This document shows, piece by piece, positions 1-64,000 of a stretch of DNA of 64,000 bases. Location of the stretch: the NCBI RefSeq assembly GCF_014696435.1, contig NZ_JACJQG010000016.1:62001-126000 (forward strand). Reading direction: 5' to 3'. A program made the position numbers and the translations under genes. Below the pieces are notes generated by a model. It saw nothing but the letters and a program-made list of their open reading frames with translations, had not been told where the DNA came from and ran no database searches. How positions within the stretch are numbered: the stretch's first letter is position 1; each line of letters starts with the position of its first letter. This stretch comes from Calothrix anomala FACHB-343. Lineage in GTDB: Bacteria > Cyanobacteriota > Cyanobacteriia > Cyanobacteriales > Nostocaceae.

Positions 1-349
1 AAGTACCATGTTTTTCCCATTCATGGCTGTAAAGCTTATCGCTAGGGAATAAACCCGGAAATTGCTGTTTTACTGTTGCAGGTAATTTTTCTCCTGTACA
101 ATTAGCCGGATAACCTTTTTGATACTGAGGCCAAAGTCCATGTAAGACAAAACCGAGTTTCTTACCGGCTTTGCATTGCTGTGGATCGCGATCGCTATTT
201 TTGGCACAATAATCAGGCGACCAAGATAAAGTTAATACGTAAAAGTCAAACTGTCCAGGAGTTCCGCGATTTTGGGCGCTAACGGCGTTAGGTACCGCCA
301 AGCTGGTAATTACTAGAGAAGATGCAACCAGGATGTTCTTCAACTGCAT
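1..349 (-). CDS. Secreted ribonuclease T2 family protein (3' part missing)
   Basis: The gene runs off the left edge; 116 codons are visible from an ATG at 349. Residues 1-25 form a signal peptide (hydrophobic core, cut after AVSA). The mature part contains FDFYVLTLSWSP and then HGLWP (His70), the first catalytic block of RNase T2 (CAS1). The visible end has HEWEKHGT (Glu110, His114), the second block (CAS2). Family knowledge: T2 enzymes are secreted acid endoribonucleases that cut RNA through a 2',3'-cyclic phosphate using these His/Glu/His residues. The protein probably acts in the periplasm or outside the cell on exogenous or released RNA. The remaining C-terminal half lies outside the window, so integrity cannot be judged. 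Confidence 0.88.
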   Translation of the reverse strand, partial: MQLKNILVASSLVITSLAVPNAVSAQNRGTPGQFDFYVLTLSWSPDYCAKNSDRDPQQCKAGKKLGFVLHGLWPQYQKGYPANCTGEKLPATVKQQFPGLFPSDKLYSHEWEKHGT

Positions 350-592
350 ATCAGGCGTCAGTATTTGGTGTAATGTAATTTACGCCATCTACCTTAACTC
401 AGTTGCGTAAAAATTGGAAAAATATAAAATTATTGCAAAATTTTCCTTGCCAGTATTCATCAAGACACTTTTTCTGGCAAAATGCATTTTAGGCATTGGT
501 ATTAATATTGCTCAGGGTTTGCGAAATTAAACCGCACACAACTGTAGCATCTACTAAATTTTCTATGCACCCCTAAAGCTTGGATAACTCAA

Positions 593-1255
593 ATGAGGAC
601 AGAACGCAAAGTTAATATTTGGTGGCGATACGTTCTCTTATTTACGGCGCTTTTAATTTACAGCCCGACTTTTCATTTTGTTAGCCAGGCTTTACGAGGA
701 CATCCACTCGATATTAACTATTTTGCTAGCGAACTTTCTCCCAAGAAAATTTTTTCTGGTGGTTTGGATAATGGCGATGGTGGTGCAGACTGGAAAATAG
801 GCAAACCAAAAGCTACAATCTGGAATGCAGAACAGTTGCGTTCTCTACCAGAAATTAGAACTTTTGCTTTAGATTTAGTAAACCGCGATCGCAATTTAAA
901 TAGTTTGTCAGCTTTAAAGGAAGATCCTCTACTTTCTTTAGCCGCGCAACTTCATGCAGAGGATATGCTCAAGCGCAATTATTTCGATCATACCTCTCCT
1001 GAAGGTATGCGTCCGCGCGATCGCTATCTTGCATTAGGTGGTAATCGCCGGGTTGGGGTTGGCGAAAATATTGTCAAAGGAAAAACCCAAGGTTTTGGTT
1101 TAACCTACGGAGAAGCCGAAAAGTTTCAACGGGGTTGGATGTATAGTAATGGACACCGGGAAAACCTTCTGACAGTTGAATACAGCAAATTTGGTTATGG
1201 AATTGCCACTGGCTTAGATGGCAGAATTTATGCAGTGCAAATGTTTGCTGATTGA
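593..1255 (+). CDS. CAP-domain (SCP/PR-1-like) extracytoplasmic protein
   Basis: 220 residues from an ATG at 593. Residues about 12-32 form one hydrophobic segment (signal anchor or signal peptide). The C-terminal 130 residues are a bacterial YkwD-type CAP domain: LAAQLHAEDMLKRNYFDHTS with the conserved His and Asp/His, then GENI, then NGHRENLL, and a final strand GYGIA...YAVQMF. The function of bacterial CAP proteins is mostly unknown; roles in cell-wall or matrix binding have been proposed. It stands alone, transcribed away from the RNase T2 gene across a 243-bp spacer, so the two may share a regulatory region. A perfect 11-bp inverted repeat lies just after the stop. Confidence 0.88.
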   Translation: MRTERKVNIWWRYVLLFTALLIYSPTFHFVSQALRGHPLDINYFASELSPKKIFSGGLDNGDGGADWKIGKPKATIWNAEQLRSLPEIRTFALDLVNRDRNLNSLSALKEDPLLSLAAQLHAEDMLKRNYFDHTSPEGMRPRDRYLALGGNRRVGVGENIVKGKTQGFGLTYGEAEKFQRGWMYSNGHRENLLTVEYSKFGYGIATGLDGRIYAVQMFAD

Positions 1256-1261
1256 CTTTCG

Positions 1262-1287
1262 GTAGTGAGTACCAAAGTACTCACTAC
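1262..1287 (+). repeat. Perfect inverted repeat after the CAP gene
   Basis: GTAGTGAGTAC and GTACTCACTAC are separated by CAAA, 7 bp after the stop at 1255. The hairpin could end transcription, but no T-run follows it. It also resembles the GTAGTCAGG-type palindromes at 18.5 and 45.8 kb, so it may be a dispersed repeat. Confidence 0.5.
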
Positions 1288-1310
1288 AAACCTTTGATTA
1301 TTGATATTAG

Positions 1311-1514
1311 CTATAAACCTCTATCTGCTGCTAGCTGACGCAGTTTTTGGACTAATTCTCTACCATTATCTAGCTGACGTTTAGTCCCTAAATCGATCAA
1401 TTCACGTTCAATTTGCTGGCGATCTATAGCGTCACCATCGAGGTAAAATCCACACACTATATCTACCATTGCATCTGTATTTTGGTTAGTTAAGCGTATC
1501 AAACTTTCTATCAT
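1311..1514 (-). CDS. Small hypothetical protein, 67 aa
   Basis: A short ORF from ATG at 1514, charged and predicted mostly helical (IDRQQIERELIDLG, LVQKLRQLAADRGL). It has no signal peptide, no membrane segment and no motif I recognise. Codon use looks like that of the neighbouring genes, and the spacing is plausible for a monocistronic small gene. It converges on the CAP gene with 56 bp between stops. It is probably real, but the support is only the ORF and its composition. Confidence 0.5.
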   Translation of the reverse strand: MIESLIRLTNQNTDAMVDIVCGFYLDGDAIDRQQIERELIDLGTKRQLDNGRELVQKLRQLAADRGL

Positions 1515-2236
1515 GCCTAATCTCCAGAATTACTTGTAGTTAGCCTGGAGTAGGTAACAAAGCATAGTATAATCATCGGTCTACCTGCCCAGACTTATCT
1601 TATCCTTCCCGTGATTGTACTGAAACTAACACTTCTATGTGTTAAGAAATGTTCTAGCGATCGTTAAAATCACTCACACCCTCAGAAAATATTCGGTTAA
1701 ATTGTGTAATATTTCTTCACGCTTACACAAATTTTGGTAGAAAGCATCCGATTACTTTTAAGCAATATAAAACCCTGAGTCACCCCAGGGCAGGCTAAAA
1801 AGTAATATACCAGCAATATAAATTATCGAACTGTTGACCGTAAAATCTTCTCGTCCGTTTGGTATATTTAACTATCTATCTAAAGGATTAAATAGTCATC
1901 ATCAATGATATGTAACAAATGTCACATATAAAGATAAATTTTGAGATACAACAGATTATCGGTTGGTGAGGTATAGATGATTGTTGATTGTAGGGGCACT
2001 GGCACTGCCATGCCCCGAAGCGCTTAATTAAATAACCAACACTGCGAGCAAATCCTATCTCTCAACTTTTTTTTAATTAATGCTTTAGGTAGATATTGGA
2101 TTGTCTAGCTAATTCTAAACTCATGTTTGGTAGGACACTTATGTAACGACTCACACGTCTTTCCTCACATTAATTATGTGGGGATTTTATTTTGTCTAAT
2201 AATTCGATGTGATGATTAGAACTATTTTTAATATTT

Positions 2237-2280
2237 GTAGTGCGAGCATCTTGCCCGCGCGAGCAAGATGCTCGCACTAC
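2237..2280. repeat. 18-bp perfect palindrome
   Basis: GTAGTGCGAGCATCTTGC and its exact reverse complement flank an 8-base GC-rich loop. It is not next to a gene end and lacks a T-run, so it is more likely a dispersed hairpin repeat than a terminator. Confidence 0.7.
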
Positions 2281-2380
2281 TTATTTTTACTTGATGCTTA
2301 ACTACAAACTCTAAGTCACAATTTCCGCATGGGGTGATTATATCGCAATATCATTGCAATACATAAGGGTGAACATAGCT

Positions 2381-2516
2381 CAATACGGTTCAGTTAAGGA
2401 TAATTGTAGGTTGGGTTGAACGAAGTGAAACCCAACAAACCCCTGGAAATGTTGGGTTTCGTTCCTCAACCCAACCTACGCAGTTTATGGTTTTTGGCAC
2501 TAACTGAACTGTATTG
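2381..2516. mobile_element. MITE-like element, 136 bp, with 10-bp target duplication
   Basis: The ends are CAATACGGTTCAGTTA and TAACTGAACTGTATTG, inverted repeats matching at 15 of 16 positions. The 10 bases just outside both ends are identical (GAACATAGCT at 2371-2380 and 2517-2526), a perfect target-site duplication. The interior is a long palindrome with GTAGGTTGGGTTG arms (about 2407-2480). There is no coding capacity. A second copy with the same ends but a different interior lies at 43075-43197. Confidence 0.85.
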
Positions 2517-2627
2517 GAACATAGCTATCAAAAGAATAAAATAGAAAAATATTAAGCTTCCCATAGTATTAAACTATAGGAAGCTTGTGTTCTGTTAGAG
2601 ACTATAACAGAGGCAAAAGGTTAATTT

Positions 2628-3119
2628 TTAAAGTCCCGCACCGGCTTTTGCTTCAGCACCCATTGGTGCAACATAATCGCGGAACAGGGTAATTTGTTGC
2701 TCAAAAGCTAGATTTTTAATTCTATCTAACAAAGCTTTAGCTTGTGAGGGAAGTTGATAATCTCCAGGTATAGGGATGATAGTACCGTTATCCATACCTT
2801 GAGATAAGCGATACCAAAATAGTAGCTTAGTTGTTTCGCCTAATGAACCATATTGGCGAGAGATTTGGGTATCAACTTTGTTAATTAAATCCCGTTGAAT
2901 TTGTAATTGTTGTTCGTGGGATAGTTCTTGAACTTGGTTAAACAAACCTTCAGCAATTTCTGGGGAAACGGTGCTAGCACCGGGTGCTGCTGGTGTGATT
3001 GCTTTACCCATTTCTTTGTAGATGAACCAAAACAAAGCGAGTTGTTGATCTACATCTAATTGTCGCCAAGCTTGAACATGTTCTCTGATAGTTGGATCGC
3101 CAGTTTGGGTGTATGTCAT
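2628..3119 (-). CDS. Helical carotenoid protein (OCP N-terminal-domain homologue)
   Basis: 163 residues, the length of a stand-alone OCP N-terminal domain. It begins at ATG 3119 with GGAG six bases upstream. The whole protein is the all-helical carotenoid-binding fold: a REHVQAWRQLDVDQQLALFW helix, FIYKEMG, and a second repeat with LLFWYRLSQGMDNGTIIPIP and DYQLPSQA, matching the OCP region that contacts the carotenoid. The NTF2-like C-terminal light-sensing domain is absent. Family knowledge: helical carotenoid proteins (HCPs) bind one keto-carotenoid and act in singlet-oxygen quenching, phycobilisome quenching or carotenoid carriage, depending on the clade. The clade cannot be assigned by eye. 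It is divergent from cruP, so the locus looks devoted to carotenoid-based photoprotection. Confidence 0.88.
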   Translation of the reverse strand: MTYTQTGDPTIREHVQAWRQLDVDQQLALFWFIYKEMGKAITPAAPGASTVSPEIAEGLFNQVQELSHEQQLQIQRDLINKVDTQISRQYGSLGETTKLLFWYRLSQGMDNGTIIPIPGDYQLPSQAKALLDRIKNLAFEQQITLFRDYVAPMGAEAKAGAGL

Positions 3120-3371
3120 TACAAACTCCGCTTGTGATTTCTTTTTGTTTTATGTCACAAATAACCGTAACAAAGTTACATCCGTGGTTTAACCCTACTG
3201 AAGATAGAACATTAGGTATTAGTCATTAGTCATTTGTCAGAGACGCGATGAACCCTTGTCTGTACAATTTTCATTTGTTATTGGACTTTTGACGGTTGAC
3301 TTTTGATCTGGCAAAGATATAAGAAGATTGAATTTCCCTCTATGCTGAGAATTAAGCATTACAGAGGGTTT

Positions 3372-4916
3372 ATGAGCATCACTGAAGATATTCTTTCCCA
3401 ATTACCAGGGGATGTGATGGCTGGTTTACGTAAAAGCGATCGCATCTTAGCATCCCTGCGAACCGATAAATCACCAATCCCATCGGTAGTTAAGGAAAAT
3501 AATCAACTTTTAGATAGCGTAGACTGGGATGTAATTGTCTGCGGTGGTACTTTAGGGATTTTAATTGGCTGTGCTTTAGCTGTTAGGGGTGTGAAAGTCG
3601 GGTTAATTGAACGGGGGATTCTCCGAGGTAGAGAACAGGAGTGGAATATCTCCCGTAAAGAGTTAGAGGTATTTGTAGAATTAAATCTGCTAACTCATGC
3701 AGAATTAGAAACAGCGATCGCTACTGAATATAACCCAGCGAGAGTCAGCTTTTCTGGTGGTACGGAAGTTTGGGTAGAGGATGTTCTCAATATTGGTGTC
3801 GATCCGGTATATCTATTAGAGACATTGAAAAGCAAATTTTTAGCTGCTGGGGGTGAGTTATGGGAAAACACCCCGTTAACTGAAGCTGTGGTTCATCCCA
3901 ATGGGGTGATGGTAAATAATCAACTGAAAACTCGGTTATTAATCGATGCGATGGGAAATTTTTCGCCAATTGCTCAGCAAGCCCGTCAAGGAGAAAAACC
4001 TGATGCTTTATGCTTAGTTGTGGGAAGTTGCGCTCAAGGTTTTCCGGAAAATAACACTGGTGACTTGTTGTTATCATTTACATCCTTGCACAATCAGTGC
4101 CAGTACTTCTGGGAAGCTTTTCCCGCTAGGGATGGAAGAACCACCTACTTGTTTACCTACATGGATGCGCACCCACAACGTATAGGTTTAGAAGATTTAT
4201 TTGCCGAATATCTCCGCCTTTTACCAGAATATCAGGGTGTGGAATTAAATCAGTTAAAGTTTCAACGGGTACTGTATGGCTTCTTTCCTACATATCGCCA
4301 AAGTCCCCTGAAAACTCCGTGGAATCGCATTCTCCCAGTAGGGGATAGTAGCGGTAGTCAATCACCTTTAAGTTTTGGTGGTTTTGGCGCGATGGTGCGT
4401 CATCTCAAACGGTTAACTTTGGGGATTGAAGAAGCATTACAAACGGATCAATTATCTGCAAAGGCGTTGAATTTACTGCAACCTTATCAGCCTAGTTTAG
4501 CCGTAACTTGGCTATTTCAAAAAGCTATGAGTGTGGGGATAAATCAAAATATTTCCCCAGAGCAAATTAACCAACTGCTTGCAGTTGTATTTGCACAAAT
4601 GCAAAAGCTAGGGACAACAGTACTCAAGCCGTTTCTGCAAGATATAGTGCAGTTTCCAGCCTTAACTAAAACACTTTTTAAAACAGCTTTAGCAAATCCC
4701 GGATTAATTGTCAAAATAATTCCCCAAGTTGGCTTGCTGAATTTATTAGATTGGGTGGTGCATTACATTAATTTAAGTGTTTATACTGCCTTATTTTCCT
4801 TGAGTACAATGTTAGAAACATGGATGAAGTATCTACCACAGCAACAACAATATTATTGGCATCGTTTAGTTGATAGCTGGAAATATGGCTCTGGTAGTGA
4901 CTATCAAGACGGGTAA
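3372..4916 (+). CDS. cruP: CruP, lycopene-cyclase-like FAD-dependent oxidoreductase
   Basis: 514 residues from ATG 3372. This start is preferred over an upstream TTG at 3303 because GAGGG precedes it and the protein then begins MSITEDILSQLP. Near residue 50 is a dinucleotide-binding fold (VIVCGGTLGILIGCALAVRG...GLIER), followed by the blocks GREQEWNISRKEL, DAMGNFSPI, VVGSCAQGF, YFWEAFPA, FFPTYR and QSPLSFGGFG. These are characteristic of CruP and its plant orthologue (paralog of lycopene cyclase). Family knowledge: CruP resembles CruA-type cyclases and is linked to limiting beta-carotene peroxides and oxidative stress; its cyclase activity is disputed. It is divergent from the helical carotenoid protein. 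Confidence 0.88.
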   Translation: MSITEDILSQLPGDVMAGLRKSDRILASLRTDKSPIPSVVKENNQLLDSVDWDVIVCGGTLGILIGCALAVRGVKVGLIERGILRGREQEWNISRKELEVFVELNLLTHAELETAIATEYNPARVSFSGGTEVWVEDVLNIGVDPVYLLETLKSKFLAAGGELWENTPLTEAVVHPNGVMVNNQLKTRLLIDAMGNFSPIAQQARQGEKPDALCLVVGSCAQGFPENNTGDLLLSFTSLHNQCQYFWEAFPARDGRTTYLFTYMDAHPQRIGLEDLFAEYLRLLPEYQGVELNQLKFQRVLYGFFPTYRQSPLKTPWNRILPVGDSSGSQSPLSFGGFGAMVRHLKRLTLGIEEALQTDQLSAKALNLLQPYQPSLAVTWLFQKAMSVGINQNISPEQINQLLAVVFAQMQKLGTTVLKPFLQDIVQFPALTKTLFKTALANPGLIVKIIPQVGLLNLLDWVVHYINLSVYTALFSLSTMLETWMKYLPQQQQYYWHRLVDSWKYGSGSDYQDG

Positions 4917-4919
4917 TAC

Positions 4920-4952
4920 AAATTCAAAATTCAAAATTCAAAATTCAAAATT
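4920..4952. repeat. Heptamer array ATTCAAA
   Basis: Four to five tandem copies of ATTCAAA directly follow the cruP stop. The same heptamer, in either orientation, recurs at 51.4 kb, 51.5 kb, 57.2 kb and 63.35 kb. It is a short tandem repeat of the type common in heterocystous cyanobacteria. Confidence 0.8.
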
Positions 4953-5096
4953 AAGAAAGCCATATTTAGCAAGGTTTTTAAGTTTGGATCTGTTGCTGAA
5001 TTTTGGAGAATTGGTATAACTTAACAAAACTCAAGACGCGACGATCTGATTAGCGATCGCTCGCGTTTTTCTCAAAAACCTGGTGTGAGGATTAAG

Positions 5097-5804
5097 ATGA
5101 TTGAACGGCAATCTTCGGGGATAAAATACTTTACAGTTTTGATTGGCTTATTGCGCGATCGCCAAAATTTTTTAGAAGAAATTACCCAAGGAATTAGATT
5201 ACCCAATAAAATCATTTCCCTATTGGTTTGTAGTTCCCTATTTCTCGCTATTTATGGCGGTATTATTGGCGCATATCATAGCTGGATGCAAGCTTTATCT
5301 TCAGCAGTAAAACTACCAGCGCTTTATTTAATTACCCTACTGATTTGTTTACCCACCCTGTATTTTTCTAATATTATTTTCGGTTCCAAGCGCACCTTTG
5401 GACAGCATTTCGCCCTAGTATTAACGGCAGTATCGGTCACGAGTGTATTGTTATTTAGCTTTGCACCAATTACGCTGTTTTTCTTAATCACTACCAATAA
5501 TTATCAATTTTTAATTTTACTCAATGTTGTGATATTTTCCTTTACCGGATTTATCGGTATTTCTTCCTTATACCAAGCTACAAGCGTGGTATTAGAACAA
5601 AATGATGATGAAAGTACAAAAACACGCCGCAAGATTATATTTTCCTGGCTATTTTTATATGCTTTCGTGGGTAGTCAATTAGGATGGACTCTCAGGCCTT
5701 TTTTTGGTACACCCGGTTCTATATTTCAACTATTTAGAGATAGAGAAGGTAGTTTTTACCTCAGCGTTTTACAAGCTATCGGCTATCTCTTAGGAATTCG
5801 TTAG
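5097..5804 (+). CDS. Multi-pass membrane protein, first of a tandem pair
   Basis: 235 residues from ATG 5097, with GAGG about six bases upstream. A GTG at 5085 is also in frame, but ATG 5097 gives the same length as the paralogue. After a basic N-terminal stretch (LLRDRQNFLEEITQGI) there are about five hydrophobic segments: roughly 40-65, 75-98, 108-135, 143-160 and 185-205. The C-terminal RPFFGTPGS motif is shared with the next gene. Similar proteins are, I believe, sometimes labelled as WH2-domain proteins in databases, but nothing here supports an actin role. The function is unknown. The gene pair and topology suggest an inner-membrane or thylakoid protein. Confidence 0.75.
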   Translation: MIERQSSGIKYFTVLIGLLRDRQNFLEEITQGIRLPNKIISLLVCSSLFLAIYGGIIGAYHSWMQALSSAVKLPALYLITLLICLPTLYFSNIIFGSKRTFGQHFALVLTAVSVTSVLLFSFAPITLFFLITTNNYQFLILLNVVIFSFTGFIGISSLYQATSVVLEQNDDESTKTRRKIIFSWLFLYAFVGSQLGWTLRPFFGTPGSIFQLFRDREGSFYLSVLQAIGYLLGIR

Positions 5805-5824
5805 GGGCTAGGGATTAGACTTAA

Positions 5825-5898
5825 TTGTAGGTTGGGTTGAGGAACGTAGACGCGGAAGCGGCTTCCCGTAGGGTAACCCAACATTTACGTAACTAGGG
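5825..5898. repeat. Copy of the GTAGGTTGGGTTG palindromic repeat, with a nested insert
   Basis: The left arm GTAGGTTGGGTTGAGGAACG is followed by a second repeat motif (GCGGAAGCGGCTTCCCGTAG) and then GTAACCCAACA as a partial right arm. It is the same family as at 2.4, 15.95 and 45.99 kb. One repeat appears to have inserted into another. Confidence 0.65.
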
Positions 5899-5973
5899 AT
5901 TAGGGATTAGGGATTTTTATATTTATTTATGAAATTTTTTCATAATTAATTGACTTAAAAAAGTTATTTCTCC

Positions 5974-6021
5974 CTTGTCACCCTTGTCCTCCTTGTCCTC
6001 CTTGTCCTCCTTGTCCCCTTC
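5974..6021. repeat. CCTTGTCCT tandem array
   Basis: About five imperfect tandem copies of a nine-base unit CCTTGTC(A/C)(C/T) lie between the two paralogous membrane-protein genes. Short pieces of the same motif recur at 19.85, 30.24 and 57.3 kb. Confidence 0.65.
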
Positions 6022-6077
6022 TCTGCCTTCCCTTCAAGACAAATTTTAACACCAACTTACTTAACAAATTTATCAAC

Positions 6078-6785
6078 ATGCTTGAGAAGCCATCTTACAA
6101 AAATCAACAGTTTGCGATTCTCATCAGTTTACTGCGCGATCGCCAAGGTTTTTTAGAAGAAATTAGCCAAGGAATCAGATTACAAAGTAAAACCAGCGCC
6201 TTGTTTGTTTCCAGTTCTATTTGTTTTGCGATTTACGGCGCAATTATCGGCGCATCTCACAGTTGGGGACAAGCAATATCTAGTGCCATTAAGCTTCCCG
6301 CATTTTATTTATTAACGCTGATAATTTGTTTTCCTACCCTCTTCTTTTTTAACGTTCTCTTTGGTTCTCGCAGCAGTTTTCAACAGCATTTCGTCGTTTT
6401 ACTTACAGCTGTATCAGTAATTAGCGTGCTGTTATTTAGCTTGGCTCCCGTGACGCTATTTTTTATGATTACTGCGCCCAATTCTTACCAATTTTTTAAA
6501 CTGCTAAACGTGTTAATTTTTGGTATCACAGGTATTTTTGGAATTAAGTTTCTCTATGAAGGAATGCAGTTACTTTCTAAACAAGATGAAGTAGGAAAGA
6601 AAACCCGCACGACGATTTTAAGATCCTGGTTATTTTTATATGCTTTTGTTGGGATGCAATTGGGATGGTTTTTAAGACCATTTTTTGGCGCGCCTGGTTC
6701 TAAATTTGAGTTATTCCGCGCTGTCAGTGGTAACTTTTATCTAGATATTGTTGCCGCAATTTCGGAAATTTTAGGTGGGCGTTAG
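6078..6785 (+). CDS. Multi-pass membrane protein, second of a tandem pair
   Basis: 235 residues from ATG 6078, exactly the length of the protein encoded 273 bp upstream and collinear with it. Shared blocks include LLRDRQGFLEEISQGIRL, LTLIICFPTLFFFN, LLFSLAPVTLFFMIT and GWFLRPFFGAPGS. The hydrophobic segments fall in the same places. The two are tandem duplicates that have since diverged, more in the loops than in the first cytoplasmic motif. No enzymatic motif is visible. The 187 bp after the stop are almost entirely a terminal-inverted-repeat element. Confidence 0.75.
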   Translation: MLEKPSYKNQQFAILISLLRDRQGFLEEISQGIRLQSKTSALFVSSSICFAIYGAIIGASHSWGQAISSAIKLPAFYLLTLIICFPTLFFFNVLFGSRSSFQQHFVVLLTAVSVISVLLFSLAPVTLFFMITAPNSYQFFKLLNVLIFGITGIFGIKFLYEGMQLLSKQDEVGKKTRTTILRSWLFLYAFVGMQLGWFLRPFFGAPGSKFELFRAVSGNFYLDIVAAISEILGGR

Positions 6786-6809
6786 ATTAACCCCATGCAG
6801 TAGTTCATA

Positions 6810-6969
6810 GGGAGCATCCCAATTTTGACGCAATACCCTCAAGGGTATTGCTATACCAACAAAGCCTGCCTTCGCAGGCTATCAAACTTTTAGCCTGCGA
6901 AGGCAGGCTTCGTATTTCTAGCCCCACCCTTATAGGGTGAGGGCGTTTTTGCACATTTGGGATGCTCCC
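6810..6969. mobile_element. MITE-like element, 160 bp, abutting the CHAT gene stop
   Basis: The ends GGGAGCATCCCAA and TTGGGATGCTCCC are perfect 13-bp inverted repeats. Outside them are AGTTCATA (6802-6809) and AGTTCACA (6970-6977), a probable 8-bp target duplication with one mismatch. The right duplication covers the stop codon of the CHAT gene. The interior is three hairpins: AATACCCTCAAGGGTATT, a 19-bp arm pair beginning AAGCCTGCC, and CACCC/GGGTG. There are no ORFs. Confidence 0.75.
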
Positions 6970-6972
6970 AGT

Positions 6973-9555
6973 TCACAGCCAATTACCAATGAGTATATAT
7001 GCCGACCAAAAGCGGGGTGCTTTGTATTGGGGATCTTTCAATAACTTTAGCTGGGCTAGGCGCAAGGCTTCAGCTTTGCTAACGTTACCATGCTGAAGTT
7101 CTTGATAGAAAAGTCCGACAAATTTAGCTGTTGCTGCATCATTAATATCCCACAAAGACGCGATCGTACTTCTTGCCCCGGCGCGAACTGCAACTCCAGC
7201 TAAACCGAGTACAGCGCGGTTATCGCCGGTGGCTGTTTGGCAAGCACTTAAAAATAATAGTTCCATGCTGCTAGATTTGCCACCTTCGCGACTGCGCAAA
7301 ATACTATCGAATTGGGTAACATTAATGGGGCCATCGGCAGCCAAAATAAAGGTATCTTCAGCACGGGAACTAAATTCACCGTGGGTAGCTATATGCACTA
7401 TGTTAAAATTACTAGAGTTAATTTTGCTTTCTAAGGCTTTACTGGTAAATTGCTGTTCTAGAAGCTTGGTTGTCTCTACTCCGGTGTTAGCAATTAACTC
7501 AAATTCCTCTTCAATGGCAGGTAAGGGCGGATATTGAGAAAACCCTGGGGGAGAATTGATTAATCCGGCGGTAATAACTCTGAGTTTCTGTTTTGCTAAG
7601 GGGTGAGGATCGAGGAGTTGCAAACCGAGATTGAGAGAAACAGCATATTTCTCTAATAAATATTGTTTACCATCATGCAAAGCTGCCATTGGCACATTAC
7701 GTAAAGTCCCATCTAGCAGAAACACTAGAGTTTTGACGCCAGCAGTTTGTAATTCTGACTCAATCGGTTGAATTAGCAAACTGTAAAGCTGCTGTAACTG
7801 TTTTTTTGTAGCTTTGCTAGTATATTGTTGATTGAGATTGAATCTTAGTTGATTCGCTATTTTCTCGACTTCTGCTTGCGGTATGTTGGTGGCATAATGT
7901 CGCAGGGGTTGTTTGGGAATTTTGACGATTACTTGGAGTGATTCTGGCAGAATTATCGGGTAAAAAATAGCGGCAGTGGGATTATCTTCGTCTACTAATT
8001 TATCTAGTACTACTGTTTGACCTTGTAAACAAGCTTCGCGGAAAAAGTTATCTAATTCGGCTAATTGCAAGGCTTCAATGCGTTGGCGAGCTTTCTCTAG
8101 AATTTTTTCATCCGGTTTATCGGCTTGAGAGCGCAGTAATATTTCTACTGATTCCCGATATACTGGCTCGACACTGTCACGAAAAGATAATTGCACATCT
8201 TGGTTAACAGTTACTAAGTCACTGCGGAGACTATCTAGGGTTGCTAAACTCCCATCATAGGCAAGAATTGCATCTTGAATATTTCCTTGTGCTTTGAATA
8301 TCCTACCCAATTGCCATTGCCAGCGATAAGCTATTTCTGGTGCGTTGTGAGTTTGGGTTAAAAATAAAGCCTGCTCGGTGAGTTTTTGCGCTTCATTCCA
8401 CTGTTGTGTTTGTTCGTAGAAATGCCCTAAAGTACCGAGTCCATAAGCTTCTGCTCGTTTATCGCCTAAATCACGGGCTTGTTGAATGGCGCTAGCTATG
8501 AGTTGGGAATTCTTAAGTGTTAAATTTTCTCCCCCTAATTTCAGCAGATTTTGGACAAAGTTAATCCGCGCATAGATGGCTAAACTACTGGGGGGAAGTT
8601 GGGCGATTTGCGATTGAATTTCTGGTAATAAAGTTTGCGCTTGTGCAGATTTACCCTGTTCAATCATTAATTTCAATTGATTCAGCTGTGCTTGGACTTT
8701 GGTTAGGGGTGAAGGAGCGATTTTAACTACTTGTTGATAAAATACCAACGCTTCTGTGATTTTACCTTCAGCATGAGCGTTATTCCCCAAGCTTAATAAA
8801 CTGGCGGCTACATGATCAAAAGATTGCAACCGTTGAGCAATTTCCAGACTTTGCTGTAAAACCTTTTGCGCTGCTGATAAATTACCAGCTAATTGCAGAC
8901 TATCACCAAGCGATCGCAAACTGACGACTTTTTCTAAAGAATCTGGTTGCGATTGTAACTGCTGCTGTACTTGGTTCAGTAATTTTATGGATTTTTGATA
9001 AAAACCTTGGATGCGTAAAACTTGAGCTTGATTGATTTGCGATCGCACTACGCCACTATTATCGTTTATTTTGGTATATATCTCTGCTGCCTGTTGCCAA
9101 CTCCTCAAAGCTGCATCTGTTTGTCTCATACTTAATTGCAGACTAGCTTGCACATCTAGCGATTGAGCGAAAACTCCTAAATTCGCCGTTTTCTCGGAAT
9201 TCGCTGTTAATAACTTAAGACTAGCTGTAATTGCTTGTTGGGCTTGATTCCAATTGCCCAGTTCTTGATAAGCTAGAGATAAATTACTCAAAGTTGCCGC
9301 TTGTCTGAGGGTATCGCCCTGCTGTTGATATTCTTTAACTGCTTGCTGTAAAAATTTCACAGCTTCCGCAAATCTGCCAGCATCATATAATTTTTTCCCC
9401 TGTTCTAAATTAGAGATAGCGACAGAGATTGATGTTTGTACATTTATGGGATTATTAGCAACAAATTTACCCATAGCTGGTGAAACATGGGTGCATATTA
9501 TTGTAGTTGCTACTACCAGCGCCAAAAAAGAGTATAGTTTATTTTTAAATTTCAT
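6973..9555 (-). CDS. TPR-repeat protein with C-terminal CHAT (caspase-like) domain
   Basis: 860 residues from ATG 9555. Residues 1-29 form a signal peptide (FLALVVATTIICTHVSPAMG), so the protein is exported. Residues about 45-430 are tetratricopeptide repeats (for example GKLYDAGRFAEAVKFLQQA). Residues about 560-860 form a CHAT domain with the catalytic His in HIATHGEFS (near 722) and the catalytic Cys in FLSACQTATGD (near 770), followed by GLAGVAVRAGARSTIASLW. Family knowledge: CHAT domains are clan CD cysteine peptidases related to caspases and separase. In filamentous cyanobacteria, exported TPR-CHAT proteins often sit near haemagglutinin-type secreted proteins, as here (10473-15716). Both dyad residues are present, so activity is plausible; the substrate is unknown. 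Confidence 0.9.
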   Translation of the reverse strand: MKFKNKLYSFLALVVATTIICTHVSPAMGKFVANNPINVQTSISVAISNLEQGKKLYDAGRFAEAVKFLQQAVKEYQQQGDTLRQAATLSNLSLAYQELGNWNQAQQAITASLKLLTANSEKTANLGVFAQSLDVQASLQLSMRQTDAALRSWQQAAEIYTKINDNSGVVRSQINQAQVLRIQGFYQKSIKLLNQVQQQLQSQPDSLEKVVSLRSLGDSLQLAGNLSAAQKVLQQSLEIAQRLQSFDHVAASLLSLGNNAHAEGKITEALVFYQQVVKIAPSPLTKVQAQLNQLKLMIEQGKSAQAQTLLPEIQSQIAQLPPSSLAIYARINFVQNLLKLGGENLTLKNSQLIASAIQQARDLGDKRAEAYGLGTLGHFYEQTQQWNEAQKLTEQALFLTQTHNAPEIAYRWQWQLGRIFKAQGNIQDAILAYDGSLATLDSLRSDLVTVNQDVQLSFRDSVEPVYRESVEILLRSQADKPDEKILEKARQRIEALQLAELDNFFREACLQGQTVVLDKLVDEDNPTAAIFYPIILPESLQVIVKIPKQPLRHYATNIPQAEVEKIANQLRFNLNQQYTSKATKKQLQQLYSLLIQPIESELQTAGVKTLVFLLDGTLRNVPMAALHDGKQYLLEKYAVSLNLGLQLLDPHPLAKQKLRVITAGLINSPPGFSQYPPLPAIEEEFELIANTGVETTKLLEQQFTSKALESKINSSNFNIVHIATHGEFSSRAEDTFILAADGPINVTQFDSILRSREGGKSSSMELLFLSACQTATGDNRAVLGLAGVAVRAGARSTIASLWDINDAATAKFVGLFYQELQHGNVSKAEALRLAQLKLLKDPQYKAPRFWSAYILIGNWL

Positions 9556-9720
9556 TGCAGTATAAAAGACGCAAGGAAGTTCTTATTCAGTAATTAATCT
9601 AACTATTTTATTTAGGTAGATTCCTATTCGATTATAATATTCAATGGCTATCAGCAATAATTACGTGTAAAAAATAACGCCGCAAAAAAGCTAATTAACA
9701 ATTACAGGAGCTAATCATAT

Positions 9721-10008
9721 ATGAAATTTAGAGGCATAAAACGCGGTCAAAACATTGAAATATTAGAACAAATGCATAATATTCCTGACGGTACAGAAAT
9801 CATAGTAGATTTAGAATTTATTGAAAGTCAAATTACAGAAACACAACACCCCCTAACAGAAACAGAAAGACTAGCAAAAATAAATCAATTATTTGGAGCT
9901 TGGAAGAACCAACCAGAATTAACCGAAATTTTTACAGAAATTGACCAACAACGACATAATTATCAAGGTGGAACTATAAATTCAATCGATAATCAAGATA
10001 ACGAATAA
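9721..10008 (+). CDS. Antitoxin of a VapBC-type pair
   Basis: 95 residues from ATG 9721, with AGGAG upstream. The N-terminal part (MKFRGIKRGQNIEILE...IPDGTEIIVDLE) looks like a small beta-rich AbrB/VapB-like DNA-binding half. The C-terminal half (ETERLAKINQLFGAWKNQPE, TEIFTEIDQQRH) is the toxin-wrapping tail common in cyanobacterial antitoxins. The stop overlaps the start of the PIN-domain gene by one base (TAATG), the usual toxin-antitoxin coupling. It is intact, whereas the toxin is not. An orphaned antitoxin could still bind its own promoter or neutralise related toxins; this is inference. Confidence 0.7.
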   Translation: MKFRGIKRGQNIEILEQMHNIPDGTEIIVDLEFIESQITETQHPLTETERLAKINQLFGAWKNQPELTEIFTEIDQQRHNYQGGTINSIDNQDNE

Positions 10009-10352
10009 TGTATCTATTAGATACCAATATATGTATTGCACTACTCAATGAAAACCCCCTAGCAATTACTAAATTTAATCGCTTTTTCAGTCAGTGCTAT
10101 CTTTCTATCATTGTAGTTTCGGAACTATATAAAGGTATTTATTGTTCTCAACATGTAGCCAAAAATTTGGAAATATTAGCACAGTTTACAGAACTCTTAC
10201 CAGTAGAACCTTTTCATATTGAATTGGTATTAACTGTCAACTGTCAACCGTCAACCGTCAACCGTCAACTGTCAACTGTCAACTGTCAACTGTCAACTGT
10301 CAACAGCCCTCACGATGGGTTGTGCAACTTACAGCAATTTTCAGGTAAATAG
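10008..10352 (+). pseudogene. VapC-type PIN-domain toxin truncated by an STRR array
   Basis: The frame opens as a normal PIN toxin: MYLLDTNICIALLNENP with the first catalytic Asp (residue 5), then VSELYKGI with the second acidic residue. After ELLPVEPFHIE (near residue 74) it runs into translated heptamer repeats and stops at 10352. The C-terminal half of a PIN domain, with its remaining acidic residues, is missing and is not found downstream in any frame. The gene was therefore interrupted by array growth or by recombination at the array and has lost its 3' part. An active nuclease is unlikely. Confidence 0.8.
10232..10304. repeat. STRR array (GTCAACT/C) inside the vapC-like gene
   Basis: About ten tandem copies of the heptamer AACTGTC or AACCGTC. 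This is the short tandemly repeated repetitive sequence type described in heterocystous cyanobacteria. It starts inside the PIN coding frame and replaces the rest of the toxin gene. Confidence 0.9.
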
Positions 10353-10460
10353 ACCACACTGTAGGGGCACGGCATCCACAATCTTCTCATATATACAATA
10401 ATCTTACTGATGCCGTGCCCCTACTACGATTGTGGTTCAAATGCATGAAAACTGCTGTAA
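10329..10460. mobile_element. MITE-like element, 132 bp, with GTAGGGGCACGGC interior
   Basis: The ends TTACAGCAATTTTCA and TGAAAACTGCTGTAA match as inverted repeats at 14 of 15 positions. A further inner ACCACA/TGTGGT pair is present. The centre is a palindrome with arms TGTAGGGGCACGGCAT and ATGCCGTGCCCCTAC, the same interior as the 43-kb element but with different ends. I see no clear target duplication. It lies between the dead toxin gene and the end of the haemagglutinin-type gene. Confidence 0.6.
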
Positions 10461-10472
10461 AAGTACAATAGC

Positions 10473-13400
10473 TTACCGAGAACTCGCGCAAGCAGCAGCT
10501 GTTAACGTCGGACTATGGGGTATAACATGAGAAGCTTGTGCAACTAAATAGATATCGCCGTTTTCACCCTTCATTAATCCCTGGGCTTCTACAATCTCCT
10601 GTGGGGAAGGATTTTCACTGATGCTACGCTGACTATTACCCGGAGAATTTTGATTATTATCTACAGTCACCCATTTTTTGACTACCGAATCTGTTTGCAG
10701 ATATTCATAAGGATTAAACGGTAAACCGCCTCTTCCCGTAATCGTAAATGAACTGGCGCTTTGTTTACTACCAGCTTGACAAGAGTTATCAATTTGTCTG
10801 GAAGCATCCAGCAGATTGGCGCTGAGTTGCACTAAGCCTTTACTGGGGTCTACTTCTGGTGTATTTATAGTCACATTACCGCTAATACCCAATTCCGAAC
10901 TAGCAGTGATACCGCTTTGTGCTGTCTGTTGTGCTTGGAATCCTATACCGAAGATTCCTTGAGTAGATATGTTAATATTGCCACCTTGACCACTAAAAGC
11001 ATTGGCTGTAATATCGCTGTTTTCTGCGGCAATGGCGATGATGAAGGGACTGTTAATGGTAATGTTACCACCATTACCGCCTGCAAAATCTGTGCCTGCT
11101 GTGGCGGTAATGTTGCTATTACGCCGCACAAATAAAAAATCTTGAATATCTAGTGTAATTTCGCCGCCATTATTACTAGTAGTAGCAGCATTAATAAAGG
11201 CTTGATTGTCTAAAGTTAAAGTCCCAGCAGTTAGGGAAATATTGCCGCCTTTACCGCTACCATTACTATTTACGCCGATACCTGCACCGTTTTTAATAAT
11301 AAAAATTTCTGGGTCAATTGTAATATTGCCGCTATCACCTGTTGCAGTTTTTTCGGTATTGGCAAATAGTCCGGTATTTGTGCCGTCTAAGGTGATATTA
11401 TCTCTGACTTGGATGTTGATATTTCCGGCTTTTTTTGTACCAGATGTGGTGGTGAGAAATTGTCCGCCGTTATTGGCGCTTAAGGTATGAGCATTAATGT
11501 TGATGTTACCGCCTTGACCATTCATTGTGGAAGCGGAGATTTTCACACCATCATTAATATTTAAGTTTTGAGTGGTAATAAGAATATTACCTGCATCGCC
11601 TATACCAGTACTTTCAACTGCTAATTTTCCTTTACCAGTAATGTTGATATTTTCCGGTGCGGTGAGAATTAAGTCACCACCTTTACCACTGCCAGAAGTA
11701 GAAGCAGAAATATTAGAATTGGGGAACAGGTTAATATCTAAATTGGGTTGATTTTGGTAAGGATTAAGTTTTAATGTACCTGCGGGGGCTTGTCCTTGGG
11801 TTTCGGCAAAAATTCCCACAATGCCTGCTAGGTCTAATTTGGAGGCGTTTAAGGTGATGCTGCCACCTTCTTGGGTATTTGTGGCGGTCTTTGTGGCGGT
11901 GGCGGTGATGCTGGCGGTGTCGGATACAGTGAGGCTAGGAGTATTGACAATGATATTTCCGGCTTTACCTGCGCCAGTGGTTTCTACAGAGATAATTGGC
12001 GCAAAGTCTTGGACGCCTTTACCTATATTTACAAAATTTAGGGCGTTAACGCTAATTGTACCGCCATTTCCGCTACCAGAAGTTGAGGCAAATATTTTAC
12101 CCTCATTAGTAATATTTAAGTTTCCAGTGGTCATGGAAATATTGCCAGCATCTCCTGTACCTTCAGACAAAGCAAACAAGCCACTATTAATTCCTAGGTT
12201 GGGATTTAAGAGATTCTTCTGGGATTGAGGTGTGTTTTGACCAGCAATATTAATCCTATCATTAGCAATAATATCAATATTTCCTGCTTTACCATTACTA
12301 CCTCTGGCAGCAGTGCTTATGATTTGTCCTCCACTTTCTATATTGATATTATTAATATTAATCCCAATTTCACCACCATTATTGCTACTGCGTGTTAGCA
12401 CACTGATAAATCCTCCATCTGCAAGATGCAAAATACCTTGAGGATTACCTTGATTAATGATAATAGTTCCACCCTTTCCACTATTAAGATTTTCACTGGA
12501 GGAAAGTAAACCACTATTAATTCTAAAGGCATTGACTCCAGAAATATCAAGAAAATCGGCATTTTTAATAAAAATGTTCCCTGCTGTACCTGCTCCCTTC
12601 GTTTGTGCTTCTATTCTTGCACCGTCTCTAATAGTTAAATTAGGAGTATCAATGGTAATATTACCTGCATTTCCCGTTGAATTATTTTCTGCTACAGCAA
12701 AGATACTACTAGAATTTTTGCCATCAGATGATGTACCAATTACTTCTACTGACTCGGAAGCAGCGATATTGATATTTCCACCAAAACCTTTATCAATAGT
12801 TCCCGCAAAAACTTTTGAACCATTATTAATACTAAGTTTATCAGTGATGATGTTTAAACTTCCTGCATTACCAGTTCCGTAGGTACTAACAGCAATAAAT
12901 CCTCCTTCTTGGAGGGAAATCTGCTTTCCTTGAATTCTCGAATTACCAGCATTACCTGAACTAAAGCTTAAAGTTACTAAACCTCCAGAACCTTGTAAGA
13001 TAATTTGGTCAGCATTAACTTCTAGATCACCACCATTGCCAACATCTGACAAATTAGACAATTGATTCTCAATTTGGTTGGTAATACTATCAGGAGTAAT
13101 TCCACCCGAATTTAATATAAATTTTGTCTCTGAATCTAACTTATTAAATTCATCCTTTACTGCTAAAAGAATTGAATTAGGAAGGATAACTGAGATATAT
13201 TTAGTTGCTATAGAGCCAGTAAATAATCCTGAATAATCTCTTGCCATTAGTTTTTTTGTATTTATTGTGAGTTTACCTGCTTCACCACTTCCTAAAGTAC
13301 CTGTCGTTATTCCAGCAGAAATATCTACTAAAAATGATTTTAAATTTTCTCTAGTCAATTCCAGGGAAACTGTTTCTGTTTTGTTACCAATAATCTCAAT

Positions 13401-15716
13401 TGATTCTGCGGCATTAATAAGAATATCTCCTACTTTACCCAGCTTAAAATCATCATTTGCAAATATTAAATAATTTAAATAATTTAAATTATTTAATTTA
13501 GATTTGATGATGCCTCGGAAATATGGTTGAGCCGTGGTAGTAATCCCAGTTTGGTACAGACGATGAGATCGATCTCGATTATCTTGAATTAGAAGTTTAT
13601 TGGTTGTTAGTTGGATATTTCCAGCATTTCCTAACCCTTGTGTAATAGATTGTAATGCACCACCATTTTTTAAATTAACTTCTTTTGCATTAACAATTAA
13701 GTTACCACCACTACCACGACCCATAGTTGTAGTTCCGAAACGAGCATGATCAGTGCCAGAGATATTTAGTACATCTGCTTCAATTATTAAATTTCCACCT
13801 TTTCCTAAACCATCTATATCTACCGAAACATCATTATTATCGGACGTTATCCGTGGGGATTTGAAGTAAATATCACCTCCTACTATTGATGAGTTGCCAC
13901 TACAGATATTTATTTCACTACAGAAATTAGTAAGACTGTTAATCAATCCTTCTATAGAGATAGAATTACCGCTAATTAGCTTAATATTTCCACCACTGTT
14001 ATTTCGGGAAGTAGAAATAGTCCGTCCAACTCTAATATCTTTTGCCGCTTCTAGTGAGATATCTCCTGATCGTCCAAAATATGAAGCAGTATACAGTGGA
14101 GCAGTTGTAAAGATATTACCTGTTCTAGAAACAAGAGAAATATTTCCGCCCTTTCCATCTGTTTCTAACAGTGAATATGAGGATGAGTTTATGCCTTTGT
14201 CTATAGGAATATCACCCTGTGCAGCAATAGAAATATCACCCTGTGCAGCAATAGAAATATGACCACCATTTCCAGATTTTCCTGAAGGTGAAGATGAGTA
14301 GGAAAGTATGGCTTGATGAGTGTAAATATTGCCTCCAGATATGAGTGTAATTGCTCCTCCATTTCCTGCATTACCTGAATTAGCAGAATAAGAGTATGAT
14401 TTTAGGGATTGTGTAAGTATATTACTCCCGGCTGTGAGTGTAATTGCTCCTCCATTTCCTGCATTACCTGAATTAGAAATGAAGGAAGTATCAATATTGC
14501 CTAATGTCAAATTTGCTCCCAAAATGCTAATATCTCTGCCATTGGTTTTAATAGTATCCGCAGCATTCATTTGAAAATTACCGATACCATCCCTATCAGC
14601 ATCAGCAATAAAGGCGATTTTTCCGCTACCATCAGCTAAATTTAAAGTGCTATTAGTCAGAGAATCAACTGTAATATTATTAGTCGCTTGCAATATCAGA
14701 TTTGTATTTCCAGACAAACCTTCTAATGTAGTTTGATAAACTGTAGCATCATTATTTTTATTTTCACTAATAGTCAGGTTTTTAGTATTGAGGAATAATG
14801 TAGCTGTAGCGATATTTCCTCTAGTTATTAAATTTTCTGTACCTGTTAATTGTACTTTTCCCTCTGGTGCTGTTAATGTGCCTGTATTAATCACATTGGC
14901 ACCAAGTAAATTTATATTTTGACCAGCATCTACTGTTAAATTACCTTGATTATTAATCGTCGCTTGCTGATTGCTCAACGCATTGCTAAATAAAGCCCCT
15001 GGTTTGACTGTCAATAAATTACTATTTTGCGGATTAGTAGCACTAAATAAGCCATTTTCACCTAATCTAATGCCATCGGCAGTAGTCGCCGTAAAGGAAC
15101 CGCGAATATCTAAAACTGCATTTTTACCAAAAATTATGCCATTGGGATTAATCAAAAACAGGTTAGCGTTACCCAATACCCCTAGAGTTCCCAGAATTTG
15201 AGAAGCATTATTTCCCGTCACCCTTGTCAAAATATTCTCAATTCCACTGGGATTGGTAAAATATGCTCCTCTTGCTGAGTCAATATTAAACTCACTAAAA
15301 CTGTGGAAAAGGTTCGCCCCGCGAATTGCACCCCCATCTATTCTGTCACTGGGAATGCCTTTAATTGTATCAGGGTTGACAACTGAGCTTTCAGTGCCAA
15401 GGGTATTATCTGGGATTATTTGCGCCTTAGCCAAGCTAAAGTGAGCCAGAGTCAAGTAAATCAGACTGGTGAACGGTAAAAAACGTATAATTTGTGAAAA
15501 TAGCCCGAAAGATACCTTTTTAAGGTTAGATTCTTCAAGATTGGACAGAAGTGTATTATCAGACTCAAGTGCAGCACGGGTATTATCAATTAAGCGGCTA
15601 TAAGCTTCAATGGTTAATCCATGTCCTAAATCAAGATTTCCATCAATGGACTTTAGCAGAGCGAGACGACGTTGGGCTTTGTCAACACCAGCAGAACCAC
15701 GAGTTCTCAAAGGCAT
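10473..15716 (-). CDS. Haemagglutinin-type (TPS-domain) secreted repeat protein with N-terminal fusion
   Basis: 1747 residues from ATG 15716, with AAGGAG eight bases upstream. Residues 1-65 (TRGSAGVDKAQRRLALLKSI, LDLGHGLTIEAYSRLI) look like the start of an unrelated small cyanobacterial protein. A hydrophobic export signal follows at about 72-97, ending AKAQ. Residues about 98-240 are a two-partner-secretion domain (NLFHSFSEFNI, NANLFLINPNGIIFG, GSFTATTADGI). The rest is a long right-handed beta-helix of GNAGNI- and GSGKGGNI-type repeats. A closing block (SCQAGSKQ, GRGGLPFNP, EIVEAQGLMKG) is shared with the protein at 32.7 kb. Family knowledge: such proteins cross the outer membrane through a TpsB/FhaC porin and act in adhesion or matrix. 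No tpsB gene is in the window. Confidence 0.88.
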   Translation of the reverse strand: MPLRTRGSAGVDKAQRRLALLKSIDGNLDLGHGLTIEAYSRLIDNTRAALESDNTLLSNLEESNLKKVSFGLFSQIIRFLPFTSLIYLTLAHFSLAKAQIIPDNTLGTESSVVNPDTIKGIPSDRIDGGAIRGANLFHSFSEFNIDSARGAYFTNPSGIENILTRVTGNNASQILGTLGVLGNANLFLINPNGIIFGKNAVLDIRGSFTATTADGIRLGENGLFSATNPQNSNLLTVKPGALFSNALSNQQATINNQGNLTVDAGQNINLLGANVINTGTLTAPEGKVQLTGTENLITRGNIATATLFLNTKNLTISENKNNDATVYQTTLEGLSGNTNLILQATNNITVDSLTNSTLNLADGSGKIAFIADADRDGIGNFQMNAADTIKTNGRDISILGANLTLGNIDTSFISNSGNAGNGGAITLTAGSNILTQSLKSYSYSANSGNAGNGGAITLISGGNIYTHQAILSYSSSPSGKSGNGGHISIAAQGDISIAAQGDIPIDKGINSSSYSLLETDGKGGNISLVSRTGNIFTTAPLYTASYFGRSGDISLEAAKDIRVGRTISTSRNNSGGNIKLISGNSISIEGLINSLTNFCSEINICSGNSSIVGGDIYFKSPRITSDNNDVSVDIDGLGKGGNLIIEADVLNISGTDHARFGTTTMGRGSGGNLIVNAKEVNLKNGGALQSITQGLGNAGNIQLTTNKLLIQDNRDRSHRLYQTGITTTAQPYFRGIIKSKLNNLNYLNYLIFANDDFKLGKVGDILINAAESIEIIGNKTETVSLELTRENLKSFLVDISAGITTGTLGSGEAGKLTINTKKLMARDYSGLFTGSIATKYISVILPNSILLAVKDEFNKLDSETKFILNSGGITPDSITNQIENQLSNLSDVGNGGDLEVNADQIILQGSGGLVTLSFSSGNAGNSRIQGKQISLQEGGFIAVSTYGTGNAGSLNIITDKLSINNGSKVFAGTIDKGFGGNINIAASESVEVIGTSSDGKNSSSIFAVAENNSTGNAGNITIDTPNLTIRDGARIEAQTKGAGTAGNIFIKNADFLDISGVNAFRINSGLLSSSENLNSGKGGTIIINQGNPQGILHLADGGFISVLTRSSNNGGEIGININNINIESGGQIISTAARGSNGKAGNIDIIANDRINIAGQNTPQSQKNLLNPNLGINSGLFALSEGTGDAGNISMTTGNLNITNEGKIFASTSGSGNGGTISVNALNFVNIGKGVQDFAPIISVETTGAGKAGNIIVNTPSLTVSDTASITATATKTATNTQEGGSITLNASKLDLAGIVGIFAETQGQAPAGTLKLNPYQNQPNLDINLFPNSNISASTSGSGKGGDLILTAPENINITGKGKLAVESTGIGDAGNILITTQNLNINDGVKISASTMNGQGGNININAHTLSANNGGQFLTTTSGTKKAGNINIQVRDNITLDGTNTGLFANTEKTATGDSGNITIDPEIFIIKNGAGIGVNSNGSGKGGNISLTAGTLTLDNQAFINAATTSNNGGEITLDIQDFLFVRRNSNITATAGTDFAGGNGGNITINSPFIIAIAAENSDITANAFSGQGGNINISTQGIFGIGFQAQQTAQSGITASSELGISGNVTINTPEVDPSKGLVQLSANLLDASRQIDNSCQAGSKQSASSFTITGRGGLPFNPYEYLQTDSVVKKWVTVDNNQNSPGNSQRSISENPSPQEIVEAQGLMKGENGDIYLVAQASHVIPHSPTLTAAACASSR

Positions 15717-15948
15717 TTTAGATTCTCCTTAATAGAGTACACTTTTAGGATAGGAGAATGACTTTATAGCTGATATGAGTAGATTTTGGGAATTAATTTT
15801 CTCTAAAAAGCAGTATTTCGCAATTTATATGTGTTTTTACTCATTTATCAATCTTTTCGGAATTAAGAGTTAACAGCGATCGCTAATTGAGTCAGTTTAG
15901 CCTGCTTTAGATATCGCAGAAACAGCAATTGTAGTGGATGTAGTGGAT

Positions 15949-16027
15949 GTAGGTTGGGTTGAGGAACGAAACCCAACACCCCAAAGTCCTGTAATTGTTG
16001 GGTTTCACGACCTTCTACCCAACCTAC
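15949..16027. repeat. GTAGGTTGGGTTG palindromic repeat, full copy
   Basis: The left arm GTAGGTTGGGTTGAGGAACG continues into AAACCCAACA. The right arm runs TGTTGGGTTT...CTACCCAACCTACG around a variable centre. It matches the interior of the 2.4-kb element but lacks its terminal repeats. Confidence 0.8.
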
Positions 16028-16206
16028 GCATCTGTCTCATTTTTTTCTGGAATTGGTATCACCTCCGGATGCAGCTATATTTACAAAGCCTGTTAAAGCA
16101 GGCATGTTCAATATAACCCCAGGCTTTGAGCCTGCGGGCGTTATTTCGGGTATGACACGATTTTTTTACTCATTACCAGAATTGAGTTCTCAAACTGCAA
16201 ATTGAG

Positions 16207-16435
16207 TTCTCAAACTGGGATTTGAGAACTCACTTGAGTATATTCCGCAGGCAAAAGTTAATATTGCCTTCTCAAACTGGGGTTTGAGAACTCATTTGAG
16301 TATATTCCGCAGGCAAAAGTTAATATTGCCTTCTCAAACTGGGATTTGAGAACTCATTTGAGTATATTCCGCAGGCAAAAGTTAATATTGCCTTCTCAAA
16401 CTGGGATTTGAGAACTCATTTGAGTATATTCCGCA
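16207..16435. repeat. 62-bp tandem repeat, nearly four copies
   Basis: Units start at 16207, 16269, 16331 and 16393 and are almost identical, differing at a few positions. Each unit contains the palindrome TTCTCAAA(CTGGGA)TTTGAGAA, then a TGAGTATATTCCGCAGGCAA stretch. A partial palindrome copy precedes the array at about 16184. The last unit is cut by the STRR array. No coding frame persists across the units. Confidence 0.9.
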
Positions 16436-16436
16436 G

Positions 16437-16510
16437 CCAACCGTCAACCGTCAACAGTCAACCGCCAACCGTCAACAGTCAACAGTCAACCCTCAACCAT
16501 CAACCGTCAA
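16437..16510. repeat. STRR array overlapping the 3' end of the panE-like gene
   Basis: About ten heptamers of the type CAACCGT, CAACAGT and CAACCCT. The array crosses the stop codon of the gene ending at 16493 and encodes its last four or five residues (LTVDG) and its TGA. Confidence 0.85.
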
Positions 16511-17458
16511 TCTCCCATCCAAAAACTTGAGTTGCTGATATAAACAGTTAATCTGCGGTAAATATACACCCGCAGCTTGAGCTTTACGTAATGGAGTACC
16601 AAAAATTGCTTCTACTTCTAAAGGACGCCCTTCATCAGCGTCAATTTTCATGCTGGTACGATAAGGCTTCATCTTCACAGTATAGTCGAGCATCAGTTGA
16701 ATAAAGCTGTCGGGAATTATGCGATCGCAACTTTTCGCCCCAGCCGCAACTTCATACATCAACTGTTCGGCTAATTTGCGCGTATGCTCGTAGGCCATTA
16801 ATTCATCGGTTCTGGCGTTAAGAATCACAGATAGCCCATTATAAGGGATATTCCACACCAGCTTTTTCCATCGCCCTAATAATAAATCTGCAGTTAATTC
16901 TATGGAAATACCCCCATGAATAAAATCATCAGCTACTTGCTGCATCTTCTCGGTAACTCCGCAAGCCTGATAACCTGACGCATATTCCCCTAAGGTAATT
17001 TGTCCATAATCTAGGTGACGAATATGTCCAGCACCAACTTTATTAGAACAAAGAAAACACAACCCACCGATTATAGTCACATTGCTAACTATCGCTGCAA
17101 CTTCTTCTTCCACAGCTAGCCCGTTTTGCAATATCAACACCACCCCACCCGCTTTGACAACAGGTGGTAAAATCTGTGGTAATAAATGATTTTGTGTCGT
17201 CTTCAGTGCCACAACTACCACATCACACTGAGGCATTTTTGCGACATCATTATAAGCATTGACTTGGGGTAGGGTGAAATCACCATCTACAGATTCCACC
17301 ACTAAACCAGAGTCTCTGACATATTCATAATCACTTTTAAGCAAAAAGTGGACATCTAAACCAGCTTTTTGCAATTTCGCACCATAAAAGCCACCTAATG
17401 CACCAGTTCCTAGAATGGCGTAACTACGCTCGGACATTTTGCTTACACAGAGATTCAT
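16493..17458 (-). CDS. 2-dehydropantoate 2-reductase family protein (PanE-like)
   Basis: 321 residues from ATG 17458; an internal ATG at 17437 (MSERSYAILG) is an equally possible start. The N-terminus is a Rossmann NADP-binding fold (ILGTGALGGFYGAKLQKAG). ALKTTQN and QNGL lie near residues 85 and 112. In the C-terminal helical domain is LLGRWKKLVWNIPYNGLSVI, with the conserved Lys and Asn of ketopantoate reductases. The C-terminus has EVEAIFGTPLRKA. Family knowledge: PanE reduces ketopantoate to pantoate in pantothenate and CoA synthesis. Cyanobacteria often hold several paralogues, so the exact substrate is uncertain. The last residues come from an STRR array, so the native C-terminus may have been replaced. 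Confidence 0.82.
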   Translation of the reverse strand: MNLCVSKMSERSYAILGTGALGGFYGAKLQKAGLDVHFLLKSDYEYVRDSGLVVESVDGDFTLPQVNAYNDVAKMPQCDVVVVALKTTQNHLLPQILPPVVKAGGVVLILQNGLAVEEEVAAIVSNVTIIGGLCFLCSNKVGAGHIRHLDYGQITLGEYASGYQACGVTEKMQQVADDFIHGGISIELTADLLLGRWKKLVWNIPYNGLSVILNARTDELMAYEHTRKLAEQLMYEVAAGAKSCDRIIPDSFIQLMLDYTVKMKPYRTSMKIDADEGRPLEVEAIFGTPLRKAQAAGVYLPQINCLYQQLKFLDGRLTVDG

Positions 17459-17583
17459 CTATGACAATCATAGGGCGATCGCGCTATATACTTGCAGCCC
17501 TATTTACCGCTAAATTTATTTAATATAGCTTAAAAATAGTTTACTATCCTTTAAGATAACATACACAGATTCAGGTGAAAAAT

Positions 17584-17985
17584 ATGCCCGATATTGTTGA
17601 TATTGCTGTTTCGGCTGACTCTTTTAAAACCCTAGTAACTGCTGTCCAAGTTGCAGGTTTAGTAGAAACATTAAAAAGTCCTGGCCCCTTCACAGTCTTT
17701 GCACCAAATGATGATGCTTTTGCTAAGTTACCACCAGGAACTATTCAAACTCTCGTGCAGAACATTCCCCAATTAGCACGGATTTTGACATTTCATGTAG
17801 TGCCTGGAAAGCTTTTCAAGGCTGACTTAGAGAAATTAGGAACAGTAACTTCCGTCGAAGGTTCACCAATTAAAATTGACTGTTCTGAGGGTTTTGAAGT
17901 GAAAAACGCCACCGTCTTAGCAGCCGATATCGAAGCAGATAATGGCGTAATTCATGTCATTGATACAGTGATTTTAATGGGTTAA
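17584..17985 (+). CDS. Fasciclin (FAS1) domain protein
   Basis: 133 residues from ATG 17584, with AGG eight bases upstream; a GTG at 17575 is also in frame. It is a single FAS1 domain over the full length: [19 protein letters not shown], the H1 box [17 protein letters not shown], the [10 protein letters not shown] segment and the H2 box [14 protein letters not shown]. There is no signal peptide, so unlike most FAS1 adhesins it is probably intracellular or exported by another route. Short leaderless FAS1 proteins are common in Nostocales; their function is unknown. A short inverted repeat, GGTGGGCATTACCCACC, follows the stop and could end transcription. Confidence 0.9.
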
Positions 17986-18178
17986 TTTCACGATGGTGGG
18001 CATTACCCACCATATCCATTATTAAATATTCACAATTGCAGAGATAAATTTAAATTATGTAACATAGTTGATGCGGGCACTGCAATATAATGCTAAGGTA
18101 AGTTCAATTATTTATAAATATATTAAATTTAAATATATTAAATTTGTTAGTATATGCGAACATTATCCCAACACATTG

Positions 18179-18520
18179 ATGCTCGATTTCCATACCTTAG
18201 CTGAGTTCTCCCGCACCAACTGTGTAAGTATTTGCGCATTCTTGGTGCCAGCAAACTTACTAACCACAATCCTGACAATGATTCTGACCGCATTCCGTCG
18301 CCCATCACATCATGTATGGCTATCGGCGGGAATTGCCAGTATTTTTGCCTCGATCATGGTAATGCATGTCTATAGCTGGTTTCTCGTCGGCGTAGTCATG
18401 TTACCGACATATATCTTGTTAGCTTTAGCAATTACTTGCTTATTAATAAATTCCGCCGCAATTATTTGGCTGAGACTAACCCCTAATTTTACTGTCGCCA
18501 TTAATACCGCCTCTAAGTAA
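18179..18520 (+). CDS. Small conserved membrane protein
   Basis: 113 residues from ATG 18179 (MLDFHTLAEFSRTNCVSICA). An upstream in-frame start at 18068 would add an AT-rich, poorly structured leader, so the internal ATG is preferred. Three hydrophobic segments are at about 16-37, 47-68 and 73-97, with a short basic loop (AFRRPSHHVW) between the first two. No enzymatic motif is visible. It is probably a plasma- or thylakoid-membrane protein of unknown function. Confidence 0.65.
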   Translation: MLDFHTLAEFSRTNCVSICAFLVPANLLTTILTMILTAFRRPSHHVWLSAGIASIFASIMVMHVYSWFLVGVVMLPTYILLALAITCLLINSAAIIWLRLTPNFTVAINTASK

Positions 18521-18538
18521 AAATAGTAGTCAACCACA

Positions 18539-18587
18539 GTAGTCAGGGCTTAATTTCTGTATTGTAAAATACTAAATTCCTGACTAC
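18539..18587. repeat. GTAGTCAGG / CCTGACTAC inverted repeat
   Basis: Arms of nine bases or more lie around an AT-rich centre, between the membrane-protein gene and the glycosyltransferase gene. It is a relative of the repeat at 45788-45846. Confidence 0.5.
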
Positions 18588-18613
18588 GGATACTACATCA
18601 ATTATTTACTCAA

Positions 18614-19753
18614 GTGGGCGCAAACCTGAATTTTAACAATCAAGTTAATCGCAAAGCCAATCATGTATTTGTATTTTTAGAAATTTTTGTACATGAGGGT
18701 GGTATTCAGTCCTACGTTAAAGATATTTTCCGTGCCTATCAAAAATTAAATCCCCGGTATCAAGCAGAGGTATTCGTGCTGCGCGATCGCCCCAATTCTG
18801 CACCTGACTGGGATGAAAAACTGCGATTTCATGGCTTTCAAAACCAATCGCCCTATCTGGGTAAATTAAAAATGACCTTGGCGCTATTGAAGTGTCTGCT
18901 GCTACAACGTCCCCAGCATGTTTTTTGCGGTCATATCAACTTAGCCACACTGATACAAACTCTTTGTCAACCTTTAGGAATTCCTTACACAGTCTTAACC
19001 TACGGCAAAGAAGTTTGGGAACCGCTACCTAATAGAGAACGTCAGGCACTTAGATCGGCATCAGGGATTTGGACAATTAGCCGTTACAGTCGCGATCGCT
19101 GCTGTGCGGCTAATTTTATCGATCCAAGCCAAGTAAAAATACTACCATGCGCTATTGATGGCAATAAATTTACACCAGGAATTAAACAGCCAGAATTGAT
19201 AGCTAAGTATGGTTTAGATAATACCAGAGTTTTGCTCACAGTAGCTAGGCTATGGTCGGGAGATATATATAAAGGTGTTGATGTGACAATTCGGGCATTA
19301 CCGCAAATTCTCCAAGTTTTCCCCGATGTTAAATACTTAGTCATCGGTCGTGGCGATGACCAACCAAGATTAGCCCAACTAACTCAAGATTTAGGTGTAA
19401 GCGATCGCGTTATATTTGCCGGCTTCGTCCCCACAGAAGAATTAATGGCACATTACCGCCTAGCTGACGCCTACATTATGCCTTCCCAAGAAGGTTTTGG
19501 TATTGTATATTTAGAAGCAATGGCTTGCGGTATACCCGTACTCTCCGGTGATGATGATGGTTCTGCCGAACCCTTGCAAGATGGTAATTTAGGCTGGCGC
19601 GTTCCCCACCGCGACCCCAACGCCGTAGCGAATGCTTGTATAGAAATACTCACAGGAGTTGACCAACGTTGTGATGGAAATTGGCTCAGAGAACAAGCGA
19701 TCGCCCTTTTTGGTATGGATGCTTTGCAAAAACGGTTACAAGAGTTAATTTGA
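18614..19753 (+). CDS. Glycosyltransferase family 4 protein
   Basis: 379 residues. No ATG lies near the conserved N-terminus, so the GTG at 18614 is taken. The N-terminal Rossmann half starts VFVFLEIFVHEGGIQSYVKD, with the GGI acceptor-loop pattern of GT4. The C-terminal half has LLTVARLWSGDIYKGVD, VIGRGDDQPRL, VIFAGFVPTEEL and the nucleotide-sugar motif PSQEGFGIVYLEAMACGIPV, with the two glutamates seven residues apart. This fits a retaining GT-B enzyme that transfers a hexose from a nucleotide sugar during exopolysaccharide, LPS or glycolipid synthesis. No other polysaccharide genes adjoin it, so the acceptor is unknown. Confidence 0.9.
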   Translation: MGANLNFNNQVNRKANHVFVFLEIFVHEGGIQSYVKDIFRAYQKLNPRYQAEVFVLRDRPNSAPDWDEKLRFHGFQNQSPYLGKLKMTLALLKCLLLQRPQHVFCGHINLATLIQTLCQPLGIPYTVLTYGKEVWEPLPNRERQALRSASGIWTISRYSRDRCCAANFIDPSQVKILPCAIDGNKFTPGIKQPELIAKYGLDNTRVLLTVARLWSGDIYKGVDVTIRALPQILQVFPDVKYLVIGRGDDQPRLAQLTQDLGVSDRVIFAGFVPTEELMAHYRLADAYIMPSQEGFGIVYLEAMACGIPVLSGDDDGSAEPLQDGNLGWRVPHRDPNAVANACIEILTGVDQRCDGNWLREQAIALFGMDALQKRLQELI

Positions 19754-19864
19754 TGGGCATGGGGCATTGAAACAATTTTGGATTTTGGATTTTGGATTTT
19801 AGATTGGAATCCAAAATCGCAAATCTAAAATCTAAAATTCCTTGTCCTCCTTGTCCCCCTTCCC

Positions 19865-20677
19865 TTACGTCCCTTTTTCCTGTGCAGCTAGGCGAACAGC
19901 TTCTAGATTCACATTTAGTTGTTGTGCAATCTGTTCTATAGTCATTCCCGTTTTGAGTAACAAAGGCACGGTAACTTTCAGTATTTCTACTTCCCGTTCT
20001 TCTCGGCCTAGTTCTCGTCCCTCAGCTTTTGCTTCCTGGTAAATCCTGGTTTGCTCTAAACTTAGTCCGAGCATAGCTTCCACTTCCTCTCTACTCAAAG
20101 ATGAAAACTTGTAAACAGCAATTGTTGTGATGATATCGATAATTTCCGTTTTCGGCAGTGGGTCTGTTTGTTCTAATTTTACCCGTTGAATTAATTGCTT
20201 GGCTTGTTCGGCGATCGCTTCATCGGATGCAATTGTTAGCTGGAATAAATTTATACCTATTGGCTGCTGATTGGAGCTACCTAACTCATCCAAATAAATG
20301 CGCTGTACTTGGTCGCTGTTTAAAAATATGCGATGAGTAGTAGTATCGCTTGGTTCTAAGCTGCGTGATGGAAAAATTACCACACAATACCAGTCATCAT
20401 ATTGAGACTGATTCCGGTTCAAATACATCATTGATTCGGTAAAGAACCGATGATAAAGACCTTCGTCTTTCTGAAATTGCACTTCTGCAAACAAGATTAT
20501 CTTGGGTTTTGCATCTTCTGGCGGTAAGAACACCCCATCAATACGAAAGGTAGTTTCTTTGACCTCCACTGACTCAAATCGATAGTTCTGCGCTTGCTCA
20601 GGACGGTAATCAATGAGTTCAAAAATTAATCCGGGAAAGCGTTTAAAAATTTGGTAATAAATCGAGTCGCGCTTCAC
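19865..20677 (-). CDS. Rpn-family / DUF2887 PD-(D/E)XK nuclease-like protein
   Basis: 270 residues from GTG 20677 (MKRDSIYYQIFKRFPGLIFE). The core FRIDGVFLPP...IILFAEVQFQKD places Asp and Glu-x-Gln as in PD-(D/E)XK nucleases. Then come YHRFFTESMMYL, DDWYCVVIFPSRSLEP and a C-terminal helical tail with GREEREVEIL and GMTIEQIAQQLN (residues about 225-265). Family knowledge: relatives of Rpn (RpnA) promote RecA-independent recombination. The cyanobacterial DUF2887 set is highly multiplied and is often annotated as transposase. Substrate and role here are unknown. It converges on the glycosyltransferase gene. Confidence 0.85.
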   Translation of the reverse strand: MKRDSIYYQIFKRFPGLIFELIDYRPEQAQNYRFESVEVKETTFRIDGVFLPPEDAKPKIILFAEVQFQKDEGLYHRFFTESMMYLNRNQSQYDDWYCVVIFPSRSLEPSDTTTHRIFLNSDQVQRIYLDELGSSNQQPIGINLFQLTIASDEAIAEQAKQLIQRVKLEQTDPLPKTEIIDIITTIAVYKFSSLSREEVEAMLGLSLEQTRIYQEAKAEGRELGREEREVEILKVTVPLLLKTGMTIEQIAQQLNVNLEAVRLAAQEKGT

Positions 20678-21011
20678 TCAAATATCCGAAAATATGGCTA
20701 AATTACGTCAACTTAATAGTTAAACTTTTAATACACAAGTACTATAAAATATAGATGTAAGCAAGTAGTTTCTCTAAAAATTCACTATATCCAGCCATTA
20801 AACAACAATGACTTTGGTGAGATTTTACCAAGCGCTCATAATCACAGCCAAAGGGAAATTAGCTCTCAAGAGCGATCGCTAAAAAATTATAGGTTTCCAA
20901 ATATACTTAATTTACCAACCATTGACCATTGACACTTGTACAGACGCGATTAATCGCGTCTCTAATGACCAAACTCGCTATCCTAGAAACAGAGCAACAA
21001 GATATTTAAAA
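20678..21011. other. 334-bp spacer with a small palindrome
   Basis: This is the upstream region of both the Rpn-like gene (left) and the zinc-ribbon gene (right). It contains GACGCGATTAATCGCGTCT at about 20942-20961, a palindrome seen in variants at 3.24, 22.51, 30.21 and 40.4 kb. I see no other signal. Confidence 0.5.
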
Positions 21012-21398
21012 ATGAGCCTTAAATCTTTTCCATCACAGCTTGAAAGTCTTCGCCCTTGGCTAACAACGTTAGCAGTGTTTTGGTTGCTAGCATCTTTAGG
21101 CTTGGGTTGGTTAGTAAATTCACTACTGTTTATTTTTGGGCTGTTACTATTAGCACCCGTAATTGCCTTTTTGGGATTTCGCTGGTGGTTGCAACGGAAC
21201 TTAGTTGTCGATCAATGTCCTGTATGCCGATATGAGTTTACAGGCTTAAATAATAGTCAATTGCAATGTCCCAACTGTGGTGAGCAATTGTTAGTCCAAA
21301 ATCGTCATTTTCGCCGTTTTACTCCCGATGGCACAATTGATGTCACAGCAGTTGAGGTACCGACAAAATCATTGGAAGATTCAGGGACTGACAACTAA
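21012..21398 (+). CDS. Membrane-anchored zinc-ribbon protein
   Basis: 128 residues from ATG 21012 (MSLKSFPSQLESL). An upstream frame opening at 20922 covers a dispersed repeat and is not believed. Two adjacent hydrophobic segments (about 15-33 and 36-55) form a hairpin. A four-cysteine zinc ribbon, CPVC...CPNCGEQLL, follows, and then a polar tail. It probably faces the cytoplasm with its metal site. The function is unknown; the layout resembles small regulators or assembly factors. It has no operon partner. Confidence 0.72.
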   Translation: MSLKSFPSQLESLRPWLTTLAVFWLLASLGLGWLVNSLLFIFGLLLLAPVIAFLGFRWWLQRNLVVDQCPVCRYEFTGLNNSQLQCPNCGEQLLVQNRHFRRFTPDGTIDVTAVEVPTKSLEDSGTDN

Positions 21399-21894
21399 AA
21401 AAAATATCCTATCGCTTTTTTGGCAAGGGTGCAGGGGGCAGGGAGCAGGGGGAGAAAGAAAATATTCTCTCTCGTAAATTGGATAATTTATTTTCTGGAA
21501 GTCCCTAAAGCCACAAAGCTTTGGTTGTCTCTGATGGTGTCGCAATTAGCGTTATTGTTTGCCATTTGCTGAAATTCAGCCAGATTAAGTTTAATACTTG
21601 GTCTTCAGATGCGATCGCTTCTCAATGTTTACTCAATTTCGTAAAGCATGACCTAAATTATACCGAGCTTCCTATGGTTCTAGGATGCGATCGCATCTTC
21701 ACATTCACCTCAATTCAACCCTTCCGCCAATTCTTGCTAAATTTAGCGAGTTGACTGTTGACTGTTGACTGTTGACTGTTGACTGTTGACTGTTGACTGT
21801 TGACTGTTGACTGTTGACCGTTGACTATTGACTGTTGACTGTTGACTGTTGACCGTTGACTATTGACTATTGACCATTGACCATTGACCATTGA
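21399..21894. other. 496-bp stretch with no convincing gene
   Basis: It holds a purine-rich GGGGGCAGGGAGCAGGGGGAG run (about 21430), a fragment GGAAGTCCCTAAAG similar to the end of the repeat at 28.6 and 61.6 kb, and then the STRR array. A 77-codon frame at 21521-21754 has no recognisable features and contains HIP1 sites out of frame; I do not accept it. Confidence 0.5.
21751..21894. repeat. Long STRR array (TTGACTG) ending at the pyrR stop
   Basis: About twenty tandem heptamers, TTGACTG with TTGACCG, TTGACTA and TTGACCA variants. The array is homogeneous on the left and degenerate on the right. It ends directly at the pyrR stop codon (21895-21897). Confidence 0.92.
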
Positions 21895-22437
21895 TTAATC
21901 CCCAATCAACTCCACCGCATCTTTACCATCCCAATCTTGTAAATAAACTTTCACCACCTCTTCTTTTGCTGTAGGTAGCTGCTTACCAGTAAAATCAGGA
22001 TGTATTGGTACTTCTCGATGACCTCTGTCTACCAAAACAGCTAAACGAATTACCTCAGGTCTACCATATTCATTTACCGCATTCAACGCCGCACGAATTG
22101 TTCTGCCTTTGAATATCACATCATCAACCAAGACAACAGTTTGATCTGTCAAGTCAAAGGAGATATTGGTTTTGGCTGGAGTTCGCAACCCAATTTGATC
22201 TAAATCATCGCGATAAAATGTAATATCTAATGCTCCCACCTTAACAGTCACGCCTTCTAATATCTCAATTTGACGGGCTAATAACTCAGCTAATATTACA
22301 CCCCTAGTATAAATACCTAGCAAAACCAGCCCAGATAAATCGCGCGTCCGCTCCACAATTTCCGAAGCTAGGCGATTTACAGTACGACGAAGTTCTTCTG
22401 CTGAGAGAATTTCAACTACTTTTACAGACATAGTCAT
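21895..22437 (-). CDS. pyrR: PyrR, pyrimidine regulator / uracil phosphoribosyltransferase
   Basis: 180 residues from ATG 22437, preceded by AGGGG at nine bases. A longer frame from 22518 would add a serine-rich leader made of spacer sequence. ATG 22431 (MSVKVVEIL) is the alternative. The PRPP-binding loop [18 protein letters not shown], the [12 protein letters not shown] block and [19 protein letters not shown]-like sequence identify PyrR. Family knowledge: PyrR makes UMP from uracil and PRPP, and in Firmicutes it also attenuates the pyr operon by binding RNA. No pyr biosynthetic gene or attenuator is adjacent here, so the enzymatic role is the safer call. It lies 131 bp downstream of cbiB on the same strand. 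Confidence 0.92.
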
Positions 22438-22568
22438 AGACAGATACCCCTGAGTAATGCATGATACCAGATATTTAAGGCGACTGGAGGAGGACAAGGA
22501 GGACGATTGTAGAGACAAGGGTTCATCGCGTCTCTAACTAACCAATGCCCAATGCCCTATATCTATGA

Positions 22569-23540
22569 TTACCTGTTTAGGTGAATTAAGAGTAGAGCGA
22601 TCGCTACTCCTAACCAAAGTAAAAAACAATATCTGGTTAATTGCAAAGCAGATTCAATAGTTTGTGGTGTAATCGGATAAATGTCATCACCTAAAAGTGG
22701 TTTATGTTTAGCTACGCCGCGATACCAATTTGTTCCACCCATCTGCACGCCTAAAATCGCTGCATAGGCGCACTCACTCCAACCAGAATTAGGACTAGGA
22801 TCTTTGACAGCATCTCGGCGACAAATTCGCCAAACATGCAGGGGTTTACCTGAGAACACAGCTAAAGTGATGACTGTTAACCGACAAGGAAGCCAAGTTA
22901 AATAATCTTCTAACCGCGCGCTAAACCAACCCAAATAAGTATAAGGTGCTTCTTTATAACCCACCATTGAATCTAAAGTACTGCTAGCTTTGTATGCTAA
23001 AGCTAAGGGTGCAGCGCCAATAACGGGAATAAATGCACCAACAATTGCATAAAACAACGGAGCCGTCACCCCATCAGTTGCATTTTCGGTGACAGTTTCT
23101 AAAATCGCTCGCAAAATTTCTGCTGCGTCAAGGTCTTTGGTATCTCGACCTACATAATTACTTAAAGTATCGCGAGCCTCTGTTAAATTTCCGGCTGTCA
23201 GAGGTTTTAAAACAGTGACTGCGGCTGTTCTCAAACTTTTAAGCGCAAAACAACTAGCTAAAATTATGCTTTCTGTGATAATTCCCAATATGGGATGCAG
23301 CCATCTAGCAATGTGAATGATTAACCAGCAGCTAACTCCGCTACCAATTACTAAAATAATGCCGAGGAAAATTCCTGCGATTCGTTGGCTGTGAGGATGG
23401 TGAAAATATTTCCCAGATACTTTAGTAAACCAAGAAATTCCCCATCCCATTACTTGTACTGGATGAGGCCAACCCCAAGGATCGCCAATTATATAATCTA
23501 AAATTGCCGCAACAATCAATATATAAATGTTATTAGTCAT
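22569..23540 (-). CDS. cbiB: CbiB/CobD, adenosylcobinamide-phosphate synthase
   Basis: 323 residues from ATG 23540. The N-terminus AAILDYIIGDPWGWPHPVQVMG is the hallmark of CbiB. ETVTENATDGVTAPLFYA (near residue 150) and YLGWFSARLEDYLTWLP follow. About five membrane segments match this integral membrane enzyme. Family knowledge: it attaches aminopropanol or its phosphate to adenosylcobyric acid in corrinoid synthesis. Cyanobacteria make pseudocobalamin. A CobT-like gene is also in this window at 54-55 kb but is not linked. A GTAGGGGCGGGTTT/AACCCGCCCTTAC repeat lies just upstream. Confidence 0.93.
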   Translation of the reverse strand: MTNNIYILIVAAILDYIIGDPWGWPHPVQVMGWGISWFTKVSGKYFHHPHSQRIAGIFLGIILVIGSGVSCWLIIHIARWLHPILGIITESIILASCFALKSLRTAAVTVLKPLTAGNLTEARDTLSNYVGRDTKDLDAAEILRAILETVTENATDGVTAPLFYAIVGAFIPVIGAAPLALAYKASSTLDSMVGYKEAPYTYLGWFSARLEDYLTWLPCRLTVITLAVFSGKPLHVWRICRRDAVKDPSPNSGWSECAYAAILGVQMGGTNWYRGVAKHKPLLGDDIYPITPQTIESALQLTRYCFLLWLGVAIALLLIHLNR

Positions 23541-23561
23541 TAGTCAATGGTCAATGGTCAG

Positions 23562-23622
23562 TAGGGGCGGGTTTATTGAAAATAATCATTGTTCGGTGAG
23601 GATATTTGTGAACCCGCCCTTA
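23562..23622. repeat. GTAGGGGCGGGTTT inverted repeat
   Basis: GTAGGGGCGGGTTT and AACCCGCCCTTAC flank an AT-rich centre, upstream of cbiB. Related half-copies with ACCCACCC are at 23745 and 24340. Confidence 0.65.
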
Positions 23623-23771
23623 CAATGGTCAACGGTCATTAGTCCAGAAATTGTTAACTATAGACTTTTGACTATGAACTTTTGATTCTAGACTTTTGTA
23701 CTGGCGGATTTAACCAACATATTTCATTTCCCAATGAAAATTTGACAAAACCCACCCCTGCTGACTTTTGA

Positions 23772-24215
23772 CTAAACTACAAAATTTGCTTCTTCTCCTA
23801 GTGAAGCCTGCCTACTGCGAGCGTCGTAATAGAGATCGGCTAAGGTAATACTATATATAGCTTCTTTTAATTTTTGGTTGAGTCTTTGCCAAAGTGTAAA
23901 TGTGACCCAATCTTCAGCTTGTGCCGATGTTGGGGCGCGATCGGGTAAATAAGCGATCGTTTCACCCACAGACTCTAAAATTTGACCTATAGATATTTTT
24001 ACAGGTTCTCGTGCCAATTGGTAACCGCCAACACTACCACGAATTGATTTTACCAATCCAGCACGACGCATTTCTATTAACAATTTTTCTAGGTAAGGAG
24101 CAGGAATATCTTGGCGATTGGCAATTGCTCTCACAGATACAGGGCCATACTTTGGCTGTAAACTTAAATCTAGTAAGGCCTTTACACTGTATTGTCCTCT
24201 CGTTGTTAGTTTCAT
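23772..24215 (-). CDS. Rrf2-family transcriptional regulator without cysteines
   Basis: 147 residues from ATG 24215. The N-terminal winged helix, MKLTTRGQYSVKALLDLSLQ...IANRQDIPAPYLEKLLIEMRRAGLVKSIRG, is typical of Rrf2. The wing GGYQLAREP and ISIGQILESVGE follow. Fe-S sensing members such as IscR carry three cysteines in the loop after the wing; this protein has no cysteine at all. It resembles cyanobacterial Rrf2 proteins whose C-terminus reads WVTFTLWQRLNQKLKEAI. The target is unknown. It is divergent from a cyAbrB gene across 457 bp. Confidence 0.9.
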   Translation of the reverse strand: MKLTTRGQYSVKALLDLSLQPKYGPVSVRAIANRQDIPAPYLEKLLIEMRRAGLVKSIRGSVGGYQLAREPVKISIGQILESVGETIAYLPDRAPTSAQAEDWVTFTLWQRLNQKLKEAIYSITLADLYYDARSRQASLGEEANFVV

Positions 24216-24672
24216 TGTTAGCAGCTTTCTTATTTAGTCTAGAGTCAATGGTCAATGCTCAAAAAACTTTGGACTTGACAGTCTTGTACGGGTAGGTTTA
24301 AGCAAATATCTCTCATTACCAAATGGATATTTTGCAAAACCCACCCTTACTGACTCAGGATTGGTTTTGCCGATCGCTCTCTACCTCAATTCTCTATATC
24401 AGCAACTAGACAACTTTTTTCGTCATACTTTAGAAAACTTAAACAAGTATAGTTTAGCAGTAATTCACAACCTATATATAGTTATCACTATTGCCAGCAT
24501 TCTACAAAATAGATTGTCATAATATTGAAAATCTAGTAACAATTCTGCCAATGAATGTAATATACTTGGCAAGGCTGAAATAAAAACTAAAGGATTTTGT
24601 TCCTACTAGCTCAATGTCAGCTAAAATAAAATCGATTCAAAGACTTGAAACATTCGTTTTCGACCTAAGTTG
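24216..24672. other. Divergent regulatory region between the rrf2 and cyAbrB genes
   Basis: 457 bp with no gene. An imperfect inverted repeat at about 24287-24349 (GGGTAGGTTTAAGCAAATAT against ATATTTTGCAAAACCCACCC) is a dispersed repeat. The remaining AT-rich DNA should hold promoters for both regulators, but I cannot assign boxes with confidence. Confidence 0.5.
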
Positions 24673-25086
24673 ATGGCTAAACAGAAAAAAATTGAACCAC
24701 TAGTCGGTGAAGATCTGCTCAGAAAAGTCAAAGAGCTAGAGAACGAGAGCAAAGAAGACAAAGCTAAGAAGTGCGGCTACTATACCGTTACAAAAAATGG
24801 TATAGAGCGCGTCAATATGATGAAGTTCTTAAACGCCCTAATTGATGCTGAAGGCATTCAATTAGACAGTACACCTAGTGCTAATGGGCGTGGTGGACGC
24901 AGTGCTAGCTATAGAATTAGCGTGCAATCTAACGGCAACTTGCTGATAGGTTCGGCTTATACAAAACAGATGAATCTCAAGCCTGGAGATGAGTTTCTCA
25001 TCACTTTAGGGAAAAAACACATTCGTCTCAGACAAGTAGATCCAGAAGATAGAGAAGATATCGAAGATATAGAAGCCACAGCTTAA
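24673..25086 (+). CDS. cyAbrB-family transcriptional regulator
   Basis: 137 residues from ATG 24673; a TTG immediately before it is not needed. The N-terminal part PLVGEDLLRKVKELENESKE and GYYTVTKNGIERVNMMKFLNAL precedes the C-terminal AbrB-like DNA-binding swapped hairpin GRGGRSASYRISVQSNGNLL and AYTKQMNLKPGDEFLITLG. This order is specific to the cyanobacterial cyAbrB clade, where the AbrB motif is C-terminal. Family knowledge: every cyanobacterium has at least two (cyAbrB1/CalA and cyAbrB2), which regulate nitrogen, carbon and hydrogenase genes, heterocyst functions and superoxide dismutase. The subtype looks CalA-like but cannot be fixed by eye. Confidence 0.92.
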   Translation: MAKQKKIEPLVGEDLLRKVKELENESKEDKAKKCGYYTVTKNGIERVNMMKFLNALIDAEGIQLDSTPSANGRGGRSASYRISVQSNGNLLIGSAYTKQMNLKPGDEFLITLGKKHIRLRQVDPEDREDIEDIEATA

Positions 25087-25180
25087 TAAATTAGTCAAGA
25101 GTCAAAAGTCCATAGTCAAAAGTCCCAAGTCTATTGACTGTTGACTATTGACCATTGACTAATAAGTAGTTATCACGTAT

Positions 25181-27064
25181 TTATAACAGCTGCATGGATA
25201 AATACTGGTGAATTGCCTGATTTGTAACAGCTAAACTACAAGTCAATGCAATTTGCTCCTTTTCTAGTAGACCTAAAATGCGCTCGTGATTATCTCTGGC
25301 GACTACAGGTAATTGATGCAAACCTCTCAGCGCCATTCGGTCTAAAGCTTCAGATAAAGGTTCATCCATCCAAGCATAAAGAATTTCCGTGGTACAAATA
25401 TCTAGCAAAGTTTTGCTAGATAAATCGCTCTGAATTTCGATGGGCAAATTTTGATAGTTTTGCCTGCGACGAAGAGTACGGTTAATATCTTCTAAGGAAA
25501 TAATCCCTACTAATTGCTCGGCTTCATTAATTACTAAAGCATGATGGCAGCGATCGCGGATCATTTCCTTTGCTGCCTCTAACACTCCTAATGTGGCTGC
25601 TAATTTTTTCGGGCAAGTAAGAACTGCATCTTTAACTAAAATTTGCTGCAACATTTCTGTCTTCTCATCTTTCAATTCCGACAGCCCAATCTGTTGCAGA
25701 TTAGAATTAGAACTAGAATTTGGTTTGAGGCGTTCGATTAACCAAACACTCAAACCCACAGCCGCCATTAACGGTAAGACAATGCGGTAGTCGCGGGTTA
25801 ATTCAAATAGCATGATAATTGCTGTTAACGGCGCTCTGACGCTAGCTGCTAAAACGGCTGCCATACCTACCATTGCATAAGCTGGGGGAGCCGCCATTTG
25901 GGCACCAATGCTAGGAGAAATTACCGCAACAATTTTGGCATAAGCAGAACCAAAGGAAGCACCTAAAAACATTGCAGGTGCAAACAAACCGCCAACAAAA
26001 CCACTTCCGCTACTAATTGCTGTCATCAGCAGCTTGAGAATTAACAGTACCAGCAATAAGGGCAAAGAAAACTCCACATCTTGCAGCATGGCTTGGACTG
26101 TGCCATAACCAATACCCAAAATTTGCGGATAATATAAAGCTGTTATCCCCACGATCGCACCACCAATGAGCGGATGGATGTACCTGGGAATTCGTCCTAA
26201 AAACGCCACCACAGGAACTTGTCCGACAAAGCAAGCTTTAGCGATGCGAATTGACTCTTTGTAAGCCAGCGCCACCAGACTTGCGCCTAAGCCCAATCCC
26301 AGATAAATAGGCAATTCTAAAGGACTGCGGACTTGATAGACAGGTAAAGCAAATGCAGGTTGGGCACCCAACCCAATTTGAGCAATTAAGGCTGCAACTA
26401 CAGCAGCTAATAACACCACACTCACTGCAGAAGTGGCAAAAGAAGTAGCTCCGATTACCACCTCTAGGGCAAAAAATACCCCAGCAATGGGAGCATTAAA
26501 CCCGGCTGCTAATCCTGCTGCTGCACCCGCACCTAAAAGTAAGCGTTGTTGTTCTTGGGATACTTGCAGCACCAAAGACAACAGCATCCCAAAATTAGCA
26601 CCTATTTCGACGCTTGGCCCCTCCGGCCCCAAAGAAGCACCACTTCCCAAGGATACCGAAGCAGCTAACATCTTCGTGACTGGGCGCAGTGGCTGCTTAA
26701 TTTCTTTACCCTGAGAAGCAGCAATTAAAGAAGCCAATCCAGGGCCAAAATCTTGGGTACGCCAGCGCATTAATCCCACAATTAAGCCGCCAAGAATCGG
26801 AACGCAGGCTAAAGTCCAAGCACCCCAGGTACCGATCGCGCCCATAAAGTTTTCCAGCATCAAATCGTGAATCAGCTGGATTAAATAATGAAAAGTAACT
26901 ACACCCATACCCGTACCGCCGCCAATTAATACGGCTAAAAGCAGCACAACGGTTTCTAACGATGGTTGAAAACGATTAATTAAGCGAGCTAAACGAGTGG
27001 AAAGAGAAGGAAAAGCAGGTGGTTCCGTCACCTTCCTCAGTTCTTTGGGCGGCAAGAGAGTCAT
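25181..27064 (-). CDS. ClC-type chloride channel/antiporter with two CBS domains
   Basis: 627 residues from ATG 27064. Residues about 35-450 form the ClC membrane core: GSGASLGPEGPSVEIGA (the selectivity segment with the gating Glu), GAAAGLAAGFNAPIAGVFFALE and GSGFVGGLFAPAMFLGA. Residues about 475-620 hold two CBS domains (VLTCPKKLAATLGVLEAAKE; WMDEPLSEALDRMALRGLHQ). CBS pairs bind adenine nucleotides and gate transport in relatives. Length and motifs are intact. Whether it is a channel or a proton-coupled exchanger cannot be decided from motifs alone. It converges on the cyAbrB gene and is monocistronic. Confidence 0.92.
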   Translation of the reverse strand: MTLLPPKELRKVTEPPAFPSLSTRLARLINRFQPSLETVVLLLAVLIGGGTGMGVVTFHYLIQLIHDLMLENFMGAIGTWGAWTLACVPILGGLIVGLMRWRTQDFGPGLASLIAASQGKEIKQPLRPVTKMLAASVSLGSGASLGPEGPSVEIGANFGMLLSLVLQVSQEQQRLLLGAGAAAGLAAGFNAPIAGVFFALEVVIGATSFATSAVSVVLLAAVVAALIAQIGLGAQPAFALPVYQVRSPLELPIYLGLGLGASLVALAYKESIRIAKACFVGQVPVVAFLGRIPRYIHPLIGGAIVGITALYYPQILGIGYGTVQAMLQDVEFSLPLLLVLLILKLLMTAISSGSGFVGGLFAPAMFLGASFGSAYAKIVAVISPSIGAQMAAPPAYAMVGMAAVLAASVRAPLTAIIMLFELTRDYRIVLPLMAAVGLSVWLIERLKPNSSSNSNLQQIGLSELKDEKTEMLQQILVKDAVLTCPKKLAATLGVLEAAKEMIRDRCHHALVINEAEQLVGIISLEDINRTLRRRQNYQNLPIEIQSDLSSKTLLDICTTEILYAWMDEPLSEALDRMALRGLHQLPVVARDNHERILGLLEKEQIALTCSLAVTNQAIHQYLSMQLL

Positions 27065-27546
27065 TGAGAGGCGAGGTAAATGTAAGAAAAAATTTAAATT
27101 TTTATCTGTTACTTCTCATTGTGAGCCATGATTTAGCAACCAGACAAGTATGCGAGATTCACGAGTTTTGCAAAGTTTCAGTTAAAAAAAATTCCACTAT
27201 GCAAAATTTTGATGGGGAGAATGATTAAATGGGAGAGAATTATTATAGTTAATGATAAACCAGCAGTGGTAAAGTGTAATTCAGTATAAAATTAAGCCGT
27301 AGAATAATCGTACAGTACGGAGGATGTTGGTGATTGCACCAACGGCAAACACTAACCAAAAGCATCCTTTGCTAAAGCTAGCTATACTCGTGTTGCAGTC
27401 ATTCAACTAACTTGAGTAGCAAGAATACTGTATGTGTAATTAAAAACGGATGTTAGACCACATCAGTGAGTCGATTCAGGGTGAAACGGGAATTCACTAT
27501 AACTATTGTTTATAGAGCGAGTCAAGGGACTAGGCGGATAAATTAG
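27065..27546. other. 482-bp leader region with a structured element
   Basis: There is no gene. It contains the ClC promoter side (left), an AT-rich middle, and a compact structured segment at 27321-27368 (described separately) upstream of the zinc-finger-like gene at 27547. Confidence 0.5.
27321..27368 (+). ncRNA. Candidate structured RNA or leader element
   Basis: An outer stem AGGAT/ATCCT (27321-27325 with 27364-27368) encloses a perfect 7-bp hairpin GTTGGTG-ATTG-CACCAAC (27326-27343). It then continues with an unpaired A/C-rich stretch. It lies about 180 bases upstream of the 27547 gene. It does not match any riboswitch I know, and the call rests on base pairing only. Confidence 0.3.
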
Positions 27547-27924
27547 ATGAATACACACATATTTGATAATCATTATGTTACTTGTCCGATTTGCCAAAGA
27601 AATGCCACACCTAAACCTTTAAAGTCTTGTGTTGGCTTGTTTAGTTGTCCATATTGCCAAGAAAAACTGGTAGTTTGTCCTAGCGGTCATTATGTCCGCG
27701 ATCCATTTACCATTAAGCAAATGATGGTTTCTGCGGAACTGCGGCGTCAAAGCAGTCCTTTAGCCAGGATAGTGCGAGATTTTCTGTTTCTCAAGCGTCC
27801 GGCGATCGCATTAGCTGTGGGCAGTATGATGCTCTTGGGGACAATCGCTCTCACTCAACAAAACACCAACTACGAACAGTCAATCACTCCCACAACAGAA
27901 AACTTGAATGAAAAACTATATTAA
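27547..27924 (+). CDS. Small zinc-finger-like membrane protein
   Basis: 125 residues from ATG 27547. The N-terminus has paired cysteines, CPIC...C...CPYC, followed by CPSGHY, giving one or two zinc-binding knuckles. One hydrophobic segment lies near residues 82-102 (PAIALAVGSMMLLGTIALT), followed by a polar tail. The arrangement mirrors that of the 21012 gene in reverse (metal site first, membrane last). I recognise no family. The product is probably cytoplasmic-facing and membrane-tethered. No partner gene adjoins it. Confidence 0.7.
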   Translation: MNTHIFDNHYVTCPICQRNATPKPLKSCVGLFSCPYCQEKLVVCPSGHYVRDPFTIKQMMVSAELRRQSSPLARIVRDFLFLKRPAIALAVGSMMLLGTIALTQQNTNYEQSITPTTENLNEKLY

Positions 27925-28327
27925 GTACAAATACTCTATTAAATGTAATATTATATACTTTTAATAGATTTTCCCAGTATAGCACTAATCACACCGTATA
28001 CTATCCCCATGAGGATGTATACGGTTGAATTTTTTCAACACTTTAAATTAAGTGGTTCAAGTTAGAGCGATCGCTTATCAATTGATCTAGCTTCTGTAGC
28101 CTACCAAAACTAGTAGTCTGGCAACTCAACTTTAAAGGGTAAAGAAACGAACCACGTTCGCGAAGCGTCTCGCAGAGAAGACGCGAAGTACTCAAAGAAA
28201 GAGGACAAGAAGAGAACGAGAAAATTTGATGCATCTAGCATAGTTCCCTTGTCAAACTACTAGAAACAAAACTTTTCCATAACCTCCATCAGGTGAAAGA
28301 TATAGAGAAATAGCCAGCAATTTACTC

Positions 28328-28458
28328 TCACCCCCCTCAGAATTAATGACGGAGTTTTATCAACAGTGGCAAAAAAATCCTGATAAGGCTGTGGCTTTAA
28401 TGCAATGCTGATGACGATGAAGAAGCATCCTCGCCCTATTGATTGGGCGGCGTTAACT
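28328..28458 (+). pseudogene. Frameshifted remnant of a CHAT-domain gene (C-terminal end)
   Basis: Frame 2 reads SELMTEFYQQWQKNPDKAVA and stops after ALMQC. Frame 1 resumes at 28405 with MLMTMKKHPRPIDWAALT. Joined, this is the end of a CHAT domain, as in related proteins that finish ...FYQ...DKAxALRQAMLxTMKKHPxPxDWAAFTLIGE. The upstream domain is missing, and a hairpin repeat replaces the last residues. It is a decayed fragment, not a gene. Confidence 0.65.
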
Positions 28459-28459
28459 G

Positions 28460-28561
28460 GCTCCCATGCTCTGCGTGGGAGCGATGATCTGTGGGCTACC
28501 GCCTCAATTGATCAGAAGACGAGGCAGAGCCTCGCAATACGCATTTCCAGCCGGAGGCTGG
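28460..28561. repeat. Cluster of three GC-rich hairpins
   Basis: GCTCCCA...TGGGAGC (28460-28482), GAGGC-AGA-GCCTC (28521-28533) and CCAGCC-GGA-GGCTGG (28547-28561) follow one another. This composite is a known style of dispersed repeat in Nostocales. It sits exactly where the CHAT remnant ends. Confidence 0.7.
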
Positions 28562-28604
28562 AAACGAGATATATAAAGGTTTTGAGCTTAAGTTGACACC
28601 AATG

Positions 28605-28676
28605 GGTAACCCCGCCCCTACGAGTTGCGAGCTTGGTAAGTTAATGATTGGGATGTTTTTTTTATTTGGAAGTCCC
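28605..28676 (-). repeat. 70-bp repeat, inverted copy of the one at 61.6 kb
   Basis: The reverse complement reads GGGACTTCCAAATAAAAAAA, then ACATCCCAATCATTAACTTA and CCAAGC...ACTCGTAGGGGCGGGG. The same order is found at 61578-61650 with only a few differences. Confidence 0.8.
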
Positions 28677-28783
28677 TATGAGGAACAACTGACAACTTAC
28701 AGTAAAAAGCTAATGACCAATTGCACCTTTAGTCATTAGCGATTTTTCATTTACCTATAACCCATTATTGATGACTACAAATC

Positions 28784-30139
28784 TCAGTTAGCGAATTCCG
28801 CACGCAACTGGTTAACAACTTGATCCAATCCAACAGAATGGGCGGCTTTAAACAATAAACGATCGCCTGCTTGCACAAATGTCTTTAATCTCGCTACTAA
28901 TTCTGCATGGGTGGCAAAGCATTCTGAGGGGATACCTGGGGCACTTTTGGCGATCGCTTCGGCATCGGTACCATCAACTAACACTAATAACCCATCTAAT
29001 TGCAATTTCTGGACTGTTTCGCCAACTCGCTGGTGTAATTGTGGCGATCGCTCTCCTAATTCTTTCATCGCGCCTAAAACGGCAATTTTGCGCTTTCCTG
29101 GTGTATCTGCTAATAATTGCAAGGCTGCTAGCATAGCTTCTGGTGCAGCATTGTAGGTTTCATCTAAGATTACAATATCGTTGGGTAAAGCAAAACGTTG
29201 CGATCGCCCCGTAGGCATGTCAACTTTAACACCAGTTTGCAGACTAGCCCAATCAATACCCACAACTTGAGCAACTGCCAAAGCTGCTAGGAAATTGGTG
29301 GCATTGTGACGACCGGGTAAAGGTAGGGGTAGTTGCATATCTCCTACTGTCAGGGTTTGATTATCTACCACCTTTCCTGAGATATCGCCGCCAGATAAGC
29401 CGTAAGTGATGACTTTTCCTTGCCAAACCTTTGCGGCAGTGGACATTAATAAAGAATTATCCTGATTGAGAATAGCGACGCTATTTTGAGGCATTTGGGC
29501 TAATAACTCACATTTAGCTTCAGCGATCGCAGTTTCCGAACCGAGTAATTCAATATGTGCCGTTCCGACATTAGTAATAACGCCAATTGTCGGATTAGCG
29601 ATTTGGGTGAGTTCAGCAATTTGTCCCTTACCCCGCATCGCCATTTCAATTACAGCAAAATCATGTTCTGGGCTGAGTTCTAAGAGAGTTTTCGGGACAC
29701 CAATTTCGTTATTGTAATTTCCATAAGTTTTATGGACTCGTCCTTGAGTGGCTAAAACTGCGGCGATCAGTTCTTTAGTAGTAGTTTTACCGACAGAACC
29801 AGTAACACCAATTACTGGGATCTTAAAGCGATCGCGCCACCAACGAGCAATTTTTTGATAAGCCTCTAGAGTATTTTTGACTTGTAATACTGGTAATCCG
29901 GGATTTTCATATTCAAAATCAACAATCGCTGCGATCGCACCTTTAGCGATAGCAGCTGCAACAAACTCATGTCCGTCAAACTTTTCACCTCGCAAAGCCA
30001 CAAACACCTCACCTGGCTTGAGGATACGAGTGTCTGTTTGGATACCGCTACCCAACTGTGCTAAAGCCGCAGTTGATAAGTTTACAGGCTGTGCTAAAAG
30101 AATTTCAACCAGTTGATTTAAAGTCGCAGAACAAGGCAT
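28784..30139 (-). CDS. murF: MurF, UDP-MurNAc-tripeptide:D-Ala-D-Ala ligase
   Basis: 451 residues from ATG 30139, the normal MurF length. The N-terminal domain has IQTDTRILKPGEVFVALRGEKFDGHEFV. The ATP-binding P-loop is VIGVTGSVGKTTTKEL (near residue 115). NYNNEIGVP, IEMAMRGKGQI and TNVGTAHIELLGS mark the central domain, and ILDETYNAAPEAM the C-terminal domain. Family knowledge: it adds D-Ala-D-Ala to UDP-MurNAc-tripeptide in the cytoplasm, the last soluble step of peptidoglycan precursor synthesis. It stands alone, as is usual in cyanobacteria, where mur genes are scattered. Confidence 0.96.
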   Translation of the reverse strand: MPCSATLNQLVEILLAQPVNLSTAALAQLGSGIQTDTRILKPGEVFVALRGEKFDGHEFVAAAIAKGAIAAIVDFEYENPGLPVLQVKNTLEAYQKIARWWRDRFKIPVIGVTGSVGKTTTKELIAAVLATQGRVHKTYGNYNNEIGVPKTLLELSPEHDFAVIEMAMRGKGQIAELTQIANPTIGVITNVGTAHIELLGSETAIAEAKCELLAQMPQNSVAILNQDNSLLMSTAAKVWQGKVITYGLSGGDISGKVVDNQTLTVGDMQLPLPLPGRHNATNFLAALAVAQVVGIDWASLQTGVKVDMPTGRSQRFALPNDIVILDETYNAAPEAMLAALQLLADTPGKRKIAVLGAMKELGERSPQLHQRVGETVQKLQLDGLLVLVDGTDAEAIAKSAPGIPSECFATHAELVARLKTFVQAGDRLLFKAAHSVGLDQVVNQLRAEFAN

Positions 30140-30298
30140 AAGCGAGGAACTGTTTTAAAGCATAAATTAATGAAATATGGTCAATGGTCAAGGGTCATTA
30201 GTCAATAGTCAGAGAGGCGATGAACCCTTGTCTGTACAATTTGTCCCCCTTGTCCCCCTCTGCTTCCTTCTGCCATCTGCCTCCTGCCTTCTGCCTTC

Positions 30299-31528
30299 TC
30301 AATTCGGTTTATGATCCAACCGGGTAGCTTGCTCTAATGCGGCTTTTTCTTTGGATCTGCGGGCGTAGGGTTGTAATTGCGTGCGATCGCAACCGGTGAG
30401 GATGCTCAAGTTTTCTAAGGTAATTCCCCGCATTAACATTTCTACGCGCCAGGTGTGTTGTGCTTGAGCGATCGCTGGTGGTTGTCCTTGGGGTGTTAAC
30501 ATTCCTTCTGTCCACATTTCCCAACGACTGATAATTTCAGATTCGGAAATTGCCTCGCCTAAGCTGTTAAGAAACATCGCCATTTGATTATCTTTCCGAC
30601 TCTTCAGCCATTTAATTAAGGGATTGTTAGTATAAGAACCGTACTGTTTCCCTAAAATCCATTGATTTACAGGAACTTGGCGGACTAATCCGGGAGTGGT
30701 AATTTGCAAAAAGTGTCCTTGATCGTCGTAGATTTGATGCGATCGCTGTAAGTTAACTATCTCTGTAGGGGATAAGCCGGCTGCAAATAATATATAAGCT
30801 AAAGCCGAATCTTGCAGTCCTAATCTCTTGGCTTGGCGCAAAATTTCATGGACTAACGCCGCAGGTAAATCAGCTACCTCTATACTGACATCATGTTCTA
30901 CACCATAATTAATTGCTAATTCTGGTGAAGGTGACATCGCACCACGTAAAAACAATTCCACTAAGTTCTCTAAAAAATCATCTCTGTCTTCCCAGAGTTC
31001 GTGAAATTCGCTAGTAAACTCGATTACGGCGTAGCCTAATAGCATCCCATTCAGCAAACTGGCTAATTTTTCTGCCGGTAGATAGGTATTTAAGTGTCCT
31101 TGCTCAATTACTGTAGCTAAGTATTGAGCAACATAGCGGTTAGCTTCGGTTAAACCCCTCCCCAAGGCGCGACGATTTTCGGCTGGGTATCGATCGGCTT
31201 CACCCACTACAGATCTGACAAACTCCGGTACCCGCTCTAGTGCAAGCAAGCTATCACTTGCATAATCCTTCAGGGCTTGATAAACGCTACCTGGGGGACT
31301 AGCGCGCCGTACTAAGGATTCCCCTAAGTTCTTAAAAGCCGCAGATTCTTCCAAAACAGCTAACATCAGCCCATGTTTATTACCAAAGTGGCGAAATAAC
31401 GTCACTTCATTTACTTCTGCTTTTTCGGCAATTTGCCGGGTAGTAGTATTGCTGACTCCTTGGGCTGTAAATAGTTCCAGCGCTGCTTGAATCAGGCGTT
31501 GACGAGCTGAATGGGTGGGAGATGCCAT
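30299..31528 (-). CDS. TetR-family regulator with a tyrosine-recombinase-like C-terminal domain
   Basis: 409 residues from ATG 31528 (MASPTHSARQRLIQAALELF). A longer frame to 31585 would translate through a palindromic operator. Residues 1-60 are the TetR helix-turn-helix (TTRQIAEKAEVNEVTLFRHF), and up to about 190 the TetR ligand-binding helices. The remaining 200 residues resemble a degenerate phage-integrase fold: LAYILFAAGLSPTEIVNLQR, then AQAQHTWRVEMLMRGITLEN and LSILTGCDRTQLQPYARR, i.e. HxxR...G...Y order. The first catalytic Arg and the second His are replaced, so recombinase activity is unlikely. It is divergent from desC with two matching operators between, so it probably controls itself and desC. 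Confidence 0.85.
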   Translation of the reverse strand: MASPTHSARQRLIQAALELFTAQGVSNTTTRQIAEKAEVNEVTLFRHFGNKHGLMLAVLEESAAFKNLGESLVRRASPPGSVYQALKDYASDSLLALERVPEFVRSVVGEADRYPAENRRALGRGLTEANRYVAQYLATVIEQGHLNTYLPAEKLASLLNGMLLGYAVIEFTSEFHELWEDRDDFLENLVELFLRGAMSPSPELAINYGVEHDVSIEVADLPAALVHEILRQAKRLGLQDSALAYILFAAGLSPTEIVNLQRSHQIYDDQGHFLQITTPGLVRQVPVNQWILGKQYGSYTNNPLIKWLKSRKDNQMAMFLNSLGEAISESEIISRWEMWTEGMLTPQGQPPAIAQAQHTWRVEMLMRGITLENLSILTGCDRTQLQPYARRSKEKAALEQATRLDHKPN

Positions 31529-31540
31529 AAAAATAAATAA

Positions 31541-31557
31541 TGCAAGTAGCACTTGCA
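31541..31557. promoter_or_regulatory. Candidate TetR operator 1
   Basis: TGCAAGTAGCACTTGCA is a 17-bp palindrome with perfect 7-bp arms. It lies 13 bases upstream of the tetR start, on the desC side. Confidence 0.65.
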
Positions 31558-31586
31558 GATAAAGAAAGAAGTTGTTAGGATACAAA

Positions 31587-31603
31587 TGTAAGTGATACTT
31601 GCT
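31587..31603. promoter_or_regulatory. Candidate TetR operator 2
   Basis: TGTAAGTGATACTTGCT repeats the operator 1 sequence at 12 of 17 positions, with the same AAGT-N3-ACTT core. It is centred 46 bp from operator 1 and 117 bp from the desC start. Confidence 0.6.
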
Positions 31604-31711
31604 CTACTTTACTGTAACTAACTTATACAGAACGGGTAATTCCCTTGTCACCAATGCAAGAGTACATCCGCAAAAAGCAGATCGCTTAATTCATCATCAA
31701 CAGGAATTTTT

Positions 31712-32566
31712 ATGACTGCAAAATCTCTGACGTTCACCCCCGAACAAGGAACGTCAAAGCTCAGTTGGACGAACGTATTATTTTTTGGTACAGTTCATCT
31801 GTTAGCGCTCTTAGCGCCTTGGTTTTTTTCTTGGTCAGCATTAGGTATACTGCTGTTTTTGCACTGGTTACTCGGCAGCATTGGGATTTGTTTGGGATAT
31901 CACCGACTTTTGAGCCATCGGAGTTTCCAAGTACCGAAATGGTTAGAATATGCGATCGCTACCATTGGTGCTTTAGCATTACAAGGGGGGCCGATTTTCT
32001 GGGTGGGTGGACACCGTCAGCATCACGCCCATACTGAAGATATCAACTTAGATCCTTACTCTGCCACAAAAGGGTTTTGGTGGAGTCACATGTTATGGAT
32101 TTTTTACCCCCGTACAGAATTCTTTGATGCAGAAACTTATCAAAAATACGCCCCAGATTTAGCCCGTCAACCATTTTACCGTTGGTTAGATCGCTACTTC
32201 TTGTTATTGCAAATCCCCTTGGGTGTGTTGTTATATGCTTTAGGCGGTTGGTCTTTCGTAATTTATGGGATGTTTGTCCGCGCTGTTTTATTATGGCACT
32301 CCACTTGGTTTGTCAACTCAGCAACTCATAAATGGGGCTATCGTACCTTCGATCATACAGATGATTCCCGCAATCTTTGGTGGGTATCCTTGGTAACTTA
32401 TGGTGAAGGATGGCACAACAACCATCACACTTATCCCCATGTTGCCAAATCTGGATTTGCTTGGTGGGAAATCGATATTACTTGGTGGAGTATTAAAGCA
32501 CTGAAGACTTTAGGTTTAGCGAAGAAAGTCATTATGCCACCTTCGAGTAGCGCTAGCCAAGGATAA
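31712..32566 (+). CDS. desC: Acyl-lipid delta-9 fatty acid desaturase
   Basis: 284 residues from ATG 31712. The three histidine boxes of membrane di-iron desaturases are intact: HRLLSH (64-69), HRQHH (101-105) and HNNHH (235-239). GYHRLLSHRSF and EGWHNNHHTYPHVAKSG are typical of DesC. Four membrane segments surround the boxes. Family knowledge: DesC introduces the first double bond at C9 of acyl chains on membrane glycerolipids, using ferredoxin. Heterocystous strains often carry more than one DesC; which one this is cannot be told here. It is divergent from the tetR gene, with two palindromic operator candidates between, which suggests local control of membrane unsaturation. Confidence 0.92.
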   Translation: MTAKSLTFTPEQGTSKLSWTNVLFFGTVHLLALLAPWFFSWSALGILLFLHWLLGSIGICLGYHRLLSHRSFQVPKWLEYAIATIGALALQGGPIFWVGGHRQHHAHTEDINLDPYSATKGFWWSHMLWIFYPRTEFFDAETYQKYAPDLARQPFYRWLDRYFLLLQIPLGVLLYALGGWSFVIYGMFVRAVLLWHSTWFVNSATHKWGYRTFDHTDDSRNLWWVSLVTYGEGWHNNHHTYPHVAKSGFAWWEIDITWWSIKALKTLGLAKKVIMPPSSSASQG

Positions 32567-32718
32567 ATTGTCAGCAAATTAAAGTTTATCTCCTATGCCC
32601 ACAGCGCGATCGCACTGTGGGCAAAATTATCTCGATCAATTTCAGCACATAATACTTGCAGCGATTACGGGAATACTGAAATAAAGACGAATCGCCAGAT
32701 TTGGGTAATTTGCATTTT

Positions 32719-35382
32719 ATGAATTCGCCCTTTATTCTCACTATTGCTGGAATATTTGCAACTACACATCTGATATTGACTCAACCTTGTTACCCCCAGG
32801 CGATCGCCCCAGATGGTAGTCTGAATACAAATGTTACTTCTACTGATGGGTTAAATTTTTCCATTACGGGTGGTAATCAAGCTGGCGGTAATCTTTTTCA
32901 TAGCTTTAGCGAATTCTCTGTACCTAATGGTGGTTCTGCTAATTTTAATCATGCAGCCTTTATTCAAAATATTATCAGTCGCGTGACTGGGATCGTGCCT
33001 TCTCATATCAATGGCATAATCCATACTCAGGGAAATGCTAATTTATTCTTAATTAATCCTAATGGCATTATTTTTGGTGCTAATGCCAAATTAAATATTG
33101 GTGGCTCATTTTTGGCAACTACTGCTAAAAGTTTACAGTTTGCCGATGGCAAAGAATTTAATACAAATATAGATAAAAATCCTCCATTATTAAGTATTAA
33201 TGTTCCTATCGGATTACAATTTTCTAGTAATTCAAAACCTATCCAAGTACAAACAGCTAATCTGAGAGTTTCCATCAATCAAACTCTCGCCCTGATTGGT
33301 GGTGACGTTAATATTAATGGCAGTCAATTAACTGCCGATAGCGGTCATATTGAACTCGGTGGAATAGCCGATGCAGCCACGGTTGGATTTTCATTAAACG
33401 CGAATCATTCACAATTCAATTTTCCTGACAATATTAACAGAGCTAATGTATCAATCACAGATAATTCTTTAGTCACAACCAGTGGTGATGGTGGCGGTAG
33501 CATTCAACTGACAGGAAAGCAGTTAATTATTGAAAATTCCTGGGTAAAAGCGGATACATTAGGTAATATTTCTGGCGCAAATTTAAAATTAAATGCTTCA
33601 GATTCAATCATAGTTTCAAGCAACAGAACAACCGGACTGTTTACAGATGGATTATTTGCCACAACTAGTGGTAGTGGTGATAGCTTAGGCATCACAATTA
33701 ATACTAGAAATCTTCAGGTTAAAGGCGAATCTCGCATATCTACCGCTACTTTAATAGGTTCATCTGGTAAAGGAGGTAATTTAACTATTAATGCGCAAGC
33801 AGCAGTTGAATTAATGGGTGCTGACTCTGATGATTTTTCTTTATTTACTGGGTTATTAGCAGATACTTCTGGAACTGGTAGCGGGGGAAATTTAACAGTA
33901 AATACCGGGCGATTATTCGTGCATCACGGAGCGCAAATATCTGCTGCAACTATAGCAGATGCCACAGGTGGAAACTTGACAATTAATGCTGCTAATAGTG
34001 TGGAATTAATCGGAGTCACAGATTCTGATTCCTTCAGTAGTGGTTTGTTTACAGCAGTTCAAGAAGGTAAAGGACAAGGTGGTGATTTAATAGTTAACAC
34101 TAAGAAGTTAATTATTCATGATGGGGCACAAATTTTTGCAGGTACTGCAGCCGCAGGAAATAGTGGAAATATTATCATTAATGCTATAGACTCTGTCAAC
34201 GTCAGCGGAGTATCCCTGATTCAGAAAATTCCTGGTGGTCTTTTCAGTGGTAGTAATCCCAATACTACTGGCAATGGAGGCAATATTAACATTAATACGC
34301 GGGAATTAATAGTAGAAAATGGAGGTAATATTGCTGTTGAAACCCTTGGCTCTGGCAAGGGAGGAATCCTCACAATTAATGCCACTGATGCTATTAAATT
34401 AATAGGGCAAGGTTCGCTGAGAACAGATCCGTTAGATGAAAGCAAATTAATCCCAACATTTAGTAGCCTATCTGCTAGCGTTTTAGATAGTGAAAATCAT
34501 CATCCGGCTGGTAACTTAGAAATTTCTACAGGTAAATTCTTAGTTCAGGGCGGTGCTAGGTTAAGTGTAGATAACGAAGGTAAGGGTAAGGGGGGAAATA
34601 TTAATATTCAAGCTGACTCTATAGAACTAGATAATAGAGGGAATCTACAACAAGATTTAGGAGGAATTCAAGCCACAACTAAATCTGGTGAAGGAGGTAA
34701 TATTATCTTACATATTCAAGATATTTTATTAATGCGGAACGGTAGCAAAATTACTACTGATTCTACAGGTGGTAATGGTAATGGTGGAGATATTAATATT
34801 ACTTCTGGGTTATTAGTTGCTGCTGATAATAGCGATATTACAGCTAATGCAATTGCTGGTAGAGGTGGGAATGTGCAAATTACAACGCAAGGAATATTTG
34901 GGATTGAATTTCGTCCCGAACTCACTGATAAAAGCGAAATTACAGCTAGTTCTCAGTTTGGTTTAAGTGGAACTGTAGAAATTAAAACTTTAGCTGTCGA
35001 TCCTAGCAAAGGAATTGCTGTTTTACCAACACAGCCAAATGATGCTTCAACATTAATTACTCAAAGTTGTGGACAAAATAATCCCGCAACATCCAGCCGT
35101 TTAACTATCATTGGAAGAGGTGGTTTACCACAAAATCCAGAGGTAGCTTTGGGTGGGGATCTCACTTTGCAAGATATCCAAACAGTCCCCATTTACAGCA
35201 GTAGCGATCGCACTAGAGGAGTTACTGCTTTTGCCAGTCTACCACTACCTCACTCTGATGAAATTGTCGAAGCTCAAGGACTGATAGTAACGCCCCAAGG
35301 AGATGTTGTTTTAACTGCACAGGTACTAGTACATACCCCTCATAATTCTGGATTACCCTCAGCTACTTGTAATTCAAATTAG
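32719..35382 (+). CDS. Haemagglutinin-type (TPS-domain) secreted protein
   Basis: 887 residues from ATG 32719, which starts a clean signal peptide (MNSPFILTIAGIFATTHLIL...QAIA). A TTG at 32701 is less likely. Residues about 30-160 are the two-partner-secretion domain (GGNLFHSFSEFSV, GNANLFLINPNGIIFGANA, GSFLATTAKSL). A beta-helix of GKGGNLTIN-like repeats extends to about residue 770. The C-terminal block (SCGQNNP, IIGRGGLPQNPE, DEIVEAQGLIVTPQGDV) matches the end of the 1747-residue protein at 10.5 kb. It probably crosses the outer membrane through an unlinked TpsB porin and acts in adhesion or matrix. It is the first gene of a same-strand run leading to the YcaO gene. Confidence 0.9.
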   Translation: MNSPFILTIAGIFATTHLILTQPCYPQAIAPDGSLNTNVTSTDGLNFSITGGNQAGGNLFHSFSEFSVPNGGSANFNHAAFIQNIISRVTGIVPSHINGIIHTQGNANLFLINPNGIIFGANAKLNIGGSFLATTAKSLQFADGKEFNTNIDKNPPLLSINVPIGLQFSSNSKPIQVQTANLRVSINQTLALIGGDVNINGSQLTADSGHIELGGIADAATVGFSLNANHSQFNFPDNINRANVSITDNSLVTTSGDGGGSIQLTGKQLIIENSWVKADTLGNISGANLKLNASDSIIVSSNRTTGLFTDGLFATTSGSGDSLGITINTRNLQVKGESRISTATLIGSSGKGGNLTINAQAAVELMGADSDDFSLFTGLLADTSGTGSGGNLTVNTGRLFVHHGAQISAATIADATGGNLTINAANSVELIGVTDSDSFSSGLFTAVQEGKGQGGDLIVNTKKLIIHDGAQIFAGTAAAGNSGNIIINAIDSVNVSGVSLIQKIPGGLFSGSNPNTTGNGGNININTRELIVENGGNIAVETLGSGKGGILTINATDAIKLIGQGSLRTDPLDESKLIPTFSSLSASVLDSENHHPAGNLEISTGKFLVQGGARLSVDNEGKGKGGNINIQADSIELDNRGNLQQDLGGIQATTKSGEGGNIILHIQDILLMRNGSKITTDSTGGNGNGGDINITSGLLVAADNSDITANAIAGRGGNVQITTQGIFGIEFRPELTDKSEITASSQFGLSGTVEIKTLAVDPSKGIAVLPTQPNDASTLITQSCGQNNPATSSRLTIIGRGGLPQNPEVALGGDLTLQDIQTVPIYSSSDRTRGVTAFASLPLPHSDEIVEAQGLIVTPQGDVVLTAQVLVHTPHNSGLPSATCNSN

Positions 35383-35899
35383 ATAATTGAGTAACTTTAC
35401 TTAGCAGATATTTGAGATGTTAATTGTTATAGATTGAATAAAGTTCCGAGCTAAAAATAACCGTATTATTACTGAGAAATAATTTCTTTAAAATGGGAAA
35501 AATGAATTTATGTTAAAGAAAAAATAATTGTATGACAATTATATATTGCCACACAAAATCAGGATTTTTGTGGCTTTCAAAGCTAATATACATTAATTGC
35601 TATTGCCGCAGGCAGCAATCTCAGTAACTCTATTTTAAAGCATAGATAAACTCTGCATAGTGTTAGTAAATTGCTATTAGCATGTCTAGCTTAAAGTTGA
35701 TTTAACAATAGAGAATTTACAGGGAAGCAGAAATTGTCAACAATATGATTAAATAACGGTTGTACTAGGTTGTAACTATTTCAATCTGGAAAAGATATCA
35801 GCATGATTTCATACCTCATTGCCGATATCAATGATGAATGCCAGATAAATTTGCTGCGTTTTTTGTTGGCAATTAGTTTATAAATAAAAGGTTCAATGT
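35383..35899. other. 517-bp AT-rich spacer with a terminator-like hairpin
   Basis: There is no gene. GCCACA...TGTGGC followed by TTT (35548-35577) could end the haemagglutinin-type transcript. The last 150 bp should contain the promoter for the S74/YcaO genes, since the gap and the hairpin separate the two transcripts. Confidence 0.5.
35548..35577 (+). terminator. Possible terminator after the haemagglutinin-type gene
   Basis: A stem GCCACA/TGTGGC, extended by A-T pairs through AAAA/TTTT, is followed by TTT. It lies 165 bases after the stop, so the link is uncertain. Confidence 0.35.
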
Positions 35900-36466
35900 A
35901 TGCTAAGTAACTCCCAGAATTTAACCAGTACAGAAAGTCTGATTGCAGATCTCAACGATCAAGAATTAGCCGATTGTGTCGGTGGCTGTGATATTGCAGT
36001 TACTCTTGGGGAACAAGAGGTAGCAACAGTCCCACTAGTTGAATCAAAATTATTAGGCTATACCAGTATCAATGCAGGCGTGAAAATTATCAATCAAGCT
36101 CTAGATTTAGGAGTCACTTACGATCCTAATGGCTCAAAGCGCTTCTTGAGCGATCGCAATGTCAAAGAAGCCGTCGCTGAGATTGATGTTCACGATATCC
36201 TCAAGGGAATTGTGGATTTACCCATCACCACTTGGAAATATAAAAACCAAGATGAAACAATTCGTCATATAGGCCCGATGGCGCAAGACTTTGCAGCGAC
36301 GTTTAACTGTGGTGAAAGCGATCGCTTTATCAATGCTGTAGATGCTAATGGTGTCGCTTTAGCTGCAATTCAAGCACTTTACCAACTGATGCAGCAAAAA
36401 GATTCCCAAATCAGAGAACTGCAAATACAGTTACTGCAACTACAGCAACAGATAACTGATAAATAG
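35900..36466 (+). CDS. Double-glycine-leader protein with S74/tail-fibre chaperone domain, copy A
   Basis: 188 residues from ATG 35900, with AAAAGG eight bases upstream. Residues 1-29 look like a RiPP/class II leader: ESLIADLNDQELADCVGG with Gly28-Gly29. Residues 30-83 are a 54-residue middle segment with one Cys and little similarity to copy B. From Ser84 the sequence is a phage-type intramolecular chaperone (Peptidase S74-like): FLSDRNVKEAV, LPITTWKYKNQDETIRHIGP, MAQDFAATF, VDANGVALAAIQALYQ and a C-terminal coiled coil. Ser84 and Lys89 have the Ser/Lys spacing of autocleaving S74 domains. It is followed after 76 bp by copy B and then by a YcaO gene. It is probably a modified or processed substrate; that role is inference. 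Confidence 0.8.
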   Translation: MLSNSQNLTSTESLIADLNDQELADCVGGCDIAVTLGEQEVATVPLVESKLLGYTSINAGVKIINQALDLGVTYDPNGSKRFLSDRNVKEAVAEIDVHDILKGIVDLPITTWKYKNQDETIRHIGPMAQDFAATFNCGESDRFINAVDANGVALAAIQALYQLMQQKDSQIRELQIQLLQLQQQITDK

Positions 36467-36542
36467 GCTCAATTTATCGCAAAAATGCCATTAATTAGCC
36501 AATATTGTCCATATCTAATTTCAAACGATCATCAGGAAAATT

Positions 36543-37073
36543 ATGTACAATGATGACCAAAACCCTGTACCCACAGTCAGCTTAATTGAAGAATTAACGG
36601 ATGATGAATTAGCAAATTGTGTTGGCGGTACTGGCTATATTAATCCTGCAGAACAAGAAATTCCTGGAAATCATGGCACACTAAACGCTCTCGGTTTACA
36701 GGATAACCTACATCTATATTTAGATCCTGATGGCTCAAAGCGTTTCTTGAGCGATCGCTATGTCAAAGAAGTTGTAGCTGATGTCGATGTTCAAGCTATT
36801 CTTTTGGGAATTGCCAATTTACCCATAACTTCTTGGAAGTATAAAAACCAGGATGAAACAATTCGCCATATCGGCCCGATGGCGCAAGACTTTGCGGCAA
36901 TTTTTAACTGTGGTGAGAGCGATCGCTTTATTAATAGCGTAGATGCTAATGGTGTCGCTTTAGCGGCAATTCAAGCACTTTATCAAAAAATACAAGGGCA
37001 AGATTTACAAATCAATAGCCTAAGTCAGCAAATTAGCGAAATAAAACAAAATTTGCTAATCAAGTCCCAATAA
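36543..37073 (+). CDS. Double-glycine-leader protein with S74/tail-fibre chaperone domain, copy B
   Basis: 176 residues from ATG 36543, with AGGA close upstream. The leader VSLIEELTDDELANCVGG has Gly28-Gly29 at the same positions as copy A. The middle segment (30-69, TGYINPAEQEIPGNHG...) is shorter and unrelated, without cysteine. From GSKRFLSDRYVKEVV onward the domain matches copy A closely (KNQDETIRHIGPMAQDF, FNCGESDRF, DANGVALAAIQALYQ), with Ser70/Lys75 conserved and a short coiled coil at the end. DNA in this part is about 90 percent identical to copy A by eye, whereas the middle cannot be aligned. It lies 53 bp before the YcaO gene, which suggests one operon. Confidence 0.8.
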   Translation: MYNDDQNPVPTVSLIEELTDDELANCVGGTGYINPAEQEIPGNHGTLNALGLQDNLHLYLDPDGSKRFLSDRYVKEVVADVDVQAILLGIANLPITSWKYKNQDETIRHIGPMAQDFAAIFNCGESDRFINSVDANGVALAAIQALYQKIQGQDLQINSLSQQISEIKQNLLIKSQ

Positions 37074-37126
37074 ATTCTTGTTTTCGCAAAAAACCTTTAC
37101 TGTGTTTATATTGCACAGCAAAAATT

Positions 37127-39352
37127 ATGCTCATCCAGCCGAAGTTTTACGAGCATTTTCATATTGAATTATCTCCTCCCAAAACTGTATTTTTATTAAG
37201 TGAAAAAGGGCATTTTGTCCTGAATGGGCGTTTATATTACCTTTTAGCACCCCTACTTAATGGACTTTACACAGTAGAGGAAATCATTCAACAATTGCAA
37301 GGACAAGCTAAGGCTGATGAAATTCTTTATGGTTTAGAACAATTGCATCGTAAAGGTTATATTACCAACGCAGATAACATTCCACCTCATGAATCTGCTT
37401 TTTGGGGACTGCTAAATCAAGATGCTAACTCGGTTACCCAAGCGCAAAAAGCAGCTAAAGTTAGCATTACCACCTTTGGTAGCGTCAAATCACAGCCATT
37501 AACTGCAATTTTAGAATCTCTGAATATTCCCTTGGCGGATACTGGTAAATTTGCTGTGGTGGTTACAGATGACTATCTTCAACCAGGATTAGCACAATTT
37601 AACCACGAAGCTTTACAACAGCAGCTTCCTTGGTTATTAGTCAAACCTGTAGGTAGTGTAATTTGGATTGGCCCCATTTTTCGTCCTGGCGTTACAGGTT
37701 GCTGGGAATGTCTCGCACAGCGTTTAAGAATGAATCGTGAGGTTGAGTCTTTTTTACAAGAACAAAAGCAAACCCTCAACCCATTTTTGATTTCTCGTGC
37801 GGCGTTACCTTCAACTGTAGATACTGCGCTGAATTTAGCAGCTACAGAAATTGCTAAATGGTTAAGTAATCCCGAAAATCATACCCTAGAAGGGACATTA
37901 TTAACTTTTGATTTAATCAATCTCAATATTCAACGCCATACTTTAGTTCGTCGTCCCCAATGCGATTGTTGCGGCGAAATAGCCTATCAGCAACCACAAC
38001 CTCAACCATTGGTATTAACTAGCCAACCCAAGCAATTCAGCGATGATGGGGGGTATCGCAGTTGTTTACCAGAGCAAGCTTGGCAAAATTACGAACATCA
38101 TATAAGTCCGGTAACTGGCGTAATTAAAAATATATTTCAACCCTTCCAGAACAACGAGCTGATTCACGCCTATGTTGTTGAGCATAGTTTACCGTATAAA
38201 GGCAGAAGGTTAGAGGATTTACGTCAAAAAAGCTTTGGTAAGGGGAAAACAGCCGCCCAAGCGAAGATGAGCGCCTTAGGCGAAGCAATTGAACGCTATT
38301 GTGGAGCTTTTACGGGAGAAGAACCAAGGGTGAAAGCTGCTTATGCTAATTTGCAAGAATTGGCGATTCATCCTGATAAGTTTATGCATTATAGCGCCAA
38401 TCAATACCGCGATCGCCAAATTTGGAATCAGCAACACCATGTTATTCAATGGATACCCGATCCCTTTGATGAAAGTCAAGAAATAGAATGGTCGCCGCTT
38501 TGGTCGCTAAATCAGCGACAATTTAAATATCTGCCAACAGCCTATTGTTATTATGGCTATCCTCTCCCAGAAAACCACAACTTTTGTTTTGCAGATACTA
38601 ATGGTACAGCTGCGGGAAGTTGTAAAGAAGAGGCTATTCTTCAGGGATTTATGGAATTAGTCGAGCGGGATGCAGTAGCTATTTGGTGGTATAACCGACT
38701 AGCAAAACCTGGGGTAAATCTCCAAAGTTTTGACGAGCCGTATCTAAATAAATTACATACATACTATAAATTTATCGGTCGTGATTTGTGGGTATTAGAC
38801 TTAACTACCGATTTAAATATTCCCACATTCGCTGCAATTTCTCGCCGCTACAATCAACAGCCAGAAGATATTTTATTTGGCTTTGGTACTCACTTTGATG
38901 CCAAAGTTGCTCTGTTACGTGCTGTTACAGAAATGAATCAGATGGTATTTCTCTCTAGTGGTGGAAATCCTCAAGCTTCTGCCAAATTTAGCCGTCAAGA
39001 TATACAGTATTGGTGTACGACTGCTACATTAGAAAATCAGCCTTACTTAGCACCGGATATTAATGCTAGACTCAAAGTTTACACAGATTATGCTCCCTAC
39101 CATAGTAATGATTTGCAACAAGATGTAATTAATTGTGTAAATTTAGCTGCAACAAAAGAGCTAGAAATATTGGTTCTAGAGCAAACACGCCCAGATATTG
39201 CTATACCTGTTGTGAAAGTTGTGGTTCCCGGCTTGCGTCACTTTTGGGCACAGTTTGCACCAGGACGATTGTATGAAGTTCCCGTAAACATGGGATGGTT
39301 AAAAGCAGAACTTCCAGAAACTCTGCTTAATCCAATTCCTATGTTTTTGTAA
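37127..39352 (+). CDS. Fused leader-binding/E1-like/YcaO cyclodehydratase (TOMM maturase type)
   Basis: 741 residues from ATG 37127. Residues 1-80 resemble a PqqD-type leader-recognition domain (FLLSEKGHFVLNGRLYYLL...EILYGLEQLHRKGYI). Residues about 110-290 are an E1/ocin-ThiF-like part with a probable zinc site, CWEC (192-195) and CDCC (279-282). Residues about 320-741 form the YcaO domain, with ATP-site acidic residues in KMSALGEAIERY (Glu386, Glu389), CKEEAILQGFMELVERDAVA and LLRAVTEMNQ. The C-terminus NPIPMFL is close to the PxPxP tail of azoline-forming YcaOs. Family knowledge: such fusions phosphorylate peptide backbone amides to form azolines on Cys/Ser/Thr. No flavin dehydrogenase, peptidase or transporter gene adjoins it. 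The likely substrates are the two leader proteins upstream. Confidence 0.88.
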   Translation: MLIQPKFYEHFHIELSPPKTVFLLSEKGHFVLNGRLYYLLAPLLNGLYTVEEIIQQLQGQAKADEILYGLEQLHRKGYITNADNIPPHESAFWGLLNQDANSVTQAQKAAKVSITTFGSVKSQPLTAILESLNIPLADTGKFAVVVTDDYLQPGLAQFNHEALQQQLPWLLVKPVGSVIWIGPIFRPGVTGCWECLAQRLRMNREVESFLQEQKQTLNPFLISRAALPSTVDTALNLAATEIAKWLSNPENHTLEGTLLTFDLINLNIQRHTLVRRPQCDCCGEIAYQQPQPQPLVLTSQPKQFSDDGGYRSCLPEQAWQNYEHHISPVTGVIKNIFQPFQNNELIHAYVVEHSLPYKGRRLEDLRQKSFGKGKTAAQAKMSALGEAIERYCGAFTGEEPRVKAAYANLQELAIHPDKFMHYSANQYRDRQIWNQQHHVIQWIPDPFDESQEIEWSPLWSLNQRQFKYLPTAYCYYGYPLPENHNFCFADTNGTAAGSCKEEAILQGFMELVERDAVAIWWYNRLAKPGVNLQSFDEPYLNKLHTYYKFIGRDLWVLDLTTDLNIPTFAAISRRYNQQPEDILFGFGTHFDAKVALLRAVTEMNQMVFLSSGGNPQASAKFSRQDIQYWCTTATLENQPYLAPDINARLKVYTDYAPYHSNDLQQDVINCVNLAATKELEILVLEQTRPDIAIPVVKVVVPGLRHFWAQFAPGRLYEVPVNMGWLKAELPETLLNPIPMFL

Positions 39353-39447
39353 AACTTTGATTAAGAAGATTAGTAAAATAACTTATCTGTAATGTTATAG
39401 GTATTAATAAAATTATCGATATTTATATAATACCTTATATTTAAATT

Positions 39448-40389
39448 ATGAAGTTTAAGATAACTAGCGATCAAGCTAGTATTTTCCCATCTAAAAGACA
39501 ACCATTTATCGGCAAAAGTTATCAAGAAAATTTTGTGAATATTTTTGATGCTTATCCCGATTTGATTTTGTTAACAACCTTGGGCAAGGGTTCTTGCGTA
39601 GAAGTAAATCAAACTTTTTTAAATATCACAGGCTACAGCCGGGAAAATGTCATCGGTACGCCAATTACAGTTTTGGATATGGGATTAACCATTGACAGTT
39701 ATGCGCAAATCAAAAAAAAGTCCCAGACACAGGATTTTATCCAAAATTTAGAAATTGAATTTTGTTTAAAGTCTGGGGAAAAACGCATCGGGTTGCTATC
39801 TGTTAAGCGCTTAGAATGGTTCGGCAAAACTTATTTACTAAATGTGATTCGTGATATTACAGAGCGGAAACAAATAGAAGATGATTTACGCCGCATAGCT
39901 ATGCACGATCCCTTGACAGGTTTACCCAATCGGGCTTACTTTATGCAGCAATTAGATTATGTCATTGAATCGCTGCAATATCATCCTGATTCTTGTTCTT
40001 ATATTCTCTTTTTAGATTTGGATGCATTTAAAGCAATTAATGACAATTTCGGTCATGCTATGGGAGATAAATTATTAGTTGAAATTAGTCAGAGGCTCAG
40101 AGCAATACTCAGATGGGGAGATTTTATTGCGCGTTTAGGTGGTGATGAATTTGTGATTCTGCTGGAGGATGTGCAAAATTTTCGTTATGCTACGCGCATT
40201 GCTAATCAAGTAATTACTGCACTTAAACAACCAATGTTATTCAATGGGCAGAAAATTTCTTGTTCGGTGAGTATTGGGATATCCATGATTTCTGATGCGG
40301 AAAAATCACCGGAGGAAATATTAGATAAAGCTGATGCGGCAATGTATCAGGCGAAAGCGTTTGGTAAGAGTCGGTATCATGTGGGTTAG
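39448..40389 (+). CDS. PAS-GGDEF diguanylate cyclase
   Basis: 313 residues from ATG 39448. Residues about 25-140 form a PAS domain (FDAYPDLILLTTLGKGSCVE, NQTFLNITGYSRENVIG) with a PAC-like end (NVIRDITERKQIEDDLRRI). The GGDEF domain follows: HDPLTGLPNRAYF, FLDLDAFKAINDNFGHAMGD and an intact GGDEF (231-235). RWGD (222-225) fits the RxxD product-inhibition site. The enzyme should make cyclic di-GMP from GTP under control of a PAS sensor of unknown ligand. There are no membrane segments. It lies 95 bp after the YcaO gene on the same strand; whether it is co-transcribed is unclear. Confidence 0.9.
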   Translation: MKFKITSDQASIFPSKRQPFIGKSYQENFVNIFDAYPDLILLTTLGKGSCVEVNQTFLNITGYSRENVIGTPITVLDMGLTIDSYAQIKKKSQTQDFIQNLEIEFCLKSGEKRIGLLSVKRLEWFGKTYLLNVIRDITERKQIEDDLRRIAMHDPLTGLPNRAYFMQQLDYVIESLQYHPDSCSYILFLDLDAFKAINDNFGHAMGDKLLVEISQRLRAILRWGDFIARLGGDEFVILLEDVQNFRYATRIANQVITALKQPMLFNGQKISCSVSIGISMISDAEKSPEEILDKADAAMYQAKAFGKSRYHVG

Positions 40390-40428
40390 AGACGCTAGAG
40401 ACGCGATGAATCGCGTCTGTACAAGAAG

Positions 40429-40463
40429 AAAAAATCCTCCGCTATGCGATCGCTTAGGGAGGA
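40429..40463 (-). terminator. Rho-independent terminator of psaB
   Basis: On the minus strand, TCCTCC...GGAGGA closes a hairpin around a HIP1 site (GCGATCGC). Six T residues follow directly. It lies 37 bases after the psaB stop. Confidence 0.7.
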
Positions 40464-40499
40464 AAATGCAAAAGGTCAGAGGATATCAAAAATTTTTAT

Positions 40500-42728
40500 T
40501 TAGCCAAATTTACCAGCAGTTGAAGAGATGAGGAATGCCGCAAAGGTGAGGACATAACCGACGGTGAAGTGAGCTAGACCTACTAACCAACCTTGAACAA
40601 TGGAAAGCGCCACAGGCTTATCTTTCCAGCGCACTAGGTTAGCGAGGGGAGTACGCTCGTGTGCCCATACGAGGGTTTCAATTAGCTCTTGCCAGTAGCC
40701 TCTCCAAGCTATGAGGAACATAAACCCGGTTGCCCAAACCAGGTGTCCGAAGAGGAACATCCAATCCCAAACAGATTGGTTATTTACACCGTAAGGATTA
40801 TAGCCATTAATTACTTGTGCGGAATTAGCCCAAAGATAATCTCGGAACCAGCCCATGAGATATGTAGAATTCTCGTTAAACTGAGCTATGTTACCTTGCC
40901 AAATACCGAGATGTTTCCAGTGCCAGTAGAAGGTTAGCCACCCCAGAAGGTTTAACATCCAGAAGGTAGCGAGGAAGAAGGATTGCTCCCAAGAGGAGGT
41001 TTGACAGGTACCGCCTCTACCAGGGCCATCACATGGGAAGGTAAAACCGAAGTCCTTTTTATCGGGCATCAGCTTTGTTCCACGAGCATCCAAGGCACCC
41101 TTGACGCAAATTAGGGTGGTGGTATGCAAACCGAGAGCGATCGCGTGGTGAACCAAGAAATCGCCAGGGCCGATGGTTAAGAAGAGGGAGTTAGTACCGG
41201 AGTTAATCGCATCTAGCCAACCAGATAACCAGACGTTACCGTGGTTAGGCCAAGCTGTATAAGCAATACTATCTGGATTAGATAGCAGCGCATTCATGCC
41301 ATAAAGCGCTTTACCGTGAGCAGATTGTACAAACTGAGCAAACACAGGCTCAATTAGAATTTGCTTTTCGGGAGTGCCAAAGGCAACTACAACATCGTTG
41401 TGAACATATAAACCGAGGGTATGGAAGCCTAAGAATAGCGATACCCAACTCAGGTGGGAGATAATCGCCTCTTTATGCTTGAGTACGCGCTCCAGAACAT
41501 TGCCCTTGTTTTGCTCTGGGTCGTAATCACGTATCCAGAAAATTCCAGCATGGGCGAAAGCACCAATCATCAAAAATCCAGCTATGTATTGATGATGGGT
41601 ATACAGTGCCGCCTGTGTTGTGTAATCCTTCCCCATGAAGGCGTAAGGAGGCATTGCGTACATGTGCTGCGCCACCAAAGACGCGGCTGTACCTAGAGCT
41701 GCTAAGTGTATAGACAGCTGAAAGTGCAGCGAGTTGTTGTAGGTATCGTATAACCCTTGGTGTGGGAGGTTAAATTGACCTTCTGTTTGCACGCCAAAGA
41801 AATTTCTGGCGTTGAGCATTTCTTTGATGCTGTGACCAATCCCAAAGTTAGTCCGGTATTGGTGACCGGCGATGATGAAAATTACTGCGATCGCTAAATG
41901 GTGATGCGCCATATCAGTCAACCACAGCGATTCAGTCTGGGGATGGAAGCCACCCAAAAAAGTCAAAATTGCTGTCCCGGCACCTTGGGATGTCCCAAAT
42001 AGATGCCCTGCTGTATCTGGATTTTGAGCGTAAACGCCCCAGTTACCCGTCCAGAATGGTGTTAAACCTGCTGGGTGAGGTAAGGTGCTGAGGAAATTGC
42101 GCCAACCTACGTGAACACCACGTGATTCGGGAATAGCAACGTGTATTAAGTGACCAGCCCAAGCCAAGGAACTGACACCAAATAAACCTGCCAAGTGGTG
42201 ATTTAAACGAGGTTCTGCACTCTTAAACCAACTCAGACTAGGACGATACTTTGGTTGTAAATGCAACCAACCAGCAAATAGGAACAATGCTGCTAACAGT
42301 AGTAGAAACACTGAACCCATGTACAGGTCGTTGTTTGTCCGCATCCCGATGGTATACCACCAGTGATAGACCCCGGAATAAGCAATATTAACGGGATTGC
42401 TAGCACCGGCTTGGGTAAACGCATCAATTGCTGGTTTACCAAAGTGAGGGTCCCAAATCGCATGAGCGATGGGGCGAATATGTAGGGGATCTTTAATCCA
42501 CTGTTCAAAGTTACCTTGCCAGGCTACATGGAACAACAGGCTAGAAGCCCACAGAAAGATGATTGACACATGACCAAAGTGGGTAGCGAAAATCTTTTGG
42601 TATAGATTTTCTTCAGTCATGCCATCATGGCTTTCAAAGTCATTACCCTGAGCCATCGCGTACCAAATCCGACGAGTAGTCGGATCTTGCGCGAGATCCT
42701 GGCTAAATTTCGGAAATTTTCTTGCCAT
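40500..42728 (-). CDS. psaB: Photosystem I core protein PsaB, divergent orphan copy
   Basis: 742 residues from ATG 42728, with [20 protein letters not shown] at the N-terminus, as in PsaB. The protein spans the thylakoid membrane about 11 times. It retains the FX cluster cysteines in [13 protein letters not shown] (near residues 567 and 576) and chlorophyll-ligand histidines throughout. It differs from standard PsaB after the FX loop ([15 protein letters not shown]), lacks the usual glycine-rich lumenal loop near residue 310, and has an insertion near residue 495 ([11 protein letters not shown]). No psaA lies upstream: 1.25 kb of non-coding DNA does. Family knowledge: several heterocystous strains carry a second, unlinked psaB; its role is unsettled. 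The frame is intact. Confidence 0.93.
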
Positions 42729-43074
42729 GTATTTTAATCAAATCCTCCCTAAACGCTATTTCAAGTTGCTACTTCTCCCGAGTCAGCAACACGAAAGCAA
42801 TTGAATAGATAACCTTTTGGCTTAAATCGGAGGTTAATTCCATAGAACAGCTGGCAAACATCAGGATGAAACATCCATAATGACTAAGTTCATATACTTA
42901 GTCCTTATGATGGTGCAACTCATGCGTATAGGTGTAATCAAAAAATTATTAGCAATTATTTCCATCACACTTAAGGCGTAGATTAGTATTAAATCAACTT
43001 GTAGCCCTGAACACAAAGCAGATTTTCTAATAGGAATTAGGTAGAATTTCCCTAGAAATTAATTAGCTATATTG

Positions 43075-43197
43075 CAATAGGGTTCAGTTAAGATATTTGT
43101 AGGGGCACGGCGCTAGTAAGATTCTCTAGTTGTGAAATATATTGTGGGTGCCGTGCCCCTACGATATAATCCATCCCAGCCTAACTGAACTGTATTG
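43075..43197. mobile_element. MITE-like element, 123 bp, second copy
   Basis: The ends CAATAGGGTTCAGTTA and TAACTGAACTGTATTG match those of the 2.4-kb element. The flanks AGCTATATTG (43065-43074) and ATCTATATTG (43198-43207) form a 10-bp target duplication with one mismatch. The interior is the palindrome TGTAGGGGCACGGC...GCCGTGCCCCTACG, not the GTAGGTTGGGTTG palindrome of the first copy. Confidence 0.8.
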
Positions 43198-43560
43198 ATC
43201 TATATTGCAGAGAATGCTTATTGAATAAATATTTGACAAGTAAATGCATAATTTAATTTAATTAAAAATCAAATATCATTTTTAGATTTAGGTAGTCTTC
43301 TTAATAAGAATTAAATTAATTTTTATTTTTTTTGACCTAGAATAGTGGCAATATAAATGCTTGAAGTTATATAAAATATTGCAAAATTTTTATTGGATAA
43401 ATACAAAAATATTTAACTCAATTTATTTGAGATTAAACCTGGTTCAGTAATTAAATATTTATAGTGATGACTTCAGTCCTTACTTGCAGACTCAAGCTGT
43501 TAATCGGCAATTCATTTTAATATCTTTACAACGCTTAACATTTTGATTGATTGCCATGCT

Positions 43561-43593
43561 AGATCCCCGACTTCTTTAAGAAGTCGAGGATCT
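43561..43593. repeat. Palindrome around CGACTTCTT/AAGAAGTCG
   Basis: Nested arms, AGATCC/GGATCT outside and CGACTTCTT/AAGAAGTCG inside, are separated by a one-base loop (T). No gene end is nearby; it is a dispersed hairpin repeat. Confidence 0.6.
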
Positions 43594-43980
43594 GACTACC
43601 ACAAACTTCTCACAGTCAATTTAAGACAGTCAATCAGGGAAAAATCCCACAACTAAGCATGAAAATTTGTCTTTCCATGCCCAATGCCCCATGCCCCATG
43701 CCCATTTTAAAGTTAGACAGATGCAAAAAAAATTCATGCAAACAGACTCAAGCCTCAAGATACTGAGAAACGACCGCTAAAAATCCTGTTTACCTGGGCT
43801 ATGCACCAATCAGGGCACAAGCTGGTATATTGTTCAAAAAGATATATCTCAGCGATCTCCTCAGCTACTTGGCCGGAGATTATGCCATCTTGTCTTCAAT
43901 TAGATACTATTGATGCTAGATAATGGGAAAGCTTTGACATTTACTTGCCCATCTAGAGCGGAAGAACAGAATTAACTACT

Positions 43981-45768
43981 ATGCGAACTCACTATTGCGG
44001 CGAACTCCGAAAAGAAGATATTGGAGAAACTGTTACCTTGTACGGATGGGTAGACCGTCGCCGCGATCATGGGGGCGTGATATTTTTAGATTTACGCGAT
44101 CGCTCTGGCATTGTCCAGATTGTCAGCGATCCGCAACGCACCCCAGATTCCTATGAGCCAGCCAATGCTCTGCGGAATGAATACGTTGTCGCAATCACTG
44201 GAAGGGTGACACAACGTCCCGACGAATCCCTCAATCCTCGCCTACCTACAGGTGAAGTGGAAATCTACGCGGATAAAATTGAACTACTCAATGGCGTTCG
44301 CAAGCAACTACCATTCCAAGTTTCCAGCGCTGATACTGAGTCAGTGCGGGAAGAATTACGACTAAAATATCGTTACTTAGATTTGCGACGCGATCGCATG
44401 GCGCGAAATATCCAATTGCGTCATCAAGTTGTAAAAGCTATGCGTCGCTTCTTGGAAGACGTAGAAGGCTTTATTGAGATTGAAACCCCAGTACTGACTC
44501 GTTCTACCCCAGAAGGCGCTAGAGATTACATCCTTCCCAGTCGCGTCAACCCCGGTGAGTGGTTTGCTTTACCTCAATCACCGCAATTATTTAAACAATT
44601 GCTGATGGTATCCGGTATGGACAGATACTATCAGGTGGCTCGTTGCTTCCGCGATGAAGATTTACGCGCTGACAGACAACCAGAATTTACTCAGTTAGAC
44701 ATGGAAATGAGTTTCATGTCCCAAGAGGAAATTATGCAACTAAATGAGAAATTAGTTGCTTATATCTTCAACGCTGTCAAAGGAATTGATATACCCCATC
44801 CATTCCCCCGACTTACCTACGCCGAAGCAATGGAACGCTATGGTAGCGATAAACCAGATACCCGTTACGATTTGGAACTAGTTAATGTTTCAGATATTTT
44901 AAAAGATTCGGGTTTCAAAGTCTTCCGCGATGCGATCGCTCATGGTGGTGTCGTCAAAATTTTACCCATTCCCAACGGTAACGATGCGATTTCTAATGTC
45001 CGCATCAAACCAGGCGGTGATATTTTCAAAGAAGCGAGTGAAGCTGGCGCTAAAGGTTTAGCTTACATCCGCGTGAGAGAAGACGGTGAAATTGACACAA
45101 TTGGGGCGATTAAAGACAACCTCAGCCCCGAACAAAAAGCCGAAATTTTACGCCGTACAGGTGCAAAAGCCGGTCATTTGCTATTATTTGGGGCGGGTGA
45201 TGTAGCTACAGTTAATAAAACTTTAGATAGATTACGCCAGTTTGTTGCTAAAGAATTTGGGTTAATCGATTCCGAAAAAATTAACTTGCTCTGGATTACC
45301 GATTTCCCTATGTTTGAGTGGAATGCAGATGAAAAACGTTTAGAAGCATTACACCACCCCTTTACAGCACCCCATCCCGATGATTTACACGATTTAAAAA
45401 CCGCCCGCGCCCAAGCTTACGATTTAGTTTTCAATGGCTTTGAAGTTGGCGGTGGTAGTCGGCGGATTTATCAGCGAGATGTACAAGAACAGGTGTTTGA
45501 AGCGATAGGTTTATCACCTGAAGAAGCTCAAAATAAATTTGGCTTTTTGTTAGAAGCTTTTGAATATGGAACACCGCCTCATGGTGGTATCGCCTATGGT
45601 GTAGATCGGTTAGTCATGCTATTAGCTGGCGAAGAATCGATTCGCGATGTCATCGCTTTTCCGAAGACACAACAAGCACGCTGTTTGTTAACAGATGCGC
45701 CTTCTGGAGTTGATGCGAAGCAGTTAAAAGAATTGCACGTTGCTTCAACTTTCAAACCAAAAACTTAG
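43981..45768 (+). CDS. aspS: Aspartyl-tRNA synthetase
   Basis: 595 residues from ATG 43981. The N-terminal OB-fold anticodon-binding domain has [24 protein letters not shown]. Class II motif 2 is [25 protein letters not shown] (about 210-235). The bacterial GAD insertion domain lies near 300-420. Motif 3, [15 protein letters not shown], is near 545-560. This is the long bacterial-type AspRS, which charges tRNA-Asp; whether it also charges tRNA-Asn (non-discriminating) cannot be decided from motifs. The gene is monocistronic, and a 22-bp inverted repeat follows the stop by 19 bases. Confidence 0.97.
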
Positions 45769-45787
45769 GCGATAATTTGTAATTTGT

Positions 45788-45846
45788 AATTCGTAGTCAG
45801 GACTTTAGTCTTTTATTTGCAAACACTAAAGTGCTGACTACGAATT
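45788..45846 (+). terminator. 22-bp inverted repeat after aspS
   Basis: Arms start AATTCGTAGTCAG and end CTGACTACGAATT, with ACTTTAGT/ACTAAAGT inside and two paired exceptions. It lies directly after the aspS stop and could act as a terminator. The GTAGTCAGG motif is also dispersed (18.5 kb). Confidence 0.5.
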
Positions 45847-45983
45847 AATTTTCATCAATCAGGGTAAAATCTCGCCCTGATATTTTTTTGTCTCTAGAAT
45901 AGTTCGATAATTCTTCAACTCTTCATCGCTGACCACCTTCGAGGTAAAAATACTCATACCAATTTGAAGAATGATTGCTACAA

Positions 45984-46044
45984 ATGTAGGTTGGGTTGAG
46001 GAACGAAACCCAACACCCCAACGCCTTGTATATGTTGGGTATCA
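45984..46044. repeat. GTAGGTTGGGTTG palindromic repeat at the arr 3' end
   Basis: The left arm GTAGGTTGGGTTGAGGAACG continues into AAACCCAACA. The right arm TGTTGGGTATCAGTCCTC is degenerate and runs into the stop codon of the gene on the minus strand. Confidence 0.7.
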
Positions 46045-46761
46045 GTCCTCGATTGCTTCAACACCAAGTTGCTTCAGTCGCTCAAGGTTATTCTTCATGG
46101 TCAGGATCGCTTCTGGAGAGTGCCCCTGCCAATCCATGACCTCGCCCATAACCCGCAGTGGCTCCCGCGAGCGGTATGACTTCGTCGGATTACCTGGGAA
46201 TTTCTTGTCCGTCACATTGGGGTCATCCTCGATCTGCCCGATCGGTTCCACGATGTAGATTCTGCCGCGTCCCTCGCCAAGAGCTAGTTCAGCCCCCCAG
46301 GTTGCTGCATCCAAAGTGGCAGCCAAATAAACGTAGCTCGCCTTCTTCCTCTGACCGTAGTTAGAGTAATAACCGGGTTCGATTAGGTCTCCTGGCTTCA
46401 AGTCTGCCCTTGTACCATGATAAAGAGTCCACTCCGTGACCACTCCCGTGACTCGCAACGGCTCGCGGGAGCGGTATGACATCGACAGATGCTTCGGAAA
46501 CTTCTGCTCGGTGAGTTCGGGGGCATTTTCAATCTGACCGAGCGGCTCTACGATGTAGACTTTGCCGTGACCAGATCCCTTTGCTAGCTCTGCCTCCCAG
46601 ATAGCCGCATCCAGGTTAGGGGTTAGGTAGACATAGGTTGCCATCCTATCCCGCTCATCCACATCCGGGGGATTGCAGGACTCGATCAGGTCTCCTAGCT
46701 TCAGGTCTGCCTTTGTACCGTGGTAGAACTGCTGCTTCCTCAGATCGTTGATCGCTGCCAT
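46042..46761 (-). CDS. Tandem-domain Arr-type (rifampin) ADP-ribosyltransferase
   Basis: 239 residues from ATG 46761, with AGGAG seven bases upstream. An upstream in-frame ATG at 46800 lacks this. Two Arr domains lie in tandem. Domain 1 (about 10-110) has FYHGTKADLKLGDLIE, TYVYLTPNLDAAIWEAELA, VYIVEPLGQIENAPEL and SYRSREPLRV. Domain 2 (about 112-225) has LYHGTRADLKPGDLIEPGYY, VYLAATLDAATWGAELALGE, EDDPNVTDKKFPGNPTKSYR and SREPLRVMGEV. Family knowledge: Arr (about 140 residues, one domain) inactivates rifampin by ADP-ribosylation using NAD. Domain 2 is canonical; domain 1 has lost the DPNVTDKKFPGNP pattern. Base composition is clearly more GC-rich than the surroundings, which suggests transfer. 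Confidence 0.88.
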   Translation of the reverse strand: MAAINDLRKQQFYHGTKADLKLGDLIESCNPPDVDERDRMATYVYLTPNLDAAIWEAELAKGSGHGKVYIVEPLGQIENAPELTEQKFPKHLSMSYRSREPLRVTGVVTEWTLYHGTRADLKPGDLIEPGYYSNYGQRKKASYVYLAATLDAATWGAELALGEGRGRIYIVEPIGQIEDDPNVTDKKFPGNPTKSYRSREPLRVMGEVMDWQGHSPEAILTMKNNLERLKQLGVEAIED

Positions 46762-46865
46762 CGGCTTGCTCCTTTTACTGTTCGACTGCATTGAAATCAC
46801 GGGATAGTTATAACTGTCCCTGACGACTAATACATCTTTCCAATAGCCGAGCTATCATCTAAAAA

Positions 46866-48068
46866 TCATAAAAATCGAAACCACCAAGATTTATTTTTGA
46901 CCTTGTACTTGGCATACCAATTACATATTAGATAAAGAATAAAAACTATGACAATCCATACCAGATAAACATACTGTAAATCATATCCATAATTTTCTGG
47001 CATGGCTCTAGATGATAGATAGGGCAAAGTTATTGCCTTAAACCCATATTTAGGTAAGGCTAGCAAAATGGCAGAAAAATGTATCAACCAAAGATGAATA
47101 ATGTAAAAGAATAATGGCACCCTCCCCAAAACAATCAGAGGTTTGAGAAATGATAAATTTTGCTTTTCAAATATATAAAGTAGTAAAAAAGCTATCCCCA
47201 GTGTAATTAATAAATAAGCTAATGATGGGGGATATTTATTACAATTGATAAATGATAATATGGTTTTCAAAAATGTAGATTGAACTAACCAAGGTTGTGG
47301 ATCGCCATAAATATTTATCCCTCTGATAACTACAAAGCTAAAAATTAAACCCCAACCCAAATTTTGTAACCAACGGAGACGTTGAGTCTTTGGTTTAGTC
47401 ATCACATATCCAAAGGCATAGCCACATACCATTACTCCAACCCAAGGGATAAGTGGATAAACCAAGAAAAAGCGAATTCCTGATGTCGATATAAACATTG
47501 TCCGCTCGTGAAGAAATGACCAAATCCAGCCAAAATTTCCTAGTTGTTTAGCTTGCACACTATCAAGCAAATTATGTCCAATAATCAGTAGGACTCCAAA
47601 TATAGCTATATTTCTCATGGGGAACTGGATTAGTAGGGCTAAAACAACCATAGACCAGCCAATTGCCCATAGTACTCCTGCCATAAAAATACCAGGAGAA
47701 AATGTCCATGCCAAACTAACTATACTTAATTCCAAAAATATTAGCCAAAATCCCCTTATCAATAAAAAATGAGCTAGCTCTTGCTTTGTTTTTCCTCTTT
47801 TTAAGGAAAGATAAGCAGCCACACCTGCAAGGAAAATAAATGAAGGGGCACATAAATGGGTAATCCATCTCGTCAAAAATAGAAGAATATTTGATTTTTC
47901 TATATCTAACGCATCAAAACGAACATTAGAAAAAAAATCTCTGGTATGATCTAATGTCATCAAAACCATCACCAAACCACGTAGTAAATCTATTGATACG
48001 AGGCGTTTAGTTCTGAGTTGAGCGTCATTTTTATGGTCGTTATTAGAAGCATTTGAATATATATCCAT
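46866..48068 (-). CDS. DUF1624/heparan-alpha-glucosaminide acetyltransferase-like membrane protein
   Basis: 400 residues from ATG 48068. After a polar N-terminus, SIDLLRGLVMVLMTLDHTRDFF carries the RG and DH pattern of the family, followed by FLTRWITHLCAPSFIFLAG and YLSLKRGKTKQEL. About ten hydrophobic segments cover the rest, with LIPWVGVMVCGYAFGYV near residue 220. Family knowledge: these membrane acyltransferases move acetyl groups across or onto sugars, the conserved histidine being catalytic in the human lysosomal homologue. The substrate here is unknown; cell-envelope polysaccharide is a guess. The reading frame is intact and more AT-rich than the neighbouring arr gene. Confidence 0.85.
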   Translation of the reverse strand: MDIYSNASNNDHKNDAQLRTKRLVSIDLLRGLVMVLMTLDHTRDFFSNVRFDALDIEKSNILLFLTRWITHLCAPSFIFLAGVAAYLSLKRGKTKQELAHFLLIRGFWLIFLELSIVSLAWTFSPGIFMAGVLWAIGWSMVVLALLIQFPMRNIAIFGVLLIIGHNLLDSVQAKQLGNFGWIWSFLHERTMFISTSGIRFFLVYPLIPWVGVMVCGYAFGYVMTKPKTQRLRWLQNLGWGLIFSFVVIRGINIYGDPQPWLVQSTFLKTILSFINCNKYPPSLAYLLITLGIAFLLLYIFEKQNLSFLKPLIVLGRVPLFFYIIHLWLIHFSAILLALPKYGFKAITLPYLSSRAMPENYGYDLQYVYLVWIVIVFILYLICNWYAKYKVKNKSWWFRFL

Positions 48069-48590
48069 AATTACAACTTACTCTGAGAGCCAATTAGCCT
48101 AATTTCTTTTACCCTGAAGATGCGCCAGTGCGTGGAATGCTAACTAGTGATTAGACAGAATTTTTCTGGATATGGTTTTTTGTATGTCCCCTCGGAAAGG
48201 TTAAATTTATGCCTTCTGTAGAATCAACGCAACTACCGACGGCATTTATGCAAATTTATAAATAAGTTATATTTCTTTACTTAATGTCAGGAATCGCTAT
48301 GCCAAAGAAGATTTTTTAAGCTTAGGAATCTGCATCTGCTGCAACCGCACAAGAATGTTGCGCAGTAATGGCTATTGAAATCCTTGCCAATCAAGCTTTT
48401 GAGCAGGCTAATCAATGGGATAATGATTTATGAGGAAATACGTAAGTATTTAAATATGATTTATAAAACTTGTTTTTAGTCTATATATTATGCAAAGTAT
48501 ATAATATTAACCTCAAAATTCAATTAATATGAGTATTTAAACATACATTTACATATTCAGTGTTTTTTAACGTATGATTCCGAATTCCTA

Positions 48591-48627
48591 TATAGCTTTT
48601 TAAACACAATAAAAAAGCTATATTTTT
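48591..48627 (+). terminator. AT-rich hairpin with T-run
   Basis: TATAGCTTTTT and AAAAAGCTATA flank a ten-base loop, followed by TTTTT. It reads as a Rho-independent terminator on the plus strand, although no intact plus-strand gene precedes it. It may end a small RNA or the remnant near 48.4 kb. Confidence 0.45.
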
Positions 48628-48759
48628 GGCGGGAATAATTTATTTTTGATTGTTATTTGATTTATTTACGATAGTTCTGAATTGCTTATGAGTGTAGTTT
48701 ATTTATGTTACTTCTTGAAGTGCGGAATGTGGGATTATATGAATTATCCCATGCCCTAT

Positions 48760-48786
48760 AAAAAACAAAACCCGCAGATGCGGGTT
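48760..48786 (-). terminator. Rho-independent terminator of the 51-aa gene
   Basis: On the minus strand AACCCGCATCTGCGGGTT (8-bp stem, 2-base loop) is followed by TTGTTTTTT. It lies 34 bases after the stop at 48820. Confidence 0.8.
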
Positions 48787-48819
48787 GGTATACAGAAACT
48801 ATACAAATAAAAGCTTGAT

Positions 48820-48975
48820 TTAGCCAAAGTAGCGCATTTCCGCTTCTAATTGCCGAACTAGATTTTCATCACCTTTGGATCTAGCTACTTGCAAGCGGCG
48901 CTCAATATCGCGTTGAATATTTTGTTTGTGTGCTTCTTTGGCTCTGTTAGCAGCTTGTAGTCTATTTGTATTCAT
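48820..48975 (-). CDS. Small basic, charged protein, 51 aa
   Basis: ATG 48975 to TAA 48820. The product MNTNRLQAANRAKEAHKQNI... ...VARSKGDENLVRQLEAEMRYFG is highly charged and predicted fully helical, with no cysteine or membrane segment. A strong terminator follows, which supports a real transcription unit. The upstream DNA has AGGTAA close to the start. I think similar arginine/glutamate-rich mini-proteins occur in other Nostocales, but the function is unknown. Confidence 0.7.
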   Translation of the reverse strand: MNTNRLQAANRAKEAHKQNIQRDIERRLQVARSKGDENLVRQLEAEMRYFG

Positions 48976-49093
48976 AATGATTACCTGGTTAAGTTTTCAT
49001 TCTTTTATTTCGTTTCCCTAATATAGCACAAATTTCGTAGCGTTTGTTACAGAAATAATTACTTTTTTGCATGTGTATAGATATACGTCTACC

Positions 49094-49936
49094 ATGACCA
49101 TAGATCGAGCAATCATCTCTGATGCATCTTCACCGCAGCAACAAAAATTACCACAACCCGGTATTGTGACGTTATTGAGCGATTTTGGCGATCGCGATAT
49201 TTATGTAGGAGTAATGAAAGGTGCGATCGCGCAAATCAACCCCAACCTCAAAGTTATCGATTTAACCCACCAAATTCCGCCGCAAAATATTGCTGCTGCT
49301 AGGTTTTGTTTAATGAATGCTTATCCTTATTTTCCTGTAGGGACAGTACATATAGCGGTGGTAGATCCGGGTGTGGGCAGTAGTCGTAGAGCGATCGCAA
49401 TACAATGTGCTATGGGATTTTTAGTAGGGCCGGATAATGGGCTATTTAGTGGCGTACTCAGTCAAAATATAGCGATCGCAGCCGTTGAGTTAACAAATTT
49501 TAACTATTGGCGCAATTCCCAACCAAGTAACACATTTCACGGGAGAGATATTTTTGCGCCGGTGGGAGCTAATTTAGCTAATGGTGTACCAATTCAAGAA
49601 TTAGGAACAGCTATCGATCCCGCAACCTTGGTACAGCTTAATATTGGTGAATGTCAGCAAACAGCCAGTGGTTTCTTGGGTAATATTCAATATATTGACC
49701 ACTTTGGTAACTTAGTGAGTAACATTCCGGGGAGTTACGTTCAAGGTAAAAGCTGGTATGTGCAAGTGAGGGATCTGACTATTCCTGGTGGTGAAACATA
49801 TAGTAATGTGGGGATAGGAGAAGCGATCGCTTTAGTTGAGAGTAATGGCTGGGTAGAAATCGCCATTAATAACGGAAACGCACATTTACAATTACAGATA
49901 AACTTGCAAGATAGTCTAGAAGTCATTAATTATTAG
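49094..49936 (+). CDS. SAM hydroxide adenosyltransferase (DUF62 family)
   Basis: 280 residues from ATG 49094. A TTG at 49067 would add nine residues with no other support. Signature blocks are VTLLSDFGDRDIYVGVMKGA (about 26-45), VIDLTHQIPPQNI, HIAVVDPGVGSSRRAIAI, VGPDNGLFSGVL and NTFHGRDIFAPVGANLA. The C-terminal beta-barrel has IQYIDHFGNLVSNI. Family knowledge: DUF62 enzymes are the hydroxide-using relatives of fluorinase and chlorinase, splitting S-adenosylmethionine to adenosine and methionine. The physiological reason is unclear. It starts a compact set with the DUF2301 and YdcF-like genes on the same strand. Confidence 0.9.
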   Translation: MTIDRAIISDASSPQQQKLPQPGIVTLLSDFGDRDIYVGVMKGAIAQINPNLKVIDLTHQIPPQNIAAARFCLMNAYPYFPVGTVHIAVVDPGVGSSRRAIAIQCAMGFLVGPDNGLFSGVLSQNIAIAAVELTNFNYWRNSQPSNTFHGRDIFAPVGANLANGVPIQELGTAIDPATLVQLNIGECQQTASGFLGNIQYIDHFGNLVSNIPGSYVQGKSWYVQVRDLTIPGGETYSNVGIGEAIALVESNGWVEIAINNGNAHLQLQINLQDSLEVINY

Positions 49937-49972
49937 ACTAGTTACTAGATACGCCATCCAAATTGATGAATT

Positions 49973-50629
49973 ATGACAACACAAACATTATCCACACCAA
50001 CAGTTTATCAAGGTCAGTTTGGGGAATTTATAATTACTCAGAGCGATCGCATCGGTGTTATCGTCTACCGTGGGGGATTAATGGTAGCTGCACTGAGTTT
50101 TGCGATCGCTAGTGCTTTGGTATTATTTAACAATCAGCCGATTAATTACCAGATTCTCACCCTACTCTACGCTTGTTTTACTCTGGCGCTCGGCGTGAGT
50201 TTATTTACCATCCATATATATATGGTAATGCTGCACCGATTGTTACAGGTTTTTTGGGCAATTGGGACTATTACATCAATAGCATTGGCATTATCTAGCC
50301 CTGAACCATTAGCTATTAATGTTTACAATCATCCCCTTACCTTATTCGGAATAGGTTTTACCTTTGTTGCACTTACAGGTATTTATTTCAAAGAAGCTTT
50401 TTGCTTTAATCGCCTAGAAACTAAATTCTTAACTTTTATCGTTCCATTATTGTTACTCGGTCATTTAGTAGGAATTTTACCAATTCAATGGGAACAAGTT
50501 ATATTGGGAGCTTGGGCAAGTTTATTTTTAGTATTTGCTCTGCGGAAGACAGTACAAGCCATTCCTGCAGATATTGGAGATAAATCTGTCTTTGCTTATT
50601 TGAAACAACAAAGTGCAGCAAAAGTTTAA
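49973..50629 (+). CDS. DUF2301 integral membrane protein
   Basis: 218 residues from ATG 49973. After YQGQFGEFIITQSDRIGVIVYRGGL there are about six or seven hydrophobic segments, beginning AALSFAIASALVLF, with FKEAFCFNRLETKFLTFIVP in the middle. The sequence matches the cyanobacterial DUF2301 pattern as I know it; no function is established for the family. Its stop overlaps the next gene's start by one base (TAATG), so the two are translationally coupled. Confidence 0.8.
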   Translation: MTTQTLSTPTVYQGQFGEFIITQSDRIGVIVYRGGLMVAALSFAIASALVLFNNQPINYQILTLLYACFTLALGVSLFTIHIYMVMLHRLLQVFWAIGTITSIALALSSPEPLAINVYNHPLTLFGIGFTFVALTGIYFKEAFCFNRLETKFLTFIVPLLLLGHLVGILPIQWEQVILGAWASLFLVFALRKTVQAIPADIGDKSVFAYLKQQSAAKV

Positions 50630-51312
50630 TGCAGAAAATAAGAAATCGTCGGAGGCTAAAAATTCCGAAAATTTCCTTAATCAAACGCCAAGAAATCTGG
50701 ACGCTAACGGCTCCGGGATGGATCATAGCGATCGCTATCATTGCTAATTGCGCAATCTTCACAATTAGTCATATCCATCCCTTTTTAGCTGTGAATTTTC
50801 CAGTAAAATCAGCAGAGATAATGGTGATAGAAGGATGGCTACCAGACTATGCGCTGCAAGAAGCTTTCGCTAAATTCCAAAGTGGTAATTATCGACAAAT
50901 AATTACTACAGGAGGTACCTTAGAATTAGGAACTTATTTAGCAGAATATAAAACCTTTGCCGATTTATCAGCAGCCACTTTAAAAAAAATGGGTTTACCG
51001 CCTGATAAAGTGGTAGCTGTATCATCGCCAATGGTAATTAAGGATCGTAGTTATGCATCTGCGATGGAATTGCAGCATTGGCTATCGCAGTCACATTTAC
51101 ACCCAAAATCAATTAATTTAGTATCTTTGGATGTGCATACTCGCAGGAGTTGGTTAGTATTTAAAAAAATCCTGTCTCCGCAAATTCAAGTAGGCGCGAT
51201 CGCCACTAACACCCAAGAGTACGATCCGCAGCAATGGTGGTTTTATAGCCAAGGTGTACGGTCAGTTATTTATGAAACTATTGCTTATATTTATGCCATA
51301 TTATTTAATTAA
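50629..51312 (+). CDS. YdcF/SanA-like (DUF218) protein
   Basis: 227 residues from ATG 50629, overlapping the previous stop by one base. An N-terminal membrane anchor (WIIAIAIIANCAIFTISHI, about 32-50) precedes a DUF218 domain: AEIMVIEGWLPDYALQEAFA, IITTGGTLELG, LKKMGLPPDKVVAVSSP, DRSYASAMELQHWL and LVSLDVHTRRSWLVFKKIL. Family knowledge: ElyC/SanA/YdcF proteins act at the envelope and affect peptidoglycan or enterobacterial antigen precursors; YdcF binds SAM. A YdcF-like protein near a SAM-cleaving enzyme (two genes upstream) is suggestive but unproven. Confidence 0.82.
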   Translation: MQKIRNRRRLKIPKISLIKRQEIWTLTAPGWIIAIAIIANCAIFTISHIHPFLAVNFPVKSAEIMVIEGWLPDYALQEAFAKFQSGNYRQIITTGGTLELGTYLAEYKTFADLSAATLKKMGLPPDKVVAVSSPMVIKDRSYASAMELQHWLSQSHLHPKSINLVSLDVHTRRSWLVFKKILSPQIQVGAIATNTQEYDPQQWWFYSQGVRSVIYETIAYIYAILFN

Positions 51313-51396
51313 TATTTTTTCACTAAATTACTGAATATATTATACCAATTTAAAAAGACAATCCTACAGATACACAACCCTTAACCCTTGTTCTGT

Positions 51397-51535
51397 CAGC
51401 ATTCTTAATTTTGAATTTTGAATTTTGAATTTTGAATTGGTATTACACCAATTAAAAAAAATAATGCGACAGATACACAGCCCTAAACCTTTGATCTGTC
51501 TGCATTTTGAATTTTGAATTTTGAATTGGTATTAC
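51397..51535. repeat. TTTGAAT heptamer arrays, two copies of a composite repeat
   Basis: Two similar blocks of about 90-110 bp read ACCAATT-AAAAAA-ACAGATACACA, then a CTGTCAGCATT- or CTGTCTGCATT-like string, then TTTGAAT heptamers and TTGGTATTAC. They are direct repeats, with the heptamer array longer in the first. A related end is at 63340-63372. Confidence 0.65.
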
Positions 51536-52683
51536 TCAATTTTAATTAAATTAAATAAGGTTTCATACTGCTTATTTGCTTCGGAAGATAAGGGAAGTAA
51601 AAATTCGCTTTTAGCCAAAACTTCTCGATTATTGACTAACAAGTTTCTCAAGGGTTCAGGAAATTCAGCAGCGACAATGTTGGGAGCAATAGGCGAATTA
51701 GTTTTACTGAGTACAGAAATATCTTTAGCGATCGCACTTTGCAAACAAAAATCCATCCATTGATTAGCTAAAGCTTCTTTCTCTGAACCTTGAGGACGTA
51801 CCCACAAATCAGCCCAGATTGCTGTTCCTGATTTGGGAATTACGACGCTGAGGTGGGGATATCGCGACAACAAGGGAATGATATCATCAGACCAGCCAAC
51901 AGCCAGCCAAGTATCCTCAATAATTAACGGTTCTAGATAGGTAGTAGAGTTATAGAACTTGACTTGTTGATTTAAAGCGCGTAGTTCTGATTCTAAATTT
52001 GGTACCTTATCGATATTCTCTGTATTGTAGGAATTACCTAATTTCTTTAACACCAAACCTATAACTTCTCTGGGGTGGTTGAGGAGAGAAATTCGCGATC
52101 GCAATTCACTACGCCACAAATCACTCCAATCTGTTGGTGTCCATCCTAAATCTTGAAACTTTTCTCGGTTGTAAACTATTACCGTACTACCCCAACGGTA
52201 AGGAACCGCCCAAACTTTTCCTTGAGGATCGGGATTACCTTGCTCATTGCGGGTTACCAGCTGCTTCCATTGCGCATCTAAAGCTGACCAATTTTTAATT
52301 TGCGCTGTATTCAATGGTTGAATTAGCTTTTGCTCAATTGCTGCTTTTAGCCAATAATCACCCAATGTTACCACATCAGCTATTGGAGTTTTTTCTGCTT
52401 TGATCCAAGGGATATAGCGAGTCCATCCTTGCTCATCCTGAGATTTGGGCTTTTGCTGCCAAGTTTGTAATTGTTTAAATAAATCTTGTATTTGCGCTAC
52501 AGGAGAAAATTTTAACTGCTCCTGAGATTTTAACGCTTTCTGAAATTTATTAACTACCTGACCAGGTATAGAACCATTTAATAGCTGTACTTTTAGTTGC
52601 GTCTGGTTGTTAGCGCCACAGCCAATCAAAAGTTGTGAAAGCGCCAATGTACCTGTACCTAATATAAAGGAGCGTCGATCCAT
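51532..52683 (-). CDS. Solute-binding lipoprotein (ABC-type, polyamine/iron-like)
   Basis: 383 residues from ATG 52683. The N-terminus MDRRSFILGTGTLALSQLLIGC has both a twin-arginine-like RR motif and a lipobox ending at Cys22, so the protein is probably lipidated after export. The body is a periplasmic binding fold: GQVVNKFQKALKSQ, DVVTLGDYWLKAA, VWAVPYRWGSTVIVYNREKF, LGWTPTDWSDLWRSELRSRI and AVGWSDDIIPLLSRYP. PYRWGSTVIVYN resembles spermidine/putrescine (PotD) binders. No permease or ATPase gene is adjacent, so the transporter must be elsewhere and the ligand is a guess. Confidence 0.85.
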   Translation of the reverse strand: MDRRSFILGTGTLALSQLLIGCGANNQTQLKVQLLNGSIPGQVVNKFQKALKSQEQLKFSPVAQIQDLFKQLQTWQQKPKSQDEQGWTRYIPWIKAEKTPIADVVTLGDYWLKAAIEQKLIQPLNTAQIKNWSALDAQWKQLVTRNEQGNPDPQGKVWAVPYRWGSTVIVYNREKFQDLGWTPTDWSDLWRSELRSRISLLNHPREVIGLVLKKLGNSYNTENIDKVPNLESELRALNQQVKFYNSTTYLEPLIIEDTWLAVGWSDDIIPLLSRYPHLSVVIPKSGTAIWADLWVRPQGSEKEALANQWMDFCLQSAIAKDISVLSKTNSPIAPNIVAAEFPEPLRNLLVNNREVLAKSEFLLPLSSEANKQYETLFNLIKIE

Positions 52684-53585
52684 TGAATTTAAACATAAAA
52701 TTCCATATTATAACTCTCTTTTGCCTGTTAGTAGCATAATGGCTTGGGGACTAGGGGCGCTTGGACTGTTTTCCAACCCTAATATTAGACTTAGGAAATT
52801 GGGCATGGGAAAGAGTTAATTATTAGTTAAATTATCATAATTTAAACTGTATCTACTTTAAAAACTCTAAATTTTGCCGATTAGCTTTTATTTCTACAAT
52901 TTACACTATTCCCTTGTCAAAAACTCTAATGTTCAAGGTGAATAAGTTTTAACTTAACGATCCTCAATGCAATTCTTCTAGTTTTATCTTGCTTATGGTA
53001 GATGATAAGTGTCTCCTATCTTAATTTAATTATTCAAGAAATTATTCCCTATCCTAAAATAAATTCTGCTTTTTAATTTGCAGTTTTGAATCAGTAATTT
53101 AATTATTTATAGCTGTATCCGTTACTTTTATGAGTTTTGGACTAGCAATTTTTTTAGTTACCTACATCACTCAATTCTTAATTATTTCTTCGGTTTTTAA
53201 GTAAATGGTCGTAGTTCCGTAATCACAACTAGAGATAGCCATCTATAGATAACAGGTGCAACAGAATTATTGGTAACAGGCTCATGTTTATCGTTTAGAG
53301 AAGATAGCTGAAACAGCCAGGATGACGCAAATTAGCGGTGAAAAAGCAAAAAAGCTGCAAAGATAGCCAAAATAATTCCATTTATTCAAAGGTAATAGCA
53401 ATTCGCTTCATATTTCTTAATATAGTTGTAAAATTTCCTGTCAAAAATATTGAGTTATGTTTATAAGTAATGAAATTAATGTCACATTCCTACAGTGCGT
53501 GGGAAAAATTAAATAATTCATAAGTATGTTTAAGGTTGCCAGTAAATTGAATAACATAGAGAAAATATGCGGATTAGGGTATTAA
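52684..53585. other. 902-bp AT-rich stretch, nothing identified
   Basis: I read both strands for short ORFs, hairpins and repeats and found none that I trust. It lacks the heptamer arrays and palindromes typical of other spacers in this window. It includes the upstream region of the 53586 gene. Confidence 0.5.
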
Positions 53586-53963
53586 ATGGAGCCATTACAA
53601 AAGCAGATCATGACTCTGAGCTATAAACTGGATGCTCTCTGCCAAGTAATTGAGGAACTTGATAATAAAGTCTCTCAAACTTTGTCAGAATGCTCTTTAG
53701 CTAGAACCCAGGCCAGAGAAAGTTATTCAGAAAATAGCGAAGTCGTACATTACCATCAATTCAAAGCAAATATCAATTTCAATCCTGAGATGGAACACAA
53801 GGATGTGTTATCAGACGGGATTTATTCAGATATGAATCGTCAAGGGGGAGAAAGAACCCTGTCGCCAGAAATTCAAATTCAACGATTAACAGCACAATTA
53901 ACCGCCGCCTACAATCGCATCGCCGCCTTAGAAGAACAATTACTGCGGGAGAGAATTCACTAA
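53586..53963 (+). CDS. Hypothetical coiled-coil protein, 125 aa
   Basis: From ATG 53586. Heptad-like helices at both ends (MTLSYKLDALCQVIEELDNK; IQIQRLTAQLTAAYNRIAAL with LEEQLLRER) flank a polar, probably disordered middle. There is no signal peptide, membrane segment or metal motif. The layout suggests a small scaffolding or oligomerising protein. I do not recognise the family. It converges on the CobT-like gene with 52 bp between the stops. Confidence 0.65.
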   Translation: MEPLQKQIMTLSYKLDALCQVIEELDNKVSQTLSECSLARTQARESYSENSEVVHYHQFKANINFNPEMEHKDVLSDGIYSDMNRQGGERTLSPEIQIQRLTAQLTAAYNRIAALEEQLLRERIH

Positions 53964-54015
53964 GTTTATTTATTGCCCAAGAGATTTACCTGAAATTTCT
54001 GAGTCTTGGCATCCG

Positions 54016-55149
54016 CTATTGGTGATTGAATCTGCTCAAACGCTCAATTTGTTTTTCAATGGCTTCCAAAAGTTGTGGTTGCTGCCAACCTAGACTAAGA
54101 CTAGCAGCGATCGCAGCTCCTCCAGCGCCCATGCCTTCTTTCACAAAACCCTGCTCGTAAGCTTGGAGTTGGGGATAACGAGAATCAGCAAAACTCAGTT
54201 GAGTCGCTAGTAGGGGTGGAGCCTCTCCACCCCAAGAGTTGTTTGTTTGAGATAAATTCAGCGCTAATTCCACCGTACCGCCTGTAGGATCTTCGGCTAC
54301 CCAGCGAGTTGTACCCACAACAACCTCTGCTTGTTGCCAAGGTAAATTGTAGGTTTGAGCGATCGCTTTCATCAAGGCATAAACCGCCAACATTTGCGTC
54401 CCACCAGCCAGCAACACACCACAGCGACGACTAGCCGCGATCGCTATTCCGGCAACTACTACCTGCATCGGATCGCCAACTGCGGCGACTAATTCTAAAG
54501 GATCGAGAGAATTTGCGTTTTCTTGCATCCTAGCTAAACCGGCTTGTACCACAGCCAATTTTTGTTCGTGGTTACAAATTGGATGGCTGCTGTTAACCTT
54601 CCCCGCAGCAGCTACACCCAAACCCTGTAAAATTGCCAAAGCGGTAGTCGTACCGCCAACTACACATTCACCTAAAATTAAATAACTCTCCTGAAGATTC
54701 GCCGCCAACACCGCACCCCATTGCAAGCCTTGCTCTAGGAGGTGCTGGACTGTTTTTAGTTCCATCGCCGCACCTTGACTTAAACACCGAGCGGGAACTC
54801 CGCCCAAATCGATTGTGGGTACAGCTGGGGGTTGGTGTAAGCCAGCATTAAATATATAAAGTGGAGTTGGTAACGCCTCAACCACAGCGCGGGAAATCAA
54901 TACAGGTGAAGCACCCGCAATTAAAGGTGGTAAAGGATACTTAGCTTGATGTTCTGCTCCGTAATATAAAAACTCAGCATCAGCACAAGCAGTAAACTTG
55001 CGGTCTTCTGGAGTCTTTCCCGCCGCCGAAATCCCTGGAATTAAGCCAGTTTCCGTAAAACCTAAAATACAAGCAAATACAGGTAAGCGATCGCGATACT
55101 TAGCAATCCAGGCTGCACCCTGGTCTATTTGAGTATAAATATTAATCAT
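54016..55149 (-). CDS. CobT-like nicotinate mononucleotide phosphoribosyltransferase (TIGR00303 type)
   Basis: 377 residues from ATG 55149. Blocks FACILGFTETGLIPGISAAG, PTIDLGGVPARCLSQGAAME, ECVVGGTTTALAILQGLG, VAAVGDPMQVVVAGIAIAAS and VLLAGGTQMLAVYALM match the cyanobacterial/archaeal CobT-like family rather than classical CobT. Family knowledge: such enzymes are proposed to transfer ribose phosphate from nicotinate mononucleotide to the lower-ligand base of corrinoids. Cyanobacteria use adenine (pseudocobalamin), so the base is probably adenine. It is followed on the same strand by no corrinoid gene; a DUF2232 gene precedes it by 83 bp. Confidence 0.85.
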   Translation of the reverse strand: MINIYTQIDQGAAWIAKYRDRLPVFACILGFTETGLIPGISAAGKTPEDRKFTACADAEFLYYGAEHQAKYPLPPLIAGASPVLISRAVVEALPTPLYIFNAGLHQPPAVPTIDLGGVPARCLSQGAAMELKTVQHLLEQGLQWGAVLAANLQESYLILGECVVGGTTTALAILQGLGVAAAGKVNSSHPICNHEQKLAVVQAGLARMQENANSLDPLELVAAVGDPMQVVVAGIAIAASRRCGVLLAGGTQMLAVYALMKAIAQTYNLPWQQAEVVVGTTRWVAEDPTGGTVELALNLSQTNNSWGGEAPPLLATQLSFADSRYPQLQAYEQGFVKEGMGAGGAAIAASLSLGWQQPQLLEAIEKQIERLSRFNHQ

Positions 55150-55187
55150 AGGTCAATGGTCAATGGTCAATGGTCAATGGTCAATGG
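55150..55187. repeat. STRR array (GGTCAAT)
   Basis: Five tandem GGTCAAT heptamers lie between the DUF2232 and CobT-like genes, directly at the CobT-like start codon. Their position in its leader means translation signals may lie within the repeat. Confidence 0.8.
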
Positions 55188-55232
55188 TAAGAAAACTATG
55201 GACTGTGGACTATTGACTCTGGACTCTTGACA

Positions 55233-55994
55233 TTATTCATAATCCATTAAAACCTGTACCCAACGTGGCGGACGGGGGATGGGATTTCCGAGACGATCTA
55301 AAAGTAGCCAGGCGGCGATGTGAACGATAAACAAGTAGATAAAATTATTAAACATAATCAGAGCGATCGCGCCGATTTGAATCCAGAAGATACTGGGATT
55401 GGTCAATAAGCCTAGTTTGAGGAAGATCCACTCTGCTAACTCTGTGACTTGATTGATGGCATAAATCCACAGATCCTCACCAGATAACAAAGATAGTAAC
55501 CAGACGCGGAAAAAAGCGCCCAAGGTACCTAGTAGCATACCCAAGGTAATAGAAACTATCCAAGGTACGCGACGGTTCCATGTAGTGCCTAATAACACGC
55601 CCATAAAACCAAAGGGCATAACAAACAATAAACTCCGGACTGGCCCCATTAATACCGCCAGCAGTAACCCAGATGTTACCGCTCCCATCCAAGCGGCTCT
55701 ACGTCCCCAACGGAGATAAACTAAAGCAATGGGTACAGGGAAAAATATTCGTAAAACTGGCCCTAAGGGAAAGTAAAAATTAATAAACCAAATTAAGCTA
55801 GCAGTACTGGCTAAAAAAGCCGTTTCCACCATCCTCAAAGGTGCATCAACTTTAAGTTGGGGCGGTTTCAGTGTAGTCTGATTTTCCCACTTTTGGTAAT
55901 TATCTGGTTTGTCTAACTCTGGATTTTGGCTAGTTGGTGATTTTGGTGACGGACTTTGCTCCGGCTCTTCTGGCAAAGAATCTAAGATACTCAT
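55233..55994 (-). CDS. DUF2232 membrane protein
   Basis: 253 residues from ATG 55994 (MSILDSLPEEPEQ), which has AGGAG five bases upstream. A GTG at 56021 is less supported. A proline-rich acidic cytoplasmic N-terminus of about 55 residues precedes six to seven membrane segments (for example LASTASLIWFINFYFPLG and IALVYLRWGRRAAWMGAVTS), ending in LLDRLGNPIPRPPRWVQVLM. Family knowledge: DUF2232 resembles small substrate-binding membrane components in fold prediction; nothing is proven. Proximity to the CobT-like gene suggests a vitamin or precursor transporter component, as inference. Confidence 0.78.
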   Translation of the reverse strand: MSILDSLPEEPEQSPSPKSPTSQNPELDKPDNYQKWENQTTLKPPQLKVDAPLRMVETAFLASTASLIWFINFYFPLGPVLRIFFPVPIALVYLRWGRRAAWMGAVTSGLLLAVLMGPVRSLLFVMPFGFMGVLLGTTWNRRVPWIVSITLGMLLGTLGAFFRVWLLSLLSGEDLWIYAINQVTELAEWIFLKLGLLTNPSIFWIQIGAIALIMFNNFIYLFIVHIAAWLLLDRLGNPIPRPPRWVQVLMDYE

Positions 55995-56140
55995 CAAAAC
56001 TCCTGGGTCGTTCTCTGCCACTTGTCATTGCTCATTTATCCTTTGTTCCAGCAAATGACAAATGACAAATGACAAATGACAAATAACAGCTTTCACGAAA
56101 AATGTCCAATCTAGACGCGCTTTAGCTAAATTGGCAAGTG

Positions 56141-56842
56141 TTAAACGATTGTGCGTTCCAAAGCTAACAAATCAGGAATACAAATGATGTCCTGATCCCG
56201 TTTAATCAAGCCTTTCTTTTCTAACCTAGTCAACACTCTTGTCACCGTTTCCCGTGCTAGCCCGCTTAAACTACTAAGTTCTCGGTGTGGTAAATTAGGT
56301 ATTTCCGTTCCAGTCTGAGCTTTTTTTCCTTGTCCTTCTGCCAAAAACAGCAAAGTATCCGCTACCCGCGATTGGCTGTCCGATTCCCGCAAGCGCAAGC
56401 GGCGATTAACTTGGCGTAAGCGTCGCGCCATCAATTGAGCTAATCGCATTCCCGCTAAGGGTTCTGTTTGCAGTAACTTGACAAAATCCTGGGATGGCAT
56501 ACTACCAATTACTGTAGGTGTCAGGGTAATTACATCGGTAGAACGAGGTACTTCATCGAGTGCCGCCATTTCTCCAAACAATTCTCCCTTACCGAGAATA
56601 TTCAAAGTTACTTCTTTGCCTTCTAGGTTATAGGTACGAATTTTAACCCATCCATCGACAATAAAATATACAGAACCACCCCAGTCATTTTCCAGTAAAA
56701 TTACTTGATTGGCTGGGTGAGTACGAGTTACAAGATGGGTGAGAGCTGGTTCTACAACCAGTTCGGGCAACCCTTGAAAAAAGGGAGCCGAAGCGATCAT
56801 CCAGGGATTTGCGGGCGTCTGTAGGCTATATCGGTCTTCCAT
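56141..56842 (-). CDS. Crp/Fnr-family transcriptional regulator
   Basis: 233 residues from ATG 56842. Residues about 20-140 are a cyclic-nucleotide-binding fold: NQVILLENDWGGSVYFIVDG, then LGKGELFGEMAALDEVPRST, whose GE...R-S-T arrangement fits a nucleotide phosphate pocket. The C-terminal winged helix is LPHRELSSLSGLARETVTRV and LTRLEKKGLIKRD. It lacks the NtcA signature, so it is not the nitrogen regulator. It could be a cAMP receptor or a ligand-free relative. It contains no cysteine cluster of the FNR kind. The gene is monocistronic, downstream in the strand sense of a large spacer. Confidence 0.88.
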   Translation of the reverse strand: MEDRYSLQTPANPWMIASAPFFQGLPELVVEPALTHLVTRTHPANQVILLENDWGGSVYFIVDGWVKIRTYNLEGKEVTLNILGKGELFGEMAALDEVPRSTDVITLTPTVIGSMPSQDFVKLLQTEPLAGMRLAQLMARRLRQVNRRLRLRESDSQSRVADTLLFLAEGQGKKAQTGTEIPNLPHRELSSLSGLARETVTRVLTRLEKKGLIKRDQDIICIPDLLALERTIV

Positions 56843-57145
56843 TACAACATTTTGATTACATACTTATTAAATAAAGCTGTTGGGTATACAACAAACGCGA
56901 TCGCTATGTTCAGCCTAAGCTATCAAAGCACAGCCCTTTACCAAAATAAAACTAAACTATGATACACAACAAAGCCATATAAACCTAGATAGAATCTGCG
57001 CCCAGCCAATTTTGGCTTTAAAAGTCTTCGGCGTCTAACTCCAAGGAAAGCCCGATGACTTAAGAACATAGGTAGCCAACATTAATGATACTCAAGGGAG
57101 TTAATTTTTGCTAACCTAAAGCTTTTACCTGTTTTTGGCTGCACT

Positions 57146-57195
57146 AGGGGCATGGGGCATGGGGCATGGGGCATTGGGCATTGGGCATTGGGCAA
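57146..57195. repeat. GGGGCAT/TGGGCAT heptamer array
   Basis: About seven tandem heptamers GGGGCAT changing into TGGGCAT. The reverse-strand version ATGCCCC occurs at about 43.68 kb. Confidence 0.85.
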
Positions 57196-57624
57196 AAGTC
57201 AAATAGAATTCTTAATTTTGAATTTTGCGGAAAGTCTGAGCGCCGGCTTCCGGCGATCAGAACTTTCCAAGAGAGAATTTTGAATTTTGAATTATTTGTC
57301 TCCCTATCCTCCTTGTCTTCTTTCCTGGTTCTTTTTCTTCAAGGCTGTATTAATGGCTAGTTCAGTACACAAATGATTTTTTTACCAAAAGTAGTTTCAT
57401 GAACTGCGATAATTTTTTGGTTTTTTTATGCTATGAAATCTGAGAAGCTATAACATTACCTGTTTAATCAAGCGCAAACAGCACCCAGTAGCCTGCTGTG
57501 CTGTTGATGCTACCAAACAGTTGTTGTCCTCCAAGACTTTTAGTAGCTACCAAGCCAATTTTTGTAAATAGCCATGATGAACTAGGTACGCCAGGAAACA
57601 TGAAAAATTTATTTCGTCCCCCTA

Positions 57625-57660
57625 ACCCCTAGTCCCTAGTCCCTAGTCCCTAGTCCCTAA
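57625..57660. repeat. CCTAGTC heptamer array
   Basis: Four to five tandem copies of CCTAGTC lie about 150 bp upstream of the Hsp70-like gene. Confidence 0.85.
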
Positions 57661-57807
57661 TTAACGATTGCCCAGATTGCCAAAAGCGATCGCATGATTA
57701 AATTGCACCCAACAACTCAACGGGTCAAAGCCAGCCGTTGTAACTTTAATTATTGTAAATTAATTTCCTTGCCAATTTAACGTAAATTTCTACATAAGGT
57801 ATCTAAA

Positions 57808-60800
57808 GTGACTTCTCACCAAGATGAAATTCAAAAATTGATCGCAGATATTGACAACTTACTAACTAGTAATGGTAAGCGTTTGTCTAAGCTATTATCT
57901 GGACAGTCTCAAGAGCCACGAGAGGTTTTAGAACGCACTCGCGACTTTCTCAATAGGTTGGCAGCGACCGCAAATCCACCAGGGGATGAGGTAAATAAAA
58001 CTGCCGACATCAAACCCATATCACCTTTGTTAGCTAGATTTGTCGAACAAAATCTTCAGTCTGTCGATGACAATCAGCAACCACAACCTGAGCCGGTGAA
58101 CGCCGCGCTATCAGCACAATTTAATAGTCAAGTTTCGGCGTTAATTCAACCTTTACAAGCAGAATTAGCCAGTTTAATCCAAGAGCGCACGGCGCTGGTA
58201 CAAGAAATTCGCCAGCTAGAGCAAAGAAGACTGCAAAACTACTCTCTTAGTCAGCAGTTAGCCAATCAAGAGCAGATTATAAACGAATTTTTACAGGTTT
58301 TAGGCAATCGCTTGCTACCAAGTTTAAGCCAGCAATTAACTCAGGGTTTAACAAATTCGTCAATTGCGGTGAATTCAGATTCTAGTTTATTAGCAACTCC
58401 ACCCCAAGGAGAGCAGTTAACCAAGCTAGCCAAGGACTTAGATCAACGCTTATTATCCCTGGATGGTACGGTGAATGTTGTATTTGAAGCACTACAACGC
58501 AATATTCTGACTTACCATGAATCCCTATCGCAAGCACTGGCGAGAATGCACAATCAAGGATTGCAAGGCGAGCAGGTAATGGCTAGCTTTGTCAATAACT
58601 TAACTCAATATCTCCAACAATATCCAGGCGATCGCACAGATTTATCAGTTAGCAACACCAATATTGATTTAGCTGAAAATCAGACACCAATTCTCCAATC
58701 ACAACCTGTAGAACCCGCTCCTAGCACAGAAGATTTAGATACGGTATTGTCTCAACTCATTGCAGATGAGCCACCACCTACCCCATCAACTCCATCAATC
58801 ATCCCGAATACCTTCGAGGTTGATAGTTCTCAAGCTGATGAAGTAGATCAACTTTATGCAAGCTTATTTGGTAGAGAAAATATTCCCAACTTAGTCAGCG
58901 AAACAGCAGCGCCAGTAGTAGCTGAAGATAATTCTGTAGCGGATTTATCAGAGTTGACTCTGAGCGATACCCAACCAGAAACTGCAATTAATCCAGCATC
59001 AATTTTACCAATTCCTGCGCCACCCCCACAGCAAACTGAACCAACGCCAGAGTGGCAAGATTTATTTTTTGAGGAAGTAACAAATACAACTACTGCTCCA
59101 GCAGAAGTAGTTAATATACCTGAAAATCGGGCTAGTGAATCGGATATTTATACAATTACAGCGCTGACAGAATTACTAGGGGATGAGGTTACGCAACAGG
59201 AGGTGCTTCCTGTATCAGAAGCCGTACCAGAAATCATTGAAACTACAACCATCACCACTAATACCCCAAAACCAGAAGTAGTGATTCTCGATGAAGAACC
59301 AGCTCAATCTTTAGAAAACTATGTTACTGCTTCTTCCAGGGAAAATTTGCTAGAACCAGAACCAAATTCCAGCATACCGGAGATTAGTTTAGATGAAGAG
59401 CAGTTACAGTTATTAGATGAAGATTTAGCGCAATTTGATGGGTTACTCAATTCCCCATCCAAACTGATTACTAACTGGGTAAATAGCAACAATCAAAACC
59501 ATCAAGAACAGTTACCTAGCGAAGCAGATAGTGCAGAATTATCACAAATGGGAGCGGGTGCGATTCCCCAAGGGGAGCCAGAGTTAGATTTTAGCCCCAT
59601 AATTGAAAAAAAAAAGGAAGACACTACTCCCAGTACCGTAAATCCTTCGTTGTCTGTAGCGCCAAACGCCAATCCTCCAGAAGTATCATCTGCAAATAGT
59701 CAGGAATCGCGCTGGTATTTAGGTATTGATTTAGGCACAACGGGAATTTCTGCGGCATTATTAAATAGTTCAACCTTTGTGGTTTATCCTATCTATTGGT
59801 CAGCAGAAAACCAAGGGGGAAAATCTGCCTTTCAGCAATCATTTAGATTACCAGCAGAGGTGTATTTACCGACGGCTTCTGTAAATCAAAGCGATCGCGA
59901 AAATTCCGCCAATCAGTCAGGAAAAGCAGCAGATAATTTAACTAATACCCCCTATTCGGCACAGTTGAAACCATATTTACAGTTAGCTATTCCCTATAAA
60001 AGCGCCCAACAAAAATGGGAACCTGTACTGCAATTTAACGAATTTTCAGCAGGGCCATTAGTTTGGGTAGTGCGATCGCTCTCTAAGCTACTATTAACAT
60101 TAAAATCCGATCGCCAAAGTACCACCCAAGGTTTAACTGCGGCGGCTGTAGGTTTAGACGAACAAAGCTTTCATCAGATTATCAATAATATTGCCGGAGC
60201 AATTTGCACTTGTCCAGCTAGTTGGTCAGAACAATATCGCTTTAATGTCAGGGAAGCATTACTAACGAGTAAATTAGTCCAACATCCCCAGCAAGTATTT
60301 TTTATCGAAGAAGCGATCGCTAGTCTTTTAAGCGTACTCAATACTGGTAACGGTGAAACTGTACAATTAAGCAGTCCAAAAGGTTTACAGCCGATTCAAA
60401 TCCACGAACAACCATTACTGGGTAATACTTTAGCCCTAAATATTGGTGCTACCGCCACAGAAATGGCATTAATAGATTTAGGTGAAAGCTTGAGCGAATT
60501 AACCCATAATGATTTTATGCTGCATAGCTTTGCCTATGGTGGTAAAAGTATTGAGCAAGATATTATTTGTCAATTATTAGTACCCCCAAAATCTCGCCAA
60601 TCGCGCTCAGAAACTGGTAGCGAGCAAATTAGCTCTCAGCCAGGATTATGGCGCTCAAATATTCCCGGTTTAGACTACATGCAATGGCAAAGTTTAGGCT
60701 TGGAAGAATTAGAACTTCCCCGCGTTGGCGAACCAGATATTAGCGCTCGCGTTCGCCTCCAGCAGCGTTTAGAAAGTTCGCTGTTAGGACAAGCGGTACT

Positions 60801-61575
60801 TGATGCTGCCCTAGCTTTGAAATTGATTTTACAACATCAAGAATCTTTTACCTTAGATTTAGCTGACCAGCGTTGGGTATTGCAACGGCGAGATTTAGAA
60901 AGCCAAATTTTAGTTCCCTTTGTGCGTCGCCTAAATCGCGAACTCAACAAATTATTAGTTGCTCGTGGTATTCCCACAGAAGCGATTAATCAAGCTATTT
61001 TAACTGGTGGGGTTGCAGCGATCGCTACTACTAACCGTTGGTTAAAGCAAAAATTACCCAACGCCAAAATTATTCAAGATGCATATTTGGGTGAAAATGG
61101 CGCTCCCAATTGTAGCCGAGTTGCTTATGGTTTAGCGATGTTACCTTTACATCCCCAGGTGTTAGAACTACCCAGACAACAATACACCGATTATTTCCTG
61201 TTTACAGAATTACTGCGACTATTACCAGAACGTCCCCTATCCTTTAATGAAGTTCTGCAATTATTTGAGGGTAGAGGGATTAACACCCGCACTTGTCAGC
61301 AACGCCTGTTAGCCTTCTTAGAAGGAGAATTACCTGCGGGTTTAATTCCCAGCAGCACAGATGCTGCTTGGCTTACCCCAAGTTCTCAGAATAATCCAGA
61401 TTATCAGGCGATCGCATCTGCTCCCTTATTTGAAAAACAAGGTAATCTCACCTATCGCCCTAATTCTCAGCAACTTCTAGCTTTACGTCGCTATTTAGAT
61501 GCAATTAAAGCTAGTACTCGTCAATCTTTGGAAGAACCCTATACCCTGAATTTTTCCTTAGAAGTTGCGCATTAG
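57808..61575 (+). CDS. Large protein with C-terminal Hsp70/actin-fold ATPase domain
   Basis: 1255 residues from GTG 57808, with AAGG eight bases upstream. Residues 1-260 are helical with coiled-coil tendency (LIQERTALVQEIRQLEQRRL). Residues 270-630 are an acidic, proline-rich, low-complexity linker. An actin-like ATPase core begins near residue 635: phosphate 1 YLGIDLGTTGISAALLN, connect/phosphate 2 LALNIGATATEMALIDLG (about 875) and the adenosine motif AILTGGVAAIA (about 1065). There is no signal peptide, and no Hsp70 substrate-binding domain follows. Family knowledge gives only the fold; function is unknown. It could be a chaperone-like or cytoskeletal ATPase of cyanobacteria. No partner gene adjoins it. 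Confidence 0.8.
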   Translation: MTSHQDEIQKLIADIDNLLTSNGKRLSKLLSGQSQEPREVLERTRDFLNRLAATANPPGDEVNKTADIKPISPLLARFVEQNLQSVDDNQQPQPEPVNAALSAQFNSQVSALIQPLQAELASLIQERTALVQEIRQLEQRRLQNYSLSQQLANQEQIINEFLQVLGNRLLPSLSQQLTQGLTNSSIAVNSDSSLLATPPQGEQLTKLAKDLDQRLLSLDGTVNVVFEALQRNILTYHESLSQALARMHNQGLQGEQVMASFVNNLTQYLQQYPGDRTDLSVSNTNIDLAENQTPILQSQPVEPAPSTEDLDTVLSQLIADEPPPTPSTPSIIPNTFEVDSSQADEVDQLYASLFGRENIPNLVSETAAPVVAEDNSVADLSELTLSDTQPETAINPASILPIPAPPPQQTEPTPEWQDLFFEEVTNTTTAPAEVVNIPENRASESDIYTITALTELLGDEVTQQEVLPVSEAVPEIIETTTITTNTPKPEVVILDEEPAQSLENYVTASSRENLLEPEPNSSIPEISLDEEQLQLLDEDLAQFDGLLNSPSKLITNWVNSNNQNHQEQLPSEADSAELSQMGAGAIPQGEPELDFSPIIEKKKEDTTPSTVNPSLSVAPNANPPEVSSANSQESRWYLGIDLGTTGISAALLNSSTFVVYPIYWSAENQGGKSAFQQSFRLPAEVYLPTASVNQSDRENSANQSGKAADNLTNTPYSAQLKPYLQLAIPYKSAQQKWEPVLQFNEFSAGPLVWVVRSLSKLLLTLKSDRQSTTQGLTAAAVGLDEQSFHQIINNIAGAICTCPASWSEQYRFNVREALLTSKLVQHPQQVFFIEEAIASLLSVLNTGNGETVQLSSPKGLQPIQIHEQPLLGNTLALNIGATATEMALIDLGESLSELTHNDFMLHSFAYGGKSIEQDIICQLLVPPKSRQSRSETGSEQISSQPGLWRSNIPGLDYMQWQSLGLEELELPRVGEPDISARVRLQQRLESSLLGQAVLDAALALKLILQHQESFTLDLADQRWVLQRRDLESQILVPFVRRLNRELNKLLVARGIPTEAINQAILTGGVAAIATTNRWLKQKLPNAKIIQDAYLGENGAPNCSRVAYGLAMLPLHPQVLELPRQQYTDYFLFTELLRLLPERPLSFNEVLQLFEGRGINTRTCQQRLLAFLEGELPAGLIPSSTDAAWLTPSSQNNPDYQAIASAPLFEKQGNLTYRPNSQQLLALRRYLDAIKASTRQSLEEPYTLNFSLEVAH

Positions 61576-61577
61576 TT

Positions 61578-61660
61578 TGGGGACTTGCAAAGAAAAACAT
61601 CCCCATCATTAACTTACCAAGCCCGTAACTCGTAGGGGCGGGGTCACCCCGCCCCTACTA
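61578..61660 (+). repeat. 70-bp repeat plus GTAGGGGCGGGG palindrome
   Basis: From GGGGACTTGCAAAG through ACATCCCCATCATTAACTTA it matches the 28605-28676 copy in inverse orientation. It ends in CGTAGGGGCGGGG-TCA-CCCCGCCCCTAC. It lies between two convergent stops and may double as a terminator. Confidence 0.75.
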
Positions 61661-62356
61661 ATCCCACCATAGGCGTACCCGACGTTCTTTTTGTAAACGC
61701 TCAACTACAGAATTCAGATTTGCTTCTCTACCGTTTTCTGTAATTACATCCCCGCAAATACGATATATTCGCTCTGCTAACTCTTTGGGGTTTTCAATCG
61801 GTTCGAGAAATAATAATTCAACCATAGCGCCGTAACAATCTCGCAGCATGAAAGGATATTCAGCATCTAATTCACGCAACCAACTAATAAAACCTTGCAT
61901 ATCGTGGGGTTCATCTTCATCCGCACCAAAATGTTGATGAAAAGTTTCCACCACCAAAAACCGAAAATCCCCAGGAATGAGGCCGATAAAATATTCTGGC
62001 TGAGGAATTCCATGTCCTAGCCTTGATGAATAGGCTGTAAACCCCATGTAATAAAAACGTTCTTGAACTTGGTCTAATATGTACTCAGCTAAAAGTTGCG
62101 ATCGCGCACAATCGCCAAAGACTCCTTTTGGTTGTGATGCTTCGTACCATAATTGAGCTTCAACTACTGTGGGATTTTCTCGCAGAGTGAAAAGCGATCG
62201 CTTTTGACTATCTTGATACCAACGCTTGGCTGTTTCCATCAGTCCAAAATTTACTGCACCTGTTCCCACTGAAAGCACTAAGGGTTGAGGTTCGCATTCA
62301 CATAGCTTTGAAAGTTCTAGAATCGCATCGTTATATCCTGGCAAATCTGGATTCAT
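61658..62356 (-). CDS. Hypothetical protein, 232 aa
   Basis: From ATG 62356 (MNPDLPGYNDAILELSKLCE); a TTG nine bases upstream is possible. It is soluble, mildly acidic and has no signal peptide. Distinct stretches are LVLSVGTGAVNFGLMETAKR, SRLGHGIPQPEYFIGLIPGD and ETFHQHFGADEDEPHDMQGF with LRELDAEYPFMLRDCYGAMV. The histidine- and acid-rich FHQHFGADEDEPHD segment could bind metal, but I do not recognise a family. It converges on the Hsp70-like gene and is divergent from the sugar transferase. Confidence 0.72.
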   Translation of the reverse strand: MNPDLPGYNDAILELSKLCECEPQPLVLSVGTGAVNFGLMETAKRWYQDSQKRSLFTLRENPTVVEAQLWYEASQPKGVFGDCARSQLLAEYILDQVQERFYYMGFTAYSSRLGHGIPQPEYFIGLIPGDFRFLVVETFHQHFGADEDEPHDMQGFISWLRELDAEYPFMLRDCYGAMVELLFLEPIENPKELAERIYRICGDVITENGREANLNSVVERLQKERRVRLWWD

Positions 62357-62588
62357 TCTAGGCAATAGATCTGTCTAGGAAAATTCTACGCATTTTTACA
62401 CATCACCGACTTTTTTCATCTCCCGGAAAAACACTGAAACTTTATATTATTTCACTAATTTAAAAAGATTCTGTAAAGTCGCCGTCGAACTTGCAGAAAA
62501 TTGTCTATATTAGCACTCAGTACAACTCTCGGTGGAAACGGAAAATACAGTAGTAACGGCTAAGTCCAGTAAAAACCGAAGGCTAATT

Positions 62589-63296
62589 ATGTCCCTATCT
62601 ACTTTCACTACTGACGCTCAAGATTGTATTGTGGATAATTTTACTTTATTGAGTCAAATTAATTCTGTAAATTTAGCACCACAACCTTTACATCCTTCTA
62701 TCAGCAGCAAAAGAAAACGATTCATTGATATTCTCGGTGCAATTGTTGGACTCGCGATTACGGCTTTAGTTGCAGTTCCCGTAGCTCTTGCTACATTTAT
62801 TGACGATCCAGGGCCGATATTTTATTGCCAAGTGCGTTGTGGTTTAAACGGAAAATCCTTCCGGATGTGGAAGTTCCGCTCAATGGTTGTCAACGCTGAC
62901 AAACTCAAGCATTTGGTGAAAAACGAAGCTCAAGGTCACATTTTCAAAGCCGTAGACGATCCCCGCATTACTCGCGTGGGTAAATTTCTTCGTCGTACCA
63001 GTTTAGACGAATTACCCCAATTTTGGAATGTTTTAAAAGGAGATATGAGCCTAGTTGGTACTCGTCCACCCACGCCTGACGAAGTAATCAAATACGAACC
63101 CCGCCACTGGGAAAGATTGCGCGTCAAGCCTGGTATGACAGGAGAATGGCAAGCTAACGGTCGTTCCAGTATTATCAATTTTGAAACGATCGTCAGTATG
63201 GATATCGATTATCAGCGTAAGTGGTCTATAGGTTACGATCTGGGTCTAATTTTTAAGACTATCCACGTAGTGTTGTTAAAAAGTGGTGCTTATTAA
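62589..63296 (+). CDS. Bacterial sugar transferase (polyprenyl-phosphate glycosyl-1-phosphate transferase type)
   Basis: 235 residues from ATG 62589, with AAGG six bases upstream. A GTG at 62532 would add 19 residues and is not excluded. After a short variable N-terminus comes KRFIDILGAIVGLAITALVA (one membrane segment). The catalytic block PGPIFYCQVRCGLNGKSFRM-WKFRSMVVNAD follows, then TRVGKFLRRTSLDELPQFWN, MSLVGTRPP and KPGMTGEWQANGRS. Family knowledge: these monotopic enzymes move a sugar-1-phosphate from a nucleotide sugar to undecaprenyl phosphate, starting exopolysaccharide repeat units; in Nostocales some are needed for the heterocyst envelope polysaccharide. No other glycan genes adjoin it within the window. 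Confidence 0.9.
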   Translation: MSLSTFTTDAQDCIVDNFTLLSQINSVNLAPQPLHPSISSKRKRFIDILGAIVGLAITALVAVPVALATFIDDPGPIFYCQVRCGLNGKSFRMWKFRSMVVNADKLKHLVKNEAQGHIFKAVDDPRITRVGKFLRRTSLDELPQFWNVLKGDMSLVGTRPPTPDEVIKYEPRHWERLRVKPGMTGEWQANGRSSIINFETIVSMDIDYQRKWSIGYDLGLIFKTIHVVLLKSGAY

Positions 63297-63667
63297 TAAA
63301 TACCAATTTGTCAAAATTCAACAATAAGTATTTTATCTTTCTAATTTTGAATTTTGAATTTTGAATTGGTATGGGTGTGCCTATCTCAAGATGAGATAAA
63401 GTTCAACATTATGAATTCAGACATCCTATTTGATCCGGGAATTCATAATATTGAATTTTGCGTTGTTTAACGTTGCGCGAAAGTCCCCACCTTCAACGAA
63501 GTAAGGTGGGGATGAATAGCGGGCTACTACGATTGCATCTTTGACCATCATCAACCGTAGGTTGGTAAGGAAAAAGATGTATGAGGAGTAGCCAAATATT
63601 TTCCGATTTTACTTTACTAGCAAGTGTAGATAGTAGTAAGATATATAAATCAAGGAGGTGATATTGA
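63297..63667. other. Spacer before tnpB with repeats and a hairpin
   Basis: TTTGAAT heptamers (63340-63372) are followed by a pair ATGAATTC...GAATTCAT (about 63411-63447), a 9-bp hairpin CCCCACCTT/AAGGTGGGG (63485-63511) and GTAGGTTGGTAAGG. The hairpin followed by GATGAATAGC resembles right ends of IS200/IS605 elements. If so, it would belong to an element upstream of the tnpB below. The call is tentative. Confidence 0.4.
63485..63511 (+). repeat. 9-bp hairpin, possible IS200/IS605 end
   Basis: CCCCACCTT-loop-AAGGTGGGG with a nine-base loop, then GATGAATAGC. IS200/IS605 ends are marked by subterminal hairpins without terminal inverted repeats. No transposase tnpA is visible nearby. Confidence 0.4.
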
Positions 63668-64000
63668 GTGTTGCATAAAGCTGTTCAGGTTCGTTTATAC
63701 CCATCAAAAGAGTAAGAAAAACTTTTGACGCAGACATTTGGGTGTTCTCGCTGGTGGTGGAATTACGCTCTAAATAAATCAATTGAGACTTATAAAGAAA
63801 CGGGTAAGGGACTGGGACAGTCAGCACTCAATGCGCTTTTACCAAAACTCAAAAAAGAGAAAGATACAGAATGGTTGGCTGATTGTTATAGCCAAGTTTT
63901 ACAAGCTACTACACTCAACTTAACTACTGCGCATAAGAACTTTTTTGACAAACTTGCTGGATTTCCTAAATTCAAATCCAAGCATGGCAAACAGTCGATT
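63668..64000 (+). pseudogene. TnpB (IS200/IS605-type) with an early in-frame stop, cut by the window edge
   Basis: A GTG at 63668 has a very strong ribosome-binding site (AAGGAGGTGA, 63652-63661). The product starts MLHKAVQVRLYPSKE, then TAA at 63713, and continues in the same frame with EKLLTQTFGCSRWWWNYALN and FPKFKSKHGKQS. This is the N-terminal part of TnpB (HTH_OrfB region). Related proteins have Gln at the stop position, so a CAA-to-TAA change is likely. No other disruption is visible up to the edge. TnpB is an RNA-guided endonuclease; this copy would need readthrough or an internal start. The catalytic part lies outside the window. Confidence 0.8.

Follow-up and report, generated by a model that had tools for sequence, protein, structure and literature searches.

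In the 64,000-nucleotide window analysed here, to which all positions refer, two adjacent genes each encode a protein with a leader ending in GG and a C-terminal S74 chaperone domain, and a gene for a YcaO fusion follows them. This raises the question of whether the enzyme acts on the two proteins and what a self-cleaving chaperone would do on its substrates. We read the locus as an azoline-type (TOMM) YcaO RiPP operon whose precursors carry a self-cleaving, trimerising chaperone as a follower, a reading to which we give an even chance.

Architecture of the operon

The features of the operon and its upstream neighbour are as follows.

32701..35382, + strand: TPS-domain exoprotein, 893 aa (PF05860, E 8.1e-62), a conserved neighbour upstream of the precursors
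35900..36466, + strand: precursor 1 (P0001, type B), 188 aa, with leader, core, S74 domain and coiled tail (PF13884, E 8.6e-11)
35900..35986, + strand: residues 1-29 of precursor 1, the leader (L18(X)4L23, GG)
35987..36148, + strand: residues 30-83 of precursor 1, a predicted core of 54 aa bounded by GG and, by analogy, the S74 cut
36122..36142, + strand: residues 75-81 of precursor 1, DPNGSKR motif (Ser79 and Arg81 in 26/26 precursors)
36149..36463, + strand: putative self-cleaving S74 chaperone and coiled tail of precursor 1 (PF13884; dyad in 17/17)
36149-36151 and 36164-36166, + strand: S84 and K89, the S74 dyad of precursor 1
36543..37073, + strand: precursor 2 (P0002, type C), 176 aa, with leader, core, S74 domain and coiled tail (PF13884, E 7.2e-10)
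36543..36629, + strand: leader of precursor 2, residues 1-29
36630..36749, + strand: residues 30-69 of precursor 2, a predicted core of 40 aa that ends in DPDGSKRFL
36750..37070, + strand: S74 domain and coiled tail of precursor 2 (PF13884, E 7.2e-10)
37127..39352, + strand: P0003 (741 aa), a cyclodehydratase with RRE, E1 and YcaO fused; MusD, LynD and TruD are the nearest solved relatives

The preceding sequence-only reading had described a tandem pair with GG leaders and C-terminal S74 domains, followed 53 bp later by a YcaO fusion. The open reading frames and the PF13884 and PF02624 matches agree with this description: P0003 starts 53 bp past the stop codon of precursor 2, both leaders end in C26-V27-G28-G29, and the PF13884 matches of both precursors lie above the curated cut-off.

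The YcaO enzyme and its pairing with leader-S74 genes

P0003 matched the YcaO models PF02624 (1.2e-97) and TIGR03604 (2.9e-78), the 'TOMM precursor leader peptide-binding protein' model TIGR03882 (8.1e-51) and, over residues 9-80, the winged-helix model PF21084 (5.7e-18). MusD, LynD and TruD were its closest matches in the PDB; its reading frame is intact, and its active-site blocks align with those of LynD. The locus contains both parts expected of a YcaO/TOMM pathway, namely the E1 and YcaO cyclodehydratase, fused or paired, and an adjacent precursor with a recognisable leader (L(X)4L, GG). The NPIPMFL end noted earlier is present, and as similar LNPxPxxx sequences end most of the relatives listed, it is ordinary for this enzyme type. 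A plasmid search with P0003 found no close copy (best match 53%).

In a tree of 58 enzymes, made up of the P0003 clade, the 22 best matches outside it and one in five of the remainder, the clade had a support of 100/100. The clade has 15 members, not counting the duplicate or near-duplicate loci L053, L056, L057, L186 and L194, and GG-leader precursors stood beside the enzyme in 14/14 loci with upstream DNA. Only one precursor, instead of two, was present at L055, L060 and L066, which we counted against the azoline-RiPP reading. The comparison set of 121 other loci consisted of 118 of the 120 regions retrieved plus L069, L071 and L073, the last being a short fragment with 70% identity that may be a clade member; nearly full flanks were available in 94/121 for the 3 kb tests and 84/121 for the 5 kb tests.

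The earlier proposal that the leader proteins pair with the YcaO enzyme was upheld by conserved synteny and the L(X)4L motif, and the co-occurrence check placed every leader-S74 protein found beside YcaO. The tandem pair lies directly upstream of YcaO in 9/9 genomes examined from the genus (Nostoc-like), with S74 on 18/18 operon precursors, and one genome of another family (G003) has a single leader-S74 gene just upstream of YcaO. Among the matches listed, 73 S74 matches were found in 388 genomes of the order, of which seven bear the leader, all beside the enzyme; leader-S74 genes occur in at least 4/388 genomes, as at least seven proteins. No GG leader was seen among the 23 N-termini read from the remaining 66 matches, one of these lacking an intact frame and some being clipped by contig ends. 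A pattern match for the leader on an S74 protein, L233, was judged false on reading. The pairing of leader-S74 genes with YcaO is not due to chance, and the sequences support P0003 and the leader proteins well as a putative enzyme-substrate pair.

Conserved motifs of leader and core

The leader spans 29-36 residues in most rows and 48 in one, and L18(X)4L23 was conserved in 25/26 precursors. In PatE, the Leu residues of this motif matter for binding to LynD (PMC12455567), where it docks PatE on the LynD RRE; the leaders here carry the same motif. Searches of the PDB yielded only four weak, unrelated matches for the precursor profile and none for the leader piece. No NCBIfam match to a Nif11 or NHLP leader domain was found for P0001, P0002 and five relatives.

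Cys or Thr immediately follows GG in 25/26 precursors. Precursor 1 has one Cys in its core and precursor 2 has none, and the type B core is under weaker constraint (dN/dS 0.55; all dN/dS means exclude pairs with dS outside 0.05-3). Both the Cys-poor cores and this weaker constraint were counted against the azoline-RiPP reading. At the end of the core, Ser79 and Arg81 of a DPNGSxR-type motif are invariant. The predicted S74 cut falls two residues (once five) past the Arg, and S74-free precursors stop 4-9 residues past it, so that the ends of the S74-free relatives lie near the predicted cut, both just past the motif. The motif was absent from five of the six secreted-type S74 proteins (all but L237), as read by eye, and the pattern had no match in 16 further S74 proteins from cyanobacteria, some of them incomplete; we therefore rejected the idea that it is an ordinary part of S74. 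The DPNGSxR-type motif, the TPS exoprotein and the C39 exporters near some relatives' operons had not figured in the sequence-only reading.

Cleavage competence, loss and origin of the S74 domain

Each precursor combines a Peptidase_S74 domain above cut-off with the Ser-x4-Lys dyad, as expected of this class of chaperone. The dyad and the following Asp were intact in 17/17 S74 precursors, and the domain is under purifying selection (dN/dS ~0.09 in type B and 0.20 in type C). Self-cleavage by a Ser-Lys dyad in S74-type chaperones is described in PMC8326128 and PMC3742443. The earlier suggestion that S74 handles release gains from this conserved, apparently cleavage-competent domain, and autocleavage of the precursors is a fairly supported prediction.

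The domain is not essential, because paralogues and relatives without it exist, some of them through decay. An S74 remnant lies past a stop codon in Mojavia (E 1.7e-5), and in Trichormus the profile match runs through stop codons. These traces indicate that Mojavia, and probably Trichormus, lost S74 but kept YcaO, so S74 appears dispensable there. We counted this loss against the azoline-RiPP reading as well.

The domain had earlier been called a phage tail-fibre type. The S74 assignment stands, but the domain is closer to secreted bacterial S74 proteins than to phage fibres: phage matches shared 31-39% identity over a third to half of P0001 (20 records), whereas bacterial and archaeal plasmid matches reached 39-55% (12 of 15 records listed), and phage was rejected as the nearest source among the sequences searched. 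Over 80 residues, identity between five secreted-type S74 domains and four precursor domains from Nostoc was 42-58%, and the nearest outside domains among those read are on secreted-looking proteins. The G003 domain shares 59-60% identity with those of Nostoc and 46-52% with the outside domains; an S74 tree gave it no clear placement, consistent with one or two origins (the L010 row was too short to place).

Neighbouring genes

A TPS exoprotein gene lay within 3 kb in 14/15 clade loci, among them all 14 with upstream DNA, and 2/121 others, the TPS, C39, HlyD and S74 queries having been taken from the clade itself, which favours matches there. Among the rows compared, the TPS exoproteins of the clade loci grouped by similarity apart from the others. 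The exoprotein may belong to the precursor/YcaO system. The earlier proposal of a surface polypeptide was not supported, this conserved neighbour being the sole hint in that direction. A C39 gene was found within 5 kb in 5/15 clade loci, and a second C39 query matched at 2/121 comparison loci. The operon's contig had no C39 exporter, although ten C39 matches lie elsewhere in the genome; the missing exporter and the low clade count were also set against the azoline-RiPP reading. A SagB-like oxidase was found within 5 kb in 0/15 clade loci and 35/121 others. No S8 subtilisin (PF00082) was detected on the contig (nine matches in the genome), and an S8 text pattern, itself uninformative, had no match in 60 loci, outgroups included.

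A proposed pathway and its alternatives

The sequences directly show the architecture and synteny, the clade of the enzyme, the motifs that are conserved and the purifying selection, and the azoline-RiPP reading would connect them as follows. By analogy with LynD-PatE, the leader strand with L(X)4L would bind the enzyme's RRE, and the fused E1-YcaO protein would cyclodehydrate core Cys, Ser or Thr. The residue next to GG (Cys or Thr) and the fully conserved Ser in the DPNGSxR-type motif may be the best candidates, and the products are likely to be azolines only, as no SagB-like oxidase is nearby. As in MyRF and endoNF, the S74 domains would trimerise and cut just before Ser84 via Ser84-Lys89, freeing the core. 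Cleavage after GG and export may then fall to a C39 peptidase-ABC exporter whose gene lies elsewhere in the genome, and the expected product is a pair of peptides, 54 and 40 residues long.

A tentative extension, possible but not our expectation, is that maturation is gated by folding: the S74 trimer would hold the precursor during its leader-guided cyclodehydration, and the core would be cut loose only after the chaperone had trimerised. Once free, the product (two peptides, perhaps still trimeric) would work at the cell surface together with the TPS exoprotein. Because the chaperone itself would release the modified core, the follower would be removed without a separate protease.

Alternatively, S74 might be a structural element of a trimeric protein, secreted or on the surface, that acts as an adhesin with the TPS exoprotein. 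In this case YcaO would mark a short head, export would be guided by the leader, and S74 would be retained or trimmed late. The distinct TPS group near 14/15 clade loci and the secreted-looking carriers of the nearest outside S74 domains agree with this. However, the middle piece has just 40-54 residues with no fibre repeats seen, the core is kept without S74 in relatives and paralogues, and the cutting dyad is fully conserved; we find this explanation doubtful. It is unlikely that the precursors are unmodified class II-type peptides and that YcaO acts elsewhere or is a leftover. Although the cores are poor in Cys, Ser and Thr, and one short form weakly matches a 'CTB family bacteriocin' below cut-off, the leader proteins accompany the enzyme clade at every locus with upstream DNA (14/14), L(X)4L is kept in 25/26, and the enzyme has an intact frame with active-site blocks that align with LynD. 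Slightly less likely still is that the S74 tail is an acquired passenger being lost, with no role in peptide making: the Mojavia remnant and the interrupted Trichormus match fit such a course, but S74 is on 18/18 operon precursors of the genus, under strong purifying selection with the dyad in 17/17.

Relation to known systems and significance

The cyanobactin enzymes (PatD/TruD/LynD/MusD) are of the same fused RRE/E1/YcaO type as P0003, and the L(X)4L or LAELSEE-like leader motif is common to both. Cyanobactin pathways have PatA/PatG-type S8 proteases, whereas the contig here has none, and the precursors here differ in their GG leader, 40-54 residue cores (S74 forms) and S74 follower. We rejected cyanobactin membership since PF00082 had no match on the operon's contig. 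The closest outside enzymes found were from NHLP/Nif11 TOMM pathways, for example those of Nostoc sp. C057 (53% identity) and of L168. Those pathways lack PatA/G (PMC4603692), as this operon does, and share with it the GG leader and, as proposed here, C39 export. In contrast, the operon has a short leader in place of the NHLP/Nif11 domain, no SagB-like oxidase (15 clade loci), an S74 follower and a TPS neighbour. With the S74/ICA chaperones of endoNF and MYRF, the precursors share PF13884, the Ser-x4-Lys dyad and a coiled C-terminal tail; there S74 sits on a fibre or transcription factor, whereas here it sits on a RiPP-type leader and core.

Parts of RiPP precursors are normally removed by separate proteases, whereas this precursor family, found next to an enzyme of a well understood type, would bring its own self-cleaving, trimerising follower. 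If confirmed, the pathway would be a new way of making and releasing a modified peptide, uniting two established processes, leader-guided YcaO chemistry and S74 folding-sensor proteolysis. The precursor family provides natural controls, with paralogues that have or lack S74, in some strains within a single genome, and a self-removing follower could help in the production of modified peptides.

The operon and its enzyme

As the sequence-only reading had described, two precursor genes, each encoding a leader and a Peptidase_S74 domain (PF13884), precede a winged-helix/E1-like/YcaO fusion, and all three genes were borne out:

35900-36466: precursor 1 (type B), 188 aa
36543-37073: precursor 2 (type C), 176 aa
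37127-39352: fused YcaO cyclodehydratase, 741 aa

Both precursors carry 29-residue leaders ending in VGG, match S74 (E 8.6e-11 and 7.2e-10, respectively) and are 60% identical to each other. Domain matches placed winged-helix, E1-like and YcaO parts in a single protein, whose best solved relatives were MusD (738 bits), LynD (721) and TruD (700). Blocks that we take to be the ATP site align in the MusD and LynD alignments, and the NPxPM ending recurs in LynD. A PAS-GGDEF (diguanylate cyclase) gene lies directly 3' of the YcaO gene (39448-40389); it is also found at the S74-type Nostoc loci and is absent from four compared loci (L060, L065, L066 and L070). Other genes in the window include:

46042-46800, minus strand: 252-aa product with two tandem rifampin ADP-ribosyltransferase domains (Arr-ms, PF12120)
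10008-10352: PIN-domain gene (PF01850) preceded by a short partner gene, an arrangement like that of toxin-antitoxin pairs; the C-terminal end of its protein is a run of CQLSTVN-like repeats

Distribution

A two-row precursor profile was searched against 388 genomes of the order and matched 11. Leader-plus-S74 proteins occurred in four of these, seven proteins in all (two each in genomes G000, G381 and G359, one in G003). The proposed co-occurrence with YcaO held throughout, with an E1-YcaO match directly downstream of each of the seven. Short leader proteins occupied the same place in G077 and G321, and one more lay elsewhere in G359. S74 matches as such were more frequent, with 73 spread over 47 of the 388 genomes. 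Among the 66 other matches, no GG leader was seen in the 23 N-termini inspected, and by-eye comparison placed none of the 66 near any of the E1-YcaO genes listed, the nearest seen being ~79 kb away in G300. That genome holds 16 S74 matches, many equal-scoring, in frames of ~290 aa, as if from a repeated element. In a phylum draw of 386 genomes, which overlaps the order set, eight had precursor matches and no new leader protein was found; three outside the order match the S74 part only. Within the genus, the tandem pair lay directly upstream of YcaO in 9/9 genomes examined (the window's own and eight others, several identical in sequence to the named-relative strains below; 18 S74 precursors). 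From these order, phylum and genus counts, the system is therefore narrow: it comprises a single genus, another family in which S74 is present (G003) and a handful of relatives carrying short forms.

Scanning genome contigs turned up 15 related loci, including those of Calothrix brevissima NIES-22 (YcaO at 96%), Tolypothrix FACHB-123, Nostoc sp. 106C and T09, N. carneum, N. linckia, Mojavia pulchra, Trichormus M33, an Aphanothece MAG and, at 45-46%, a Microcoleaceae and an Acidobacteria MAG.

Leader, S74 domain and predicted cut

We aligned 26 precursors (alignment A3), 17 with S74 and nine short. L14, L18, D20, G28 and G29 (precursor 1 numbering) were invariant, and an L18(X)4L23 motif was present in 25. 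This motif resembles the L(X)4L of PatE, where the leucines touch the RRE of LynD, and of MprE7, where their replacement by Ala abolished YcaO modification (PMC12455567). Cyanobactin precursors have LAELSEE in common (PMC4558948). At the sequence level, the leader supports the predicted leader-YcaO pairing.

All 17 S74 precursors keep S84, K89 and D85, the first two matching the Ser-Lys cutting pair of MyRF and endoNF. MyRF is cut between P586 and S587, requires the trimer for cutting, and is blocked by S587A or K592A, residues corresponding to S911 and K916 of endoNF (PMC8326128, PMC3742443). By analogy with MyRF, the predicted cut in precursor 1 falls between L83 and S84. Directly before the predicted cut stands DPNGSxR, with Ser and Arg invariant in all 26 precursors and the remaining letters differing in one to four rows. 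In S74 precursors the predicted cut lies two residues after the motif Arg (once five), and short precursors end 4-9 residues beyond that Arg. DPNGSxR was not seen in any of the 21 other S74 proteins inspected, which suggests that it is a feature of the precursor.

Selection was measured as mean dN over mean dS (NG86). By these values the S74 domain looks like a working part, and the type B core evolves faster.

Selection (dN/dS) on precursor segments
Type B: leader 0.20; core 0.55; S74 0.09
Type C: leader 0.23; core 0.23; S74 0.20
Short type A: leader 0.30; core 0.17

Short type A orphans, remote from YcaO, occurred in 5/9 genus genomes; the same search found none in the window's genome.

L257, L259, L260, L261 and L058:9652-9918: type A GG-leader precursors without S74, standing alone

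They are under purifying selection (dN 0-0.04, dS 0.17-0.42; 10 pairs). In Mojavia pulchra (L060:7488-8001), the stop of a single short precursor, which adjoins an intact-looking YcaO gene, precedes broken frames that hold a decayed S74 stretch (E 1.7e-5). Not every short form is therefore an independent design. In Trichormus, a precursor-profile match continues through two stops, where an S74-only search gave no match. Together, these two cases indicate loss of S74 from one lineage or more.

Enzyme clade, neighbourhood and export

A tree of 58 enzymes gave 100/100 support to the group containing the operon's YcaO (16 rows). Upstream DNA was available for 14 of this clade's 15 non-redundant loci, and each of these 14 showed GG-leader precursors plus a TPS-type exoprotein no more than 3 kb away. 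Among 121 other E1-YcaO loci (flanks nearly full in 94), two had a TPS protein within 3 kb and none had an S74 of the precursor kind. The clade's TPS neighbours are 42-92% identical to each other among the rows compared and 30-38% to other TPS proteins, a likeness that extends to L055 and L066, which differ in orientation. The window also encodes a second TPS-like exoprotein (10473-15716, 1747 aa, ~35% identical to the operon's TPS neighbour) and a TPR-CHAT protein (6973-9555, PF12770).

A SagB-like oxidase lay within 5 kb at 0/15 clade loci versus 35/121 others. Close outside enzymes sit beside a Nif11 leader protein (TIGR03798) and SagB (TIGR03605) at L168, and beside Nif11, NHLP, SagB and an NHLP-type peptidase-ABC exporter in Nostoc sp. 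C057. The clade may derive from a Nif11/NHLP-like pathway through leader exchange and oxidase loss. Cyanobactin enzymes have been grouped with NHLP/Nif11 ones, whose clusters are described as lacking PatA/G (PMC4603692).

C39 peptidase-ABC genes were found within 5 kb at 5/15 clade loci (L059, L068, L070, L066 and L055) and, by one of two queries, at 2/121 others. C39 domains were confirmed in L055 and L053 (same contig as L068), and HlyD-type partners occurred at three loci. None of the 10 C39 matches in the FACHB-343 genome is on the operon's contig. Export of the precursor product by C39 is plausible.

Relation to described pathways

The open-access literature searched yielded no paper on Peptidase S74 together with YcaO, tail fiber domain-containing proteins with RiPP leader peptides, endosialidase with ribosomally synthesized products, or two-partner secretion with RiPPs in cyanobacteria. 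The two papers found there on Peptidase_S74 and cyanobacteria concern, in their available text, polinton-like viruses and injection systems. The available text of the surveys of cyanobacterial bacteriocins (PMC3140520) and TOMM clusters (PMC4603692) likewise contains no comparable system. The precursor is unusual in joining a leader and a core to a chaperone of self-cleaving type. Among YcaO RiPP pathways, the operon is a real, conserved and narrow variant whose chemistry, cut and function are predicted.
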